A stretch of 64,000 nucleotides of DNA, from NCBI GenBank assembly GCA_949358305.1, contig OX442324.1, positions 8,901,601 to 8,965,600 of the forward strand. Reading direction: 5' to 3'. Shown here one piece after another: positions 1 to 64,000 of this stretch; within the stretch, counting starts at the first letter, position 1; each line of letters opens with the position of its first letter. Source of the stretch: Strigamia acuminata. Taxonomy: Eukaryota > Arthropoda > Chilopoda > Geophilomorpha > Linotaeniidae. The notes under the pieces are model-generated. The model worked only from the letters and a program-made list of their open reading frames with translations. It had not been told where the DNA came from and searched no databases. Both the position numbers and the translations under genes were made by a program.

Positions 1-209
1 ATTCGCTTTCTCGTGCGAATTAAACGAATATCGTTTAGATATTTATTCTAGCGTAGATTGGCTACGCTAAATAAATGTGGCTGTTGTACAGTTGAAATGG
101 TCAGCGGGCACCGGTCCTCGATCAATCCGTGAAACGGCCTGAAAGGTGAGGTAAATGGTGCTCTTGCTGAAATGTGGTAACTGTAGTGTCGTTTCCGGTC
201 AAGCATCGG
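1..209. other. unassigned left edge
   Basis: AT-rich sequence with no coding frame that I recognise. It may be the upstream part of the LTR-like segment that follows, whose 5' boundary I could not fix. Confidence 0.3.
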
Positions 210-229
210 TGTTATATATTAACCGGAAA

Positions 230-246
230 TGACGTCATATGCAAAT
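230..246 (+). promoter_or_regulatory. CRE palindrome next to an octamer motif
   Basis: TGACGTCA (230-237) is followed after one base by ATGCAAAT (239-246). These match consensus ATF/CREB and POU-octamer sites. They lie about 215 bp upstream of the YY1-like/ATG motif of the same LTR-like segment, an enhancer-like position. Functional use is inference. Confidence 0.35.
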
Positions 247-459
247 CTTTTTGATTATGCAGGTTCGCAGAAACACGAGACTAGTTAGTCTAGTTGGTAT
301 TTCTAGCGCGACCTAGTGGCGAGTATTAGCAACATAATAATCGTCGTCAATTACTTCTTCAGGTGATGCCGAATCACCACATGTTTTCCCGAGTTTTTAC
401 CTTGTATAATGCTTTATTCTGACACAAGGTGTCACTCATGTATGTTTTGACCATCCAAG

Positions 460-519
460 ATGGCAGCACACAGTGCTTTTCTGCTCTGCCTTTTCTCAAC
501 TCCAGAATGGAGCCAATTT
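460..519 (+). other. leader mini-ORF ending at a splice donor
   Basis: An ATG inside the CCAAGATGGCAGC motif opens exactly 20 codons that reach GTAAGT at 520. The arrangement and spacing match the LTRs of the intact elements at 24164 and 17102. This copy sits in a decayed LTR. Confidence 0.4.
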
Positions 520-752
520 GTAAGTTGTTTCATTTCAATTAAACCTTTTGTTGTTTTAGTTGTTAGTGTTTATCATTAGAACACCTTTTGTGTTTTGTTC
601 AAGCGCACATAAGCGGTATTTGGCCGCGCGCACTCGTCTCGGCAATTGACAACGTCGTTGCTACGTCCGTGTCGGACACACGGCGCCCGATACGCGCTTC
701 CACACTCGGCTCACGCCGAATTTGCGCTGCTTTCCTCTGCTGCTGACCTTCA

Positions 753-1063
753 GTACTAACGAAAGGCTTGTTCAAGCCGAAACATGAAGAGTTCGTCGCG
801 AAGTTTGGATTAAAGAACATTGCGTAATTTTTTGGGATGTGCGGAGACAAGCACTCAGGGGAAGTGTTGTATTTGAGTGTCTTGTCTTCACGCCAGGTGA
901 ACGTTTCACCTGTGCGCCCACGACGTCCAGATGACGTACTTGGCGCAAACCAATCAGGGTTGAGCGCACCACTTTTGTACTTGTATATATCATGTGTTAT
1001 GGATTAAATAAATCAGTCATTCATGTTAAACCTAACCACGCGTCTCGTCCTTTCTTACAAACT
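753..1063 (+). other. unclassified promoter-like segment
   Basis: Starts with a GGCTTGTTCAAGCC hairpin (767-780). Positions 863-1063 run from TGTTGTATT to ..TTCTTACA, with TATATATCA near 980 and ATTAAATAAATC near 1003, which resembles a short (201 bp) LTR. I could not find a target duplication, a partner LTR or any coding match, so it stays unclassified. Confidence 0.25.
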
Positions 1064-1321
1064 GCTTCGAACGTAAAAACTACAGTTTTCCTAAATGTAA
1101 TGTATATTTTCGTTTCATTAAAGTGTATATTTTATTTTAAGTATTGTCTTTACTTTCAAGCACCTTTAGTGCTTGTTTTGTGCGCACATAAGCGACCTTA
1201 CGTCGCGCGCTTACGTGAAACGTCTCGCGAACGTTCGTACCAGGTGTACGACGCCATTTTGCCTTTATTTAACACGCTTCAATCGGCAACTCGCCGATAT
1301 TTTGCGCACTCCTCTGCTACA
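1064..1321 (+). repeat. copia LTR 3' fragment
   Basis: Matches the downstream half of the solo LTR at 39842-40338 (opposite strand): CGCACATAAGCG-like element, GTTCGTACxxxG run, CACGCTTC..CGGCAA, and the same terminus ..TTGCGCACTCCTCTGCTACA. It lacks the 5' half of the LTR and is not followed by a PBS. Confidence 0.5.
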
Positions 1322-1381
1322 CCTCCAACCCCAACTAGTTCTTTGATTCCCTTAGCCGATCTGGCAGCTGAAGCGGAGACG

Positions 1382-1900
1382 ATGGAAGCGCTGGTCGAGC
1401 CACTTTGGGGCGAGCGGCCACCGGGAGATCGCATCAACAATGCTGGCGCGTCCTTGACCGGTCTGTCGCCAGAGGTTGTTAGCTCAGGACTCCGGGGAAC
1501 CCAGGCGACACAACCGATGGAGGAGCCGGGAGCAGGAGCTTATGCAACCATGCCCCCTTCTCCACCGTCGGCAGAGAGCGACGTTCCGGATGACATCCCG
1601 AGGACGCCGGGTAGGCCTCGCCATTCCCGTCGTAAGAAGGGAAGGAAGGCCAGACGTACCCGCGCCACTGCGATGACTACTACGTCAGCTACGATGGCGG
1701 AAGAGGGGGCCAGATTGGGCCCGCTCCCCGAGCCACGCATGTTAACCAGGGAGGCGGAGAGTATTTCTCCGCCCCTTTTCGAGTCGCAGGAGGTGATAGT
1801 CCTTAGTGACGAGTGTTGGCGCGTATTATATGATCCTAGAAGTGTTGTTCATGTGAAGAAACACAGACGGTCACGTAGGTCGCCATCTTGGAGACTTTAA
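1382..1900 (+). CDS. hypothetical Pro/Arg-rich ORF, truncated by J
   Basis: This is an open frame in GC-rich sequence unlike its neighbours. The residues from 1382 to 1813 are original; the last about 29 codons run into the 3' LTR of element J and are artefactual. No domain is recognised. Visible features are a proline/serine-rich middle, a basic block (RHSRRKKGRKARR) that could act as a nuclear signal, and, just before the break, EVIVLSDE, which has the form of a SUMO-interacting motif. The frame continues open upstream through the LTR fragment. It could be the N-terminus of a retroelement gag or accessory protein, or chance coding in CpG-rich DNA. The missing remainder would lie beyond the other end of J, but I found no continuation there. 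Confidence 0.25.
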   Translation: MEALVEPLWGERPPGDRINNAGASLTGLSPEVVSSGLRGTQATQPMEEPGAGAYATMPPSPPSAESDVPDDIPRTPGRPRHSRRKKGRKARRTRATAMTTTSATMAEEGARLGPLPEPRMLTREAESISPPLFESQEVIVLSDECWRVLYDPRSVVHVKKHRRSRRSPSWRL

Positions 1901-2005
1901 TAAAGATGAATAAAAGAAACTGTCACCAGGTGGTGATACATAAAACAAAGTAAACAAAAGATCGTCTGCTACAATACAAATGAGAAAGAGCGAATTACAT
2001 TAACA
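1814..2005 (-). repeat. 3' LTR of J
   Basis: On the minus strand it runs TGTTAATG..to..GCGCCAACA (192 bp). It is preceded by a purine tract (AATTAGGGGTAG) after the pol stop. It contains CCAAGATGGCGAC (1879-1891) and a CACCACCTGGTG palindrome. The flanking pentamer is ACGAG (1809-1813); its partner at the other end is lost. Confidence 0.75.
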
Positions 2006-2017
2006 AACTACCCCTAA
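2006..2017 (-). other. polypurine tract of J
   Basis: Minus strand TTAGGGGTAGTT directly abuts the 3' LTR and overlaps the pol stop. This is the expected plus-strand priming site. Confidence 0.55.
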
Positions 2018-3648
2018 TTCGCTGTTTCCCGTACAGAACTCAAATACGGAACTAAAAATAACAATCTTCCTTTCATTAAAGGTTTGGTAAACAAATCTGC
2101 ATAATTAAACTTTGTGTTAACATACATGATTTTAAATAAATCTAACATCAAATGTTCTCGAACGAACTTAAATCTTATATCCATCTAACGTGTTAATCGA
2201 TTCTCCACATGATTTTTCAAATTGAAAAGTACATTCTGGTTGTCCACGAAAATAGTTGGATGTGCATCATCAATCGGTAAGACACGAGAACATTCGGTTA
2301 AAATGTGTGTTAACCAAATAACTTCTTTCACTAAATCAGTCACGGTGTATAATTCCGATTCCATTGCGGATGCCGCAACCAAGGACTGCTTTGCAGATCT
2401 CCAAATTATTGGTACTTGGCCCAGAAACACGATGTGGCCAGAAACCGATCTGCGTGTGTCGATATCGGACGCAAATGATGCATCAGAATAACAGTGAAAG
2501 TTAACACGTTCTGGTCTCTTCATCTTAATGCACTGATACGGGGTTGATCTCACATAATTGAATAAATGCTCGAGATGCATCCAGGCGACGATACTGGGTT
2601 TTGAAGAATATCTCGCCAAAACGCTGACTGCGTACAGGATGTCTGGTCTCGTCATTCGTGCGAGAAACAACAAAGATCCGACCAACTCTCGATACGGTAG
2701 ATCAATGCCTTTTTCGTTTCGCATTGTTTCTGCATTGATGACCGACCCGAATTTCATTGGTTCGTACTTTCTCTGAAAAGATATAAATGAGAAAACATTA
2801 GACAGTTTGTGTATATATGACGTTTGTTCTAAATAAACACAGTTGTCTTCTTTATCATGGCGGAAATTAATTCCCAAAAACTTTTGAACACGACCTAAGT
2901 CCTTAATATCAAAAATAGTTCTAATTGTTCGTATCACGTTATCGATCACAAAGTCATTTGAACCGATAATGAGAACGTCGTCGACGTAAACCAATACGAA
3001 TGCGTTCCATCCTGAGCGGTATACACATTCACAAGATGCGAGGGGAATTAAACCAGTCTCTTTTAATGCACGGTCGAGTTCTATCCACCAACATCTTCCC
3101 GCCTGATGGAGTCCATAGAGACTTTTCTCTAATTTCCACACATATCCATCATTTCGTTCGAAGCCAATTTGGAGGATCCATGTAGATTTCCTCTTCCAGA
3201 GTTCCATAAAGGGAAGCGCATTTTACATCCAGATGTCTAGTCACCCATCCGGCACATACCACAAGCAAGAAAAATAGTAAGCGAACGAGTGCAAAAGTGA
3301 CAACCGGATTATATACTTCATGAAAATCCCTGCCTTTAACTTGTTCAAATCCCCTTGCTACTAATCGTGCGCGATGGCGAACGACGGTTCCTTTGTCGTC
3401 GCATTTTCGGACAAAAACCCATTTATTGGTTAAAATCTTCTTCTCTTTTGGAGGTGGAACGAGTGAAAAGACCTTTCTTTCTTCTAGCGTTGCTATTTCG
3501 TCTTGCATTGCCTCATTTCATTGATTTGCATCCTCACATTTTATTGCTTCTTCGTATGACGTGGGACTTTCAACATCGCAACATTCCAATCCATTAAAGA
3601 AGTCAAAGAAGTCTTGGTCGACTATGTTAGAATCGGTGTTATTTGGTT
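2014..3648 (-). pseudogene. J pol: reverse transcriptase and RNase H
   Basis: Copia RT/RH, decayed. In minus order: linker (SPTSYEEAI), RT start (TNKWVFVRKCDDKG, RHRARLVARGF), fingers/palm (HLDVKCASLYG), YGLHQAGRCWW, the catalytic FVLVYVDDVLIIG box near 2968-2995, and RNase H (YSDASFASD, HIVFLGQVPIIWRSAKQS, VENRLT..). The C-terminal YADLFTKPLMKGRL ends at the stop at 2014. Defects are a TGA at about 3509 where a Trp is expected, a frameshift near 3175, and a stop near 2187. RT/RH sits right of the 3' LTR, as expected for a minus-strand element. The 5' continuation is at 16684, on the far side of element C. Confidence 0.85.
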
Positions 3649-3653
3649 TGGCC

Positions 3654-4119
3654 TGTTAGAAAAATGCCCAACTGTTTGATCTTATCGGTTGCATGTTTCC
3701 GGTTAAATGCAACGTGTGTGTCATTGCAATTCTGTATCCGTGTTACATTGGTTGATATTGACTTTTAAACCCTTGTTCCTGTGCTAAGTGCCCCAACCAA
3801 TGTGCTTATTAGCAATGACATGCCCATATGTCGTCTGCTCTAATATGAGCGCTTATCTTTTGGTTTCTCATGGCCTTTGTTTACATTATCTATTGTTTAT
3901 GCCGGGTTTACTTTACTTTTGTTATGTAAAGAATGAATCCTTGTTTGTTAACAATGATTCATTCTACTTTAAGCTTTGTAGCCTCGAAAGAGGTGCGCTT
4001 TTATGTTCTCTCTCTCATCACGATGAATAAAGATGGCGGTCGCATAATGCGAGTTCCCGCACCGTTTAAATCGAGTGTCAGCTCCTTTTCATTGATGTCC
4101 GGCGCCTACAAACCTATCA
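3654..4119 (+). repeat. 5' LTR of C
   Basis: TGTTAGAAAAATG..to..CAAACCTATCA, 466 bp. It is the same family as the two 463-bp LTRs of B, in reverse orientation. Contains AAAGATGGCGGTC (4029-4041). Confidence 0.85.
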
Positions 4120-4121
4120 TA

Positions 4122-4139
4122 TGGTAGCAAAGGATGGTT
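4122..4139 (+). other. primer binding site of C
   Basis: TGGTAGCAAAGGATGGTT is complementary, with one mismatch (A for G), to the 3' end of metazoan initiator tRNA-Met (..AACCATCCTCTGCTACCA). It lies two bases after the LTR. Confidence 0.75.
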
Positions 4140-4292
4140 GACGACGCGGCCAACCGTTTGTGATACGTTTGCGGCAAGTTTCGTGACGGAACGGACATCG
4201 CGGATCCTCGCCAGTATCGTCGCAGAGACGTATCGTCGGATTCGAGGTGTTTGTGAGGCTGACAACGTGTGCGGACGTTTGCGGAGGCATTT

Positions 4293-4758
4293 TGAAGAGT
4301 TGCAATGGCCTGTGCGCAGTCGAAATAACTCGGAAACATCATTTTGGCTGGGCGGATAAATCGGACACGCGTCCGCCATCTTTTATTACAAAAGTAAGAG
4401 TGTTACATAAAAGCCTGGTTCGAGGCTAAACGCCCTCGATCTCAAACACAATGAAATCACAGAACAAATCATTGTTTCAATACACTGACTTGTTCTTTGC
4501 AGAAAGACAAAACTAATGGATAAAATAAACAGAACAACATAAACAATAAGTGCTCATTTGAGCAGATGACAGGTTGTGTGTGTTGTCACGTAATAGGAGT
4601 CGGTTGCGGTACAAAACCAGCATTGGGATTAAAAATCAGAATCAACCGACTGCGATACGGGACATCAACATGGCAACACACTGATTGCATTTAACCACAA
4701 TATGCAATCTGATAATCTACGCGGATGCGAGGACAAACAGGAAAACGTCAACCTAACA
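4293..4758 (-). repeat. 3' LTR of A
   Basis: On the minus strand TGTTAGGTTGACG..to..TTGCAACTCTTCA. Contains AAAAGATGGCGGAC (minus) near 4371-4385. Same length as, and no difference noticed from, the copy at 10775-11240. Confidence 0.92.
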
Positions 4759-4769
4759 AATCCCCCTTC
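4759..4769 (-). other. polypurine tract of A
   Basis: Minus strand AAGGGGGATT immediately precedes the 3' LTR, seven bases after the polyprotein stop. Confidence 0.75.
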
Positions 4770-4775
4770 GTTTAG

Positions 4776-7700
4776 CTATTTGTCAATTACAAAGATGTAT
4801 TCGCATAGCGCGTTCAATCTGGATTTAGCTAACCATTTCGTCAGAATATCCGCGACATTTAATTCGCCGGAAACATGCTCGATTGAAAAGGTTCCTTTCT
4901 CAAACCAATCTCTAACGAAATGGAGCTTCACGTCTATATGTTTGTTTGCCCTGTTCTCGATCCTATTCTTACAGTATTGGATAGCCGGCTGGCTATCCGC
5001 AAAAACGCAGGGCGTATTTCGCTCGAGACAAAACATTATCTTTGCATCGTAAAGGCGCTCGAGCCAAATAACTTCTTTCACCCCATCGACCACGGCGAGA
5101 AATTCGCTCTCCATGATCGACAGGGAGGTCATCGATTGTTTGTGGCAATTCCACGAGATGGGAATGCCACCCATATAGACAATATGTCCCCCAAAGCTTC
5201 GTCGTCTGTCTTGATCCAGGGCAAACGACGCGTCGGTGTAAACTGTCAAATTCTCGTTTTTACAGTTCGATAAGTTAATCGAATAATTCGACGTGGTGGC
5301 CAAATATCGCAGGACCTGCAGTAACATATTGACATGGCGCGTCGAGTGCGTCTCGTTATACTGGGAAAGCACTATTACTGAAAACAGTATGTCGGGTCTG
5401 GTTCGGCTGGCGATGAACAACAGACTTCCGACCAGAGATCTGTACGGGAATGAGGTGTCGACTTTTTCTCCGGTTCTTACACCTTGAATCATGGTTCCCG
5501 GGGTTACTGGAACCTTTACTCGATGGCACGAGTCAATCCCGTACGCTTTACAAAGCTTTTCAATATATTTCCGTTGGTGGATCTTAATCATGCCCCCGGA
5601 CCTATCAAACTCGATTCCTAAAAGTAAAGTTACGGGTCCCAGACTCACTACTTCAAACGATTCCCGTAACCACTTCAAAACGCATTGTTCCACATAGTCA
5701 TCCTTCGAGAATAGCACGATATCGTCCACGTAGAAGATGACTATCGCGTCGTTGTCTAGGGCATAGACACAGTTTAAACCCAACAATGGTTGAAAGCCCA
5801 ATTCAAGTAGTCGTATGTGGAGGACCTGGTACCACATACGACCGGACTGGTGTAATCCATAAAGTGCTTTTAAAAGCATCCAGCATTTATGCTTATTATG
5901 GGCGGTACGATATCCCTTGGGGATCTCCATGTACTGTACCGTATCGAGGTCCCCGTAAAGGTACGCGGCCTTGATATCCAGGTGTAAATCCCGCCATCCC
6001 TTGAGTATCACCAAAGTGCAAAAGAACACTATCACTAGCACGAAGTTGACGACGGGGGAGAACACCTCCGTAAAGTCAACTCCGGGCTTTTGCTTAAAGC
6101 CCTGTGCGATGAGTCGGGCTCGGTAGCGTTGGATAACACCCGTGTGGTCGCGCTTCATTTTGTATATCCATTTCGATCCCAAGAGAGTCGTACCCTCATC
6201 TAAAGTCGTTTTGTCAACTTCCTTGTAAACCGTTCTTTCATCGAACACATCAATTTCCTCTCTCATGGCTTTTATCCAATCAGGACGCTTGATGTGGTAC
6301 ATGGCTTCTTCGTAGGTTTCTGGCTCGACGGCACAGAAACCTGCAAACCCTAACGGTTCACCGTCCCCCTCTAATGTCTTAAAGTCAAATAAGGTCGCAT
6401 CATATGCGTACCCTTCTTCATCGCACCACCGTGCGATATCAACTCGACTTCTTATCTTGTCCTTTAAGGGCGTGATGTAAACAACATCTACTTGTCCCGC
6501 CGTCGCTCCGTCTTTACGGACGGATGCGCGTCGTTCCCATTCCGCCATATTTAACGGCAGTAGTTCCGGATGTAACATCACGTTCCCTTGCTTTTTCTTT
6601 GATCGTGATCCACGCCGTGTTTGAATCCCAGGAGGAATTTCAGGTTCCCCATCATTGTCAGGATAGATGTTGAAGTAATTCACATCATCCCCCTTCGCCC
6701 CACCAATTTCTTCAACAGGCTCATCCTCTGTATCCCCGTCCCCAAGAATAGGGTTCCCCTCAACGGGCATGAGTGGGGGTTGCCGAGCTGCCTGTTTAGC
6801 GACTGGCCTCAATTCAGGTCTAAGAGTAGGCTTTGGGGTCGTGGGCAATGCGGGTTTCACTTTTTGGTGCGGAACAGGCTGTGGAACTTCCTGTATCGCA
6901 GGAGGGGGTTCCGGAATCTCCGGAACTTCTAGGACCTCCGGGATCCCCGGAGCCTCCTGAATTATCGGGTCGCCAGCAACACTGTCGTCGTCAGAAAATG
7001 ACCCATTGAACGAGTCCGAACTCGAAGTATCAAAGTCATTCTCCAATTCAGGCGACGTGGCCGTCCCTAATTCAAACCAGAAATTGTTTTCAAAAATTTT
7101 GACGTGTTTAGATAAAAACACCTGATTTTTATTCGGATCCCAAATTCTATAGCCGCGTGTAGAAGCGGCGTATCCAATTAATGCCCCAGCCCATGCCCTG
7201 TCTTGTAATTTCCCACCCCGAGTCTGAGATGGGATATGGACATAAGTCAATGAGCCAATGCACTTGACATGGCGAAGGGACAATTTCTTATCATAAAACA
7301 CAGAATAAGGTGTTTTTCCCCCAATTCCCGTATGTGGAAAACGGTTTTTCAGATATACAACTGAAACGGCAAGCTCTGCCCATAAAGTGGCGGGAAATTT
7401 ATTCTCAAAAAGAAGTGCCCGAGTACCATTAAGAATGGTACGGTTCGCCCGCTCGGCGACCGAATTCATTTCTGGGCTGTATGCATTAGTCCTCATACAC
7501 TTAAGCCCAATTGTCGCCACATAAGCGTCCCATTGTCTAGATATGAATTCCCCTCCATTATCGGTTTTTATGGCCTTTACCTTCTTAGAGGTCGTTCGCT
7601 CAACTTCAAGTAGCCACCGCTTGAAATGTCCTAAAACGTCACTTTTCCGTTTCATGATAATTATCCACATAAAGCGGGAAAAATCATCAATGAGAATGAG

Positions 7701-9659
7701 ATAATAGTATGCCCCACCCAATGTTTGAACTGGAGCGGGGCCCCACACGTCTAAGTGTACTATTTCCAAAATGCTTTTTGTCGTAATTCCAATTATTGGG
7801 GGAAAACTAGCACGTGTGCTCTTCGCCCTGGCGCAAAAGTCGCACGTCGACAACTCCTTATTCGAGAGTTTCAGCCCAAAAACATCAGTTGACTTCTCTA
7901 AACCCGCAATTCCCTTTGCATTTAAATGCCCTAAGCGGGAGTGCCAAATGTCCATAGTTTGGGCCTTGTCTTTCTTGTCAAAAGTTTTAACCCCATTAGT
8001 AGAATTATTCCCATTCTCTGCTTTGTCTGCTTTGTTCTGCACAATTGAACTTGCCTCCTTAGAGGCATTGGCAGTCTTTGCCTTAATTTTATTTGAAACA
8101 TTCGCTTGCGCATTAGTCGTAACTTTCGCAGGCGCGTTGTTCGCAACACTCGCTTGCCCCTTTATCGCTGGTGCAGGTTTCCCTGACTCACTCGAATTTT
8201 GGGTTAATGCGTCCTTAAAACTAGGGTATGTTAGTATCGAATTTACAACTTCATCGCCTTTTATAAGCGGACTAGAAGACACTGTCGCAGCCTGTTGCGC
8301 AGGTAATGCGGCAGTGTTCACAGGAGAAATACGACAATTGACCTTATACATCCGATCACTCGTGCGTTCCGCAGTGATGGAAGGGTCATCAATTTTGTCG
8401 TTATAAATAACCATTTTGCCATTTTTAATCATGGTCGTTGCCCCAGCTTCATCCGTGCGACCCAACGAAATCAAATTCTTCCTAAAGTTGGGTGCATAAA
8501 ATACATTATGCAATGTAATTGCACGGGTGCGGGTTCCGTAAATCGATGTCAACGTCACATTTCCTATTCCTTCGATTCTCGACTTTCCTTCTCCCTGTTG
8601 CACGTGGCCAGTTAATGGCTTGAAGTCGGAGAACCAGTCTTTGTTGAAGGAGAAATGGTCCGTCGCCCCTGTGTCGACGTACCATTGCGAATCATAATTC
8701 GCGTGAGACACGTGGGAAGCCGGCACAGGGGGTTGTTGTTGAAGCCAAATCGCCGCGGAGTAATAAGAGACTGGAGAGTCACTGAATATGTCAGCCTGTG
8801 TGACAGTGGCCTTTTGCTGGCCTCTTCCACGTCCCTTGCCCCGTGGATTGCCTCTAAATTGTCCAGTTTGGTTTCCTTTTGCTTGGAATTGCTGTTTCGG
8901 TGGAGTAGGGCATTCACGGGCAAAGTGGCCCGTCCCACCGCAAGTAAAACAGATGCGTGGGCCACCGGGTGCATTTCCACCACGTCCGCGTTGTCTTCCG
9001 CCTTGGTTAAAGAAGGCACCAGTGTTCTCCAATGGCGCCTTGGAAGGCACGCCAAACTCGTCGGTTGTTACATGTAGGCGGTTGTATTCGCCTACCAGGC
9101 GTTCCTTGACCGCTGCTGCCGTGAACTCTGTGTCACCCCAGTGATAAACCGTCTGCTTGACCGGTTCGTATTGGGGTGGCAGCAGGTCAAGATATTGAAA
9201 GGCGTGAAACTCATCAGAAATTTGAATCTTGACATCTGCAAGCTGTACTACTTTCCGATCAACACGTGCGGTGAAAACAAACATCTCTTCGTTTTCATGC
9301 AACCGCATGTCTAAAAATTCCCTGCGAAGACGGGCTTTGCGTGCCCGGGTCGTGGGCTGGTAGGCAGCTTTCAGTGCCTCCCACACTTCTTTAGCAGTGG
9401 CCTGGGCAACCGCCACGACCTGTTGGGCCTCGCCGCAAGCCAAACAAATGGTGGAGCGGGCCCTTTCTTCGCCTTTCTCAAAATCCCTTGTCTCTCGAAA
9501 CGGTGATCCGGCCGGCGGCTCTTTTGTCTTGCCGGTCACGTGGCCCCAAACACCGTACGATTGGAGGAGGAGCTGTACCTGTACGCTCCAGGTCGGATAG
9601 TTGGTTCCGTCCAACTTTTTCACGTCCTTGTAATCATCATGGCGGTCGTAGGACGCCAT
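4776..9659 (-). CDS. copia Gag-Pol polyprotein with MBD-like domain (element A)
   Basis: 1627-residue uninterrupted polyprotein. The start is the ATG at 9659 (MASYDRHDDYKD), homologous to the MASEEKYDDYKS start of C/B; the upstream in-frame extension has only a GTG. Approximate order: capsid-like Gag (1-230), CCHC zinc knuckle CFTCGGTGHFAREC (about 236-249), retropepsin WYVDTGATDHF (about 326), and integrase HHCC (HSRLGH..CDFC, about 568-606). Next come the integrase catalytic D-D-E (HLDVWGP, KTDNGGEF, SVAERANR, about 638-731), the integrase C-terminus (GYRIWDP, about 833), the MBD-like domain (about 1037-1102), RT with FYVDDIVLF (about 1308), and RNase H (YTDASFALD, about 1472). All catalytic residues that I can check are present. 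The protein should assemble particles, mature itself, copy the RNA and integrate the cDNA. Confidence 0.95.
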   Translation of the reverse strand: MASYDRHDDYKDVKKLDGTNYPTWSVQVQLLLQSYGVWGHVTGKTKEPPAGSPFRETRDFEKGEERARSTICLACGEAQQVVAVAQATAKEVWEALKAAYQPTTRARKARLRREFLDMRLHENEEMFVFTARVDRKVVQLADVKIQISDEFHAFQYLDLLPPQYEPVKQTVYHWGDTEFTAAAVKERLVGEYNRLHVTTDEFGVPSKAPLENTGAFFNQGGRQRGRGGNAPGGPRICFTCGGTGHFARECPTPPKQQFQAKGNQTGQFRGNPRGKGRGRGQQKATVTQADIFSDSPVSYYSAAIWLQQQPPVPASHVSHANYDSQWYVDTGATDHFSFNKDWFSDFKPLTGHVQQGEGKSRIEGIGNVTLTSIYGTRTRAITLHNVFYAPNFRKNLISLGRTDEAGATTMIKNGKMVIYNDKIDDPSITAERTSDRMYKVNCRISPVNTAALPAQQAATVSSSPLIKGDEVVNSILTYPSFKDALTQNSSESGKPAPAIKGQASVANNAPAKVTTNAQANVSNKIKAKTANASKEASSIVQNKADKAENGNNSTNGVKTFDKKDKAQTMDIWHSRLGHLNAKGIAGLEKSTDVFGLKLSNKELSTCDFCARAKSTRASFPPIIGITTKSILEIVHLDVWGPAPVQTLGGAYYYLILIDDFSRFMWIIIMKRKSDVLGHFKRWLLEVERTTSKKVKAIKTDNGGEFISRQWDAYVATIGLKCMRTNAYSPEMNSVAERANRTILNGTRALLFENKFPATLWAELAVSVVYLKNRFPHTGIGGKTPYSVFYDKKLSLRHVKCIGSLTYVHIPSQTRGGKLQDRAWAGALIGYAASTRGYRIWDPNKNQVFLSKHVKIFENNFWFELGTATSPELENDFDTSSSDSFNGSFSDDDSVAGDPIIQEAPGIPEVLEVPEIPEPPPAIQEVPQPVPHQKVKPALPTTPKPTLRPELRPVAKQAARQPPLMPVEGNPILGDGDTEDEPVEEIGGAKGDDVNYFNIYPDNDGEPEIPPGIQTRRGSRSKKKQGNVMLHPELLPLNMAEWERRASVRKDGATAGQVDVVYITPLKDKIRSRVDIARWCDEEGYAYDATLFDFKTLEGDGEPLGFAGFCAVEPETYEEAMYHIKRPDWIKAMREEIDVFDERTVYKEVDKTTLDEGTTLLGSKWIYKMKRDHTGVIQRYRARLIAQGFKQKPGVDFTEVFSPVVNFVLVIVFFCTLVILKGWRDLHLDIKAAYLYGDLDTVQYMEIPKGYRTAHNKHKCWMLLKALYGLHQSGRMWYQVLHIRLLELGFQPLLGLNCVYALDNDAIVIFYVDDIVLFSKDDYVEQCVLKWLRESFEVVSLGPVTLLLGIEFDRSGGMIKIHQRKYIEKLCKAYGIDSCHRVKVPVTPGTMIQGVRTGEKVDTSFPYRSLVGSLLFIASRTRPDILFSVIVLSQYNETHSTRHVNMLLQVLRYLATTSNYSINLSNCKNENLTVYTDASFALDQDRRRSFGGHIVYMGGIPISWNCHKQSMTSLSIMESEFLAVVDGVKEVIWLERLYDAKIMFCLERNTPCVFADSQPAIQYCKNRIENRANKHIDVKLHFVRDWFEKGTFSIEHVSGELNVADILTKWLAKSRLNALCEYIFVIDK
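6355..6548 (-). other. MBD-like domain coding segment (element A)
   Basis: The segment encodes W-E-R-R..VRKDGATAGQVDVVY, then P-L-K-D-K-I-R-S-R, then LFDFKTLEG. The spaced pattern W-x-R-x(4)-R-x-(S/D)-G-x-T-A-G-x-x-D-x-x-Y..P-x-G/K..I/F-R-S-x..F-D-F is the signature of methyl-CpG-binding domains (MBD1/MBD2/MeCP2 family). It falls between integrase and RT, where copia elements normally have an unstructured linker. Confidence 0.8.
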
Positions 9660-9783
9660 TTCGGGAAATTTGCGACGAAATTTAGTGAAGAACCGAAGCA
9701 CAAGTCACACAAACCACGTAAATTCGTCGCACGGATGCAGAATTCCCCCAAAAGTGAAGGCGAATAATGCACACTACCCGGGG

Positions 9784-9932
9784 AATCTCAATAAGTGAGA
9801 TTGAAAAACCTTGACTAGCAATCCCCCAACTCTTCCGTTCGCGCCTCCTGGGGCCCGCGGGATGGTTGGGTGGCCGTGGATAAGCCTAGCCAAGAATACA
9901 GTGCTACGTGCCCGACTGGACGTAGGGTAGCA
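9784..9932 (-). promoter_or_regulatory. three-hairpin structured leader (element A)
   Basis: Read on the minus strand. Hairpin 1 is GTGCTAC/GTAGCAC (9932-9901) with loop AGTC at 9917-9914. Hairpin 2 has outer stem TTGGCTAG (9893-9886)/CTAGTCAA (9818-9811), inner stem CCCAAC (9830-9825 on '+')/GTTGGG, and apical loop CCAGGA (9851-9846). Hairpin 3 is ATCTCA/TGAGAT (9802-9784). The same architecture with different stem sequences occurs in C, B, F, D and L. It lies about 125 nt upstream of the gag ATG. A role in packaging, dimerisation or translation is inference. Confidence 0.7.
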
Positions 9933-10759
9933 CCGATTCTAACAGGGGACCACAACAAAACCTTAAAACTAACAGAGTTTCACGACAGTAAATTATATTA
10001 CACTTTTTGATGTGAAGCTGGTAAAGTTGCGGCGAATTGCGGGTGCAAAGCGTCGCAATAACGTCCTTCGAGGACGAAACGTTGCTCCCACGTCGTCGTA
10101 CGCACGGAAAATGGGCTGTCGTGCCGTCCGCGTGCACACTTCCGTGCGATCGCGGGAAAATCAACGTCGCGCTCGTCCGCGCCTTCGTGAGACGGACTCC
10201 GGGGTTCGAAACACGGAAAATAACGCCTGCACACACGCTTAACGTGTGCAGGACTTCTCGGTGACCGCAGACTTCTCTGCGTGTTGCAAAAATCGTCGGT
10301 CGCGACGATTTATCCAAAAAGAAAATGGCCGCCGTCGCGAAAATCTTCGATGACGACGTCCAAACGTGCTTATTTCGCACGGAAATCGACAATAAATGTT
10401 CCTACCGTCGAAAAAGATCCTGTTGTGGGTGTAATTGACCACACAACACTGCTGAAAAATCCCACGAAGCGCTGGCACTTGCAGCCACTCGTAGAATACA
10501 CAAAACACAAATTTCGACCGTCGTTTATTTCCACGACGTCGAAACGACGAAAAATACCGATTTTCGTGACGAAAACGTATCCAAATGTTCCGCTGATGGC
10601 GAGGAATCCTCCGCACACGTTGTGGCGACGATTCCACGTAGAAATCCGCACCGAAAACTCGTTTTTACGACGAGCTGGGCGGGCGTACACTCGGCGACTT
10701 CTCGTAGTCGCAAAATGGCCGTTTCTTCTTCAAAAACGTCGTTGCCAGATCGTTTTTAC
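9933..10759 (-). other. 5' untranslated leader of A
   Basis: CpG-rich non-coding leader between the PBS and the structured element. Short open frames occur on both strands, but none resembles a known protein and none is conserved with C/B. Confidence 0.5.
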
Positions 10760-10771
10760 CCTCTGCTACCA
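10760..10771 (-). other. primer binding site of A
   Basis: Minus strand TGGTAGCAGAGG, 12 nt complementary to the 3' end of initiator tRNA-Met, three bases after the 5' LTR. The match then stops (GTAAAA instead of ATGGTT), shorter than in B, D and L. Confidence 0.75.
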
Positions 10772-10774
10772 CTT

Positions 10775-11240
10775 TGAAGAGTTGCAATGGCCTGTGCGCA
10801 GTCGAAATAACTCGGAAACATCATTTTGGCTGGGCGGATAAATCGGACACGCGTCCGCCATCTTTTATTACAAAAGTAAGAGTGTTACATAAAAGCCTGG
10901 TTCGAGGCTAAACGCCCTCGATCTCAAACACAATGAAATCACAGAACAAATCATTGTTTCAATACACTGACTTGTTCTTTGCAGAAAGACAAAACTAATG
11001 GATAAAATAAACAGAACAACATAAACAATAAGTGCTCATTTGAGCAGATGACAGGTTGTGTGTGTTGTCACGTAATAGGAGTCGGTTGCGGTACAAAACC
11101 AGCATTGGGATTAAAAATCAGAATCAACCGACTGCGATACGGGACATCAACATGGCAACACACTGATTGCATTTAACCACAATATGCAATCTGATAATCT
11201 ACGCGGATGCGAGGACAAACAGGAAAACGTCAACCTAACA
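10775..11240 (-). repeat. 5' LTR of A
   Basis: 466 bp with no difference noticed from 4293-4758, followed by the CATTT target duplication at 11241-11245. Confidence 0.92.
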
Positions 11241-11245
11241 CATTT

Positions 11246-12159
11246 CTGGATCGAACAGTGTAAGAATTGTCAAAATTCTGTGCGAAATAAGCACCTTGCT
11301 CGATATAAAGAAGATTTTCTTCTGCGGGCGCCATTTTGTTTTGGTTTCATCGCGACGAGCCGTGAAGCCAGCAGAGAATCGTGTGTACGGGTTGACACAC
11401 GCTCTCATCGTGATTCGACGCGAGAATACGTCGAATCGACGTCGGTTTTGGATCGTTTCGTCGTGGGAAAGCACGGAAGTCATCGTACGAAGCGAATTCT
11501 TCGACGGCGGCCATTTTCGTCAAAGTAAGCGAAAAACGACGTGTTTATTTCCATTTGAGAAGAGAAGTCCTGTTAGCGGGTTAAACATACGCGCAGGCAT
11601 TCGACCAGAAGACCAGTTAGCGGGTTAAACATACGCGCTGGCATTTTTCCCGAGGTTTTGTGCACGGAGCACATCCTACGAAGGTGCGGACGAGCACGTT
11701 GAGTCGACGTGCATCCATTTCACGACGTGGGATCAACGCGGAAGATTTGCGACGCAAACCAACCCGCAAAACAACGGATTTTCACCTTGCCAACTATTAT
11801 TTAGTTTTAAGTTGTCGAAATTCCTTGTTAATAGGCTTAAGGTTTTGTTCGGGGGTCTTGTAGTATCCTTTCCACCCTTTACGCAGTCGCGTAGTGGAAT
11901 TGTATTTTTGCGTAGGCTTTCTCTGGCCACCGAGTGTCCCGCGGTCCTAGGAGTCCGGTCGGAACTCGGGAGATACTACGTAAAGTTTTTCGTCTCATTT
12001 AGTGAGATTTGTCCAAGGGAGACTGTATAATTTTCGCCTAAACCTTTTGGGGGTTTACGCCACTTGTAAAAGCGTAAAAAGTGTGTTTTGTGCTTCTTTT
12101 GGTGCGTGCGACGATTTATTTTGTGAGAAAGTGCAATCTTCGCGACGAATCGATTAAAT
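11246..12159 (+). other. 5' leader of C (resumed after A)
   Basis: Continues the leader that breaks at 4292; the joined sequence matches the minus-strand leader of B (38151-39217) closely. It includes a short duplicated segment AGCGGGTTAAACATACGCGC (about 11574-11640) and the structured element described separately. No coding frame conserved with the other families is seen. Confidence 0.7.
11870..12007 (+). promoter_or_regulatory. three-hairpin structured leader (element C)
   Basis: Hairpin 1: TTCCAC (11870)/GTGGAA (11899), with inner TACGC-AGTC-GCGTA (11880-11893). Hairpin 2: TTTGCGTAG (11907-11915)/CTACGTAAA (11976-11984), then CCGAGT (11930-11935)/ACTCGG (11964-11969), conserved TCCCGC, and loop CTAGGA (11947-11952). 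Hairpin 3: TCTCA/TGAGA (11993-12007). Stems differ from A, D and L but pair; the AGTC loop is kept. Confidence 0.7.
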
Positions 12160-15100
12160 ATGGCGTCAGAGGAAAAATATGACGATTATAAGTCGATTAA
12201 AAAACTGAATGGGACGAATTATGCCCAATGGGCGATTGGTGTAAAATTATTGTTATCCCAGCAAGGCGTGTGGGACCACGTGACGGGCGACGAGACTGCG
12301 CCCGCCGCAACCGCCACAGCGAAGGAGAAACGGGATTTCAAAGTGCGTGAGAAGCGGGCGTGGTCCACGATATGCCTGAGTTGCGAAGAAGCGCAACAGC
12401 TCGTGGCCGTTGCCAAGGATACCTCTAAGGGGGCGTGGGAAGCGATCCGAGATGCTTACCAGCCCACCACACGCGCCCGGAAAGGCAGATTGAGGCGCGA
12501 GTTCCTGCAAATGCATCTAATGGACAATGAGGAGATGATGTGTTTTCTGGCCCGTGTCGACAGAAAAGTCGCAGAACTCGCGAACGTCAAAGTTATACCG
12601 ACGGATGAGGAAATCGCATTCCAATATATGGATTTTCTGCCAATAACTTATGAGACAATTAAGCAGATAATGTACCACTGGGATGATTTGGACTTCACCA
12701 CTGCAAAAGTGAAAGAGCGATTATTAGGAGAGTATAATCGTTTATTTGAAGCTTCAGACTCCTACGGCATGCGTACACAGGATTCCATCGATAATGCAGG
12801 TGCATTCTTTGGAAAAGGGCGATTCCAACGCGGAAAAGGCGGAAATCAGCCATTTACACCTCGAACTTGTTTTTCCTGTGGCGGCACTGGTCACTTCGCG
12901 AGAGAGTGCCCGTCACCGCCCAAACAACAAGCGAATATGCAAAGCCAACGAGGTGGCACCTCTGCACAGCTAGCAAAAGGCACTGCACGAGGACGTGGCC
13001 GTGGTGGAAAGACCAAAAAGGCCAATTTGGGACAAGTTGACATCTTTGATGAGCCATTGACAATGTTTTCAGCGGCAGTTCATCAAACTGAAGAGGAAGT
13101 CACCTTGTCACCACCATTGTCTTTAATGTCGCATTGCGACTTTGATCCGCACTGGTACATAGATACCGGTGCGACAGATCACTTTTCATTTAATAGAAGT
13201 TGGTTCGTGACCTTCAAGCCACTGTCCGGCTATAGTGTCCAGCAGGGGGAAGGGAAGTCTAAAATCGAGGGCATTGGAAACGTGTTGATCACATCTTGTT
13301 ATGCAGGCAGATGTAGGGAAATGACACTGCAAAATGTTTATTTTGCGCCAAATTTTAAGAAAAACCTCTTATCGCTGGGCCGGACAGATGAAGCTGGTTT
13401 CACAACTTTTATCAAAAATGGAAAGTTGACCATGTTTAAAGACCGAATTAGTGAGCCTTTTATTGTTGCAGAAAGGACGAATGATCGGATGTACAAAGTC
13501 AACTGCAAAATAGAGGCCAATATTGTGAACACGACTGCACCTTCTGCGCAACAGAGTGCAGCGGTGGGTGGAAATTCGGTCAAAAATGTTGTAAAAAGTG
13601 AAAGTGTCATTAATCCTTTACTAAAAACAGTAGATTTTAAGGCAGCATTACTAAACACATTGAGTGGCGCAGTGCAAACTGCAGCGAAGCAGCAAGTGAG
13701 CGTAAATGCGCTAGTAAATGCGTCAAATCTTCAGAAAAGCAATTTAAATGATACTAACGGGCAAAATGTTTCGAATGGGGGAAAAATCGAAAAGATCAAA
13801 GTGAAGCCACAGCCAATGGACATTTGGCACTCTAGAATGGGCCATTTTAACGCAAGTGGGATTGCAAAAATGGAAATTTCACCGGATATTTTCGGAGTTA
13901 AACTCTCCGACAAGGAACTTTCGCCTTGCGACGCGTGTTCGAAGGCAAAGAGCACTAGGGCAACCTTTTCCCCAATCCCAGAAATTTCTACAAAGGGAAT
14001 TTTGGAAGTAATCCACATGGATCTGTGGGGCCCTCAACCTTTTAAATCTTTTGGTGGGGCCAGCTATTACTTGATAATCGTGGACGATTACTCACGTTTT
14101 ATGTGGGTGGAAATTATTAAAAACAAGGGGGATGCATTTGAGCGTTTCAAACGATGGCAAACTGAAGTTGAGCGCAGCACTGGGAAAAAGGTCAAATGCA
14201 TCAAGACAGACAACGGCGGGGAGTTTGTGTCGAAAAAGTGGGATGACTATGCGGCTTCTATTGGGCTTAAGTGCATCCAAACAAACCCCTACTCCCCAGA
14301 AATGAATTCCGTGGCCGAAAGAGCAAACAGAACAATTGTTGGGGGAATTAGAGCCATGCTCTTCGAAAACAATTTTCCAAAGGGTTTGTGGGCAGAATTG
14401 GCCGTGACAGTTGTCTATCTTAAAAATAGATTCCCACATGCAAGCTTAAGTGGGAAAACCCCTTATAACTTGTTTTATAACAAGAAAATGTCGTTGAGAC
14501 ATTTAAGATGTATCGGTTCTAAAGTTTTCGTGCACATCCCTTCGCAAACAAGGAGAAGCAAGTTGGAAGAAAGGGCATGGCCTGGGGCCCTAGTCGGTTA
14601 CGCGATAAAGACGCGGGGGTATCGAGTTTGGGACCCCAAATCCAACCAAGTGATTGCTTCAAAACATGTGAAGATTAATGAGAATGTCTTTTGGCACGAG
14701 TCGGTGCAACTAAGTGAAATTCCATCCGAACCTAATTATATGGGAAATTTGAATTATGAAGATTCAGATGAGGAAGAAATTCCAGTGGCACAAGGGGGAA
14801 TACCACAGAAAGTGGCCCCTGTTCAGCAACAGGTTCCCCCTATCATACAGCAGTTGTTTCAGGCCCCGAAACATGCGATTCCGAATCCCCAATTAGTCCA
14901 ACAGGCGGTCGAGCCTGAAATTGTGGAAGAAATCGCTCAAGCTGTCGGTGGGATTGAAGAAGAGGAGGAGCAACAAGTGGAAGTTCAGCTTCCAAATCCG
15001 ACCCTCACACCTCCACCAGTTAGGAGGAACCCACCACGAGGTGCTAAGTTAAAGGGGGACACAGTGAAACAGCGTGCAGCTGCTCCTGAGGAATTAAAAA

Positions 15101-16659
15101 TTTTGGATATGACACAATGGCAACGGAGGGAAACCGTTAGACAAAGTGGTGAAACTGCTGGGCAGGTAGATGTGATCTACATAACACCACTTGGCGATAG
15201 AATCCGCAGTCGGATTGACGTTGTACGATGGTGCAAAGAAGAAGACTATCAGTACGATGGGGGTTGTTTCGACTTTAAGGCAACAGATGAGACCGTTGGG
15301 TTTGCCGGCCATGCATCCGTTGAACCGGATACTTTCGAAGAAGCTATGTCCAATTCCAATAAATCCGACTGGCAGGATGCCATGGATGACGAGATTAATA
15401 TCTTTAATGACAGAAAAGTTTACGAGGAAGTTGACAAAACCGAAGGGATGAATTTACTGGGAACAAAATGGATTTATAAAATCAAGCGTGACTACACTGG
15501 GGCAATTAAACGCTGGAGAGCACGTTTAGTTGCGCAAGGTTTTGGGCAGAAAGAAGGAGTTGACTTCACTGAGATATTTTCACCAGTGGTCAACTTTGTT
15601 CTCGTACTGATATTCTCTTGTTCTCTTGTGGTTCTGCAAGGCTGGCGAGATACACATCTCGACATCAAGTCTGCGTACTTGTACGGAGACCTTGATGTGC
15701 CACAATACATCAATATCCCGAAAGGCTTTCGGACCAAGGAGAACCAACACAAATGTTGGCGACTGGTCAAATCCTTGTACGGACTTCACCAGTCCGGAAG
15801 GATGTGGTATTTCAAGCTCCACGAACGATTATTAGAAATAGGATTTACTCCAGTCTTAGGATTGAATTGCGTATATAATTACGGCTCAGATGCCGTCCTT
15901 TTGTTTTACGTCGACGATATTGTTTTGTTCAGTCGTGATGCTTTCGTTGAACAATGTATCATCGAGTGGATTCAAGAGAGCTTTGAAATAGTCAACCTTG
16001 GACCAGTAACTCTACTATTAGGGATTCATTTTGAGAGGAAAAATGGGGACATTTTAGTACATCAAAAGAGTTATATTGCGAAATTAGTCGAGAAATATGA
16101 CATTGACCCATGCCATAAGATTAAAATCCCAGTCACAGTTGGTACCATGATACAGAAGGTACAACCGGGTGAACAAGTAAACTCGACAGGTCCCTAGTAG
16201 GGAGTTTACTATTTATCGCGAACAGAACGCGCCCAGATATCCTTTTCAGCGTCATTGTGTTATCTCAATACAATGAGACCCACTCTAACAGGCATGTTAA
16301 AATGCTAGTACAAGTGTTGAGATATCTGGCGAATACCCCCAACTATGTTATCAACCTGGCAAATTGTAAGAACAACAATTTAACGGTTTACACCGACGCA
16401 TCCTTTGCTTTGGACCAAGACAGTAGGAGAAGCTTTGGTGGTCACATAGTTTATTTAGGAAGGGTTCCGATTTCATGGAACTGTCGAAAACAATCCATGA
16501 CTTCACTGAGTATCATGGAAAGCGAGTTTCTCGCAGTTGTCGATGGCGTGAGAGAGGTGATATGGCTAGAACGTTTATACGATGCCGATATCATCTTATG
16601 TTTTGGAAGAAGCGTCCCTTGTGTTTACGCCGATAGCATGCCGGCAATCAACTATGCGA
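12160..16659 (+). pseudogene. copia Gag-Pol polyprotein of C (frameshifted and truncated)
   Basis: Starts MASEEKYDDYKSIKKL at 12160. Domain order is as in A: capsid, CFSCGGTGHFAREC, retropepsin WYIDTGATDHF, integrase (HSRMGH, KTDNGGEF, SVAERANR), MBD-like (15109-15291), RT (FYVDDIVLF near 15903), and RNase H (YTDASFALD). The frame is open for 1345 codons to 16197, where a 10-bp deletion relative to B (after ..AACTCGAC, near 16188) shifts it. The homologous frame resumes to 16659 and stops at AINYA, before the end of RNase H. Apart from these two lesions the protein closely resembles B. Confidence 0.92.
15109..15291 (+). other. MBD-like domain coding segment (element C)
   Basis: Encodes WQRRETVRQSGETAGQVDV, then P-L-G-D-R-I-R-S-R and FDFKAT. 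The R-x-S-G-x-T-A-G-x-x-D and GDRIRS strings are especially close to vertebrate MBD1-type domains. Confidence 0.8.
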
Positions 16660-16678
16660 TTTCGGAGGAATGTCCACT
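16660..16678. other. 19-bp junction filler
   Basis: Lies between the deleted end of C and the presumed TGGCC duplication (16679-16683). I could not match it to C, B or the rest of J; it looks like repair filler. Confidence 0.4.
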
Positions 16679-16683
16679 TGGCC

Positions 16684-17096
16684 TGTTACCAAATTCTTCG
16701 GTGAGAAATCAAATGCGTCAAGATTTACATCTAAATTCTTAGCTTGACACAAAACCGCCACGTCAGTCTTAGACTTAATCCTTTGACCGTCACAAAAATA
16801 ATAAACATTGGTTCGATTTCCTGTCGATTTGGGAATTAATTCACGTTCTCACACAATCTGTTTCAACTGACTTGAAATTGTTGGTTGAACTTGTGTTTTC
16901 GGTTTCACCGACTGTAAAACTGTTTGTTCAGGTTGCGTAACCGTTTGTGCCGCTTGTATCGTTGTTACTTGTGCAACTGCTTGTTGTTTTGCTTGCGACG
17001 GTGCAACCTTCTTCAACGTCGATTTTGATTTAGGTTCTTCTGTCGTGTCAGGTGTAAAACTAATTTGTTCTACACTTTCGAGTCGTTTGGGTTGAT
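16684..17096 (-). pseudogene. J linker with MBD-like segment
   Basis: Fourth piece of the J polyprotein, between the integrase C-terminus (23985-24158) and RT (3648). It starts with an acidic/Gln-rich linker (PKRLESVEQISF..). One TGA near 16856 is followed by IPKSTGNRTNVYYF, IKSK and DAFDFSPK, the C-terminal two thirds of an MBD-like fold. The entry into the RT piece needs a one-base frame change, consistent with decay. Confidence 0.7.
16698..16856 (-). other. MBD-like domain remnant (element J)
   Basis: Shows the D/N-V-Y-Y-F, R-I-K-S-K and F-D-F-S-P landmarks in the right order and spacing. The N-terminal Trp/Arg part is degraded at the TGA. J is a different copia lineage with a different LTR and PBS, so the domain is not confined to one family. 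Confidence 0.6.
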
Positions 17097-17101
17097 AAAC
17101 C

Positions 17102-17593
17102 TGTAGCAGAGGAGAGCGGCGCAAACGATTTATTAATCGCGTGGAAGCTAAATTTGGCGTTGTGTCGCCGACACGAACGATAATGCGACGTGACCAAGAC
17201 GCAAATTGCCGTGTGCGCAGCAGAAAGCTGCTTATGTGAGTATTAAACGAACTAGAAAGCACTGAAGGTGCTCTAAATAATAGTGAGGCATTTAAAATCA
17301 TAAACATTTAATAAAAGCAAAGATATTCTTACATATAGAGTCCTTTTCTATACAGGAGTGAATGAGTGTGCACATATCCGTGTGCGCAGCCATGTTGGAA
17401 GTGATAAAAGATACAATTGACACCCTCTGGTGTTGGGAAAAATAAACTAAAGCTAACATGATGCAGGCAGCATTATGCCCAATGTTAAATAATGAAATAA
17501 ATCCTAATAAATACACTAAGCTGCATAATGCAGTAATACATTAAGAAATGCGCAAAACAAGTACGGAGGACTGTTTGGCATCGATAAACAACA
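17102..17593 (-). repeat. 3' LTR of D
   Basis: On the minus strand TGTTGTTTATCGATG..to..CTCCTCTGCTACA. Contains a weaker YY1-like ACATGGCTGC and the mini-ORF/donor. Confidence 0.9.
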
Positions 17594-17604
17594 ATTTCCC
17601 CCTT
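17594..17604 (-). other. polypurine tract of D
   Basis: Minus strand GAAGGGGGAAAT abuts the 3' LTR. Confidence 0.75.
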
Positions 17605-17796
17605 CGATGGCAAATAGCCGCAAAAATAAAGAATAAGTTAGGGAAAAACTTTAAATGTATCTTTACATAGAATAATAATAGAAATAATAAGTCGAATCAT
17701 CGAGCCGGGTACTGTTATAATTATCGCTACGAAAGCCCGAAAATTCCCACTGGAACTCGATGATCCTCACACTCGGGTAAAACTAAAATAAGAATG

Positions 17797-20700
17797 TCAC
17801 GATAGGTTGAAATTGAAAATCCGGGAAATCAGGAGACGCAGTTGAGATGAACCCAACCATTTGGTAAAAATGTCTGCTACGTTCATTGATCCGGGGACTT
17901 TGCGCAATTGGAATGCACCTGCTGTGTACCATTCCCGAATCCAATGAAATTTCACTCGGATATGCTTCGTTTTACTGTTCTCCACGTCATTTGATGTGAA
18001 TTGGATGGAAGAAAGCGCATCGGAGAACACTATAGGTGGTGAAGATCTATTCAGCATCGGCACGGAACTGTAGACGTAATCGAGCCAATAAAGCTCACGG
18101 ACGCACTCAACGAGGGCGACAAACTCCGCCTCCATCGTTGAGCACGCCACGCTGGTCTGTTTTCTACAACTCCATCCGATGGGGACGTTTCCAATATAGG
18201 CTATATACCCGCCGAAACTCAAAGAAGTGCTGACTTCGGTGGCCCAGGACGCGTCAGTATATCCCCATAATTGTCCATTGGAACAATTTGACAGTTCAAT
18301 TGCGTAATCCAAAGTATTGCCTACGTAGCGCACAACCTGCATGAGTGCCTTGATGTGCGTGTGGTTATAGCAATTGTTAAACTGTGACAACATTATAACT
18401 GAGAATAATATGTCGGGTCGTGTCCTCGATGCAAGGAAGAGAAGAGAGCCTATTAGTGAGCGATAGGGAAATTCTGGCAAATCTTCTTTTGACCCTTTGA
18501 CGAGCGTCGTTCCTGGTGTTACTGGGACCTTGATGAGTTTATCGGCGACAATTTCGAATTTCTTGAGAATCTTTTGTATGTATGCGCGTTGAATAATAAA
18601 GATTCCTTTGGGAGTACGGATGAACTCTACACCTAAAAGTTTTGAAATTGGGCCTAAATTGACGATATCGAATTTGGTGCTAATGAGCGCAATTAATTGC
18701 GTCAGGACGCTATCCGTCGCGTAGAATAGAACTATATCATCGACGTACACTAGCATTACGGCGGAGAAACCGTATATGTATACACAGTTGCATCCTGGTA
18801 ATCTGCAAAATCCCAAATCGCGCAAAGTCTGATCTAGTTTTTCAAACCATTGGCGCCCGGACTGATGGAGTCCGTAGAGAGACTTTATCAAAAGCCATAC
18901 ATGATTTGGGTTCGAACATGTCGCGCCAGCTGGAATGCGCATATACACCTTATGCGCAAGATCACCGTATAGGTATGCGCACTTCACATCTAAGTGTGCG
19001 TCCTTCCACCCTTTAAGCACTACTAGTAGGCAGAAGAATTGGCGTATGAGAATAAAGTTGACAACAGGGCTAAAGACTTCATCGTAGTCCACTCCTAACG
19101 TTTGGCGAAAGCCCTGTGCCACTAATCTAGCGCGATATCTTGCTGGTTTGCCCTGCGCATCTTCCTTCAGTTTGAAGAGCCACTTGCACCCTAATATGGT
19201 TGTATTTTCCGGTTTTGGGACCTCTTCATAAACGCCTCTCTTTGCAAAAGTGTCTAACTCTTCATTAATGGCTTCCTGCCATTTGGTCGAATCCGGAAAT
19301 CTTACAGCCTCTGCGTAACTAGTGGGATCACGACGACAAAGGTGCACTCTGGGAAGTGGTTGCGGAAGATCCTCCAATTCATATTTCATATTGCCAAAAT
19401 AAAATAGCTCAGGATCATAAGGAATGTTATTCATATGACAGAATTCCTCAACGTCACCTCTAGAACGTAATCGGAGTCCTGCTTCTGGGAAATAATAAAC
19501 ATCTGTTTTCAATTTGCCAGGTTCCTGCACTTTGCGCAAATGTTCCTCTCTTTTCCAGCGCCTACACTCGGAATCGCCTCCAACATAACGCCACTTATAT
19601 GCAGTTGCAGCTCCAGTTGGAGGTGGACCATGGTGCGCTGCTGGATGGGCTTGTGGCGCATTGCCACGAGAACCTCGACGAGCGTTCACAAAACGTGGTG
19701 GTGAACCCGGTGGTGTTCCTGGCGGTGTATGAGTTGGTGTATTACCTGGTGTGATAAGTGGGCTTGGCGCTCGAGATATCACTGGAGAAATTATTGGAGA
19801 TAGGACAGGTGTTGGAATCCTAATTGGAGACCCTGGTGGTGTCCGGGCTTGAGCGCCTGGCGGAGCTGAATCGTCAGAGTCATATTCTGTATCGCATTCA
19901 TCTTCCGAATCCGGAAATTTGGGCCAATCGGTATATTCCAACTCGTCGTCAAATCTCACTTGCGGTTGTGAAATGCGCAATGGTTCATAAATTTGCGACG
20001 CTTGATGCGTTTGGTCCAAATCTGGTCCTGTCCACGGTTCCTGTGGACCTCGATAATGATTTGAGCGTTTATAGGACTGCCGTTCATCTATTTTGACGTG
20101 AATGGACTCGATAACCTTGTTATCTGTTGGATTCCAAGACGCGATAACCTCGCGTTGTCGTGGCGTATCCGACTAAATAGCCCTCCCAAGCTCGTGGATC
20201 CAATTTGTCCCTGCCGGGCGCTGTATGATGAACCCAGCACTTGGAGCCTAACTTGCGCAGGTGTCTGAGCGAAAGGGCACGTCGTCGCCACAGGATATAG
20301 GGCACCTCATTTTTTAGACGAGAATGAGGACACCGGTTCTTTATGTACGAGAAAGTCACTGCGAATTCCGCCCAAAGTTCGTTTGGAAGTCCAGTTTCAT
20401 CTAGTATGGCACGCGTGTAATCCGCCATAGTGCGGTTTATTCGCTCCGCTGTGCCATTCATAGCGGGGCTATGTGGATTGGTCCTTTGGGCCTGAATTCC
20501 GGTCTCTTTTAGATAGCGGTCAAATTCGTTTGATAAGAATTCCCCTCCTCGGTCTGTTCGGATGGCCTTGACTCGTTTGCCCGTCACTCGTTCAATTCGT
20601 GTGACATAGTCCTTAAAGAGTCCAAACACTTGGGATTTTTGGGCCATCGGAAATATCCAGGCATAGCGCGTGGCGTCATCGATAATCGTTAACACATAAC

Positions 20701-22614
20701 GCGCGCCTCCGTAGGAAGTCGTTCTTGAAGCTCCCCACACGTCCATGTGTAGGAGATCTAAAGCCTTTGTAGATATTGGATGTTCATCCGGTTTGTGAGA
20801 AATGCGCGTTGATTTCGCAATTCGACAATGATTACATGAGAGTTCTTTGTTTACTTCTGCCGGAGTCACTCCATACACTTGGTCATTTCCGGCCAAAAGT
20901 TTCATCGCATTGGTATGAAGGTGACCCAATCTGCTGTGCCATATCCCTGTCGCATCCTTTTTAACCGATGGTGCTGCAACCTTCTTTGCGTTGGTTGGCT
21001 TTGAATTCGGTTTTGAATTTGAATTCGGTTGGGAGATCGGTGGGTTTGCCTTTAATGTCTTGGCAAAGGATGGGACTTGAGGTAACGGATTGGTGGGAGT
21101 AGGTACAGGAAGTGTCTTGGACTGGGTTACATTAATTGGTGCAGGTGGAGGAATTTCATTCGGCAAAGGAGGGAATTCGAGCCGAAAATCCGTAAACAGT
21201 TCCGGGTCCTTCGACTTTTTCTTTGCCTTTGGATATTGAATGTAGTCCTCTTCTGCAGTGACTAATGTTCGGGCTGGAGCGGTCGTCTGTATAACTGGCG
21301 CATTAACTGTTGATATGACCGTTGAGGGTGTACATAAGCCGTCGACGTAATACAGACCGCCCTTTTCTTTGGCTCGAAGCATTGGATGATTGATATCGGA
21401 TTTGTAGACATGGACTCCTCCATCCCAAATATGGATATGATGTTTGGCTTTGTCCATTTTTGATACGGAGATCAAATTCGCCTCAAATTTTGGCGCAAAC
21501 AGCACATCTTGGAGATTCGCGACACATTCTACATTGTTGATCATTGTGACAATCTGGACTTTGCCCTTTCCAAGAACTTCGGAATGTCCTTGACCTAATG
21601 CTATGTTAAAGGGCACAACTTTAACAAAGTCCTGGACGTGGCACACATGATCCGTTGCCCCACAATCCACTATCCATTCATGTGATTGCATGAAGTGAAT
21701 TGTGGGCATTGGTTGAGGCGCACTGGCGAAAAAGTTCGTTTCCCGTCTTGCGTGAAATTCCCCCTTGGCCTCGAATCATCACGGTTTGAGTTCTTGTTGC
21801 GTTTGCGGCTAGAACTTCTTGGCTTCCTTTGAAGTGAAGCTGTCGGTTGATTTTTGTCATCTCGGCGTGGCGGTAATGGACATTTATTTGCGTAATGGCC
21901 AAATTCCTGGCAATTAAAACACTGCACCGAAGATAACGGTCGAGAGGGACGAGAACGATTTCTCCCACGTTGCTGTTTTTCACCAGCATAGGCACGTGGA
22001 AATTTAGAATTGTCTATGTCGCGCGAATCCATAGCTTTGAGTCGCATATGTTCCGCGAGTAATTGTTCAGACACTTTCTTTGGTGTAAATTCACCATTGG
22101 GCAAGTGATATGTCGTGAATGAAATCTGTGAATATTCACGAGGCAATAAGTCCAAGTATTGGTAAGCGTGGTGATCAGACGAAGTTATCTCTTCGATATC
22201 CTTCATTTGGCGGACATGATAGTCAACGCGTCCTAAGAAGTCGGCCATATCTTCGCCCTCTTCTAGGCGCAAATTCAAAAATTCGCGGCGCATGGCTGCC
22301 TGTCGCGCACGAGATGATGGCGCATAAATGTTGGCTAAAATGTCCCATGCTTCTTTCGGGGTTTTACAATCATCTAGCGCAGACTTCTTCGCCTCGCTTA
22401 CAGAACAGCCTAATGCCTTGGCTTTCCGACGCTTGTACTTCTTTTTCTCTTTATCTCCGGCGGTTTTAAGGAATTCCACCTCCTCTTCTTCCGTCACATG
22501 TTCCCACAATTCCTCGCTTCGGAGTACCATGCGCATTGAGCGCTGCCAAAGTTCGTAGTTTCTTACGCTAAGGATGGGAAGACGTCCTGGATTTCCGTCT
22601 GCGGACTTCGACAT
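17797..22614 (-). pseudogene. copia Gag-Pol polyprotein of D with two frameshifts
   Basis: ATG at 22614 (MSKSADGNPGRLPIL), homologous to L. Gag with CFNCQEFGHYANKC, retropepsin WIVDCGATDHV, integrase (HSRLGH, IRTDRGGEF, MNGTAERINR), MBD-like segment (19391-19566), RT (VYVDDIVLFY near 18745), and RNase H (YTDASWATE, SFGGYIAYIGNVPIGW). Against L, one T is missing from a T-run near 21735 (between Gag and protease), and one T is gained near 20134 (GYRV-W, integrase C-terminus). This splits the protein into three frames. A four- to five-residue deletion follows the protease DHV. Otherwise no stop codons. Confidence 0.93.
19391..19566 (-). other. MBD-like domain coding segment (element D)
   Basis: Encodes RRWKREEHLRK, TDVYYFPEAGLRLRSRGDVE and LFYFGN. 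The W-K-R-E..D-V-Y-Y..G-x-R-x-R-S-R..D-V/L..F-x-F skeleton is that of an MBD, more diverged than in A/C (the SGxTAG loop is altered). Confidence 0.65.
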
Positions 22615-22773
22615 GACGTGGAGTTACGAAACAATCCGTAGCAAAACACACTGGATGGAGAATGGTACAATTGGAGCACTTGACGGTCTCGGTGCACAAT
22701 ATCGCGTAGCACTACACAAATACGGTGCACTAATCGGAGCACTGTCAAAGCGGATATCAATCGAATTGGGCGA

Positions 22774-22910
22774 CCACTTCTGAAGTGGCCAAATAACCCT
22801 AGCCAGCCAACACACAGGGGTCCGTTCGCCTGCCTGGAGGCGCGGGAGTACCTGTTGGCCACGGTAAGCACTGGCTAGGAATGAGTTAATGCGGTAGTTC
22901 CGACTGGAAC
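22774..22910 (-). promoter_or_regulatory. three-hairpin structured leader (element D)
   Basis: Minus strand. Hairpin 1: GTTCC-AGTC-GGAAC (22910-22897). Hairpin 2: nine-pair outer stem CCTAGCCAG (22879-22871)/CTGGCTAGG (22806-22798), inner CCAACAGG/CCTGTGTGTTGG with a bulge, conserved TCCCGC, and apical CGCCT-CCAGGC-AGGCG (22842-22827). Hairpin 3: CCACTTCAGAAGTGG (22788-22774). It lies about 160 nt upstream of the gag ATG. Confidence 0.7.
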
Positions 22911-23467
22911 AGAAGAGCAAAAACTATTCTAAAGGACCCACAAAAACTTAATACGACCTTAAATACTAACAAGCTAATTACGACAACTGAAAGGCAAGTA
23001 TTAATTAGTGTGATGAGACGTTGCGCCAATATTCGAGAATCGAAAATGGCGTTGTTGCGCATTTAAATGCGAAAATCGTCGTAATTCGTCGATTAAATCT
23101 CCGAAAAATCTCAAATCGTTGTTACAACGACCGTACACTGTGTACGAGGTCGGGATATTCCTCAATTCGTCGTTCACACTGCGTCCAGAGGGTTTCCAAC
23201 GTCGAATCTTGTTGGAAATCTGAAAATATGCGAAAATTGTCTCGAAAATCGCGAGTCCCGCGGAAATTCGGACAATATTAAATGAAAAAATCGTGGAATC
23301 GTGCACGCAGACTGCGTGGGAACGTCGGCTGTTCGTCGGGAACGTTCGCAAAACGAAACTCGAAGCAAAATTGTCGATACCTGAAATTAAACAAATTTCG
23401 GCGCAAAAACGCGAATTTCGCGAATGTTACGTCGAAAATTACGCAAAGAATGGTCGTTTTATGTGGC

Positions 23468-23485
23468 AACCATCCTCTGCTACCA
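23468..23485 (-). other. primer binding site of D
   Basis: Minus strand TGGTAGCAGAGGATGGTT, an 18-nt perfect complement of the initiator tRNA-Met 3' end, two bases after the 5' LTR. Confidence 0.9.
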
Positions 23486-23487
23486 AT

Positions 23488-23979
23488 TGTAGCAGAGGAG
23501 AGCGGCGCAAACGATTTATTAATCGCGTGGAAGCTAAATTTGGCGTTGTGTCGCCGACACGAACGATAATGCGACGTGACCAAGACGCAAATTGCCGTGC
23601 GCGCAGCAGAAAGCTGCTTATGTGCGTATTAAACGAACTAGAAAGCACTGAAGGTGCTCTAAATAATAGTGAGGCATTTAAAATCATAAACATTTAATAA
23701 AAGCAAAGATATTCTTACATATAGAGTCCTTTTCTATACAGGAGTGAATGAGTGTGCACATATCCGTGTGCGCAGCCATGTTGGAAGTGATAAAAGATAC
23801 AATTGACACCCTCTGGTGTTGGGAAAAATAAACTAAAGCTAACATGATGCAGGCAGCATTATGCCCAATGTTAAATAATGAAATAAATCCTAATAAATAC
23901 ACTAAGCTGCATAATGCAGTAATACATTAAGAAATGCGCAAAACAACTACGGAGGACTGTTTGGCATCGATAAACAACA
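23488..23979 (-). repeat. 5' LTR of D
   Basis: 492 bp, about three differences from 17102-17593 (near 23600, 23626 and 23947). The 3' half resembles the solo LTR at 39842. Confidence 0.9.
23719..23779 (-). other. leader mini-ORF ending at a splice donor (D)
   Basis: ATG at 23779 (MAAHTDMCTL..) runs 20 codons plus one base to a GTAAGA donor, the same 61-nt span as in L. A role as a spliced first exon is inference. Confidence 0.4.
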
Positions 23980-23984
23980 AAACC

Positions 23985-24158
23985 TTAGCTTCATTAATTG
24001 TCACTTGATCACTCTCAATGATTTTGTTGCTGATAGGATCCCATATTCGGTAGCCTCGCGTAAATAACGCATATCCGACGAGTACGCCAACTTCTCCAGA
24101 ATCCGAAAATTTATCTTGTCGTTCGGCCTTCGGGATAAATCTATGGACCATACTTCCA
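23985..24158 (-). pseudogene. J integrase C-terminal fragment
   Basis: Third piece of J, between L and D: KIGSMVHRFIPKAERQDKFS, GYALFTRGYRIWDP, IIESDQVTINE. This is the conserved copia integrase C-terminal module and fits between the pieces at 31401 and 17096. Confidence 0.85.
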
Positions 24159-24163
24159 ATCTT

Positions 24164-24698
24164 TGTTGGTCTATTGGACCGCCAGTTGTGTCGATGTGAC
24201 ATAAAATCACATTCTTATTGTTTAATCATCTAATCTCGATATATTTATCCCGTACTTTTTTATATCCGATGATATTTGCTTGTTTAGATATTATGCATTT
24301 GTTTATTGCTTTTTAACACACAGCATCATGCTGTGTCCAGTGTTTCCTATTAATTCTCGATTTATTTGATTATATAATTCCAATTCACGACACCAGGTGT
24401 CGTTCTTGTATCACTCGTTCTTCCAAGATGGCGGCGACCATCGCTTTGGCTCTCGCCCTTATGTTTTCACTTTGTAATAACTTCATTTGTAAGTATTTTG
24501 GTTTAGTAAACTTGTTTTTATGTTTTTAAACGTTGCCTTGTTTATTGCACGACATATAAGCGCATTTGCGCGGTCGTTTTATTCGTTTTTCGCTCCCGAC
24601 GTCGCCCACACGTTCGCACGAGTAGTGCGACGCCTTTTGCGACGTTACACTCGAAGTTTCGAGTGCTTTTGGTCGTTTTCCTCTGCTACCGACCTACA
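24164..24698 (+). repeat. 5' LTR of L
   Basis: TGTTGGTCTATTGG..to..GACCTACA. Contains a CGACACCAGGTGTCG hairpin, CCAAGATGGCGGC (24423-24435) and a GTAAGT donor (24489). Confidence 0.93.
24428..24488 (+). other. leader mini-ORF ending at a splice donor (L)
   Basis: The ATG lies inside the YY1-like motif and reads MAATIALALALMFSLCNNFI, hydrophobic like a signal peptide, then meets GTAAGTA at 24489 after 61 nt. The same arrangement occurs in D, in the solo LTR and at 460. I could not fix the matching acceptor. Confidence 0.4.
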
Positions 24699-24700
24699 AT

Positions 24701-24718
24701 TGGTAGCAGAGGATGGTT
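24701..24718 (+). other. primer binding site of L
   Basis: TGGTAGCAGAGGATGGTT, perfect complement of the initiator tRNA-Met 3' end, two bases after the LTR. Confidence 0.92.
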
Positions 24719-25315
24719 CTCATCCTTTGCACGCTATTTTTCCACTAACTATTGCCGAAAATTCCGCGAATTTTGCGAATTTCGCGGCAATTTTGTATTT
24801 TTAGGTTTCCGCGACGATTTTCGGCATTTTTCGGATGTTTCACGACGTGAGACGACGCTTACATCCTCACAACGCCTTGGCGACGTTGTGCACCAGTTAT
24901 TTTCATTAATTATCGCCGAAAATTCCGCGGGTTTCGCGAATTTTGCGGCGATTTTGTCTTTTGCAGATTTCCGACGTTTCAACGACGTTCTTCGATTCGA
25001 CGACGTCGAGCAGACGTCCGCCATCGAGAAACGAGACTAATTCTCGCTGTGTCACACCCCGGCGTGTGCACAGTATCGCCGAACTTAAAAAACGACGATT
25101 TTCAACGCTTTAAGTGAAGAGCCTCGATTTAAATCGAGAAGAATTTGGATTTTCGAATCCAAATTGCGTTTTTCTCAGTTCTTCGAGAGAACTGTGCCGT
25201 GTTATCTGATTGCACGAGGCTGTGTGACAATCCACAGCGATTCATCTATTTCTCCTTCATTTCGTGAAACTTTGTTAATTTTAAGTGGGTATTTTGGAGT
25301 GGGACACTGTTAGTA
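24719..25315 (+). other. 5' leader of L, upstream part
   Basis: CpG-rich and rich in near-repeats: ACTATTGCCGAAAATTCCGC..TTCGCGGCAATTTTG (about 24749) recurs as ATTATCGCCGAAAATTCCGC..TTTGCGGCGATTTTG (about 24906), a diverged tandem duplication about 157 bp apart. No coding frame recognised. Confidence 0.5.
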
Positions 25316-25471
25316 TCGGCACTGCCCTACGGACAAGTCTGTCCAAGCGGTGTTTGTATTCTAAAGCAAGGCTGAGCCCTGCGCCACCTAGCACTCCCGC
25401 AGCCCCAGGTGGCTATAAAGGAAGCTAGGGGGACACTTGCTTTAGGTTCTCAGCCGATTGTAGCATCGGCT
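25316..25471 (+). promoter_or_regulatory. three-hairpin structured leader (element L)
   Basis: Hairpin 1: CACTGC/GCGGTG outside GGACA-AGTC-TGTCC (25331-25344). Hairpin 2: a perfect 10-bp stem CTAAAGCAAG (25361-25370)/CTTGCTTTAG (25436-25445), then CCTAGC (25387-25392)/GCTAGG (25424-25429), conserved TCCCGC, and apical AGCC-CCAGGT-GGCT (25401-25414). Hairpin 3: AGCCGAT/ATCGGCT (25452-25471). Confidence 0.72.
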
Positions 25472-25649
25472 CCCCTTCTGGTGATATCCGCTTTGAACCA
25501 CGTGGGAGGTGATTTAGTGAATAGTGCAACGATTTTGTGTGAACAAACATTCGTCCACACTTTCTGTGCCTTAGTGAAGTGCTTCGATCGCCGTTATACC
25601 ATTCTCCTGAGTCCGTGTGCTTTGTGCGGTGCGCCGAGTCTTCGCAACG

Positions 25650-28600
25650 ATGCAAAAGACAACGGAAACGACGGTCAGCCGAATTCCCATCCTCTCTGTC
25701 GGGAATTATGAGCCCTGGCAGAGAGCGATGCGGATGCTTTTGAAATCCGAGGGCCTTTGGAGGCATGTAACGGAGGAGAAGGAGGCCGATCATCTTTTGA
25801 CTTTAACGGACAAAGAAAAAGAACGTTACATGGTTAAAAAGGACAAAGCTCTCGGGCATATCTACATGTATGTCAGCGAACCGAAACGTTCAGCCCTGGA
25901 CAATTGTGACACTCCCAAACAGGCATGGGACGTCCTGGCAAAAGCGTACGCGCCTAGTTCGCGGGCGCGACGGGCAGCATTACGGTCGGAGTTCTTGACT
26001 TTGCATCTCGAACCCAATGAGGAAATGCAGGATTTCATCAATAGAGTGGATCATTTTGTTCGTCAGTTGGCTGATATCAATGAAGTCACGACAGCTGATC
26101 ATCATGCGTATCAATACCTCAACCGACTACCGCCCGAATACGCACAGGCAACGTTCGCCATATATCACTGGCCCGATCCAGAATTCACTCCGACTAAAGT
26201 TGCCGAACAATTGATTTCCGAATATCTACGGTTGAAACCGATGGGATTGCACAATGTACACTCATCTTCTGTGCATTCGTCTGTAAAAGGCCAACAGTCC
26301 CGAAAGAATTCTCGTCCTCGTCGACCGTTATCGGAAATTAAATGTTTCAATTGTAATGAGATGGGCCACTACGCGAACAAGTGTCCCCATCCACGACGGG
26401 AGGATCACAATCAACCCCCGGCATCGGCTTCTTTCCAGCGCTCTCGAAGCAAGAGCAAGAAGCGCAACAAAAACGCCGCGCCCAAGCCCGACGATACGCG
26501 TCCGCGTGGTTGTTCTCGTCCAACACGAGAAGGGACATTCTTCGCCAGTGCCCCACAAGCCCCAGCGCGCCCAGTTGCACATTTCATGCAATCCAATGAA
26601 TGGATTGTCGACTGTGGCGCGACGGACCACGTCTCCTATGTTCGAGCTTGGTTTACGGATTTTGTGGACATCGTGCCTTTCGACATCGAACTCGGACAAG
26701 GCAAGTCCAAAGTGACTGGAAAAGGAAATGTCCGACTTCTAACCAGGATAGATGACTGCAATTGCATCGTGAATTTGACGAACGTACTTTTTGCACCGAA
26801 TTTCGAGGCCAATTTGATTTCGGTTTCCAAAATCGACAAAACACGTCATCACATACATTTCTACAACGGTGAAGTCAACATCTATCAATCGGACATCCGA
26901 AGTTCTATTCTTCGGGCGAAGGAGAAGGCTGGATTATATTATGTGGACGGTTTATGTTCAACTCCTTCTGTGTCTGCGGTGATTTCGACCCCGGTGTCGA
27001 CGACAATTCCACCACCAATTCAACAACCGCCAGTTTTGACTTATGTCACGACAGAAGTGGATTTTGAGAACATTCCGAAACCAAAGAAGGGGAAATTGAG
27101 ACAAGGAGACATTACAGATTTTCGCATAGAAATGCCACCAATTCCGAAGCAAATTCCGAATCAAATCGTCAATCCTATCCAGTCTCAAATTGTTCCCCAA
27201 TCCACGCCTATCCAACCAGATCCTCCTATCCAATCTTATTCCAACGTTCTCCAATCCATTCCGACAACGCCATTACCTAATACTCCTCCTGCCACACCTC
27301 CTCCCCCGAGCAATCCTTCTAAGTCACCAAAGAAGACAATTGCTAATCCTGCAACCGTAAAGGATGCTACGGGTCTATGGCATAGCAGATTAGGGCATTT
27401 GCACACAAATGCAATGCGCCTGTTGGCAAACAACGAACATGTACACGGAATGGAACCGGGAGAAGTAAAACAAGAACTTGCTTGCAACGACTGTCGTCTT
27501 GCAAAATCAATCAAGATTTCGCACAAACCGGACCTTCACCCGAGTACTACCAAAGCACTCGACCTCCTGCATATGGACGTGTGGGGGCCGGCTCCTGCAA
27601 CATCTTTCGGTGGAGCTCGTTTCGTTCTAACGATCATTGATGACGCTACACGATATGCTTGGATCACCCCATTAGCGCAGAAGTCCCAAGTCTTCGCATG
27701 CTTTAAGGACTTCGCCGCGAGAGTCGAACGGGTTGCGAATACAACAATCAAAGCCATTCGCACAGACCGTGGCGGTGAATTCATGTCCAATGAATTCGAG
27801 CGCTATTTGAAAGACAAAGGGATCCAAGGGCAGCGAACGAACCCATCGAGCCCACAAATGAATGGAACGGCCGAACGCATCAACAGAACGATGGCAGACA
27901 ACATCCGCGCGATTCATGAAGAAACCAAACTTCCGGCCGGTTTATGGGCAGAGCTTGCAGTGACTTTCGCTTATATCAAGAACAGAAGCCCTCACTCACG
28001 TTTGAAGAATCAAGTCCCCTATGTACTTTGGCGTGAGCGAGCGTTATCTCTCCGACACTTACGAAAGATCGGATCCAAGTGTTGGGTCCACTACACAGCG
28101 CCGGGCCGTAAAAAGCTTGACCCACGCGCATGGGAAGGATATCTCGTTGGGTACGCGGTTGCAACTCGTGGCTATAGAATTTGGAATCCCATTGATAACA
28201 AGGTCACGGAGTCTGCACATGTCCGCATAGACGAACATCAATCGTATCGCAAATCCCTACGAAGCGTACCAAATGGCAACAATCAATCCTTCTATGAACC
28301 CAACAACGAGCAACAAAGAGTGTCATTCAACGACACCATCGAATATGCAAACTGGTCGATCAAACCAGCGTCAGATGACGAACATTCGATATCCGAAGAC
28401 AAATCTGTATCCAAGTCGGCTTCCAAATCAAAGACGCCACCGATACCGATTGTTCATATTCCACCCCCATCAACGCCGGAACAACAGTTATTAGAACTTT
28501 GTGCATCAACATTGCCGACTCCAGCTCGTGGTTCCGTATCGCATCCGATTACTAATGAGGAACACGAACAGATAGCTGAAGGGCAGGACACCGACGATGA

Positions 28601-30659
28601 CGCCGAGCAGATCGAGGAATTTGCGGTTCAACCGGACGCGGAAGAATTGCGACCGAATCAGTCTGCACATGTGTCACCGGAAACGTCCAATGCCAGTTCC
28701 CCCGGCCTTTCGCCACCGACTTCCCCAAATCGTTTCATCACGTTACGTAGGAAAGCCGGCCCGAACATTTTACAGCACACAATGCCAATCTTCGATCAGG
28801 GGCAAATGTCTCCATTGCCTCCTGGCGCAACACATGTTGCAGCCCCTTCTGCCGGCAAGACATCATTCTATTGGCGTTATGTCGGCGGAAACACAGTATT
28901 TCGTAAATGGATTCGCGAAGAACATCTACGCAAAGATCAACAGCCAGGTTCGATAGACATCGACGTCTACTACTTCCCGGAACCCGGCCTCCGACTTCGA
29001 TCTCGCAGAGACGTCGAAGAGTTCTGTGTTATGAACAATCTCCCTTACGACCCCGAGCTATTCTTTTTCGGCAATATGGAGCATACACTACCATTGATTC
29101 CCCCAGCTCGACATGCCGCTCATCTCTGTCGCACCGAACCGTCATCGTATGCGGAAATTCCCAAATTCGACGATGCTCCAAAGTGGCATGAAGCCATCGG
29201 TGAAGAGTTAGGAACTTTTAAGGAGCGGGAAATTTATGTCGAAGTGCCGAAACCGCCTAACACGACAATCCTGGGTTGTAAATGGATTTTTAAACTCAAA
29301 TCAGACGCGACCGGCAAGATTACTCGATATCGTGCTCGACTTGTCGCCCAAGGCTTTCGCCAAACTTTCGGAATCGATTACGACGAGGTCTTCAGCCCAG
29401 TAGTGAACTTCGTCCTCATTCGTCTATTCTTTTGCCTTTTGGTAGTGCTACGAGGATGGAAAGATGCACACCTCGACGTCAAATGTGCATACCTGTACGG
29501 GGACCTGGAGCACAAGGTCTATATGCGCATCCCGGCAGGTGCCACCTGTAATCACCCCGACAACGTTTGGTTACTCGTGAAATCGCTTTACGGACTTCAC
29601 CAGTCCGGTAGACAATGGTATTTGAAACTGGACGAAGCACTTCGAGCCCTCGGATTCCGAAAAATGCCCGCTTGCAATTGCGTTTACATCTACGGCAATT
29701 GCGCAGTCATGTTAGTCTACGTCGATGATATTGTACTTTTCTACGCAGCCGACAGTGTTTTGGACCGAATTATCCGACTCATAACTTCGAAATTCGACAT
29801 CGTCAACCTCGGTCCAATCACCAAACTGCTAGGAGTCGAGTTCATCCGCGAGATGGGACGCACTTACATCTCTCAACGTGCGTATATCGCGAAACTCATC
29901 ACGAAGTACGGTACATCGACAAATCGACTCGTGAAGGTGCCAGTGACACCCGGAACCACATTAGTTCGAGCATCGACAGAAGACCTGATCGATTTTCCTT
30001 ACCGCTCGCTTATCGGGTCACTGCTTTTTCTGGCATCACGAACGCGCCCCGACATCTTATTTTCCGTCATATCGCTTTCGCAATTCAACACATGCTACGA
30101 TAACACTCACATCCGTGCGCTCCTTCAAGTTCTCCAGTACGTAGCGAATACTATTGATTACCGTATCGAACTTTCGAATTGTGCGTCAAGCCAATTATGG
30201 GCGTATACGGATGCATCGTGGGCTAGCGATTTGGCGACATCTTTAAGTTTCGGTGGCTACATTACATATATCGGGAATGTGCCAATTGGCTGGTCGTGTC
30301 GAAAACAATCGACTGTCGCGTGTTCAACTATGGAAGCCGAATTCCTCGCCCTAGTTGAATGCGTGAAGGAAACCTTTTGGCTCGATAACATCTTCACCGA
30401 ATTCCCGATTTTGAACCGCCTGTCTCGTCCGATTATTTACTCCGGTGCCTTAGCCAGCATACAATTCACATCCAACGACGTGGAAAACTCGAAGACGAAG
30501 CATATCCGCGTCAAGTATCACTGGCTCAGGGAATGGTTTACGGCAGGCTGTTTTGATCTCCGAAAAGTGTCCAGCGAGCACAACGTCGCGGACATATTCA
30601 CTAAGTGGCTCAGTTCAGAACGTCTTCAGTCGTTGATCTCTCGTGTGTTCCGACTTTAG
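25650..30659 (+). CDS. copia Gag-Pol polyprotein with MBD-like domain (element L)
   Basis: 1669-residue open frame from the ATG at 25650 (MQKTTETTVSRIPIL), aligned with the D start. Order: capsid-like Gag; CFNCNEMGHYANKC (about 232-245); retropepsin WIVDCGATDHV (about 318); and a long Pro-rich linker. Integrase follows with HHCC (HSRLGH..CNDC, about 576-615) and D-D-E (HMDVWGP, RTDRGGEF, NGTAERINR), and C-terminus GYRIWNP. Then come a second acidic/Pro linker, the MBD-like domain (about 1074-1143), RT with VYVDDIVLFY (about 1356), and RNase H (YTDASWASD, SFGGYITYIGNVPIGW) ending ADIFTKWLSSERL. The protease triad reads D-C-G rather than D-T/S-G, as in D. All RT, RH and IN catalytic residues are present. 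Confidence 0.95.
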   Translation: MQKTTETTVSRIPILSVGNYEPWQRAMRMLLKSEGLWRHVTEEKEADHLLTLTDKEKERYMVKKDKALGHIYMYVSEPKRSALDNCDTPKQAWDVLAKAYAPSSRARRAALRSEFLTLHLEPNEEMQDFINRVDHFVRQLADINEVTTADHHAYQYLNRLPPEYAQATFAIYHWPDPEFTPTKVAEQLISEYLRLKPMGLHNVHSSSVHSSVKGQQSRKNSRPRRPLSEIKCFNCNEMGHYANKCPHPRREDHNQPPASASFQRSRSKSKKRNKNAAPKPDDTRPRGCSRPTREGTFFASAPQAPARPVAHFMQSNEWIVDCGATDHVSYVRAWFTDFVDIVPFDIELGQGKSKVTGKGNVRLLTRIDDCNCIVNLTNVLFAPNFEANLISVSKIDKTRHHIHFYNGEVNIYQSDIRSSILRAKEKAGLYYVDGLCSTPSVSAVISTPVSTTIPPPIQQPPVLTYVTTEVDFENIPKPKKGKLRQGDITDFRIEMPPIPKQIPNQIVNPIQSQIVPQSTPIQPDPPIQSYSNVLQSIPTTPLPNTPPATPPPPSNPSKSPKKTIANPATVKDATGLWHSRLGHLHTNAMRLLANNEHVHGMEPGEVKQELACNDCRLAKSIKISHKPDLHPSTTKALDLLHMDVWGPAPATSFGGARFVLTIIDDATRYAWITPLAQKSQVFACFKDFAARVERVANTTIKAIRTDRGGEFMSNEFERYLKDKGIQGQRTNPSSPQMNGTAERINRTMADNIRAIHEETKLPAGLWAELAVTFAYIKNRSPHSRLKNQVPYVLWRERALSLRHLRKIGSKCWVHYTAPGRKKLDPRAWEGYLVGYAVATRGYRIWNPIDNKVTESAHVRIDEHQSYRKSLRSVPNGNNQSFYEPNNEQQRVSFNDTIEYANWSIKPASDDEHSISEDKSVSKSASKSKTPPIPIVHIPPPSTPEQQLLELCASTLPTPARGSVSHPITNEEHEQIAEGQDTDDDAEQIEEFAVQPDAEELRPNQSAHVSPETSNASSPGLSPPTSPNRFITLRRKAGPNILQHTMPIFDQGQMSPLPPGATHVAAPSAGKTSFYWRYVGGNTVFRKWIREEHLRKDQQPGSIDIDVYYFPEPGLRLRSRRDVEEFCVMNNLPYDPELFFFGNMEHTLPLIPPARHAAHLCRTEPSSYAEIPKFDDAPKWHEAIGEELGTFKEREIYVEVPKPPNTTILGCKWIFKLKSDATGKITRYRARLVAQGFRQTFGIDYDEVFSPVVNFVLIRLFFCLLVVLRGWKDAHLDVKCAYLYGDLEHKVYMRIPAGATCNHPDNVWLLVKSLYGLHQSGRQWYLKLDEALRALGFRKMPACNCVYIYGNCAVMLVYVDDIVLFYAADSVLDRIIRLITSKFDIVNLGPITKLLGVEFIREMGRTYISQRAYIAKLITKYGTSTNRLVKVPVTPGTTLVRASTEDLIDFPYRSLIGSLLFLASRTRPDILFSVISLSQFNTCYDNTHIRALLQVLQYVANTIDYRIELSNCASSQLWAYTDASWASDLATSLSFGGYITYIGNVPIGWSCRKQSTVACSTMEAEFLALVECVKETFWLDNIFTEFPILNRLSRPIIYSGALASIQFTSNDVENSKTKHIRVKYHWLREWFTAGCFDLRKVSSEHNVADIFTKWLSSERLQSLISRVFRL
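28868..29078 (+). other. MBD-like domain coding segment (element L)
   Basis: Encodes FRKWIREEHLRK, DVYYFPEPGLRLRSRRDVEE and ELFFFGN. Same skeleton as D. It begins after a conserved YWRYVGG lead-in that is absent from A/C. Confidence 0.65.
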
Positions 30660-30849
30660 ACTTTATCGTGACATTCTTTCGTTATTTACCCGACTTCGAG
30701 GATCACCGAGTTTCTGCGGGAATATTCGGGCCTACGTGGCGTTTTCAATAACAGTACCCGGCTCGGCGATTCGACTTTATTATTTATTTTCGATTACCTA
30801 CTGTAATTCCAGTAACTGTATTCCGTTTCCCCTGATTCTATCTCCATCG

Positions 30850-30860
30850 AAAGGGGGAAT
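30850..30860 (+). other. polypurine tract of L
   Basis: AAAGGGGGAAT abuts the 3' LTR. Confidence 0.85.
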
Positions 30861-31395
30861 TGTTGGTCTATTGGACCGCCAGTTGTGTCGATGTGACATA
30901 AAATCACATTCTTATTGTTTAATCATCTAATCTCGATATATTTATCCCGTACTTTTTTATATCCGATGATATTTGCTTGTTTAGATATTATGCATTTGTT
31001 TATTGCTTTTTAACACACAGCATCATGCTGTGTCCAGTGTTTCCTATTAATTCTCGATTTATTTGATTATATAATTCCAATTCACGACACCAGGTGTCGT
31101 TCTTGTATCACTCGTTCTTCCAAGATGGCGGCGACCATCGCTTTGGCTCTCGCCCTTATGTTTTCACTTTGTAATAACTTCATTTGTAAGTATTTTGGTT
31201 TAGTAAACTTGTTTTTATGTTTTTAAACGTTGCCTTGTTTATTGCACGACATATAAGCGCATTTGCGCGGTCGTTTTATTCGTTTTTCGCTCCCGACGTC
31301 GCCCACACGTTCGCACGAGTAGTGCGACGCCTTTTGCGACGTTACACTCGAAGTTTCGAGTGCTTTTGGTCGTTTTCCTCTGCTACCGACCTACA
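30861..31395 (+). repeat. 3' LTR of L
   Basis: 535 bp, no difference noticed from 24164-24698; followed by the ATCTT duplication. Confidence 0.93.
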
Positions 31396-31400
31396 ATCTT

Positions 31401-32421
31401 ACGGATATACGATATATTCGGTGGTGATCCTTTCCTTATTTCGTATGGCGTTTTCCAGTGCAGTAACTTCTGTGGTGTGCGATTCCGCAAATAAACATAA
31501 GCATGCAAAAGTTCAACCCAGAACCCTGGTGCTAAATTCGCCTGCTTACGTGTTACGCGAATTGCTTGAAGTGCCGTCTGGTTAAAACGTTCTGCGACTC
31601 CATTTTGTGATGGTGTGTACGTATTTGTACGTAAATGTTGAATACCCAACGATGTCAAATGTTCCGACATCTTTCGCGAACAAAATTCCAACCCGTTGTC
31701 GGTTTTAATCGCCTTAACCCGATGTCCTGTTTGACGTTCCGCTTCAGTTATAAAGTCTTTAATCTTATTAAAAGCTTCCCACTTATGCTTAAGTGCGTAG
31801 ACCGACGTCCATCGAGAATAATCCTCCACAATCGCGAGAAAATATTTGAATCCGGACGGGGAGGGATAACCTGTTGGTCCCCAAATGTCTGCGTGAACAA
31901 TTTCCATCAAATTCTTAGTCAATATGGACGGGAAAGCTTTCCTTGTCGGACGTCGCATTTTTGTTAATTTGCAGTCTTCGCAATACAAATTTCCTCGCGG
32001 TAAGCTTGGCATTCCTTTAACTGCCCCGGATTTAGACATTTCTGCGACTGTTCTTACATTTAAATGTGCCAATCGACGATGCCACAATTCGAGGTCGTGA
32101 CTGCAATTTGCTGTTTGTGGTTCCTTTTGATCTTCGGATACGACATTCGCGTACGTCCTTACAGCCGTTGTATTGTTTACTTCCGGTAACTGGGTAGACA
32201 AATTGTAAAGTCCATTTGCCCCGGTAAATCGCAAAACAGAAGTGCCAGTTTTATCATAAACTTCTATACACTTCCCGCCACCTTTCCAAGTATAACCACA
32301 GGTGTCGACCTGGAATCCAGAAATTAAATTTCTCCGACCAGTTGGTGCATAACCAACGCGTTGCAATACTGTATGTCGTTCTTTTCCATTTACTTGATGA
32401 CGAAACATAACAGTTCCTATT
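31401..32421 (-). pseudogene. J protease tail and integrase catalytic core
   Basis: Second piece of J, between K and L. It is open throughout: flap region (VNGKERHTVLQRVGY, GRRNLISGFQ), HHCC zinc domain (ELWHRRLAHLNVRTV..YCEDC), and catalytic residues in VHADIWGP, IKTDNGLEF and QNGVAERFNQ. It ends at ..GSPPNISYIRK, where L is inserted. This piece alone shows no inactivating change. Confidence 0.9.
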
Positions 32422-32426
32422 CCTAT

Positions 32427-32661
32427 TGTTATGTATTCATAACAATCAATCTATTGCTTTTACATGCTATTGTACAGCAGGTTGCTAAGCGTGTGTGCTT
32501 AGCAACCTCGCTACTTTTTTCCCATAATAAATTACTTCACATTCGAAATCATAAGCGTAAAGACTTGGCTCTTGTTCTTTGGGGTTTTCAGCCTTCCAAG
32601 TTGACCATGCCATGAAGACTAGCCACATACTAGTTTGATAAGTAATAAGCAGTATATTACA
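32427..32661 (+). repeat. 5' LTR of K
   Basis: TGTTATGTATTCATAACA..to..AGTATATTACA, 235 bp. It begins with a palindrome (TGTTATG..CATAACA) and has a TTGCTAAG..CTTAGCAA hairpin; AATAAA lies near 32525. Confidence 0.88.
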
Positions 32662-32948
32662 TTGGCGCAGTTAAAGGTGTAAACCGAACCTTAGCCAAAA
32701 TTCGGATAAAGAAAATGGCTACAATGAGCGATCGAATGGAGATTCCAATCCATCATGGAGGCGCACAAGACGTTCAGAGGCAAATTTGACAATTTTCCGG
32801 TGTGGACCATCGTTGGAACAGATACATTTGCTGAATGTTCGTGTTATGGACCATCCAGTCGCCCGTGAAGCGAGTAAGGTGGAGTTTTTACTGGATTTCG
32901 TGGCCGATTTGGCGCCAATCGCGACGTAATGGGCTGAATCGACGCGTC
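32662..32948 (+). other. K PBS and 5' internal segment
   Basis: TGGCGCAGTTAAAGG at 32663 is in PBS position and resembles the tRNA-Ser-type (TGGCGCAGT..) PBS of several gypsy elements; the tRNA is not certain. A short frame from ATG 32715 (MATMSDRMEIPIHHGG) ends after 26 codons and may be a gag remnant. Confidence 0.45.
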
Positions 32949-32953
32949 GATTT

Positions 32954-33416
32954 TGATAGGTTTGTAGGCGCCGGACATCAATGAAAAGGAGCTGACACTC
33001 GATTTAAACGGTGCGGGAACTCGCATTATGCGACCGCCATCTTTATTCATCGTGATGAGAGAGGAAACATAAAAGCGCACCTCTTTCGAGGCTACAAAGC
33101 TTAAACAAGAACGAATCATTGTTAACAAGCAAAGATTCATTCTTTACGTAACAAAGGCAAAACAACGGCATAAACAATCGATAATGTAAACAAAAGCCAT
33201 GAGAAACTAAAAGCTAAGCGCTCATATTAGAGCAGACGACATATGGGCATGTCATTGCTAATAAGCACATTGGTTGGGGCACTCAGCACAGGAACAAGGG
33301 TTTAAAAGTCAGTATCAACCAATGTAACACGGATACAGAATTGCAATGACACATACGTTGCATTTAACCGGAAACATGCAACCGATAAGATCAAACAGTT
33401 GGGCATTTTTCTAACA
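32954..33416 (-). repeat. 3' LTR of B
   Basis: Minus strand TGTTAGAAAAATGCC..to..CAAACCTATCA. Contains AAAGATGGCGGTC (minus) near 33032-33045. Confidence 0.92.
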
Positions 33417-33427
33417 AATCCCCCTTT
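33417..33427 (-). other. polypurine tract of B
   Basis: Minus strand CAAAGGGGGATT abuts the 3' LTR. Confidence 0.8.
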
Positions 33428-33433
33428 GAGCAA

Positions 33434-36400
33434 CTATTTGACTACAACAAAAATATGCTCACAGAGCTGACATAATCTGGGGCGCGGCAACCACTTTGTC
33501 ATCAAATCCGCGATGTTCAATTCGCCAGGCACATGTTTAATACTAAACACGCCTTTTTCATACCAATCGCGGAGAAAGTGCAATTTAACATCTATATGTT
33601 TATTTGCACGGTTCTCGATCTTGTTTTTCGCATAGTTGATTGCCGGCATGCTATCGGCGTAAACACAAGGGACGCTTCTTCCAAAACACAAGATGATATC
33701 GGCCTCGTATAAACGTTCTAGCCATATCACTTCTCTCACGCCATCGACAACTGCGAGAAACTCGCTTTCCATAATACTCAGTGAAGTCATGGATTGTTTT
33801 CGACAATTCCATGAAATCGGAACCCCTCCTAAATAAACTATGTGACCACCAAAGCTTCTCCTACTGTCTTGGTCCAAAGCAAAAGATGCGTCGGTGTAAA
33901 CCGTTAAATTGTTGTTCTTACAATTTGCCAGGTTGATAACATAGTTGGGGGTATTCGCCAGATATCTCAACACTTGTATTAGCATTTTAACATGCCTGTT
34001 AGAGTGGGTCTCATTGTATTGAGATAACACAATGACACTGAAAAGGATATCTGGGCGCGTTCTGTTCGCGATAAATAGTAAACTCCCTACTAGGGACCTG
34101 TATGGGAACGTCGAGTTTACTTGTTCGCCCGGTTGTACCTTCTGTATCATGGTACCGACCGTGACTGGGATTTTAATTTTATGGCACGGATCGATGTTGT
34201 ATTTCTCGACTAATTTCGCAATATAACTCTTTTGATGTACTAAAATGTCCCCATTTTTCCTTTCAAAATGAATCCCTAATAAAAGAGTCACCGGTCCAAG
34301 GTTGACAATTTCAAAGCTCTCTTGAATCCACTCGATGATACATTGTTCAACGAAAGCATCACGACTAAACAAAACAATGTCGTCCACGTAAAACAAAAGG
34401 ACGGCATCTGAGCCGTAATTATATACGCAATTCAACCCTAAGACTGGAGTGAATCCTATTTCCAATAATCGTTCGTGGAACTTGAAATACCACATCCTTC
34501 CGGACTGGTGAAGTCCGTACAAGGATTTGACCAATCGCCAACATTTGTGTTGGTTCTCTTTGGTCCGGAAGCCCTTCGGGATATTGATGTATTGTGGCAC
34601 ATCAAGGTCTCCGTACAAGTACGCAGACTTGATGTCGAGATGTGTATCTCGCCAGCCTTGCAGAACCACAAGAGAACAAAAGAATATCAGTACGAGAACA
34701 AAGTTGACCACTGGTGAAAATATCTCAGTGAAGTCAACTCCTTCTTTCTGCCCAAAACCTTGCGCAACTAAACGTGCTCTCCAGCGTTTGATTGCCCCAG
34801 TGTAGTCACGCTTGATTTTATAAATCCATTTTGTTCCCAGTAAATTCATCCCTTCGGTTTTGTCAACTTCCTCGTAAACTTTTCTGTCATTAAAGATATT
34901 AATCTCGTCATCCATGGCATCCTGCCAGTCGGATTTATTGGGATTGGACATAGCTTCTTCGAAAGTATCCGGTTCAACGGATGCATGACCGGCGAACCCA
35001 ACGGTCTCATCTGTTGCCTTAAAGTCGAAACAACCCCCATCGTACTGATAGTCTTCTTCTTTGCACCATCGTACAACATCAATCCGACTGCGGATTCTAT
35101 CGCCAAGTGGTGTTATGTAGATCACATCTACCTGCCCGGCAGTTTCACCACTTTGTCTAACGGTTTCCCTCCGTTGCCACTGTGTCATGTCCAAAATTTT
35201 TAAATCCTGGGGAGCGGTCATACGTTTTCTTATGATATCCCCCTTTAACTTAGCACCGCGTGGTGGATTCCTCCTAACTGGTGGAGGTGTGAGGGTCGGA
35301 TTTGGAAGCCGAACTTCCACTCGTTGCTCCTCCTCTTCTTCAATCCCACCAACAGCTTGAGCGATTTCTTCCACAATTTCAGGCTCGACCGCCTGTTGGA
35401 CTAATTGGGGATTCGGAATCGCATGTTTCGGGGCCTGAAACAACTGCTGTATGATAGGGGGAACCTGTTGCCGAACTGGAGCCACTTTCTGTGGTATTGG
35501 TGCTGGGATTCCCCCTTGTGCCACTGGAATTTCTTCCTCATCTGAATCTTCATAATTCAAATTTCCCATATAATTAGGTTCGGATGGAATTTCACTCAGT
35601 TGCACCGACTCGTGCCAAAAGACATTCTCATTAATCTTCACATGGTTTGAAGCAATCACTTGGTTGGATTTGGGGTCCCAAACTCGATACCCCCGCGTCT
35701 TAATCGCGTAACCGACTAGGGCCCCAGGCCATGCCCTTTCTTCCAACTTGCTTCTCCTTGTTTGCGAAGGAATGTGCACGAAAACTTTAGAGCCGATACA
35801 TCTTAAATGTCTCAACGACATTTTCTTGTTATAAAACAAGTTATAAGGGGTTTTCCCACTTAAGCTTGCATGTGGGAATCTATTTTTAAGATAGACAACT
35901 GTCACGGCTAATTCTGCCCACAAACCCTTTGGAAAATTGTTTTCGAAGAGCATGGCTCTAATTCCCCCAACAATTGTTCTGTTTGCTCTTTCGGCCACAG
36001 AATTCATTTCTGGGGAGTAGGGGTTTGTTTGGATGCACTTAAGCCCAATAGAAGCCGCATAGTCATCCCACTTTTTCGACACAAACTCCCCGCCGTTGTC
36101 TGTCTTGATGCATTTGACCTTTTTCCCAGTGCTGCGCTCAACTTCAGTTTGCCATCGTTTGAAACGCTCAAATGCATCCCCCTTGTTTTTAATAATTTCC
36201 ACCCACATAAAACGTGAGTAATCGTCCACGATTATCAAGTAATAACTGGCCCCACCAAGAGATTTAAAAGGCTGGGGGCCCCACAGATCCATGTGGATTA
36301 CTTCCAAAATTCCCTTTGTAGAAATTTCTGGGATTGGGGAAAAGGTTGCCCTAGTGCTCTTTGCCTTCGAACACGCGTCGCAAGGCGAAAGTTCTTTGTC

Positions 36401-38150
36401 GGAGAGTTTAACTCCGAAGATGTCAGGCGAAACTTCCATTTTTGCAATCCCACTTGCATTAAAATGGCCCATTCTGGAGTGCCAAATGTCCATTGGCTGT
36501 GGTTTCACTTTGATCTTTTCGATTTCTCCCCCATTCGAAACATTTTGCCCGTTAGTATCATTTAAATCGCTTTTCTGAAGATTTGACGCATTTACTAGCG
36601 CATTTACGCTCACTTGCTGCTTCGCTGCAGTCTGCACTGCGCCACTCAATGTGTTTAGTAATGCTGCCTTAAAATCTACTGTTTTTAGTAAAGGATTAAT
36701 GACACTTGCACTTTTTACAACATTTTTGACCGAATTTCCACCCACCGCTGCACTCTGTTGCGCAGAAGGTGCAGTTGTGTTCACAATATTGGCCTCTATT
36801 TTGCAGTTAACTTTGTACATCCGATCATTTGTTCTTTCTGCAACAATAAAAGGCTCACTAATTCGGTCTTTAAACATGGTCAACTTTCCATTTTTGATAA
36901 AAGTTGTGAAACCAGCTTCATCTGTCCGGCCCAGCGATAAGAGGTTTTTCTTAAAATTTGGTGCAAAATAAACATTTTGCAGTGTGATTTCCCTACATCT
37001 GCCTGCATAACAAGATGTGATCAACACGTTGCCAATGCCCTCGATTTTAGACTTCCCTTCCCCCTGCTGGACACTATAGCCGGACAGTGGCTTGAAGGTC
37101 ACGAACCAACTCCTATTAAATGAAAAGTGATCTGTTGCACCGGTATCTATGTACCAGTGCGGATCAAAGTCGCAAATGCGACATTAAAGACAATGGTGGT
37201 GACAAGGTGACTTCCTCTTCAGTTTGATGAACTGCCGCTGAAAACATTGTCAATGGCTCATCAAAGATGTCAACTTGTCCCAAATTGGCCTTTTTGGTCT
37301 TTCCACCACAGCCACGTCCTCGTGCAGTGCCTTTTGCTAGCTGTGCAGAGGTGCCACCTCGTTGACTTTGCATATTCGCTTGTTGTTTGGGCGGTGACGG
37401 GCACTCTCTCGCGAAGTGACCAGTGCCGCCACAGGAAAAACAAGTTCGAGGTGTAAATGGCTGATTTCCGCCTTTTCCGCGTTGGAATCGCCCTTTTCCA
37501 AAGAATGCACCTGCATTATCGATGGAATCCTGTGTACGCATGCCATAGGAGTCTGAAGCTTCAAATAAACGATTATACTCTCCTAATAATCGCTCTTTCA
37601 CTTTTGCAGTGGTGAAGTCCAAATCATCCCAGTGGTACATTATCTGCTTAATTGTCTCATAAGTCGTTGGGAGAAAATCCATATATTGGAATGCGATTTC
37701 CTCATCCGTCGGTATAACTTTGACGTTCGCGAGTTCTGCGACTTTTCTGTCGACACGGGCCAGAAAACACATCATCTCCTCATTGTCCATTAGATGCATT
37801 TGCAGGAACTCGCGCCTCAATCTGCCTTTCCGGGCGCGTGTGGTGGGCTGGTAAGCATCTCGGATCGCTTCCCACGCCCCCTTAGAGGTATCCTTGGCAA
37901 CGGCCACGAGCTGTTGCGCTTCTTCGCAACTCAGGCATATCGTGGACCACGCCCGCTTCTCACGCACTTTGAAATCCCGTTTCTCTTTGGCTGTGGCGTT
38001 GGGACCCGGCGCAGTCTCGTCGCCCGTCACATGGTCCCACACGCCTTGCTGGGATAACAATAATTTTACACCAATCGCCCATTGGGCATAATTCGTCCCA
38101 TTCAGTTTTTTAATCGACTTATAATCGTCGTATTTTTCCTCTGACGCCAT
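33434..38150 (-). pseudogene. copia Gag-Pol polyprotein of B (one frameshift)
   Basis: ATG at 38150 (MASEEKYDDYKSIKKL). Gag with CFSCGGTGHFAREC is open to about 37174, where an extra A (GCAAATGCG here against GCAATGCG in F) shifts the frame just before the protease WYIDTGATDHF. From there protease, integrase, MBD-like (35012-35188), RT (FYVDDIVLF) and RNase H are open to the stop at 33434. Corrected length would be about 1572 residues. With a single lesion in an otherwise intact copy, this could be a very recent mutation or an assembly error. Confidence 0.93.
35012..35188 (-). other. MBD-like domain coding segment (element B)
   Basis: Same residues as in C (WQRRETVRQSGETAGQVDV, GDRIRSR, FDFKAT). 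Conservation in an independent copy argues against chance resemblance. Confidence 0.8.
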
Positions 38151-38302
38151 ATCTAGTCGATTCGTTGCGGAGATTGCACTTTTTCACAAAATAAATCGTC
38201 GCACACACCAAATGAAGCACAAAACACACTTTTTACGCTTTTACAAGTGGCGTAAACCCCCAAAAGGTTTAGGCGAAAATTATACAGTCTCCCTTGGACA
38301 AA

Positions 38303-38440
38303 TCTCACTAAATGAGACGAAAAACTTTACGTAGTATCTCCCGAGTTCCGACCGGACTCCGAGGACCGCGGGACACTCGGTGGCCAGAGAAAGCCTACGC
38401 AAAAATACAATTCCACTACGCGACTGCGTAAAGGGTGGAA
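38303..38440 (-). promoter_or_regulatory. three-hairpin structured leader (element B)
   Basis: Same as C on the minus strand, with the AGTC loop at 38425-38422 and hairpin 3 at 38317-38303. The apical loop reads CTCGGA instead of CTAGGA. Confidence 0.7.
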
Positions 38441-39217
38441 AGGATACTACAAGACCCCCGAACAAAACCTTAAGCTTATTAACAAGGAATTTCGACAACT
38501 TAAAACTAAATAATAGTTGGCAAGGTGAAAATCCGTTGTTTTGCGGGTTGGTTTGCGTCGCAAAAATTCCCTCGTTGATCCCACGTCGTGAAATCGATGC
38601 ACGTCGACTTAACGTGCTCGTCCGCACCTTCGTAGGATGTGCTCCGTGCACAAAACCTCGGGAAAATGCCAGCGCGTATGTTTAACCCGCTAACTGGTCT
38701 TCTGGTCGAATGCCTGCGCGTATGTTTAACCCGCTAACAGGACTTCTCTCCTCAAATGGAAATAAACACGTCGTATTTTGCCTGCTTTGACGAAAATGGC
38801 CGCCGTCGAAGAATTCGCTTCGTACGATGACTTCCGTGCTTTCCCACGACGAAACGATCCAAAAACGACGTCGATTCGACGTATTCTCGCGTCGAATCAC
38901 GATGAGAGCGTGTGTCGATCCGTACACACGATTCTCCGCTGGCTTCACGGCTCGTCGCGATGAAACCAAAACAAAATGGCGCCCGCAGAAGAAAATCTTC
39001 TTTATATCGAGCAATGTGCTTATTTCGCACAGAATTTCGACAATTCTTACACTGTTCGATCCAGAAATGCCTCCGCAAACGTCCGCACACGTTGTCAGCT
39101 TTACAAACACCTCGAATCCGACGATACGTCTCTGCGACGATACTGGCGAGGATCCGCGATGTCCGTTTCTTCACGAAACTTGCCGCAAACGTATCACAAA
39201 CGGTTGGCCGCGTCGTC

Positions 39218-39235
39218 AACCATCCTCTGCTACCA
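39218..39235 (-). other. primer binding site of B
   Basis: Minus strand TGGTAGCAGAGGATGGTT, perfect complement of the initiator tRNA-Met 3' end. Confidence 0.9.
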
Positions 39236-39237
39236 TA

Positions 39238-39700
39238 TGATAGGTTTGTAGGCGCCGGACATCAATGAAAAGGAGCTGACACTCGATTTAAACGGTGCGG
39301 GAACTCGCATTATGCGACCGCCATCTTTATTCATCGTGATGAGAGAGGAAACATAAAAGCGCACCTCTTTCGAGGCTACAAAGCTTAAACAAGAACGAAT
39401 CATTGTTAACAAGCAAAGATTCATTCTTTACGTAACAAAGGCAAAACAACGGCATAAACAATCGATAATGTAAACAAAAGCCATGAGAAACTAAAAGATA
39501 AGCGCTCATATTAGAGCAGACGACATATGGGCATGTCATTGCTAATAAGCACATTGGTTGGGGCACTCAGCACAGGAACAAGGGATTAAAAGTCAGTATC
39601 AACCAATGTAACACGGATACAGAATTGCAATGACACATACGTTGCATTTAACCGGAAACATGCAACCGATAAGATCAAACAGTTGGGCATTTTTCTAACA
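39238..39700 (-). repeat. 5' LTR of B
   Basis: 463 bp, about two differences from 32954-33416 (near 39500 and 39585). Confidence 0.92.
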
Positions 39701-39841
39701 GATTTCACGAGACTCTAGTTATTTCTAATACAATAATCGTGTGCTGTGGCTGCACCGCGTGCTTGACCACCCGTCGTGCCAAGCATTTGTTTTTTTTCTC
39801 TTCTTTCATCGTGGTCACTTGTTTCGGCCTCGATTCGCCCG

Positions 39842-40338
39842 TGTAGCAGAGGAGTGCGCAATTATCAGCGTAATTGCTGATCGGAAGCGTGAAAATAAAC
39901 AGACGAGTCGTACTACGCGTACGAACGGGCGCGATACGACGCGTATCGACTTCAGCAAATGCGCGCAGCCTAATGCCGCTTATAAGCGCCAACAAATGCA
40001 CCTAAATGTGCACTAAATGAACGACAATGTTTAAAACAACAAAACAAGTTCAATACAAACATAATACATTACAAAAAGGTCCAATCTTGGAAGAAAATCA
40101 GCTAAGACACACACGGCTGTGTGTGTCGCCATCTTGGATTCAGATAACAGTGATGAAGGCACCCTGGTGCCGACAATTGACATTAGATATGAACAAATCA
40201 TTGAATTGAAGAACAAATCATATCAAAACGATACAAGAGTATGGAATTACATACGAGACATCGCTAAACTAACAATAATATCGAAATCAAAAGTATATAA
40301 ATAAATACATCGATAAAAATATGGTCTTTAGACCAACA
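39842..40338 (-). repeat. solo LTR (D/L clade, family M)
   Basis: 497 bp, on the minus strand TGTTGGTCTAAAGACC..to..CACTCCTCTGCTACA, flanked by a perfect GCCCG duplication (39837-39841 and 40339-40343) inside K. It carries CCAAGATGGCGAC (40137-40125) and the mini-ORF with a GTAATG donor at 60 nt. Absence of internal sequence indicates LTR-LTR recombination. Confidence 0.88.
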
Positions 40339-40343
40339 GCCCG

Positions 40344-41370
40344 TGCTACTTCCGCCGCTCGCCACCGTCGCATCCGCGGGCGCCGCTCGCCACAGTCGTG
40401 TCCGCGAGTCGTCGCGGCATCAGCGAGTCTCAGCCGCCCGCCGTTGGTGTGTTCTCGACCGCCTGCGATTGCCTGTCACCGCCAGTGTGCTCTTTCCTTC
40501 GGTCGCCAACATTCCTTTTTTTTTTTTTTTCCTCCTGGCGCTAATGCCGATGTCTCTTCGGCCGCTCGCTGACGGTGCTTGGTCAGGCATTTGGCCGTCT
40601 GCCGTCCCTGCTTCTGCATGAGGGAAAGTGGGCAGCTCGTCGCTGACCACATCCACGTGAGGACCCCTTGTCTCTTGCTGCTTTTATGTCCTCGCGTTGG
40701 CCGCTTGCCACGTTGGTGCCTGCATATACCGCTCCGCCACCTCTGAATCCCGTGGCCCGTTTTGCCACTCGTCATCCGCGCGTGTGCCCCGCTTTCGTGT
40801 GCACTGCATCTGCGAGTCCATGCGGCTCAGTTTGCGGCATTTAAGCATTCTATCCAAGAGCCGCCTCGCCTCGCATCTCAGCGATGGCGCGCTCGCCTCG
40901 CATCTCAGCGATGGCTCGCTCACCGCCTCGCATCTCAGCGATGGCTCGCTCACCGCCTCGCATCTCAGCGATGGCTCGCTCACCGCCTCGCATGTCAGCG
41001 ATGGCTCGCTCGCCGCCTTGCATCCTCGCGATGGCGCGCTTGCCGCCTCACATCCTCCCGATGGCTCGCAGCGCCACCTTTGCGTCTGCGTGGCCCGCTC
41101 GCCGCTCTCGCTTTGACCATCCTCGCGTCGACCGTTTGCCGCGCTGGCTTCGGTGTGGCCAGCTGCACTACCTCCGCGTTGCTTGCTGCGCCGCCTCCGC
41201 ATCCGCATGGCCGTTCACCGTTGCCGGACTCTGTTCGCTGCTTTGTCACCGGACCCGGTTCGCCGATCTTTGCCGCTGTTTTAGCGAGTCACCATCTCTG
41301 AACTCGGACTGCCGTCGGACACCGGATTCGGACCACTGCCTCCCCTTTCAACACCTTTAGGGGGAAGGCA
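40344..41370 (+). other. CpG-rich internal region of K with polypurine tract
   Basis: Very GC- and CpG-rich. Long open frames exist on both strands simply because stops are rare; their products are Arg/Ala/Ser-rich low complexity and I do not call genes. A T-run lies at 40515-40530. It ends in the polypurine tract TTAGGGGGAAGGCA (41357-41370) before the 3' LTR. Confidence 0.6.
40867..41072 (+). repeat. about 30-bp minisatellite
   Basis: About six to seven copies of CGCCTCGCATCTCAGCGATGG-CTCGCTCAC, the central four nearly identical and the outer ones diverged. Confidence 0.85.
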
Positions 41371-41605
41371 TGTTATGTATTCATAACAATCAATCTATTG
41401 CTTTTACATGCTATTGTACAGCAGGTTGCTAAGCGTGTGTGCTTAGCAACCTCGCTACCTTTTTTCCATAATAAATTACTTCACATTCGAAATCATAAGC
41501 GTAAAGACTTGGCTCTTGTTCTTTGGGGTTTTCAGCCTTCCAAGTTGACCATGCCATGAAGACTAGCCACATACTAGTTTGATAAGTAATAAGCAGTATA
41601 TTACA
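41371..41605 (+). repeat. 3' LTR of K
   Basis: 235 bp, about two differences from 32427-32661, followed by CCTAT. Confidence 0.88.
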
Positions 41606-41610
41606 CCTAT

Positions 41611-42618
41611 CACTTGAAATTTTCCATAATAGGAATTCATAGTAGTTGGCTTTATCATTCGCAATTCTTGAAACCATTTCTTATCGTTGCATAAATGAGC
41701 GCCACAAGCGCTGTCCCAGGTCCATTGTTGCCATGGGATCGTCGGTGTTGATGGCGGTTGATTGGATACTGTCATGACATCAAAAACGCCCGAAAATCCA
41801 GCCATTTGTCGTTCATTTGAGGATGCGCCTTGTCGATTTCGCGATTTTCGTCCTCTCGATCTCGTGTTACGCCCAGCACGAGCTTTTTCGTAATGTGACG
41901 GTGCCTGGGTGCAATCACGAATGAAATGGCCTGGTTGGCCACATCGATAACACGTGTAGCCAGGTGATGGTGATCCACGCTGTTGAACCGTTGAACTAGT
42001 CATAACTTCTGAGTCGTTCTTGGATACAGACGTCGTCATCAACCGCATCCGGCCTGCTTCACTAATAAAAGTTGACTTCACATTTCTTGTAGTGAATTTT
42101 GTGTTATCCCATGCATAAATCATTTTTACAACCACGTTATATCCAGTTGGGAGATCCTGAATAAGTTGAAAAGCAATTTCGTCATCATCAATTTTTCTCC
42201 CTGCAGCCTTTAACTGAGCTGCGGCATTTTCAACTCTGCTAATAAATGTCTCCATGTGCTCTCCGGTTTTAAAAGTCATTGACACGAAATTTTTCCGCAA
42301 CATTGCAATCCGGGCACGCGATTTCGGTTCGTACATCTCGGCGAGATAATCCCATGCAGCTAAAGGATCTTCTTTACTTGCACTTCGCAATAAATCCCGG
42401 ATTTCACGCTTTACTCTGTAATAAATATAACCCATGGCTTTATTCTTCTTTGCAGTAAATTCCTTAAGCTCGGTTGCATCTACCGGAGCTTTCGTTGCTT
42501 TATCAATGTGATCGGTGAGCGTTTGCGCCGCTAATAACATCTTCATATCGCTTTTCCATGCTTCGTAATTTAGGCCATCTAGTGGTGAAAATTTGAACAT
42601 TTCCGGTATCTTATCCAT
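41611..42618 (-). pseudogene. J Gag and protease start
   Basis: ATG at 42618 (MDKIPEMFKFSPLDGLNY). Copia Gag with the typical L-N-Y-E-A-W-K start, DLLRSASKEDPLAAWDYL, RARIAMLRKNF, and zinc knuckle CYRCGQPGHFIRDC, then WTWDSACGAHLCND. The protease triad here is D-S-A rather than D-S/T-G. The frame is open to the K insertion at 41610 and continues at 32421. Confidence 0.9.
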
Positions 42619-42893
42619 GACGTTTGTAATGGCGAAAACCGGTGAAAAAACAAAAAAACAAGAGTTAATAAACACGAAATAATATCACTCAAATGTCAAT
42701 ATGTCCATAAACTGAAAGATATCACTATTCTGTCCAGTTTCTGCTCACTAAAACGTCGTATTTAGACATGAAGGGGCGTGACTCGCGATAATTCCTCGTC
42801 CCGAACTCGTAATGTTGTCTCGAACTCGATTCGGCTCCTCACTACTGTAATTTTCCACACAAACTCGCCTGAAGTCTTCTAGAATGCGTTGTA

Positions 42894-42905
42894 GGACCCA
42901 TAACC
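42894..42905 (-). other. internal-type primer binding site of J
   Basis: Minus strand GGTTATGGGTCC, two bases after the LTR end. This resembles the Drosophila copia PBS, which pairs with the anticodon-arm region of initiator tRNA-Met (half-tRNA primer), with one G:U-type difference. Confidence 0.7.
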
Positions 42906-42907
42906 TT

Positions 42908-42921
42908 TGTTGGCGCATATT
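42908..42921 (-). repeat. stub of the 5' LTR of J
   Basis: TGTTGGCGCATATTA on the plus strand matches the start of 1814-2005; the remainder is replaced by the Tc1/mariner relic. Confidence 0.65.
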
Positions 42922-42922
42922 A

Positions 42923-43763
42923 AGGTGCGGCACAAAAAATTATGAACACGTGAAATTTGTTTGTTTTGAATTGATCTCGTCATTTTATGGTTTTCTAACC
43001 TATTCCAATCGTTTTTTCACATCAAAATAAGCAAGAAACCTTGTTTTTTAACATGGAAACTTTTATTTTTCTCTCGCAATCAACTAAAATGAAAAACACC
43101 CTGGTTCAAAAAATTATGAACAGTTGGTTAACAATGATTTATGACAATGTAGGCAATGATTTAGTACCATTTAATACCAAATAAAGTTACCCTACTTTAG
43201 TATAACTATGTACACCCTGTCTAACATGGAATTAATTAGTGATTTTAATGTGGTGTTAACATGGTCTCCGACGCATTTTTCATTTGATTGTAAATAAAAA
43301 TCAGTCTGCTCGAAAAATTGCTAATGAATTGAGTGTAAATGTATAAAATACCACATTTACTTGAGTTTTGAAGAAGAATGACAGTAGTAAGTAGATGAAA
43401 AAGAAGGCAAAACCCTTCCTAAAAAAGAAGCACAAAGAAGACCTTTGAAAAATACTCCTCTTCTTTATTTAAATTATGCCAATAGTATTTATTGCCATCT
43501 GGGTCATTAAGGTTGAACTTTTTTCATCACAGAAAATTATTTTTCTCCATTCTGCATCCCAGGTTTGATATTTTTTTGCCCACTTTAATCTGTCTTCTTT
43601 GTGCTTCTTTTTTAGGAGGGGTTTTGCCTTCTTTTTCATCTACTTACTACTGTCATTCTTCTTCAAAACTCAAGTAAATGTGGTATTTTATACATTTACA
43701 CTCAATTCATTAGCAATTTTTCGAGCAGACTGATTTTTATTTACAGTCAAATGAAAAATGCGT
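42923..43763. mobile_element. Tc1/mariner snap-back relic
   Basis: Two direct copies of CAAAAAATTATGAACA (42933-42948, 43107-43122) look like Tc1/mariner terminal sequence. A 172-bp inverted repeat (43271-43442 against 43592-43763, about two mismatches) flanks 149 bp. The minus strand of the right arm and centre encodes a Tc1-like transposase fragment (SARKIANELSVNV, KKHKEDRLKWAKKYQTWDAE, W-R-K-I-I-F-C-D-E-K). Inverted duplication of a transposase segment implies an aberrant transposition or repair product. Confidence 0.75.
43448..43763 (-). pseudogene. Tc1/mariner transposase fragment
   Basis: Covers the end of the DNA-binding region and the first catalytic D (IFCDEK, normally IFSDEK), followed after a one-base frameshift by FNLNDPDGNKYYWHNL. 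Stops occur in the N-terminal part. The left arm repeats its first half on the plus strand. Too damaged to be functional. Confidence 0.8.
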
Positions 43764-45153
43764 TCTTTTGTTTTAACTTTTCAAAGTCGGGCTTCTGGTC
43801 GCTCAATTTGATGTAATAGAGTCTGTCCTTTTTAACTGCTTCCATCAACTGCCTTTTCCACTGAGGATCGTAAATTTTGACCAGACCTGAACCGATGGCG
43901 ATTTTGCATCTTGCTTCATCAATGCACGGCCCCGACAATAAATTTCTCCTCAAATCCGGCGCGTAATAAACTTTCTTCATTGTGATTGGAATTGTGTCGT
44001 TTCCAACTAAACACATTACGCAAACGTCTCCAACGCCTTGAATTTGGATTAAAGTCTTTTTATCTGCTTGGCTTATTGTCCCTGTTGTTTCTTTAAAGTT
44101 GTAGAATTGGGTTCTGTCTTTACAGAAATGTCCAGTGGCCCCGGTGTCGTAGATCCAATAATTGTTGGCTGCACTGCACTGCAACATCTCTTCTTCACTC
44201 AATTCGGTGAGAAATCCGACATCCAACATGTTAGTGTCCAATTCTTCCGCAGTATTCGTGTTCAAATTGCTGTTTGGTGCGAATTGCACTAGACAATCCT
44301 TCGCCCAATGTCCCTGCTGGTTGCAGCGAAAACACGGCCCCCGTCCCGATGATCCGGTTGTATTTCCTTTGAAATTTCTGGTGTTTTTGCCGCCTCGATA
44401 ATTCGATCTGCCGCCTTTTTGTCCGCCTCGATATCCCTGATTGTTTTCACTATTGTTTCCTTGTTGCTGTTGGAATTTCGGCGAATTATCCACATTCTTG
44501 GTGTTGGAAGTATTCGGTCCTGTGCTGAAAGCATCTATAATTGGTCCTTGCCCCGAATCTCGCTTTTGTTGCGCAAGTCTTCCTTCTTCGGCGACCAATT
44601 CGGCTTCCACTTTCTCCAACGTGAAATTCGCGTCTTCCCATCTGTAAATAGTCTGGACAATGGACTGGTACTCTTGTGGCAAATATCGAATCAACTGGAA
44701 AGCTTGATATAAGTCCTCCAATTTGTGTTAGACGTCGGCAAGCTTCTTCGCCGCATTTCGTATCTTTGCTGCGAAGACTCCGATCGTTTCCGTCGCTGGG
44801 TCGTATTTCAGACTAACAAATTCGTCCAACAAACGAATAATCCGCGCTCTTGAGACTGGTTCGAAGTTGGCTTTCAGTGTGTCCCAAGCTTTCTTGGCGT
44901 CGTCGATCCGGCTGAGCAATTCGTGATACTGCTCCTCTATCGAGTAGTAAATCAAGCTGAACGCTCTTCCTTGTCGTAACTTGAAATCTGAGCGGTCGCG
45001 CCAAGATGCTCCAGGTGCCAATGCTTCTTCTGTCCCATCGGTGAACGCCCAGCATCCGTGATGCATCAAAAGGACTTTGATTTGCTGTTTCCAGCTGTCA
45101 TAGTTTGTTCTGTTCAGCAGTGTGATCTTCCTTTCTGGTTTGTCCGTATCCAT
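43764..45153 (-). pseudogene. copia element I: Gag and protease start, truncated
   Basis: ATG at 45153 (MDTDKPERKITLLNRTNYDSW). Copia Gag with one stop (TAA at about 44728, probably from CAA), zinc knuckle CFRCNQQGHWAKDC near 44333-44290, and retropepsin WIYDTGATGHFCKDRTQF, then flap residues MKKVYYAPDLRRNLLS. The frame ends where the Tc1 relic begins. No integrase or RT is found, so the rest is lost. Distinct from J and from the A/C and D/L groups. Confidence 0.88.
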
Positions 45154-46888
45154 TGTGAACTAAGTGTCCAACACTTGAAAAACACTGAACACACACTGAT
45201 TTCCTCAAAAACACTCTCAATACTGGATAATCGCAACAAAGTGCAGTGTTGCGATGTTAGTTCGCTCTTAAGATTATGTTAGTATTAATCCTAGTACAAC
45301 ACTAAACTAGTAATGTAATAATATCGAAAATAAACACAATAATTGTTCATAAATGTGGCGTCTTCGTCCCGCAAATTGTTCAATAGATTTCCCAGTGTTT
45401 TTCCAGTAGTTGTGCGCCGTTTCGAATTCCCCTATGGTTTCTGTCTCGTTCACACTTCACGTGTGGTTGGCGAGAAATACCGTCCTCGTGTCACTCTCGT
45501 AGAATCGTAGAAATTATCAGATGTCAAACACTGATATTGTCCGGAAATAAATTCAATTTGTCCAGTAATTTCCGGCTGCTTTTCATTTGTTTTGAAATTC
45601 CTTTCGTCCGTTCTCGTTTCGTTGGATTCCCGTTCACACTTCACGTGTGGTTGATGGGAATTTATCACCGTCGTCGACACGTCTTTCGCCCGAAAATAAT
45701 GTCACGTCGACGACACGTATTGCGCCTCGCAATACGGGAATAAATGTCCAAAAATAGGAAAAGAAAATCGTATTAATGAAATGCTTAATACTGCTCGAAC
45801 CCAATTAGTGTTCCTGTGTTGTCTGATGTCTAGTTGTCGCCTCTAAAATCGTGGATTATTGGCACAAACACAAGCTGGGATTTTCCTTCATGAGCGCCGC
45901 CATCTTGGATGATTAGAGCAGATTTCATTTGTGACCTCCAAATGACTTGAAATGCTTATCAAACACCCTGAACGTTTTTCCAACGTTATATCGGCCCATA
46001 ACCTTGTTGAATTCCAGTTGTTAATCATGCAAACAGCCAGTTCTGCAATGGTTTGGAAAAACATTAGTTGTGAAAGAAGCACACATCATCTTTACAGGTG
46101 AGAATCAAAACATCAAGTGAAGGTTTTATTCACTGGTCATGTGACCTTTACAATCAGTGCCACCTGTGGGCAACATATATAAACTACATGTAAACAAAAG
46201 CTGTGGCTATTCACACAGCCAAGTATAAACCGAAATACCGAACAAAGAACGTATTATCGCTTGATAACACGAACCAAATATGCGTACACTATAAGTGGCA
46301 ATTACATAACATATTCTAACACTGATTGGGTAAAGTGATCTAGTCCGGGGGAAGGAGGGAGCGGAGTGGTGTGGGAGAAGATGTAGAGAGAGTGCGGACA
46401 CGGACCAGGATGGTCGTGTGGTAAGAGTTTGTGACGATTCTACTTTTGGGCTAATTTATTAGTCCTTTTGAGATAGATAATTCGGTTTATACAAGACGTT
46501 GCTAAGTTTAGCAACAACCTAACCGAGATAAGCTACGGAAATCTTTACCAACATGAATACGTGATCGAATAGAAATAACTTACAGTTTTAGTGTGCCATA
46601 ACATATTTATTACTAAATATTAATGATAACAAAGATGGGTTCTGGACGCGTGTAAACGGGCGGCATCAGCTGGTTGAGGATCCGGGCGAAGCCAAGGGAT
46701 ACGGCTGACTTGCGGCATCGTCACAAATATCGCTACGGAGACGTATTTGGTCCGCAGCTCGAGTATCTAATAATGCGAAGAGTCCTTCGCATAAGTAGGA
46801 ATATTCAGCAGAATATTCCATGTTCCAAATGAATAAAAGTAAAGTAATTAGTGGAATACAACAAATGAATTGTTGTATAAATATTAAT
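45154..46888 (-). other. leader and LTR-like region of I, boundaries unresolved
   Basis: No coding sequence. Minus-strand landmarks suggest an LTR promoter: TATATA near 46172, then CCAAGATGGCGGCGC at 45908-45894. A 22-bp segment with a CACAC-TTCA-CGTGTG hairpin occurs twice (45448-45469 and 45632-45653). I found no PBS and no paired LTR. On the plus strand there is a purine tract (46349-46372) with no clear context. Confidence 0.35.
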
Positions 46889-47370
46889 TGGGCGGGGACC
46901 GTCACGACAATTGAGAGAACGTCGCGGGAGTTGTTGAGACTCCATCCGCCAGCATGCCTTACGACGACAAGATCTCGTGATCAGGCGCCGAGTATTTAAT
47001 TGTGTGCTTTAACTCGCTATCGGTGGTACCAACCACCAGGTAAACATTTCTATGGACTTACCGGTATAAAAAGATATTGCCAATACAGGATTACTAATGC
47101 CCAAGTAATTTATTTAACACGACATATTTCATACATCGTTCACGGGTTACTAACCCGGAGGGTACGATGGGGCGGGGACCGTCACGACGGTCGAGAGAAC
47201 CATCGCGGGAAGATTTGACTCCTCCATCCGCCAGCATGCCTTACGATGGCGGGATCCAATGATCGAGCACCGGGTAAATATTAATCGGCCACTGCCGTTG
47301 GATTACCATTATCCAGGTAGTTGTTTCTCGCAACATCTTGAAGACATTACTCACGGGCTACCAACCCGGC
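46889..47370. repeat. diverged about 280-bp tandem duplication
   Basis: GGGCGGGGACCGTCACGAC..CATCCGCCAGCATGCCTTACGA starts at 46890 and again at 47170, with a second matching block (CACGGGTTACTAACCCGG/CACGGGCTACCAACCCGG) 3' of each. Similarity is patchy. Confidence 0.7.
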
Positions 47371-48180
47371 GTGTTACCTGTACATTAGGCCTTTACCGAC
47401 TTTTAACAAGCGGAAGGACCAATCGTAGAAAGACGGGAACCTGCGTGGGCTGTTTACAACAACCATCCTGCAGCGGACTGTGGCCAGTTAGCTGAGGGAC
47501 CTACTTTCATTTAGCAAGGTCGTACTGTATACGACCGTTATATTAAGCCACCGTACGAAGTCCTACTGTCCCGTAGAACAGCTGGCTAACGTTACGGGGC
47601 CATTTCATGCGGATGCATGTCTATTACCGGAGTTAGCCTTCCCGAAATAGCCCTACAACAGCAATAACAAATAGTAATGAATACTAACTGTGGAGAGCTG
47701 AGGTGGCCTGATGTGTCGATAGAGAAAGTGAAATCAAACGATAACAACAATTCAACTACAGACAGTATACAAGTTCAGTTATCAAGCCAGGGGGGTTAGT
47801 GGGTGAGAAACTGGAGCTTATATAGTTCTGTAGAACTACTAGATTGGCGACAGCCAATCAGCGTACGAATCGGCGGATTCGTGGGTCACTAGTCCGGACC
47901 TAATATATGACTATGTCCAGATGGGCCCAGTTGGGGGCAGGAAGGGTCCAATTGGTTCCCTTCAACAGGTAAGTAATGTAAATATTGATTCGATAGAATC
48001 AACTTGTCAAGTAAATAATACTTAATTTATGTCGAATAAAATAGTTATATTTTATTCACCGTGTCTAAATAATTATTTATCACACTATTTTTAGTTTTAT
48101 CGAGTTTGAATTACGCGCGTTTGTTAAACAGCGCCACCTATTGTGAACATTGATAACTACTGATTTGTAATCATCACACA
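46889..48180 (-). repeat. 3' LTR region of G (left limit uncertain)
   Basis: The right end is well placed: minus strand ACCGGGGGA then TGTGTGATGATTAC. A minus-strand TATA box (CTATATAAGC, 47825-47816) lies about 355 bp downstream. Without a 5' LTR copy I cannot fix the left end. Contains the tandem duplication listed next. Confidence 0.45.
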
Positions 48181-48189
48181 TCCCCCGGT
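48181..48189 (-). other. polypurine tract of G
   Basis: Minus strand CACCGGGGGA, directly followed by the TG of the LTR. The same CCGGGGGAC core recurs after pol (51407-51416) and between gag and pol (55672-55680). Confidence 0.6.
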
Positions 48190-48900
48190 GACAAGCATAG
48201 AGTTTACTAACTCTTGATTGTCATTCTTAATGGATAAGAATGTTCACCTAATTCTATCGAATTATTCCACTTGGTAAGTATTTTATTAACTTAATCACGT
48301 TATTTCTTTCAGAAACTTCGTCACCCGATTAGACTAATCGGCTTCCCTGTACAACGCAACTCCCGGTTGCTAAGCGACGAAAATGAACTCGTCCGAACAT
48401 GGATACATGTTCGAGAAAACTAATTTCGATAGAAATTTTATTTTCTCCATCAAATAAACTTCTTCACAGCTTATTAATTATTCAGATGATCAAATAAAAT
48501 AAATTTATGCAAAATTTTATTTATCGGAAAATCTAAACTACGAATTCTTTATTACGAATGTCATAAAAAAAATTAACGAATTTCAACTTGAAATTCTTTA
48601 ACGCTTCGATCAAAGCAAAATAAACACAAAGTTTCCACAAATAATTATGAAATTTGCAAATAAATCAAACAAACATATATTAATATGATTAGTTTAAATA
48701 AACATCCAAATTGGATTTGAAAACAAAACAAATTAAATTGAATCCAATCAACTATATTCTTATGAATATTTAAATAATTAGTTCAAGATCTTGAAACCAA
48801 ACAAACACAACACTCATGAGAATATTTCGTAATTGCAAAAAACACAACAAAACACTTGGATTATTTTTAGTCAAAAATAACGAATGTTAATTTGTCCCTT
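48190..48900 (-). other. AT-rich non-coding segment of G
   Basis: Lies between the accessory ORF stop and the polypurine tract. No ORF or repeat of note. Confidence 0.5.
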
Positions 48901-50418
48901 TTAATCCTTCTTTTCGACGTCAGTCGAATCTTTCTCTTCCTTCTTCTCGACTTCAGCAGAAGTCAGAAAATCAGACTCTTCAGTCGCCTCTGTCGAGACG
49001 GCGGAAAACACAGCTTCTTCCGGCGCTTCGATTTCATCCGGACTCGGAGGCGGAAACGGCATGTCGTCGAGAAGCTCAGCCACAAAATCAACGACGGAAA
49101 GCAGCTCTTCAGCGTCCTCGAACTGTGCCTCGTCCGAAGTTTCAGACTTAGGCGCGATAGGAGCGCTCGATACGTCGATTACGACCGCTGGAGGATCCTC
49201 CACGGGTTTGGACGACGCTTCTACGGCCTGTTGAAGCTTACGAGCTCGCCCTCGTGCCAAGATGTTGGTTTGTTGAACCTTGGCGATTTCTCTCGCTCGG
49301 TCGAGCGTCAGACAGCCTCGTCCACGCGACATCGTTCTCGGTCGAACGAATTCTTCCACGACCTCGCTTCCAACGCTGTCGGCGGCCTGGACAGTTTCAG
49401 TAGAAACTTCAGAGTCCTCGGACGGCGGCGGTGAATGTCGAAGGAGTTCGACTCTTACGCCGGCGTTGGCTTCAGCGCGGGTCCAGGTGAGGAAGCGCGG
49501 GTCGATGTACACAGCCTCGCCGCGGCTGTTTAGAAACAATCGGCACTTGGGGCAGTGAGCCCAACATCGCTTCTCGTTAGGCTTAATGCCCTTCACCACG
49601 TGGGGCTGAACCTCCTTGCGCCACGGCTCCGAACGCGGTCGCGTTTTCCTTCCACGGCAATTTGGACAACGCATCAAAGAAGAACCTGCGGATGCACCGC
49701 AGCATCACCCACAGCCGACGCAGAATGGGCAGATCGTCTCTGTTGCCTGGTCCGTTACGATGTTATCGTGCGGAATTCCTGCTGCCATGTCACGCTCGCA
49801 CTGTTCTTTGCGCAGGCGGGCCTTCTCGTCCTTCTTTCGTGCCTTATTGGCCGCTCGGTACTCGCGGTTGCGAGAAACAGGCTCCGAATAACGCAGAGCG
49901 CCCGGTGGCGGCTCGTTCCATCCGTATTCAGATGCAGAAGACTCAGCACCAGCAGGAAGACTCGCAACAAACGTTGATTGTCCTGCCAAAGTCGGTGCAG
50001 TCGTATTTGACGTGTTGGCAACGGTTGGCGCCACGCTTGCAGTTGGCGGCCGGAATTCTGGTGAATGCGGGGCCAACGGGACGTTGATAACGTTCGCGGG
50101 TGGATACGCCACTTGGGCCATCGGGGCCAATTGTGCCGACTCATAAACGGTTGGCTGTGCAGAAGTGGACGGGGCCTGCATCATCGCATTTAAGTCGAGC
50201 GGAAATCCGTCCGGATGGACGCTCAGCCAATTAAGCGTTGCGAGTTGCAGCGGCGTCAGGGCGTACATCGAGGCGGGCGCCGTCGGTATCGGTTGGGCCC
50301 TCATGTAAGCACGTTCTGCTGAACGGCGTTGCTCGTCACTAGACGAGGTGGACGAGCTGGAGCTTTCATGACGGTGTCGCCGATGACTCCGTTTTGAACG
50401 GTGTTTACCACTTCCCAT
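48901..50418 (-). CDS. accessory ORF of G with in-frame TGA and Cys cluster
   Basis: One frame of about 506 codons in the env position, interrupted only by a TGA at 49705-49707. The start is the ATG at 50418 (MGSGKHRSKRSHRRHRHE), which immediately follows CTGCAG, a splice-acceptor-like sequence, suggesting a spliced mRNA. The N-terminus is Lys/Arg/Ser-rich; the middle is Pro/Ala-rich. Around the TGA lies CPFCVGCG-stop-CCGAS..MRCPNCRGRK..CWAHCPKC, a set of CxxC pairs like a zinc ribbon. The C-terminus is acidic (Glu/Val/Ser), ending EKKEEKDSTDVEKKD. No transmembrane segment or signal peptide, so it is not an envelope protein. No family recognised; it may be a nuclear or nucleic-acid-binding accessory protein. 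Confidence 0.6.
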
Positions 50419-50430
50419 CTGCAGACGCAA

Positions 50431-51487
50431 ATAAATTATTTTATTAAAAATAATTCCACTCTAAATAATCATTCCTTGAGTCCAAAGAATTAAAACGTAT
50501 TGTTCGCAACGAAAATACACAACTCGAGTTATTTATAACCCTCAACATGTGACACTAATGAGTCACATTCCCCTTGTGTTTATGACACTAGAATGGACTC
50601 GCCTGACAGCGATTTTCATCGAAAATCGCAACTTGTTGATTTTCAAAAGAAAAATTCCCTTAGTTTCTATAAACTATTTAAATTCCCTCTTTGAATATCA
50701 AAAAATAAACTTCGTATTAATTAATTAACACTTAGTCTAATAAATATCTCATATTGAAAATTCATCGTTAAATAATTTATCCAAGCCTCGACCGCGACTT
50801 GATTTAAATAATTAGTGCCTACATACTTAAATCTTAATAATTCATTATTAATATTTAACCCAACTATTCGACTGAATAGCTAAACTTCCAGAGTGATTTA
50901 ATGCCGATTCACGCTTATAATAATACGTGAACTTCTAATTTTTTTTTTTTTTTTTTTTTTTATCGGGACGCCGATATTTTCAATTGTTGCGAACAATTTT
51001 TCAATTCTTTGGTCAAAGAATATATTTGAAAACTACTTACTGTTGAAGTTTGTTTTCCTTGCTGAAGTTGCTAATTGAATTAGCGTTGAAATCTCGAGTC
51101 GAAAAGTGAAGAGGGACGAAGGGACGAAGTCACTTATATCCACGTGTGTTACGAAGTGTTTGTGTGCAATGAACCCTGGGAATTTTATTCCCTATTAATT
51201 GTCGGGTTCGAGGTTTAATCACACCTCGTAAGTCTCATTCCCTCGTGAAGAGGCGAGATTATCACTTTTCAAAGTAATTCTCTGTATTTTAATTAAAATA
51301 CATACAAATCTGACCAAACAATAAAATATTCCATCGAATATTTTAACTTATCGCAACAAATTCATACTTTTTAATATAAATTTCAATGAATATCGTAATA
51401 TCTTGTCCCCCGGTGTTGAGATTATAAATCACTACACCTGTCAGACATGTAAATGATTACAGTCTTCAAGTTTTGAATAAAACTTTA
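50431..51487 (-). other. AT-rich spacer of G between pol and accessory ORF
   Basis: No coding sequence. A 23-base T-run lies at 50939-50961, and a purine-tract-like CACCGGGGGAC (minus) lies at 51406-51417, about 70 bp after the pol stop. Could hold an intron or splice signals for the accessory ORF. Confidence 0.4.
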
Positions 51488-54400
51488 TCAATTCCAACAG
51501 AACTTTGAGGCTTTTCCTCGTTGTTGGTAAGGTTTTTTAAATACTGCAGTGATGTTTCGCACGAAATTTTCATCTGCATATTTAGGATTCGGCCTTCGCT
51601 CTCGTCGAGGACGAAGGCTAGTTCGCGGAACTACCGGTTGGGGTTTGCGAGATTTTCGAGGTGGTTTCTTTGGAGTTTCACCTCTTTTCAACGCCGCTTT
51701 CTTTTCTATAGCAGTTAATCGTTGTCTATGTCTATGTTTAGACTTAATGGGCGCAGATTTGTCAATTTGCACCGAAGTTGAGTCGGATAATTCCATTGGA
51801 ATTTCTGAGGAAGTTTCAGGAATTAATTCCATTTCTTCAGCATCCGGAAGTTGATTACTTTCGTCCATCCATTTAGGATTTTCTTGAGGCGAGTAAGAGG
51901 CGGACTTTTGTCCTATTTTCCAAGTCTCAATCGGGTACGACGGAGTATAGGGATACAACGCTTTAATATTTACTGATTTTTCAATCGAACCATCAGCTAA
52001 TTTGCGTAATTTATACGCTCCGCCAGGAAGTACTTTAGTAATTTCCCACGGTCCATCTCTCTTCTCGGCAAATCCAGCGGAGATATTTTTATCTGCGCAC
52101 GAGAGAATGTGAGTCTGTTTCCAAACTAAATCTCCAACTTCGAACTCCGTAATTACGAACTTTTGTTCGTGTATTCTCCTATGTCGTTCAAAATTCAATT
52201 GAATTCTGCGATGCATCTCTTGATGCGATCTGCGCAATACATCCAATAGTACTCTGACATATTTTTCTGGATTTTCTTTGTCAAATGGATTGGCATGTTT
52301 AATAATCCTTGGGTCGAAAGGTAATGTTACGATTCGTCCCGTGTTCAGCAGCATCGGGCTTGAGCCGGTTGCTGCTGAAACATTATTTCTCATCGCAAAC
52401 GCGAATTCGTCTAAATAACGTGGCCATTGCGTGTGCACGTCTGTGTACAGGGCCAGCATCGTCTTTATATCTCTATTGGCTCGCTCTGTCGGGTTCGCCT
52501 GGGCATGATACGTGCTTGTATGGGACGGGCGAATGTTGTACATTTCGCAATACTCATTGTAAATATCGGAAACAAATTGTTTTCCGTTATCGCTCACAAT
52601 CTTTTTTGGGTGTCCCCATCTGTTTGTAACAGATCTTAATTCTTGAACGCAGTTAGCGCTCGTGGCTTTGGTCAAAGCCTTAATTTCAACGAACTTGGTA
52701 CAATTGTCAATAATGACAAAAATATACTGGTTTTGGGACCTTCCCGCGGGTTTCGGGCCCATCAAGTCCATGTTAATACATTCCCAAGGATTGGTCATGT
52801 TGTGGGGTGTGTAAGGAGCTGCGTGCCTTTTCTGTTGAATAGGTTTGTACTGAGCACAGTGCGTGCAGCTTTTGACGTAGTTCCTGACACTTCTACTCAT
52901 ACCAGGCCAGAAATATATTAAACGCGTTTTCTCAAGCGTCTTACTCATCCCAGCGTGACCGCTTAGGGGGTGGCCATGACAAGCGAAGAGTACTCGTTTT
53001 ACGAGTGAACTGGGTACAACGGCTTTAAAGCCGTTTCCCGAATCGTTTAATTCCTCTTCGAATGAAGGGTTAAAATAGATGATCATTTGATCACCATCAA
53101 CTTCTTTTTTGTCCAAACAATAATTTTTGACTTTGTTTTTCCACTCTTTTATTTCAGATTGTGGTATCCCAACAACCTTGTCATTCAATAAATATTCCCG
53201 AATGCGTTTGCATTCAGTATCTAGCAACTGAGCATCTATTATTTCTCTCCTTGTAGGAGGGACTTCTTTAAGTACTTCAGTCAACGCACTGTACAAGGTT
53301 TCTTGTACTTCCTCCCCCTCCCTTTCTTCAGAACATTCTTTAGAATTTTCTGAAAAATAGGAACGCACACTAGCCAAATATTCTCGTTTCTCTGGGGCAC
53401 GATTTAATGAAACAGAAGGATTTCCGTCCCACTCAGGCCAGTATTGTTTAATTTCAACAGGTTCCACATGATCACGAAGAGGAATGTCTTCCTCTGTTAG
53501 TGGGGCTCTAGAAAGTGCGTCTGCAACTTGGTTAGCAGCACCTTTTCGAAAAACAATTTTAAAATTTCCACATTGGATTCTTAAGGCCCATCGGCCAAAT
53601 TTCCCAGATGGTTCAGGCGTTCGCATCAACCATTTCAGTGCTTCTGCATCTGACTCTAAAGTGAATGTACCATATTCGAGATATGGTTTAAATCGATCAA
53701 TAGCCCACACAACTGCGAGACATTCGAGTTCCGGCGTTGTATAACGCTTCTCCGCTCCACGTAAAACTCTGCTTGCATAAGCTACAGGTCTGGGTACAGA
53801 AATGTTTTTCTGCTTCTTTTCATCGAATATATCGACGTCTTGGCAAAGGACAGCTCCTAAGCCTTCATGTGAAGCGTCAGTCATGACAACAAATGGCAGA
53901 GTCATATCTGGTTTGTGTAGACAATTGTCGCCACAAAGTAGCTTTTTAATTTTATTAAAAGCTTCTGTCTGCTCATCTCCCCATTCAAATGGAGTTTTCT
54001 CATTCATCATACGTGTGTATGGTGCGGCAATAGTTCCGTGATTTGGAACAAACTTCCTGAAGAAGTTAGTCATGCCGTGAAAGCGCTGAATGTCTTTAGC
54101 ACACGTGGGGGTGGGAAATTTCATGATCGCCGATATTTTATCGGGATCACCGAAGAGACCTTCGGGTTTAATCCAGTGGCCCAAGAATTTTAATTCTGTA
54201 CGCCCAAAACGAGATTTCGCTTTATTTATTGTCATGTTGGCTTGGTTAAGCCTTTCCAAAACATCTCGAACATGTTTGAGATGATCATCCCAATTATCTG
54301 AATACACAATTACGTCATCCAAATAAACTAACGCGTAGTCTTGCAAAGCTGAGCCTAAAATGCCTTCCATCAGACGTTGGAAAGTACAAGGCGCATTGCA

Positions 54401-55519
54401 AAGGCCGAACGGCATTCGCACAAATTGATAAGGGCCGTTTGGCGTATAAAACGCCGTTTTTGGACGATCTTCCTCACACATTTCGATTTGGTAGTAACCT
54501 TTAACACGGTCAATAGACGTAAAATACTTTGCCGGACCAGTATTATGCAACAAAAGGTCAATACTTGGCATTTGTATTACTTCGACTTCAGTGATGGCAT
54601 TTAGCCACCGGTAGTCAATGCACATCCTGTACGAGCCGTCAGGCTTTGCAACAATGACGGGATGACTTATGAAGGGCCCTTTGGCCTTTTCAATGAGTCC
54701 ATCCTGCTCCAATTCTGCAGCTAGTTTGGTCATAATGGCTCTCTTGGCCGGGTTATACATTCTATACTGCATTTTGGGCAATGAATGCCCTTCTTTGAAC
54801 TTAATACGATGTTGGGTCACGTTAGTGCACCCAACTTGATCACGAAATACATTCGGTATCGAGTTAACCACTTCGCGAAGTGCTAGTCTTTGTTCTGGAG
54901 TGCAGTCGCTCTCCTCAACTAATTTTTCATCCCAAGTCAACACAGGAGTGTCTGTTAACTCAATTGAGTTGAGAGTGGACGACAGTCCTAAATAATCGAA
55001 AGTAATTCGATTTAACGGGGCGAGGGCCAAATTGGCTTCTTCCGACTCATAAGGGGCGGACCAATTAGGTTTATCTGCACAAGAGAACACTTGTAAATGT
55101 GGATGCGGACTAATTTTCTGTCTGCGCATGAAATTGTGACCAAGTATCAAGCCACAAACTCGTTTTGCTAAAACGATGAAATTCATTGGTGTAAATTCAT
55201 CAGCCCATTGCACGCACAAAGTTATTTGTCCGACAGGCTTGTGTGCTACGCCTACAGCGTTCACCATCATGTTTCTGGGAGCCTCTTGTAAGAATTCTGG
55301 CAAAGCCTGAGTTTCAGACAAGAGTTGTTCCCCGATGTAACATTGAGATGCTCCTGTATCCATGAGCGCGTTGTAGGTGAGCCCACCAATTGTGATCTTC
55401 ATTCGAGGATCATCTTTATTATTACCTAAAGTAATATTGTGCAAATTATTACCACCTACGACTCTGTTGAGTCGGCGGAGTCTACAGAATTTCTTCGTGT
55501 AGCACTTGTGTGGAAACAA
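51488..55519 (-). CDS. Ty3/gypsy Pol (PR-RT-RH-IN) of G
   Basis: Open frame of about 1343 residues without stops. The frame begins after a stop near 55540 and has no good early ATG, so it is probably made by a bypass of the gag stop or from a processed RNA. Order: retropepsin ALMDTGASQCYIG; RT (YRMCIDYRWLN, MPFGLCNAP, LVYLDDVIVYS); RNase H (VMTDASHEGLGAVLCQ, VWAIDRFKPYL). Integrase follows with HHCC (HGHPLSGHAGM..CTHCAQY) and D-D-E (NMDLMGPKP, IVSDNGKQF, QANPTERANR). After a GPY/F-like GPWEITKVLPGGAYKL comes a basic tail. IN follows RT/RH, the gypsy order, unlike the copia elements around it. Confidence 0.93.
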   Translation of the reverse strand: MFPHKCYTKKFCRLRRLNRVVGGNNLHNITLGNNKDDPRMKITIGGLTYNALMDTGASQCYIGEQLLSETQALPEFLQEAPRNMMVNAVGVAHKPVGQITLCVQWADEFTPMNFIVLAKRVCGLILGHNFMRRQKISPHPHLQVFSCADKPNWSAPYESEEANLALAPLNRITFDYLGLSSTLNSIELTDTPVLTWDEKLVEESDCTPEQRLALREVVNSIPNVFRDQVGCTNVTQHRIKFKEGHSLPKMQYRMYNPAKRAIMTKLAAELEQDGLIEKAKGPFISHPVIVAKPDGSYRMCIDYRWLNAITEVEVIQMPSIDLLLHNTGPAKYFTSIDRVKGYYQIEMCEEDRPKTAFYTPNGPYQFVRMPFGLCNAPCTFQRLMEGILGSALQDYALVYLDDVIVYSDNWDDHLKHVRDVLERLNQANMTINKAKSRFGRTELKFLGHWIKPEGLFGDPDKISAIMKFPTPTCAKDIQRFHGMTNFFRKFVPNHGTIAAPYTRMMNEKTPFEWGDEQTEAFNKIKKLLCGDNCLHKPDMTLPFVVMTDASHEGLGAVLCQDVDIFDEKKQKNISVPRPVAYASRVLRGAEKRYTTPELECLAVVWAIDRFKPYLEYGTFTLESDAEALKWLMRTPEPSGKFGRWALRIQCGNFKIVFRKGAANQVADALSRAPLTEEDIPLRDHVEPVEIKQYWPEWDGNPSVSLNRAPEKREYLASVRSYFSENSKECSEEREGEEVQETLYSALTEVLKEVPPTRREIIDAQLLDTECKRIREYLLNDKVVGIPQSEIKEWKNKVKNYCLDKKEVDGDQMIIYFNPSFEEELNDSGNGFKAVVPSSLVKRVLFACHGHPLSGHAGMSKTLEKTRLIYFWPGMSRSVRNYVKSCTHCAQYKPIQQKRHAAPYTPHNMTNPWECINMDLMGPKPAGRSQNQYIFVIIDNCTKFVEIKALTKATSANCVQELRSVTNRWGHPKKIVSDNGKQFVSDIYNEYCEMYNIRPSHTSTYHAQANPTERANRDIKTMLALYTDVHTQWPRYLDEFAFAMRNNVSAATGSSPMLLNTGRIVTLPFDPRIIKHANPFDKENPEKYVRVLLDVLRRSHQEMHRRIQLNFERHRRIHEQKFVITEFEVGDLVWKQTHILSCADKNISAGFAEKRDGPWEITKVLPGGAYKLRKLADGSIEKSVNIKALYPYTPSYPIETWKIGQKSASYSPQENPKWMDESNQLPDAEEMELIPETSSEIPMELSDSTSVQIDKSAPIKSKHRHRQRLTAIEKKAALKRGETPKKPPRKSRKPQPVVPRTSLRPRRERRPNPKYADENFVRNITAVFKKPYQQRGKASKFCWN

Positions 55520-55683
55520 TGTCAGATTTTTTAATTGTTATGTCATTTCTTGCAGATTTTCCTCTACTCCGCCACTATGACTAGTGGCTATTTCAAGACA
55601 AGTTGTGTCTACATCCATAAATAAAGATTCCGATGTAGCATTAGCTACTTCTGGGGGATGGAATAAACCTTCGTCCCCCGGAT
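55520..55683 (-). other. gag-pol junction of G
   Basis: 164 nt between the gag stop and the pol frame, containing TCCGGGGGACG. The two frames differ, and there is no overlap or slippery heptamer that I can recognise. Confidence 0.4.
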
Positions 55684-57336
55684 CTAGTTTTTTGAACTAG
55701 TCGCACTTGAATCAGCAGATTCTGGCTTGATCAAAGTCTTGACCATTTCTGCCAACGAGTTAGTCAGCAAAGTTTGTAACTTATTTTCAAAAGTATTGAG
55801 TTTCGCATCAAGTTTAGCATCTAGTGTTGCATCCAACACTTCTTGAGTTATCCATCTATTATTAGGACGTTTAGAAGTAGGATCCACAGTCGGGGAATCC
55901 GGCGTACTTCGTTTTTGCAACTCTTCAGAGTTGAAATTTGCACGTGGTTTTAAATCTGGACATTCTCGACGCATGTGTCCTGGTTTCTTACAGTGGTAAC
56001 AAACTAATTGACCACGTCTGGTCTGATCTACTACTCCATTTATTAGATAAACGGCCTCACACTCCTCAGGTAACTCTTCATCACAAATATTAAGTTGTTC
56101 TTGTGAATCCAAAGTTAAAGATTTAGCATTTGTCTTCGACTGAGGACGTGTGTCAGTTTTCCGAGGTGGGAAAACGACTGGATTGGAAATATTTTCCCTC
56201 GCTCCATTAGCTGTACGACTGTACAAGCCTTTATTTTTTGTTATAACGGTATAAATCTCTGTCAGAGGTAAATCCGCTATGCCTTGCGTATGCAAAAGCA
56301 AATCATTAGCAGGAGTTACACTCCCGATAAAAAGACAACCAGCCCCTTTTGCATCAAGACTGTCTTGTAATATCCATAACTGGTAATATTTGTGCATAAA
56401 GTCGTAAAGACTTTCTGTTTCCAGTTGTTTCAACTTAGTTAGTTGGTTCGTCCGCTCTTGTCGAGTGGCTACAAACCGTTCTTTGAACGCCTGTTCAAAT
56501 ACTTCCCAAGATATGAAATCTTCTCTCCTTTCATGAAACCAACCATGCGCTTGCTCGGTTAAATAACCGGCCACGCCTTTAACAAGCATGTCATCGAGTG
56601 ACATGTTTCGCAGGAAAGCGACATTTTTTACAATATTGAGAAAGCGTTCGCTTTCTTCTGCTTTTCCGGAGAATACAGGAATATCTGGTGGTTTCAAACA
56701 GTTAGTTTGAGGGACAGTGGCGGAACTTTTTCCTGCCTGTATTAATTTATGCATGGTTGTGGCAATTGACGCGAGGTCATCAGCCGTCATTCCAAAGCTA
56801 CTGGGGGGGCGCGAATTGTCATTTGACGATCCGCCATTGTTTGGTTGACTCGAGTTATTTTGACTTGAGCCACCACTATTAGGGTTGAAATTATTCGACC
56901 CTCCTTGATTTGACCTACCGTGGTTACCAAAGTTCGAATGGTTATTCGAATTGCCTTGGTTCCCATAATTCGAATGATTATTAGAATTACCCTGATTGTC
57001 AAAATTCGGACGGTTGTTCGAACTTTCTTGATTACCAAAATTCGGACGATAGTTCGAATTACCTGGCGTACCCCGATTCAAATAGTTATTTGAATTTCCT
57101 GGAGTTCCAGTAGAAGGATTATTTAAATCGTTCGGATTATTTGGGTTATTCGAGTTCGGAGGAACTGGGTGACCCCTTTGCATGTTAGGTGCTGGACTAG
57201 AATTGTTTGCAAATCTAGAATTTGGGTCAAAACGACGGTTTGGACCTCTTGTCGCACCTGAATTTGGGTTCAAATTTCCAGCGAGATTCGGACAACTATT
57301 TGACCCGTTTGGAAAACTTGGATTAGGGTTGGCCAT
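55684..57336 (-). CDS. Ty3/gypsy Gag of G, 5' end uncertain
   Basis: About 550 residues from the ATG at 57336 (MANPNPSFPNGSNS). The N-terminal third is Asn/Gly/Ser low complexity with repeats of the form N-x-G-N-x-x-S-N-N. It is followed by a Gag capsid region (PPDIPVFSGKAEESERFLNI, WFHERREDFISWEVFEQAF, LETESLYDFMHKYYQLW) and a zinc knuckle CYHCKKPGHMRREC. The open frame continues upstream across the junction into out-of-frame F sequence, an artificial fusion. The true N-terminus may be missing. Confidence 0.88.
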   Translation of the reverse strand: MANPNPSFPNGSNSCPNLAGNLNPNSGATRGPNRRFDPNSRFANNSSPAPNMQRGHPVPPNSNNPNNPNDLNNPSTGTPGNSNNYLNRGTPGNSNYRPNFGNQESSNNRPNFDNQGNSNNHSNYGNQGNSNNHSNFGNHGRSNQGGSNNFNPNSGGSSQNNSSQPNNGGSSNDNSRPPSSFGMTADDLASIATTMHKLIQAGKSSATVPQTNCLKPPDIPVFSGKAEESERFLNIVKNVAFLRNMSLDDMLVKGVAGYLTEQAHGWFHERREDFISWEVFEQAFKERFVATRQERTNQLTKLKQLETESLYDFMHKYYQLWILQDSLDAKGAGCLFIGSVTPANDLLLHTQGIADLPLTEIYTVITKNKGLYSRTANGARENISNPVVFPPRKTDTRPQSKTNAKSLTLDSQEQLNICDEELPEECEAVYLINGVVDQTRRGQLVCYHCKKPGHMRRECPDLKPRANFNSEELQKRSTPDSPTVDPTSKRPNNRWITQEVLDATLDAKLDAKLNTFENKLQTLLTNSLAEMVKTLIKPESADSSATSSKN

Positions 57337-57380
57337 ATTAGGCGGACCCAAATTCGCTCTGTTGAACGTATTCTCAAAGT

Positions 57381-59485
57381 CCAATAGAAGCCGCATAGTC
57401 ATCCCACTTCTTTGACACAAACTCCCCGCCGTTGTCTGTCTTGATGCATTTGACCTTTTTCCCGGTGCTGCGCTCAACCTGTGTTTGCCATCGTTTGAAA
57501 CGCTCAAATACATCCCCCTTGTTTTTAATAATTTCCACCCACATGAAACGTGAATAGTCGTCCACAATTATTAAGTAATAACTGGCCCCACCCAGTGATT
57601 TAAAAGGCTGAGGGCCCCACAGATCCATGTGGATTACTTCCAAAATTCCCTTTGTAGAAATTTCTGGGATTGGGGAAAACGTTGCCCTAGTGCTCTTTGC
57701 CTTCGAACACGCGTCGCAAGGCGAAAGTTCTTTGTCGGAGAGTTTAACTCCGAAAATGTCAGGTGAAACTTCCATTTTTGCAATCCCACTTGCATTAAAA
57801 TGGCCCATTCTGGAGTGCCAAATATCCATTGGCTGTGGTTTCACTTTGATCTTTTCGATCTTTCCCCTATTCGAAACATTTTGCCCGTTAGTATCGTTTA
57901 AATCGCTTTTCTTAAGATTTGACGCATTTACTAGCGCATTTACGCTCACTTGCTGCTTCGCTGCCGTCTGCACTGCGCCACTCAATGTGTTTAGTAATGC
58001 TGCCTTAAAATCTACTGTTTTTAGTAAAGGATTAATGACACTTTCACTTTTTACAACACTTTTGACCGAATTTCCACCCACCGCCGCACTCTGTTGCGCA
58101 GAAGGTGCAGTTGTGTTCACAATATTAGCCTCTAGTTTGCAGTTAACTTTGTACATCCGATCATTTGTTCTATCTGCAACAAGAAAAGGCTCACTAACTC
58201 GGTCTTTAAACATGGTCAACTTTCCATTTTTGATAAAAGTTGTAAAACCAGCTTCATCTGTCCGGCCCAGCGATAAGAGGTTTTTCTTAAAATTTGGCGC
58301 AAAATAAACATTTTGCAGTGTGATTTCCCTACATCTGCCTGCATAACAAGATGTGATCAACACGTTGCCAATGCCCTCAATTTTAGACTTCCCTTCCCCC
58401 TGCTGGACACTATAGCCGGACAGCGGCTTGAAGGTCACGAACCAACTTCTATTAAATGAAAAATGATCTGTTGCACCGGTATCTATGTACCAGTGCGAAT
58501 CAAAGTCGCAATGCGACATTAAAGACAATGGTGGCGACAAGGTGACTTCCTCTGCAGTTTGATGAACCGCCGCCGAAAACATTGTCAATGGCTCATCAAA
58601 GATGTCAACTTGTCCCAAATTGGCCTGTTTGGTCTTTCCACCACGGCCACGTCCTCGTGCAGTGCCTTTTGCTAGCTGTGCAGAGGTGCCACCTCGCTGG
58701 CTTTGCATATTCGCTTGTTGTTTGGGCGGTGACGGGCACTCTCTCGCGAAGTGACCAGTGCCGCCACAGGAAAAACAAGTTCGAGGTGTAAATGGCTGAT
58801 TTCCGCCTTTTCCGCGTTGGAATCGCCCTTTGCCAAAGAATGCGCCCGCATTTTCAGTGGAATCCTGTGTACGCATACCATAGGAGTCTGAAGCTTCAAA
58901 CAACCGATTGTACTCTCCTAATAAACGGTCTTTCACTTTTGCAGTGGTGAAGTCCAAATCATCCCAGTGATACATTATTTGTTTTATAGTCTCATAAGTT
59001 GTGGGGAGGAAATCCATATATTGGAATGCGATTTCCTCATCCGTCGGAATAACTTTGACGTTCGCGAGTTCTGCGACTTTTCGGTCGACACGGGCCAGAA
59101 AACACATCATCTCCTCATTATCCATTAGATGCATTTGCAAGAACTCGCGCCTCAATCTGCCCTTCCGGGCGCGTGTGGTGGGCTGGTAAGCATCTCGGAT
59201 TGCTTCCCACGCTCCTTTGGAAGTGTCCTTGGCAACGGCCACGAGCTGTTGCGAGTCTTCGCAACTCAGGCATATCGTGGACCACGCCCGCTTCTCACGC
59301 ACTCTGAAATCCCGTTTTTCTTTGGCTGTGGCGTTGGGACCCGGCGCAGTCTCGTCGCCCGTCACGTGATCCCACACGCCTTGCTGGGATAACAGCAGTT
59401 TCGCACCAATCGCCCATTGGGCATAATTCGTCCCATTTAATTTTTTAATCGACTTATAATCGTCGTATTTGTCCTCCGACGCCAT
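57381..59485 (-). pseudogene. copia Gag-PR-IN of F (truncated)
   Basis: ATG at 59485 (MASEDKYDDYKSIKKL). Open for about 700 codons: Gag, CFSCGGTGHFAREC, WYIDTGATDHF, HSRMGH..CDAC, HMDLWGP, KTDNGGEF. It stops at the junction before the integrase Glu, so MBD, RT and RNase H are absent. It shows the unshifted Gag-protease sequence that reveals the extra base in B. Confidence 0.92.
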
Positions 59486-59637
59486 AATTGGTCGATTCGT
59501 CGCGAAGATTGCACTTTTTCACAAAATAAATCGTCGCACACACCAAATGAAGCACAAAACACACCTTTTACGCTTTTACAAATGGCGTAAACCCCCAAAA
59601 GGTTTAGGCGAAAATTATACAGTCTCCCTTGGACAAA

Positions 59638-59775
59638 TCTCATTAAGTGAGACGAAAAACTTTACGTAGTATCTCCCGAGTTCCGACCGGACTCCTAGGA
59701 CCGCGGGACACTCGGTGGCCAGAGAAAGCCTACGCAAAAATACAATTCCACTACGCGACTGCGTAAAGGGTGGAA
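59638..59775 (-). promoter_or_regulatory. three-hairpin structured leader (element F)
   Basis: Same as C/B. The hairpin 3 loop has changed (TCTCA-CTTAA-TGAGA on the minus strand) while the stem is kept. Confidence 0.65.
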
Positions 59776-60271
59776 AGGATACTACAAGACCCCCAAACAA
59801 AACCTTAAGCTTATTAACAAGGAATTTCGACAACTTAAAAACTAAATAATAGTTGGCAAGGTGAAAATCCGTTGTTTTGCGGGTTGGTTTGCGTCGCAAA
59901 AATTCCCTCGCTGATCCCACGTCGTGAAATCGATGCACGTCGACTCAACGTGCTCGTCCGCACCTTCGTAGGATGTGCTCCCTGCACAAAACCTCGGGAA
60001 AATGCCAGCGCGTACGTTTAACCCGCTAACTGGTCTTCTGGTCGAATGCCTGCGCGTATGTTTAACCCGCTAACAGGACTTCTCTGCTCAAATTGAAAAA
60101 AACACGTCGTTTTTCGCCTACTTTGACGAAAATGGCCGCCGTCGAAGAATTCGCTTCGGACGATGGCTTCCGTCGTTTCCCACGGCGAATCGATCCAAAA
60201 CGATCCAAAAACGACGTCGATTCGACGTATTCTCTCGTCGAATCACGATGAGAACGTGTACAGGTCCGTAT

Positions 60272-60843
60272 TGTCACGTGTACGAACCGTGCCAATTGAT
60301 GCGCGATTCGTAGCACGTAATTCGAATCATTATTAGGTTAAATGTTGCTAAATTTCGGCCACAGATGGCGCTGACGGCTTGGACTCCGTCATCGCCATGT
60401 GATGGACCGATCAATTCAATTATGGGGTTTATGGCAGATTTGCTATAAATAAGGAGCCCGCACTAAGACAGGTCTCTAATCACTTTTGCTTTTCAGAACT
60501 AGAGAGTCTGATGTCGCCTCAATAAAGAGCGCGGCTGATGACTATAAAACCAATTTAATTATATCGCAATTAAGTTATCACACAGTAGTTCATAACCCAA
60601 TTAATAAAGGTTGTACATTTGACAAATGTAAGAAGTGACAATTTATCCAAAATAACATTCTGACCTGTTGAGAATAAATGTATCTGAATTTATAAGGGAT
60701 CGAACAAACTTTGTTTGTCCGGTCAAATAAATCTGAATTGAATTTAAAGCATAAATGAATCTCATTCTTTCCTTTCACACTCACTAAACCCCAATTAAAC
60801 ATAGTTGCGTGGAGACCTGATTAGGCCCGGATTCCACGTAACA
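60272..60843 (+). repeat. 5' LTR of H
   Basis: TGTCACGTGTACG..to..TTCCACGTAACA, 572 bp. It has CTATAAATAAGG (60443) as TATA and TCAATAAAGAGC (60519) as the polyadenylation signal, so R is short. Starts exactly where homology of the left flank to the C/B leader stops. Confidence 0.8.
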
Positions 60844-60845
60844 AA

Positions 60846-60860
60846 TGGTGGAGATCGCGG
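60846..60860 (+). other. primer binding site of H
   Basis: TGGTGGAGATCGCGG two bases after the LTR. It is complementary to a tRNA ending ..CGATCTCCACCA, which I cannot assign with confidence. Confidence 0.55.
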
Positions 60861-61691
60861 TTCTTTCCCCGGGACCAAAAATTAGAATAAAAAACCCCGA
60901 AATTAGAGTTAAAAATCATTAAAATTGTAAAATCTAGAGTAAAATGAGTGAAATTGGAATTAAAATCACATAAAATTGGCAAATTTAGCTTAAAAATAGC
61001 TTTGAAATCATATAAAATTTAGAGAGATCCCAACCTAATTTGAATATGAGTGAGTCATTTGTGAAATTGATAGGAATGTGAGAGTGAGTCATTGCTAAAG
61101 AATAAATAGGTCAATTAGATTGAAAATTGGCAAGATTAAAAAAATAAAATAAAATAGAATAGAAGCTTTGAAGGTTTAAATTGGATAAATTTGCATTTGA
61201 GTATTATTTATTGTGATATTTGACTTTTAATTGAATTGATATAGTATTATTGATTGAACTTTGATAAAATTAAATGAAAGTGTATAGTAATGAAGAATTT
61301 AATTGTGAATGTAAGATAAAATTGAATAATAATAGAGAATATATTGTTTATATTTATTAATGAATTTATTTTCTTTCCAGAGCATTTTTGTAAAGTGTTA
61401 TTAATAAGAAGTTTTTCCTTGAATAGTTTTGATGAAATTTTGTAATTATGACCGTGAAAATGAATTGTTTTTGATATTTTTGTAAAAAATGATGACCGTG
61501 AAAGTGTTTTTTTTTTTTTCCTTGAATTCTTTTGTGGAAATTTTGAGATTTGATTGTGAAGATTGAATTGTTCTAGTATTTTGAAATATTTCTGTGAAAA
61601 TTGAAGTGTTTAATCACTGATTTATTTTTCAGAAAGTGAAAAGTGTTCTGTGTGCTAAAGAGTTATAGTGTTATTTATAACTGGAAAAGTG
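60861..61691 (+). other. AT-rich leader of H
   Basis: About 830 bp with internal near-repeats (AAAATTxxAAAATxxAGAG..; GACCGTGAAA twice near 61450-61500) and a T-run at 61508-61519. Acceptor-like TTTTCTTTCCAG (61369-61380) and TTATTTTTCAG (61622-61632) suggest that the gag message is spliced. Confidence 0.45.
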
Positions 61692-61778
61692 AATTAAAAG
61701 TGCTTCAAGTCTAAGGATTGTGTCTTCGAATTTAATTATTTAACAATTGCGGAATCCAAACGTTATAACTTTTCACAA

Positions 61779-63233
61779 GTGGTAACGGATTATTTGTTTT
61801 CATCAAAAGATCCGGGAGCACTTGAATCACTGGATGATAAGGTGACTGACCGGAAAAAGAGATCAAAATCCAAAGGAGAAGAAAAAATTCAAAAAAGGGA
61901 AGATTTTGAAACCCCGGAACAGCGCCATAAAAGAATAATCGATCCAAGTGTGTACAATTTGTTGTTGCCTGACGAAGCTACGGAATTAGGCAATCTCCTG
62001 GATAAAGTGCAAGCAAATTTGGACGACGCATTTGAGGACGCAACTGACAATATTGAGGACCAAAAGGAATTAATTCAACCAATATTGGCAATTAAAAACG
62101 AACAATTTCCAGATAATATGGCAAATGCTTCACCAGAACTAGTAGCAATACAGACGGTATTACAAAATTTAGTGGTCAATAGAAGAAATCCAGTTGACTT
62201 TGATCCGGCTACAGGGAATATTGACACATGGTTGATCGGATATGAAGATACGATCGCCGATGACACTGAAAGGATTAAACATCTGTCAATTGTGCTGAAA
62301 TCCTCCGCATCATCGTGGTATCTAGATCAACTTCCACAACATCCGACTAGAACATGGAGTCAATGGAAAGATGCGTTGAAGGCAAAATTCAGGCGACAAA
62401 TAACAACAATTTTGTCGAAATTACAGGCAATGCAGCACAAAGATGGGACAGCAATGGAACATATGCAGAAAATATTAAAAGAATGTTCTTTTGCGAGACC
62501 AGCATTTACTGAAGAACAAAAGATATTTCATGTGTTTCAAGGACTTAAAAAGGTGACTAGAGATAAATTAGTAGTCAATTTTCCAAAGACATTGGATCAG
62601 TTAACATCTCAACTTGGACTATTGGAAGCTCATGCATTCAGCGAGGATCCTGCAGAAGTTTTGCTAACCCTACTGCAAAAAGCTGTTGATACAACAGGCG
62701 AGGTGAAACCAAGTTTGTTAGTTGAACCGAGCGACGTCAATAAATCAAAAGACGAGTTGTTAGCAGAGGTCAAAGTGCTAAGGCAACAGCAGCAGTTTGG
62801 GGAAGTTCAATATGCAGAGGTTACTCCAGTCTTCTATCAAAATCAATGGTATACACCACATCCAAACCAGGCCCAGTTCTACAATAGAGGTAACTTTAGA
62901 GGACGATCTGGACAACAACGTGGATGGTGGAATGACAATAATAGGAACCAAGGAAGAGGATGGAGTGACAATAGAGGTCAAAACAGAGGTAATTGGAGTA
63001 ATCAGTGGAATAACTCAGGTCAAGGATTCCAACAGCAAAATCCACAACAGCAGTGGAATCCACCACAACAGCAATGGAATCCACCACAAGGACAAAGACC
63101 ACAGGGGAATCCAAATAACCAAGGCCATCCTAAAAATCCAAATTATAAAGGTAAAAATTTCATTGAAAATTACCAAGGCCGAGGTCAACGAGGAGCCCCA
63201 CGTGGTGGACCGCCTAATGCATCGGGAAACTAG
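61779..63233 (+). CDS. Gag of H
   Basis: Open from about 61699 with no ATG before 62118; 61779 is a GTG. The coding frame therefore probably begins in an upstream exon or uses a non-AUG start. The region before 62118 is charged (KKRSKSKGEEKIQKRE..). A Retrotrans_gag-type capsid follows (IDTWLIGYEDTIADD, SSWYLDQLPQHPTRTW, WKDALKAKFRRQ, VFQGLKKVTRDKLV). The C-terminus is Gln/Gly/Arg/Trp/Asn-rich with RGG-like repeats (about 62885-63220) instead of a CCHC knuckle. It ends in TCG-GGA-AAC-TAG, where -1 slippage would enter Pol. Confidence 0.85.
   Translation: MVTDYLFSSKDPGALESLDDKVTDRKKRSKSKGEEKIQKREDFETPEQRHKRIIDPSVYNLLLPDEATELGNLLDKVQANLDDAFEDATDNIEDQKELIQPILAIKNEQFPDNMANASPELVAIQTVLQNLVVNRRNPVDFDPATGNIDTWLIGYEDTIADDTERIKHLSIVLKSSASSWYLDQLPQHPTRTWSQWKDALKAKFRRQITTILSKLQAMQHKDGTAMEHMQKILKECSFARPAFTEEQKIFHVFQGLKKVTRDKLVVNFPKTLDQLTSQLGLLEAHAFSEDPAEVLLTLLQKAVDTTGEVKPSLLVEPSDVNKSKDELLAEVKVLRQQQQFGEVQYAEVTPVFYQNQWYTPHPNQAQFYNRGNFRGRSGQQRGWWNDNNRNQGRGWSDNRGQNRGNWSNQWNNSGQGFQQQNPQQQWNPPQQQWNPPQGQRPQGNPNNQGHPKNPNYKGKNFIENYQGRGQRGAPRGGPPNASGN
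63224..63230 (+). promoter_or_regulatory. -1 ribosomal frameshift heptamer
   Basis: GGGAAAC in gag phase G-GGA-AAC, immediately before the gag TAG. This is a canonical X-XXY-YYZ site. The -1 frame is open upstream and continues into the protease. Confidence 0.75.
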
Positions 63234-64000
63234 AATGGCCACAAAGACGAAATAACAAGAAGAAAAGAAGAAAGAGAAAATTAGAAATCATCGAGTTACA
63301 CGCTATGGACGAACTTTTACAGATTCCAGTAGTATTAAATGGTATGGAAATCACTGGTGTCTTGGATTCTGGAGGTTTTCGCAATATCATTAGTGAAGAT
63401 TTGGTGAGAACTCTGCAGCTCAAATATCAGCCTTGTCCAGGTGTTCGATTGAGAGTTGTGGATGGCTCATTGATAGTCCCAGAAGGAAAAACCAGGATTA
63501 CCATTGATGTTGGACAACAACAACACACCATCGACGTATTGATCGTTAATGGATTTGGACGCCACTTACTACTGGGAGATAATTTCTTAAGATCTGCAAA
63601 GTGTAAACTCGACTATGACCAACAGAAGATCTTTGTAGGCCCAAAAAATGAACAACAAGAAGTTTTCCCAATGTCAAAGAATTATACTGATGTAAACTAC
63701 ATAGCCCGAGTTTTAAAACCGATAACAATTCCAGCATTACATGAATGTGTAGTTCCAATTAAAATTGCAAAGAAAGTAGATGATGAACTATTTATAGAAC
63801 CACTCAGTGGAGTAATTGATCGCTTTGGAGTAATTTGTTGCAAAACATTGACTAAATTCAGAAAAGGTGAAGGAGTTCTGCGAGTTGCAAATCCAACTAA
63901 AAAGACAATCTATTTAGGAAAAAACTCAGCAATTGCAAAGGCCTTTTATGTAATTGAGTCTGGCGTGCTTGATGAAAACAGAGTTAATCAATTTGACTTT
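63230..64000 (+). CDS. Pol of H, protease and start of RT region (partial)
   Basis: -1 frame relative to Gag. After a basic stretch (NNKKKRRKRK) comes a retropepsin: LQIPVVLNGMEITGVLDSGG with catalytic D-S-G, then DVLIVNGFGRHLLLGDNFL. A linker follows (ITIPALHECVVPIKIAK, VLRVANPTKKTIYLGKNSAI), typical of the region between protease and RT in metazoan gypsy elements. Runs off the window at 64000. Confidence 0.85.

Follow-up and report, generated by a model that had tools for sequence, protein, structure and literature searches.

The chromodomain of chromoviruses directs insertion via histone marks. Among the Ty1/copia elements of arthropods, one family is said to carry a captured methyl-CpG-binding domain (MBD) between the integrase and the reverse transcriptase of its polyprotein; this MBD reportedly binds methylated CpG-dense DNA, and insertions are reportedly biased in centipede and spider. 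Such elements were published in 2019 under a title that names an arthropod retrotransposon family as having captured a methyl-CpG-binding domain and calls it 'functionally active' (de Mendoza, Pflueger & Lister 2019, Genome Res 29:1277-1286, doi 10.1101/gr.243774.118), and papers that cite this MBD-Copia study, PMC9246332 among them, confirm that it treated methylation in Strigamia maritima. Chromoviruses, which are gypsy elements whose integrase bears a chromodomain (Gao et al. 2008), likewise hold a chromatin-reading module beside the integrase, but differ from the MBD-bearing copia elements in superfamily, domain and mark. Retrotransposons with captured cytosine methyltransferases (de Mendoza et al. 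2018, PMC5890265) have also taken up a DNA-methylation protein, though one that writes the mark and does not read it; the main text of that paper contains neither MBD nor methyl-CpG as a term.

Here we describe copia polyproteins with a genuine MBD in a 64,000-nucleotide stretch of the Strigamia acuminata genome, which we refer to as the window. A sequence-only reading of this DNA had supposed the domain to be undescribed in copia, a supposition that the title of the 2019 paper overturns. Judged by that title, the published family is of the same kind as the elements found here, which share the integrase-MBD-reverse transcriptase layout and group with proteins of a spider, Araneus ventricosus; the observation holds up, though most of it was already known. 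Set against the title of the 2019 paper and the papers citing it, what we add is the placement of the carriers in one clade, a subclade (A/B/C) that lacks the tyrosine at residue 34 (Y34), families with a short DNA-contact loop, and the nesting, inside one older copia element, of each of the window's five MBD elements. A genome parasite bears an animal DNA-methylation reader that is retained across many families. These families share one genome and vary at residue 34 and in the loop, which makes them a natural comparison for testing whether insertion is steered by an integrase-linked reader.

MBDs in the copia elements of the window

Five copia elements of the window (A, B, C, D and F) hold an MBD in the same slot, between the integrase and the reverse transcriptase. 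In A the order is pre-integrase domain, integrase core, SH3-like domain, proline-/acid-rich linker, MBD and reverse transcriptase. The features are as follows.

4288-4292 and 11241-11245: 5-bp target duplication of A, CATTT
4293..4758, minus strand: LTR of A, matching its partner at 466/466 positions
10775..11240, minus strand: second LTR of A
4776..9704, minus strand: open frame of A, copia polyprotein of 1642 amino acids
7473..7763, minus strand: integrase core (rve) of A, from Pfam on the piece 6954-8081
7074..7295, minus strand: retroviral SH3-like domain of A, from Pfam
6378..6542, minus strand: MBD core of A, residues 1055-1109 of the polyprotein, Pfam 39.4 bits
5502..6197, minus strand: reverse transcriptase (RVT_2) of A, from Pfam on the piece 5001-6248
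15115..15279, plus strand: MBD core of B, Pfam 44.4 bits
16705..16824, minus strand: short-loop MBD piece of an older copia element, E, Pfam 19.1 bits, below the cut-off
19393..19560, minus strand: MBD core of D, Pfam 25.1 bits; LTRs 17102-17594 and 23488-23980
28905..29072, plus strand: MBD core of F, Pfam 19.5 bits; LTRs near 24164-24700 and 30860-31395
35018..35182, minus strand: MBD core of C, of the B family; LTRs 32954-33416 and 39238-39700

The MBD-like residue pattern that had been picked out in A at 6355-6548 encloses the core, and its reported position after a copia integrase is borne out. Against the Pfam MBD profile (PF01429, cut-off 21 bits), the cores of A (E 4.5e-10), B (E 1.3e-11) and D score above the threshold and that of F falls marginally below it; the core of C equals that of B letter for letter, the scan having been made on B. 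MBD1 is the solved sequence closest to the domain of A (6.3e-10). The predicted model of this domain has both the beta strands and the helix of an MBD and agrees, by Foldseek, with solved MBDs, the comparators being MBD1 and MBD2 (1d9n, 6d1t, 2ky8, 6cnp). We found no chromodomain after the integrase in the Pfam scan of A, B, D and F, in which the MBD is the sole domain of that stretch.

The domain had also been said to recur in independent copies with open frames, which is true in part. A is a separate family, but B and C, which align over 5,447 bp at 97%, are two copies from a single family and are therefore not independent of each other. The whole polyprotein is open in A and F, whereas the frames of B, C and D are broken. 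D and F, neither of them named in that reading, are, together with further families elsewhere in the genome, better evidence that the domain has been retained independently.

All five of these elements lie inside other LTR elements. Piecewise comparison showed that E, which is 91-95% identical to a relative elsewhere in the genome (L046), spans about 1852-42916 of the window and is broken into five pieces by nested LTR-element inserts: B (containing A), D, F, and an LTR element at 32427-41605 (containing C). This last element, which hosts C, has short LTRs (235 bp) and the target duplication CCTAT. Exact 5-bp target duplications flank A, C, D, F and the 32427-41605 element, while B is without its far end; the sister copy C shows the empty site of the A insertion. 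Several of the insertions are recent, since the LTR pairs of A and F are identical and those of D and C are 99.4% and 99.6% identical. The nesting of five out of five, an uncontrolled count from a single window, fits a preference for silent, transposon-rich DNA.

MBD-bearing families across the genome and their phylogeny

A PF01429 profile search of the genome (237.5 Mb, 157 contigs) gave 1092 candidates, of which 150 were scored. All 150 exceed the cut-off, so that the genome holds at least 150 matches. We inspected 23 of these 150 places (the eight best, fourteen more and the weakest) and found retroelement MBDs at 22, in families like A, like B/C, and like each of L030, L023, L024, L027 and L028. 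The weakest scored match lies in a host gene at C3:20309085 that is BAZ2-like, a name taken from reading its frames; we rejected it as the donor of the MBD. The window's D and F represent another kind, beyond the families at the 22 places, and the reverse transcriptase of F has at least 131 matches in the genome. Two more copia families hold a shorter form of the MBD in the same slot: E (L046), which scores 25.8 bits against PF01429, and H, for whose segment the PF01429 scan gives no MBD match.

8279-8425 of L030, minus strand: strongly shortened MBD-like segment of H, same slot

A protein search with residues 1030-1130 of A returned 109 candidates, none at E <= 0.001, and one with residues 1040-1380 returned 1040 proteins at that level. 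Among the best 120 of these 1040, PF01429 is precomputed in 8, and our own profile finds a clear MBD-like segment (>=25 bits) in 18 and a faint one in four. Two of the 120 are from A. ventricosus, and one of these represents 217 sequences. Viral contigs gave 44 pattern matches and no relatives.

We constructed a reverse transcriptase tree of 51 rows, made up of 37 proteins picked by hand from the 120 listed and 14 rows of this genome; the L024 and L023 families cover less than half of its columns, and the L027 family was too short and was excluded. The tree contains a single clade of 38 rows, supported at 100/100, that unites all 32 rows with a clear MBD, four with a faint one and two without. 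Thirteen rows fall outside it (eight from plants, three from algae, two unnamed). Both A. ventricosus proteins (P0025 and P0026), which have the same architecture, are placed inside. P0006, P0008, P0010 and P0012, also members of the clade, have a faint domain remnant with F-D-F-like ends in which D32, R44 and S45 are not kept together. The topology is most simply read as a single capture followed by long maintenance, with the domain decaying in one nested branch; this reading is limited by the rows of the tree, which include no named animal copia that lacks an MBD.

Compared with animal MBD1 and MBD2, the retroelement MBDs have the fold, W15, R22, D32, R44 and S45 in common. They differ in sitting within a polyprotein, in the absence of Y34 from A, B and C, and in three to four additional residues that follow the helix, which the retroelement MBDs share and which are absent from MBD1, MBD2 and the host MBD2/3. 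The MBD of this host gene (L044, C5:5733000-5742900) is interrupted by an intron, while the retroelement MBDs are uninterrupted. Host MBD2/3 is a possible type of donor, the domain being too short for a donor tree.

Conservation and selection

The claim that the domain is maintained stands up in a comparison of amino-acid identity in 11 family pairs. In all 11 pairs MBD identity exceeds that of the 150-residue linker beside it, and it comes close to the conservation of the enzymes. For A and B the values are 65% in the MBD, 69% on the integrase side, 65% on the reverse transcriptase side and 31% in the linker; for D and F they are 77% in the MBD, 73% on the reverse transcriptase side and 35% in the linker. 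In two pairs the MBD has a higher identity than the reverse transcriptase side, in eight a lower one, and in one pair they do not differ. The deepest pairs have an MBD that is only slightly above the linker (B-F, 35% vs 33%; A-L024, 38% vs 34%). MBD dS was measurable in 4 of the 11 pairs, for which dN/dS is 0.061/0.93 (L033-L036), 0.065/2.07 (L033-L034), 0.21/0.99 (A-L033) and 0.60/3.39 (A-L024). These values read as purifying selection on the MBD that would be somewhat weaker than that on the enzymes.

Host methylation and genomic distribution

The host genome encodes methylation machinery, with 11 matches to DNMT domains grouped into five loci, two matches to the SRA domain at one locus, and five matches to TET domains grouped into three loci. 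The five DNMT loci agree with the four Dnmt1 and one Dnmt3 given for S. maritima in PMC4244043, whereas the three TET loci differ from the single Tet1 given there. Across 25 pairs of copies, CpG transitions occur at 0.5 to 1.7 times the level of other transitions, which is a weak sign of methylation at best. In S. maritima, 75.8% of domain-bearing transposable elements are placed in a highly methylated group (PMC7343188) and the CpG ratio is stated to be near 1 in most genes (PMC4244043); the decay of CpG sites is therefore an unreliable guide in that species.

We compared the distribution of MBD elements with that of a gypsy-type element in the window at 51488-57567, which has a long open frame of 1349 amino acids and whose reverse transcriptase has at least 150 genome matches at 97-100% identity. 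Among the listed matches on contig C1, the part beyond 62 Mb holds 19 of the 37 MBD rows and 9 of the 27 F-type rows, vs 2 of the 60 rows of gypsy type (Fisher 3e-08 and 3e-04, respectively). In this exploratory comparison the region was picked after the MBD rows had been viewed, and near-copies from segmental duplication, which is likely there, may inflate the clustering. Neither of the two copies of the short-loop E family on this contig lies beyond 62 Mb. CpG density was sampled at 20 spots on C1, one of which was all N and was dropped, leaving 9 in 62-67 Mb and 10 elsewhere; the 62-67 Mb part is not CpG-denser in these samples (mean 3.5 vs 4.8 CpG per 100 bp, p 0.44). Its ten spots include two without any CpG and one gap, which suggests satellite DNA.

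Contact residues and the proposed role of the MBD

We think it probable that Ty1/copia elements captured an MBD long ago and kept it, and that it serves to bias insertion to methylated or silent chromatin. After cleavage of the polyprotein, the MBD would remain with the integrase end; it would bind DNA, most likely methylated CpG, and would tether the pre-integration complex there, analogous to the chromodomain of chromoviruses. This reading draws on the Pfam, solved-sequence and structural matches, on R22, R44, D32 and S45, which each of the five window elements has, and on the lead of the MBD over the linker in every family pair, the dN/dS values of L033-L036, L033-L034 and A-L033, and the single clade of carriers among the rows compared. 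It is also in line with the DNMT, SRA and TET domains of the host, with the nesting of the five window elements, and with a published relative that its title calls active. Weighing against tethering, or against the reading of methylated CpG, are the valine or isoleucine at residue 34 of A, B and C, the CpG-transition ratio, the CpG density at the end of C1, and the deepest family pairs, in which the MBD is little above the linker.

The residues in question were counted, in MBD1 numbering, across 33 rows (15 from this genome and 18 from outside), the four faint rows being excluded. R22 and D32 are each kept in 32, R44 in 30, S45 in 33 and Y34 in 24. We take R22, D32 and R44 of MBD1 to be DNA-contact residues, and Y34 and the loop 23-31 to be contacts with methylated DNA. 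Residue 34 is valine in A, isoleucine in B and C, and tyrosine in D and F; elsewhere it is glutamate in H and phenylalanine in P0013. A, B and C belong to a clade supported at 99/99 in a 14-row tree and at 100/100 in the 51-row tree, in which 7 of 7 rows have V, I or W at this position, and many of the long open frames among the listed MBD matches of the genome belong to it. Of the 15 own-genome rows, 13 have a loop 23-31 of 9-10 residues and the other two, E and H, one of 5-6; among the 18 outside rows, 15 have a loop of 6. Mammalian MBD3 has F34, which lowers its preference for methylated DNA, and the host MBD2/3 has F at the same position.

Judged by residue identity, the valine of A weakens the simple view that its MBD reads methylated CpG. 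The main rival to insertion steered by a methylation reader concerns the A/B/C clade: its MBD would bind DNA without reading methylation, or would read some other feature, as a general anchor on DNA or chromatin from which recognition of methylated CpG has been lost. The seven rows without Y34, the loop cut to 5-6 residues in other families and the F34 of the host's own MBD2/3 all speak for such an anchor, but the clade retains R22, D32, R44 and S45 together with a full-length loop, and on balance we regard it as unlikely.

A wider proposal, possible though we advance it with some doubt, is that the captured MBD was retuned more than once: a highly amplified subclade would have lost the methyl-contact tyrosine, other lineages would have shortened the loop, perhaps several times independently, and the domain would have stayed under selection. 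We favour repeated shortening because the full loop resembles that of host MBDs, though simple counting on the 51-row tree would also allow an older short loop. If retuning is true, the retroelement MBDs form a natural series that runs from domains reading methyl-CpG to ones that read something else, and targeting would change along with residue 34 and the loop.

Alternatively, the MBD could counter silencing, by shielding methylated copies or by competing with host MBD proteins, and have no part in steering integration. The same anatomy would suit this role, and the host has an MBD2/3 gene with which to compete; the adjoining integrase, however, speaks for a part in integration, by comparison with the integrase-linked chromodomains, and we consider an anti-silencing role distinctly improbable. 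Finally, chance resemblance in a fast-evolving linker, for which one could cite the shortness of the domain and the score of F just below the Pfam cut-off, is rejected on the Pfam E values, the solved-sequence matches, the structural match and the conservation across families.

Other repeats in the window

The window also contains an inverted repeat at 43271-43763, with arms of 172 nt that are 99% complementary and a spacer of 149 nt, and a tandem repeat at 40864-41109 with a unit of 30 bp.
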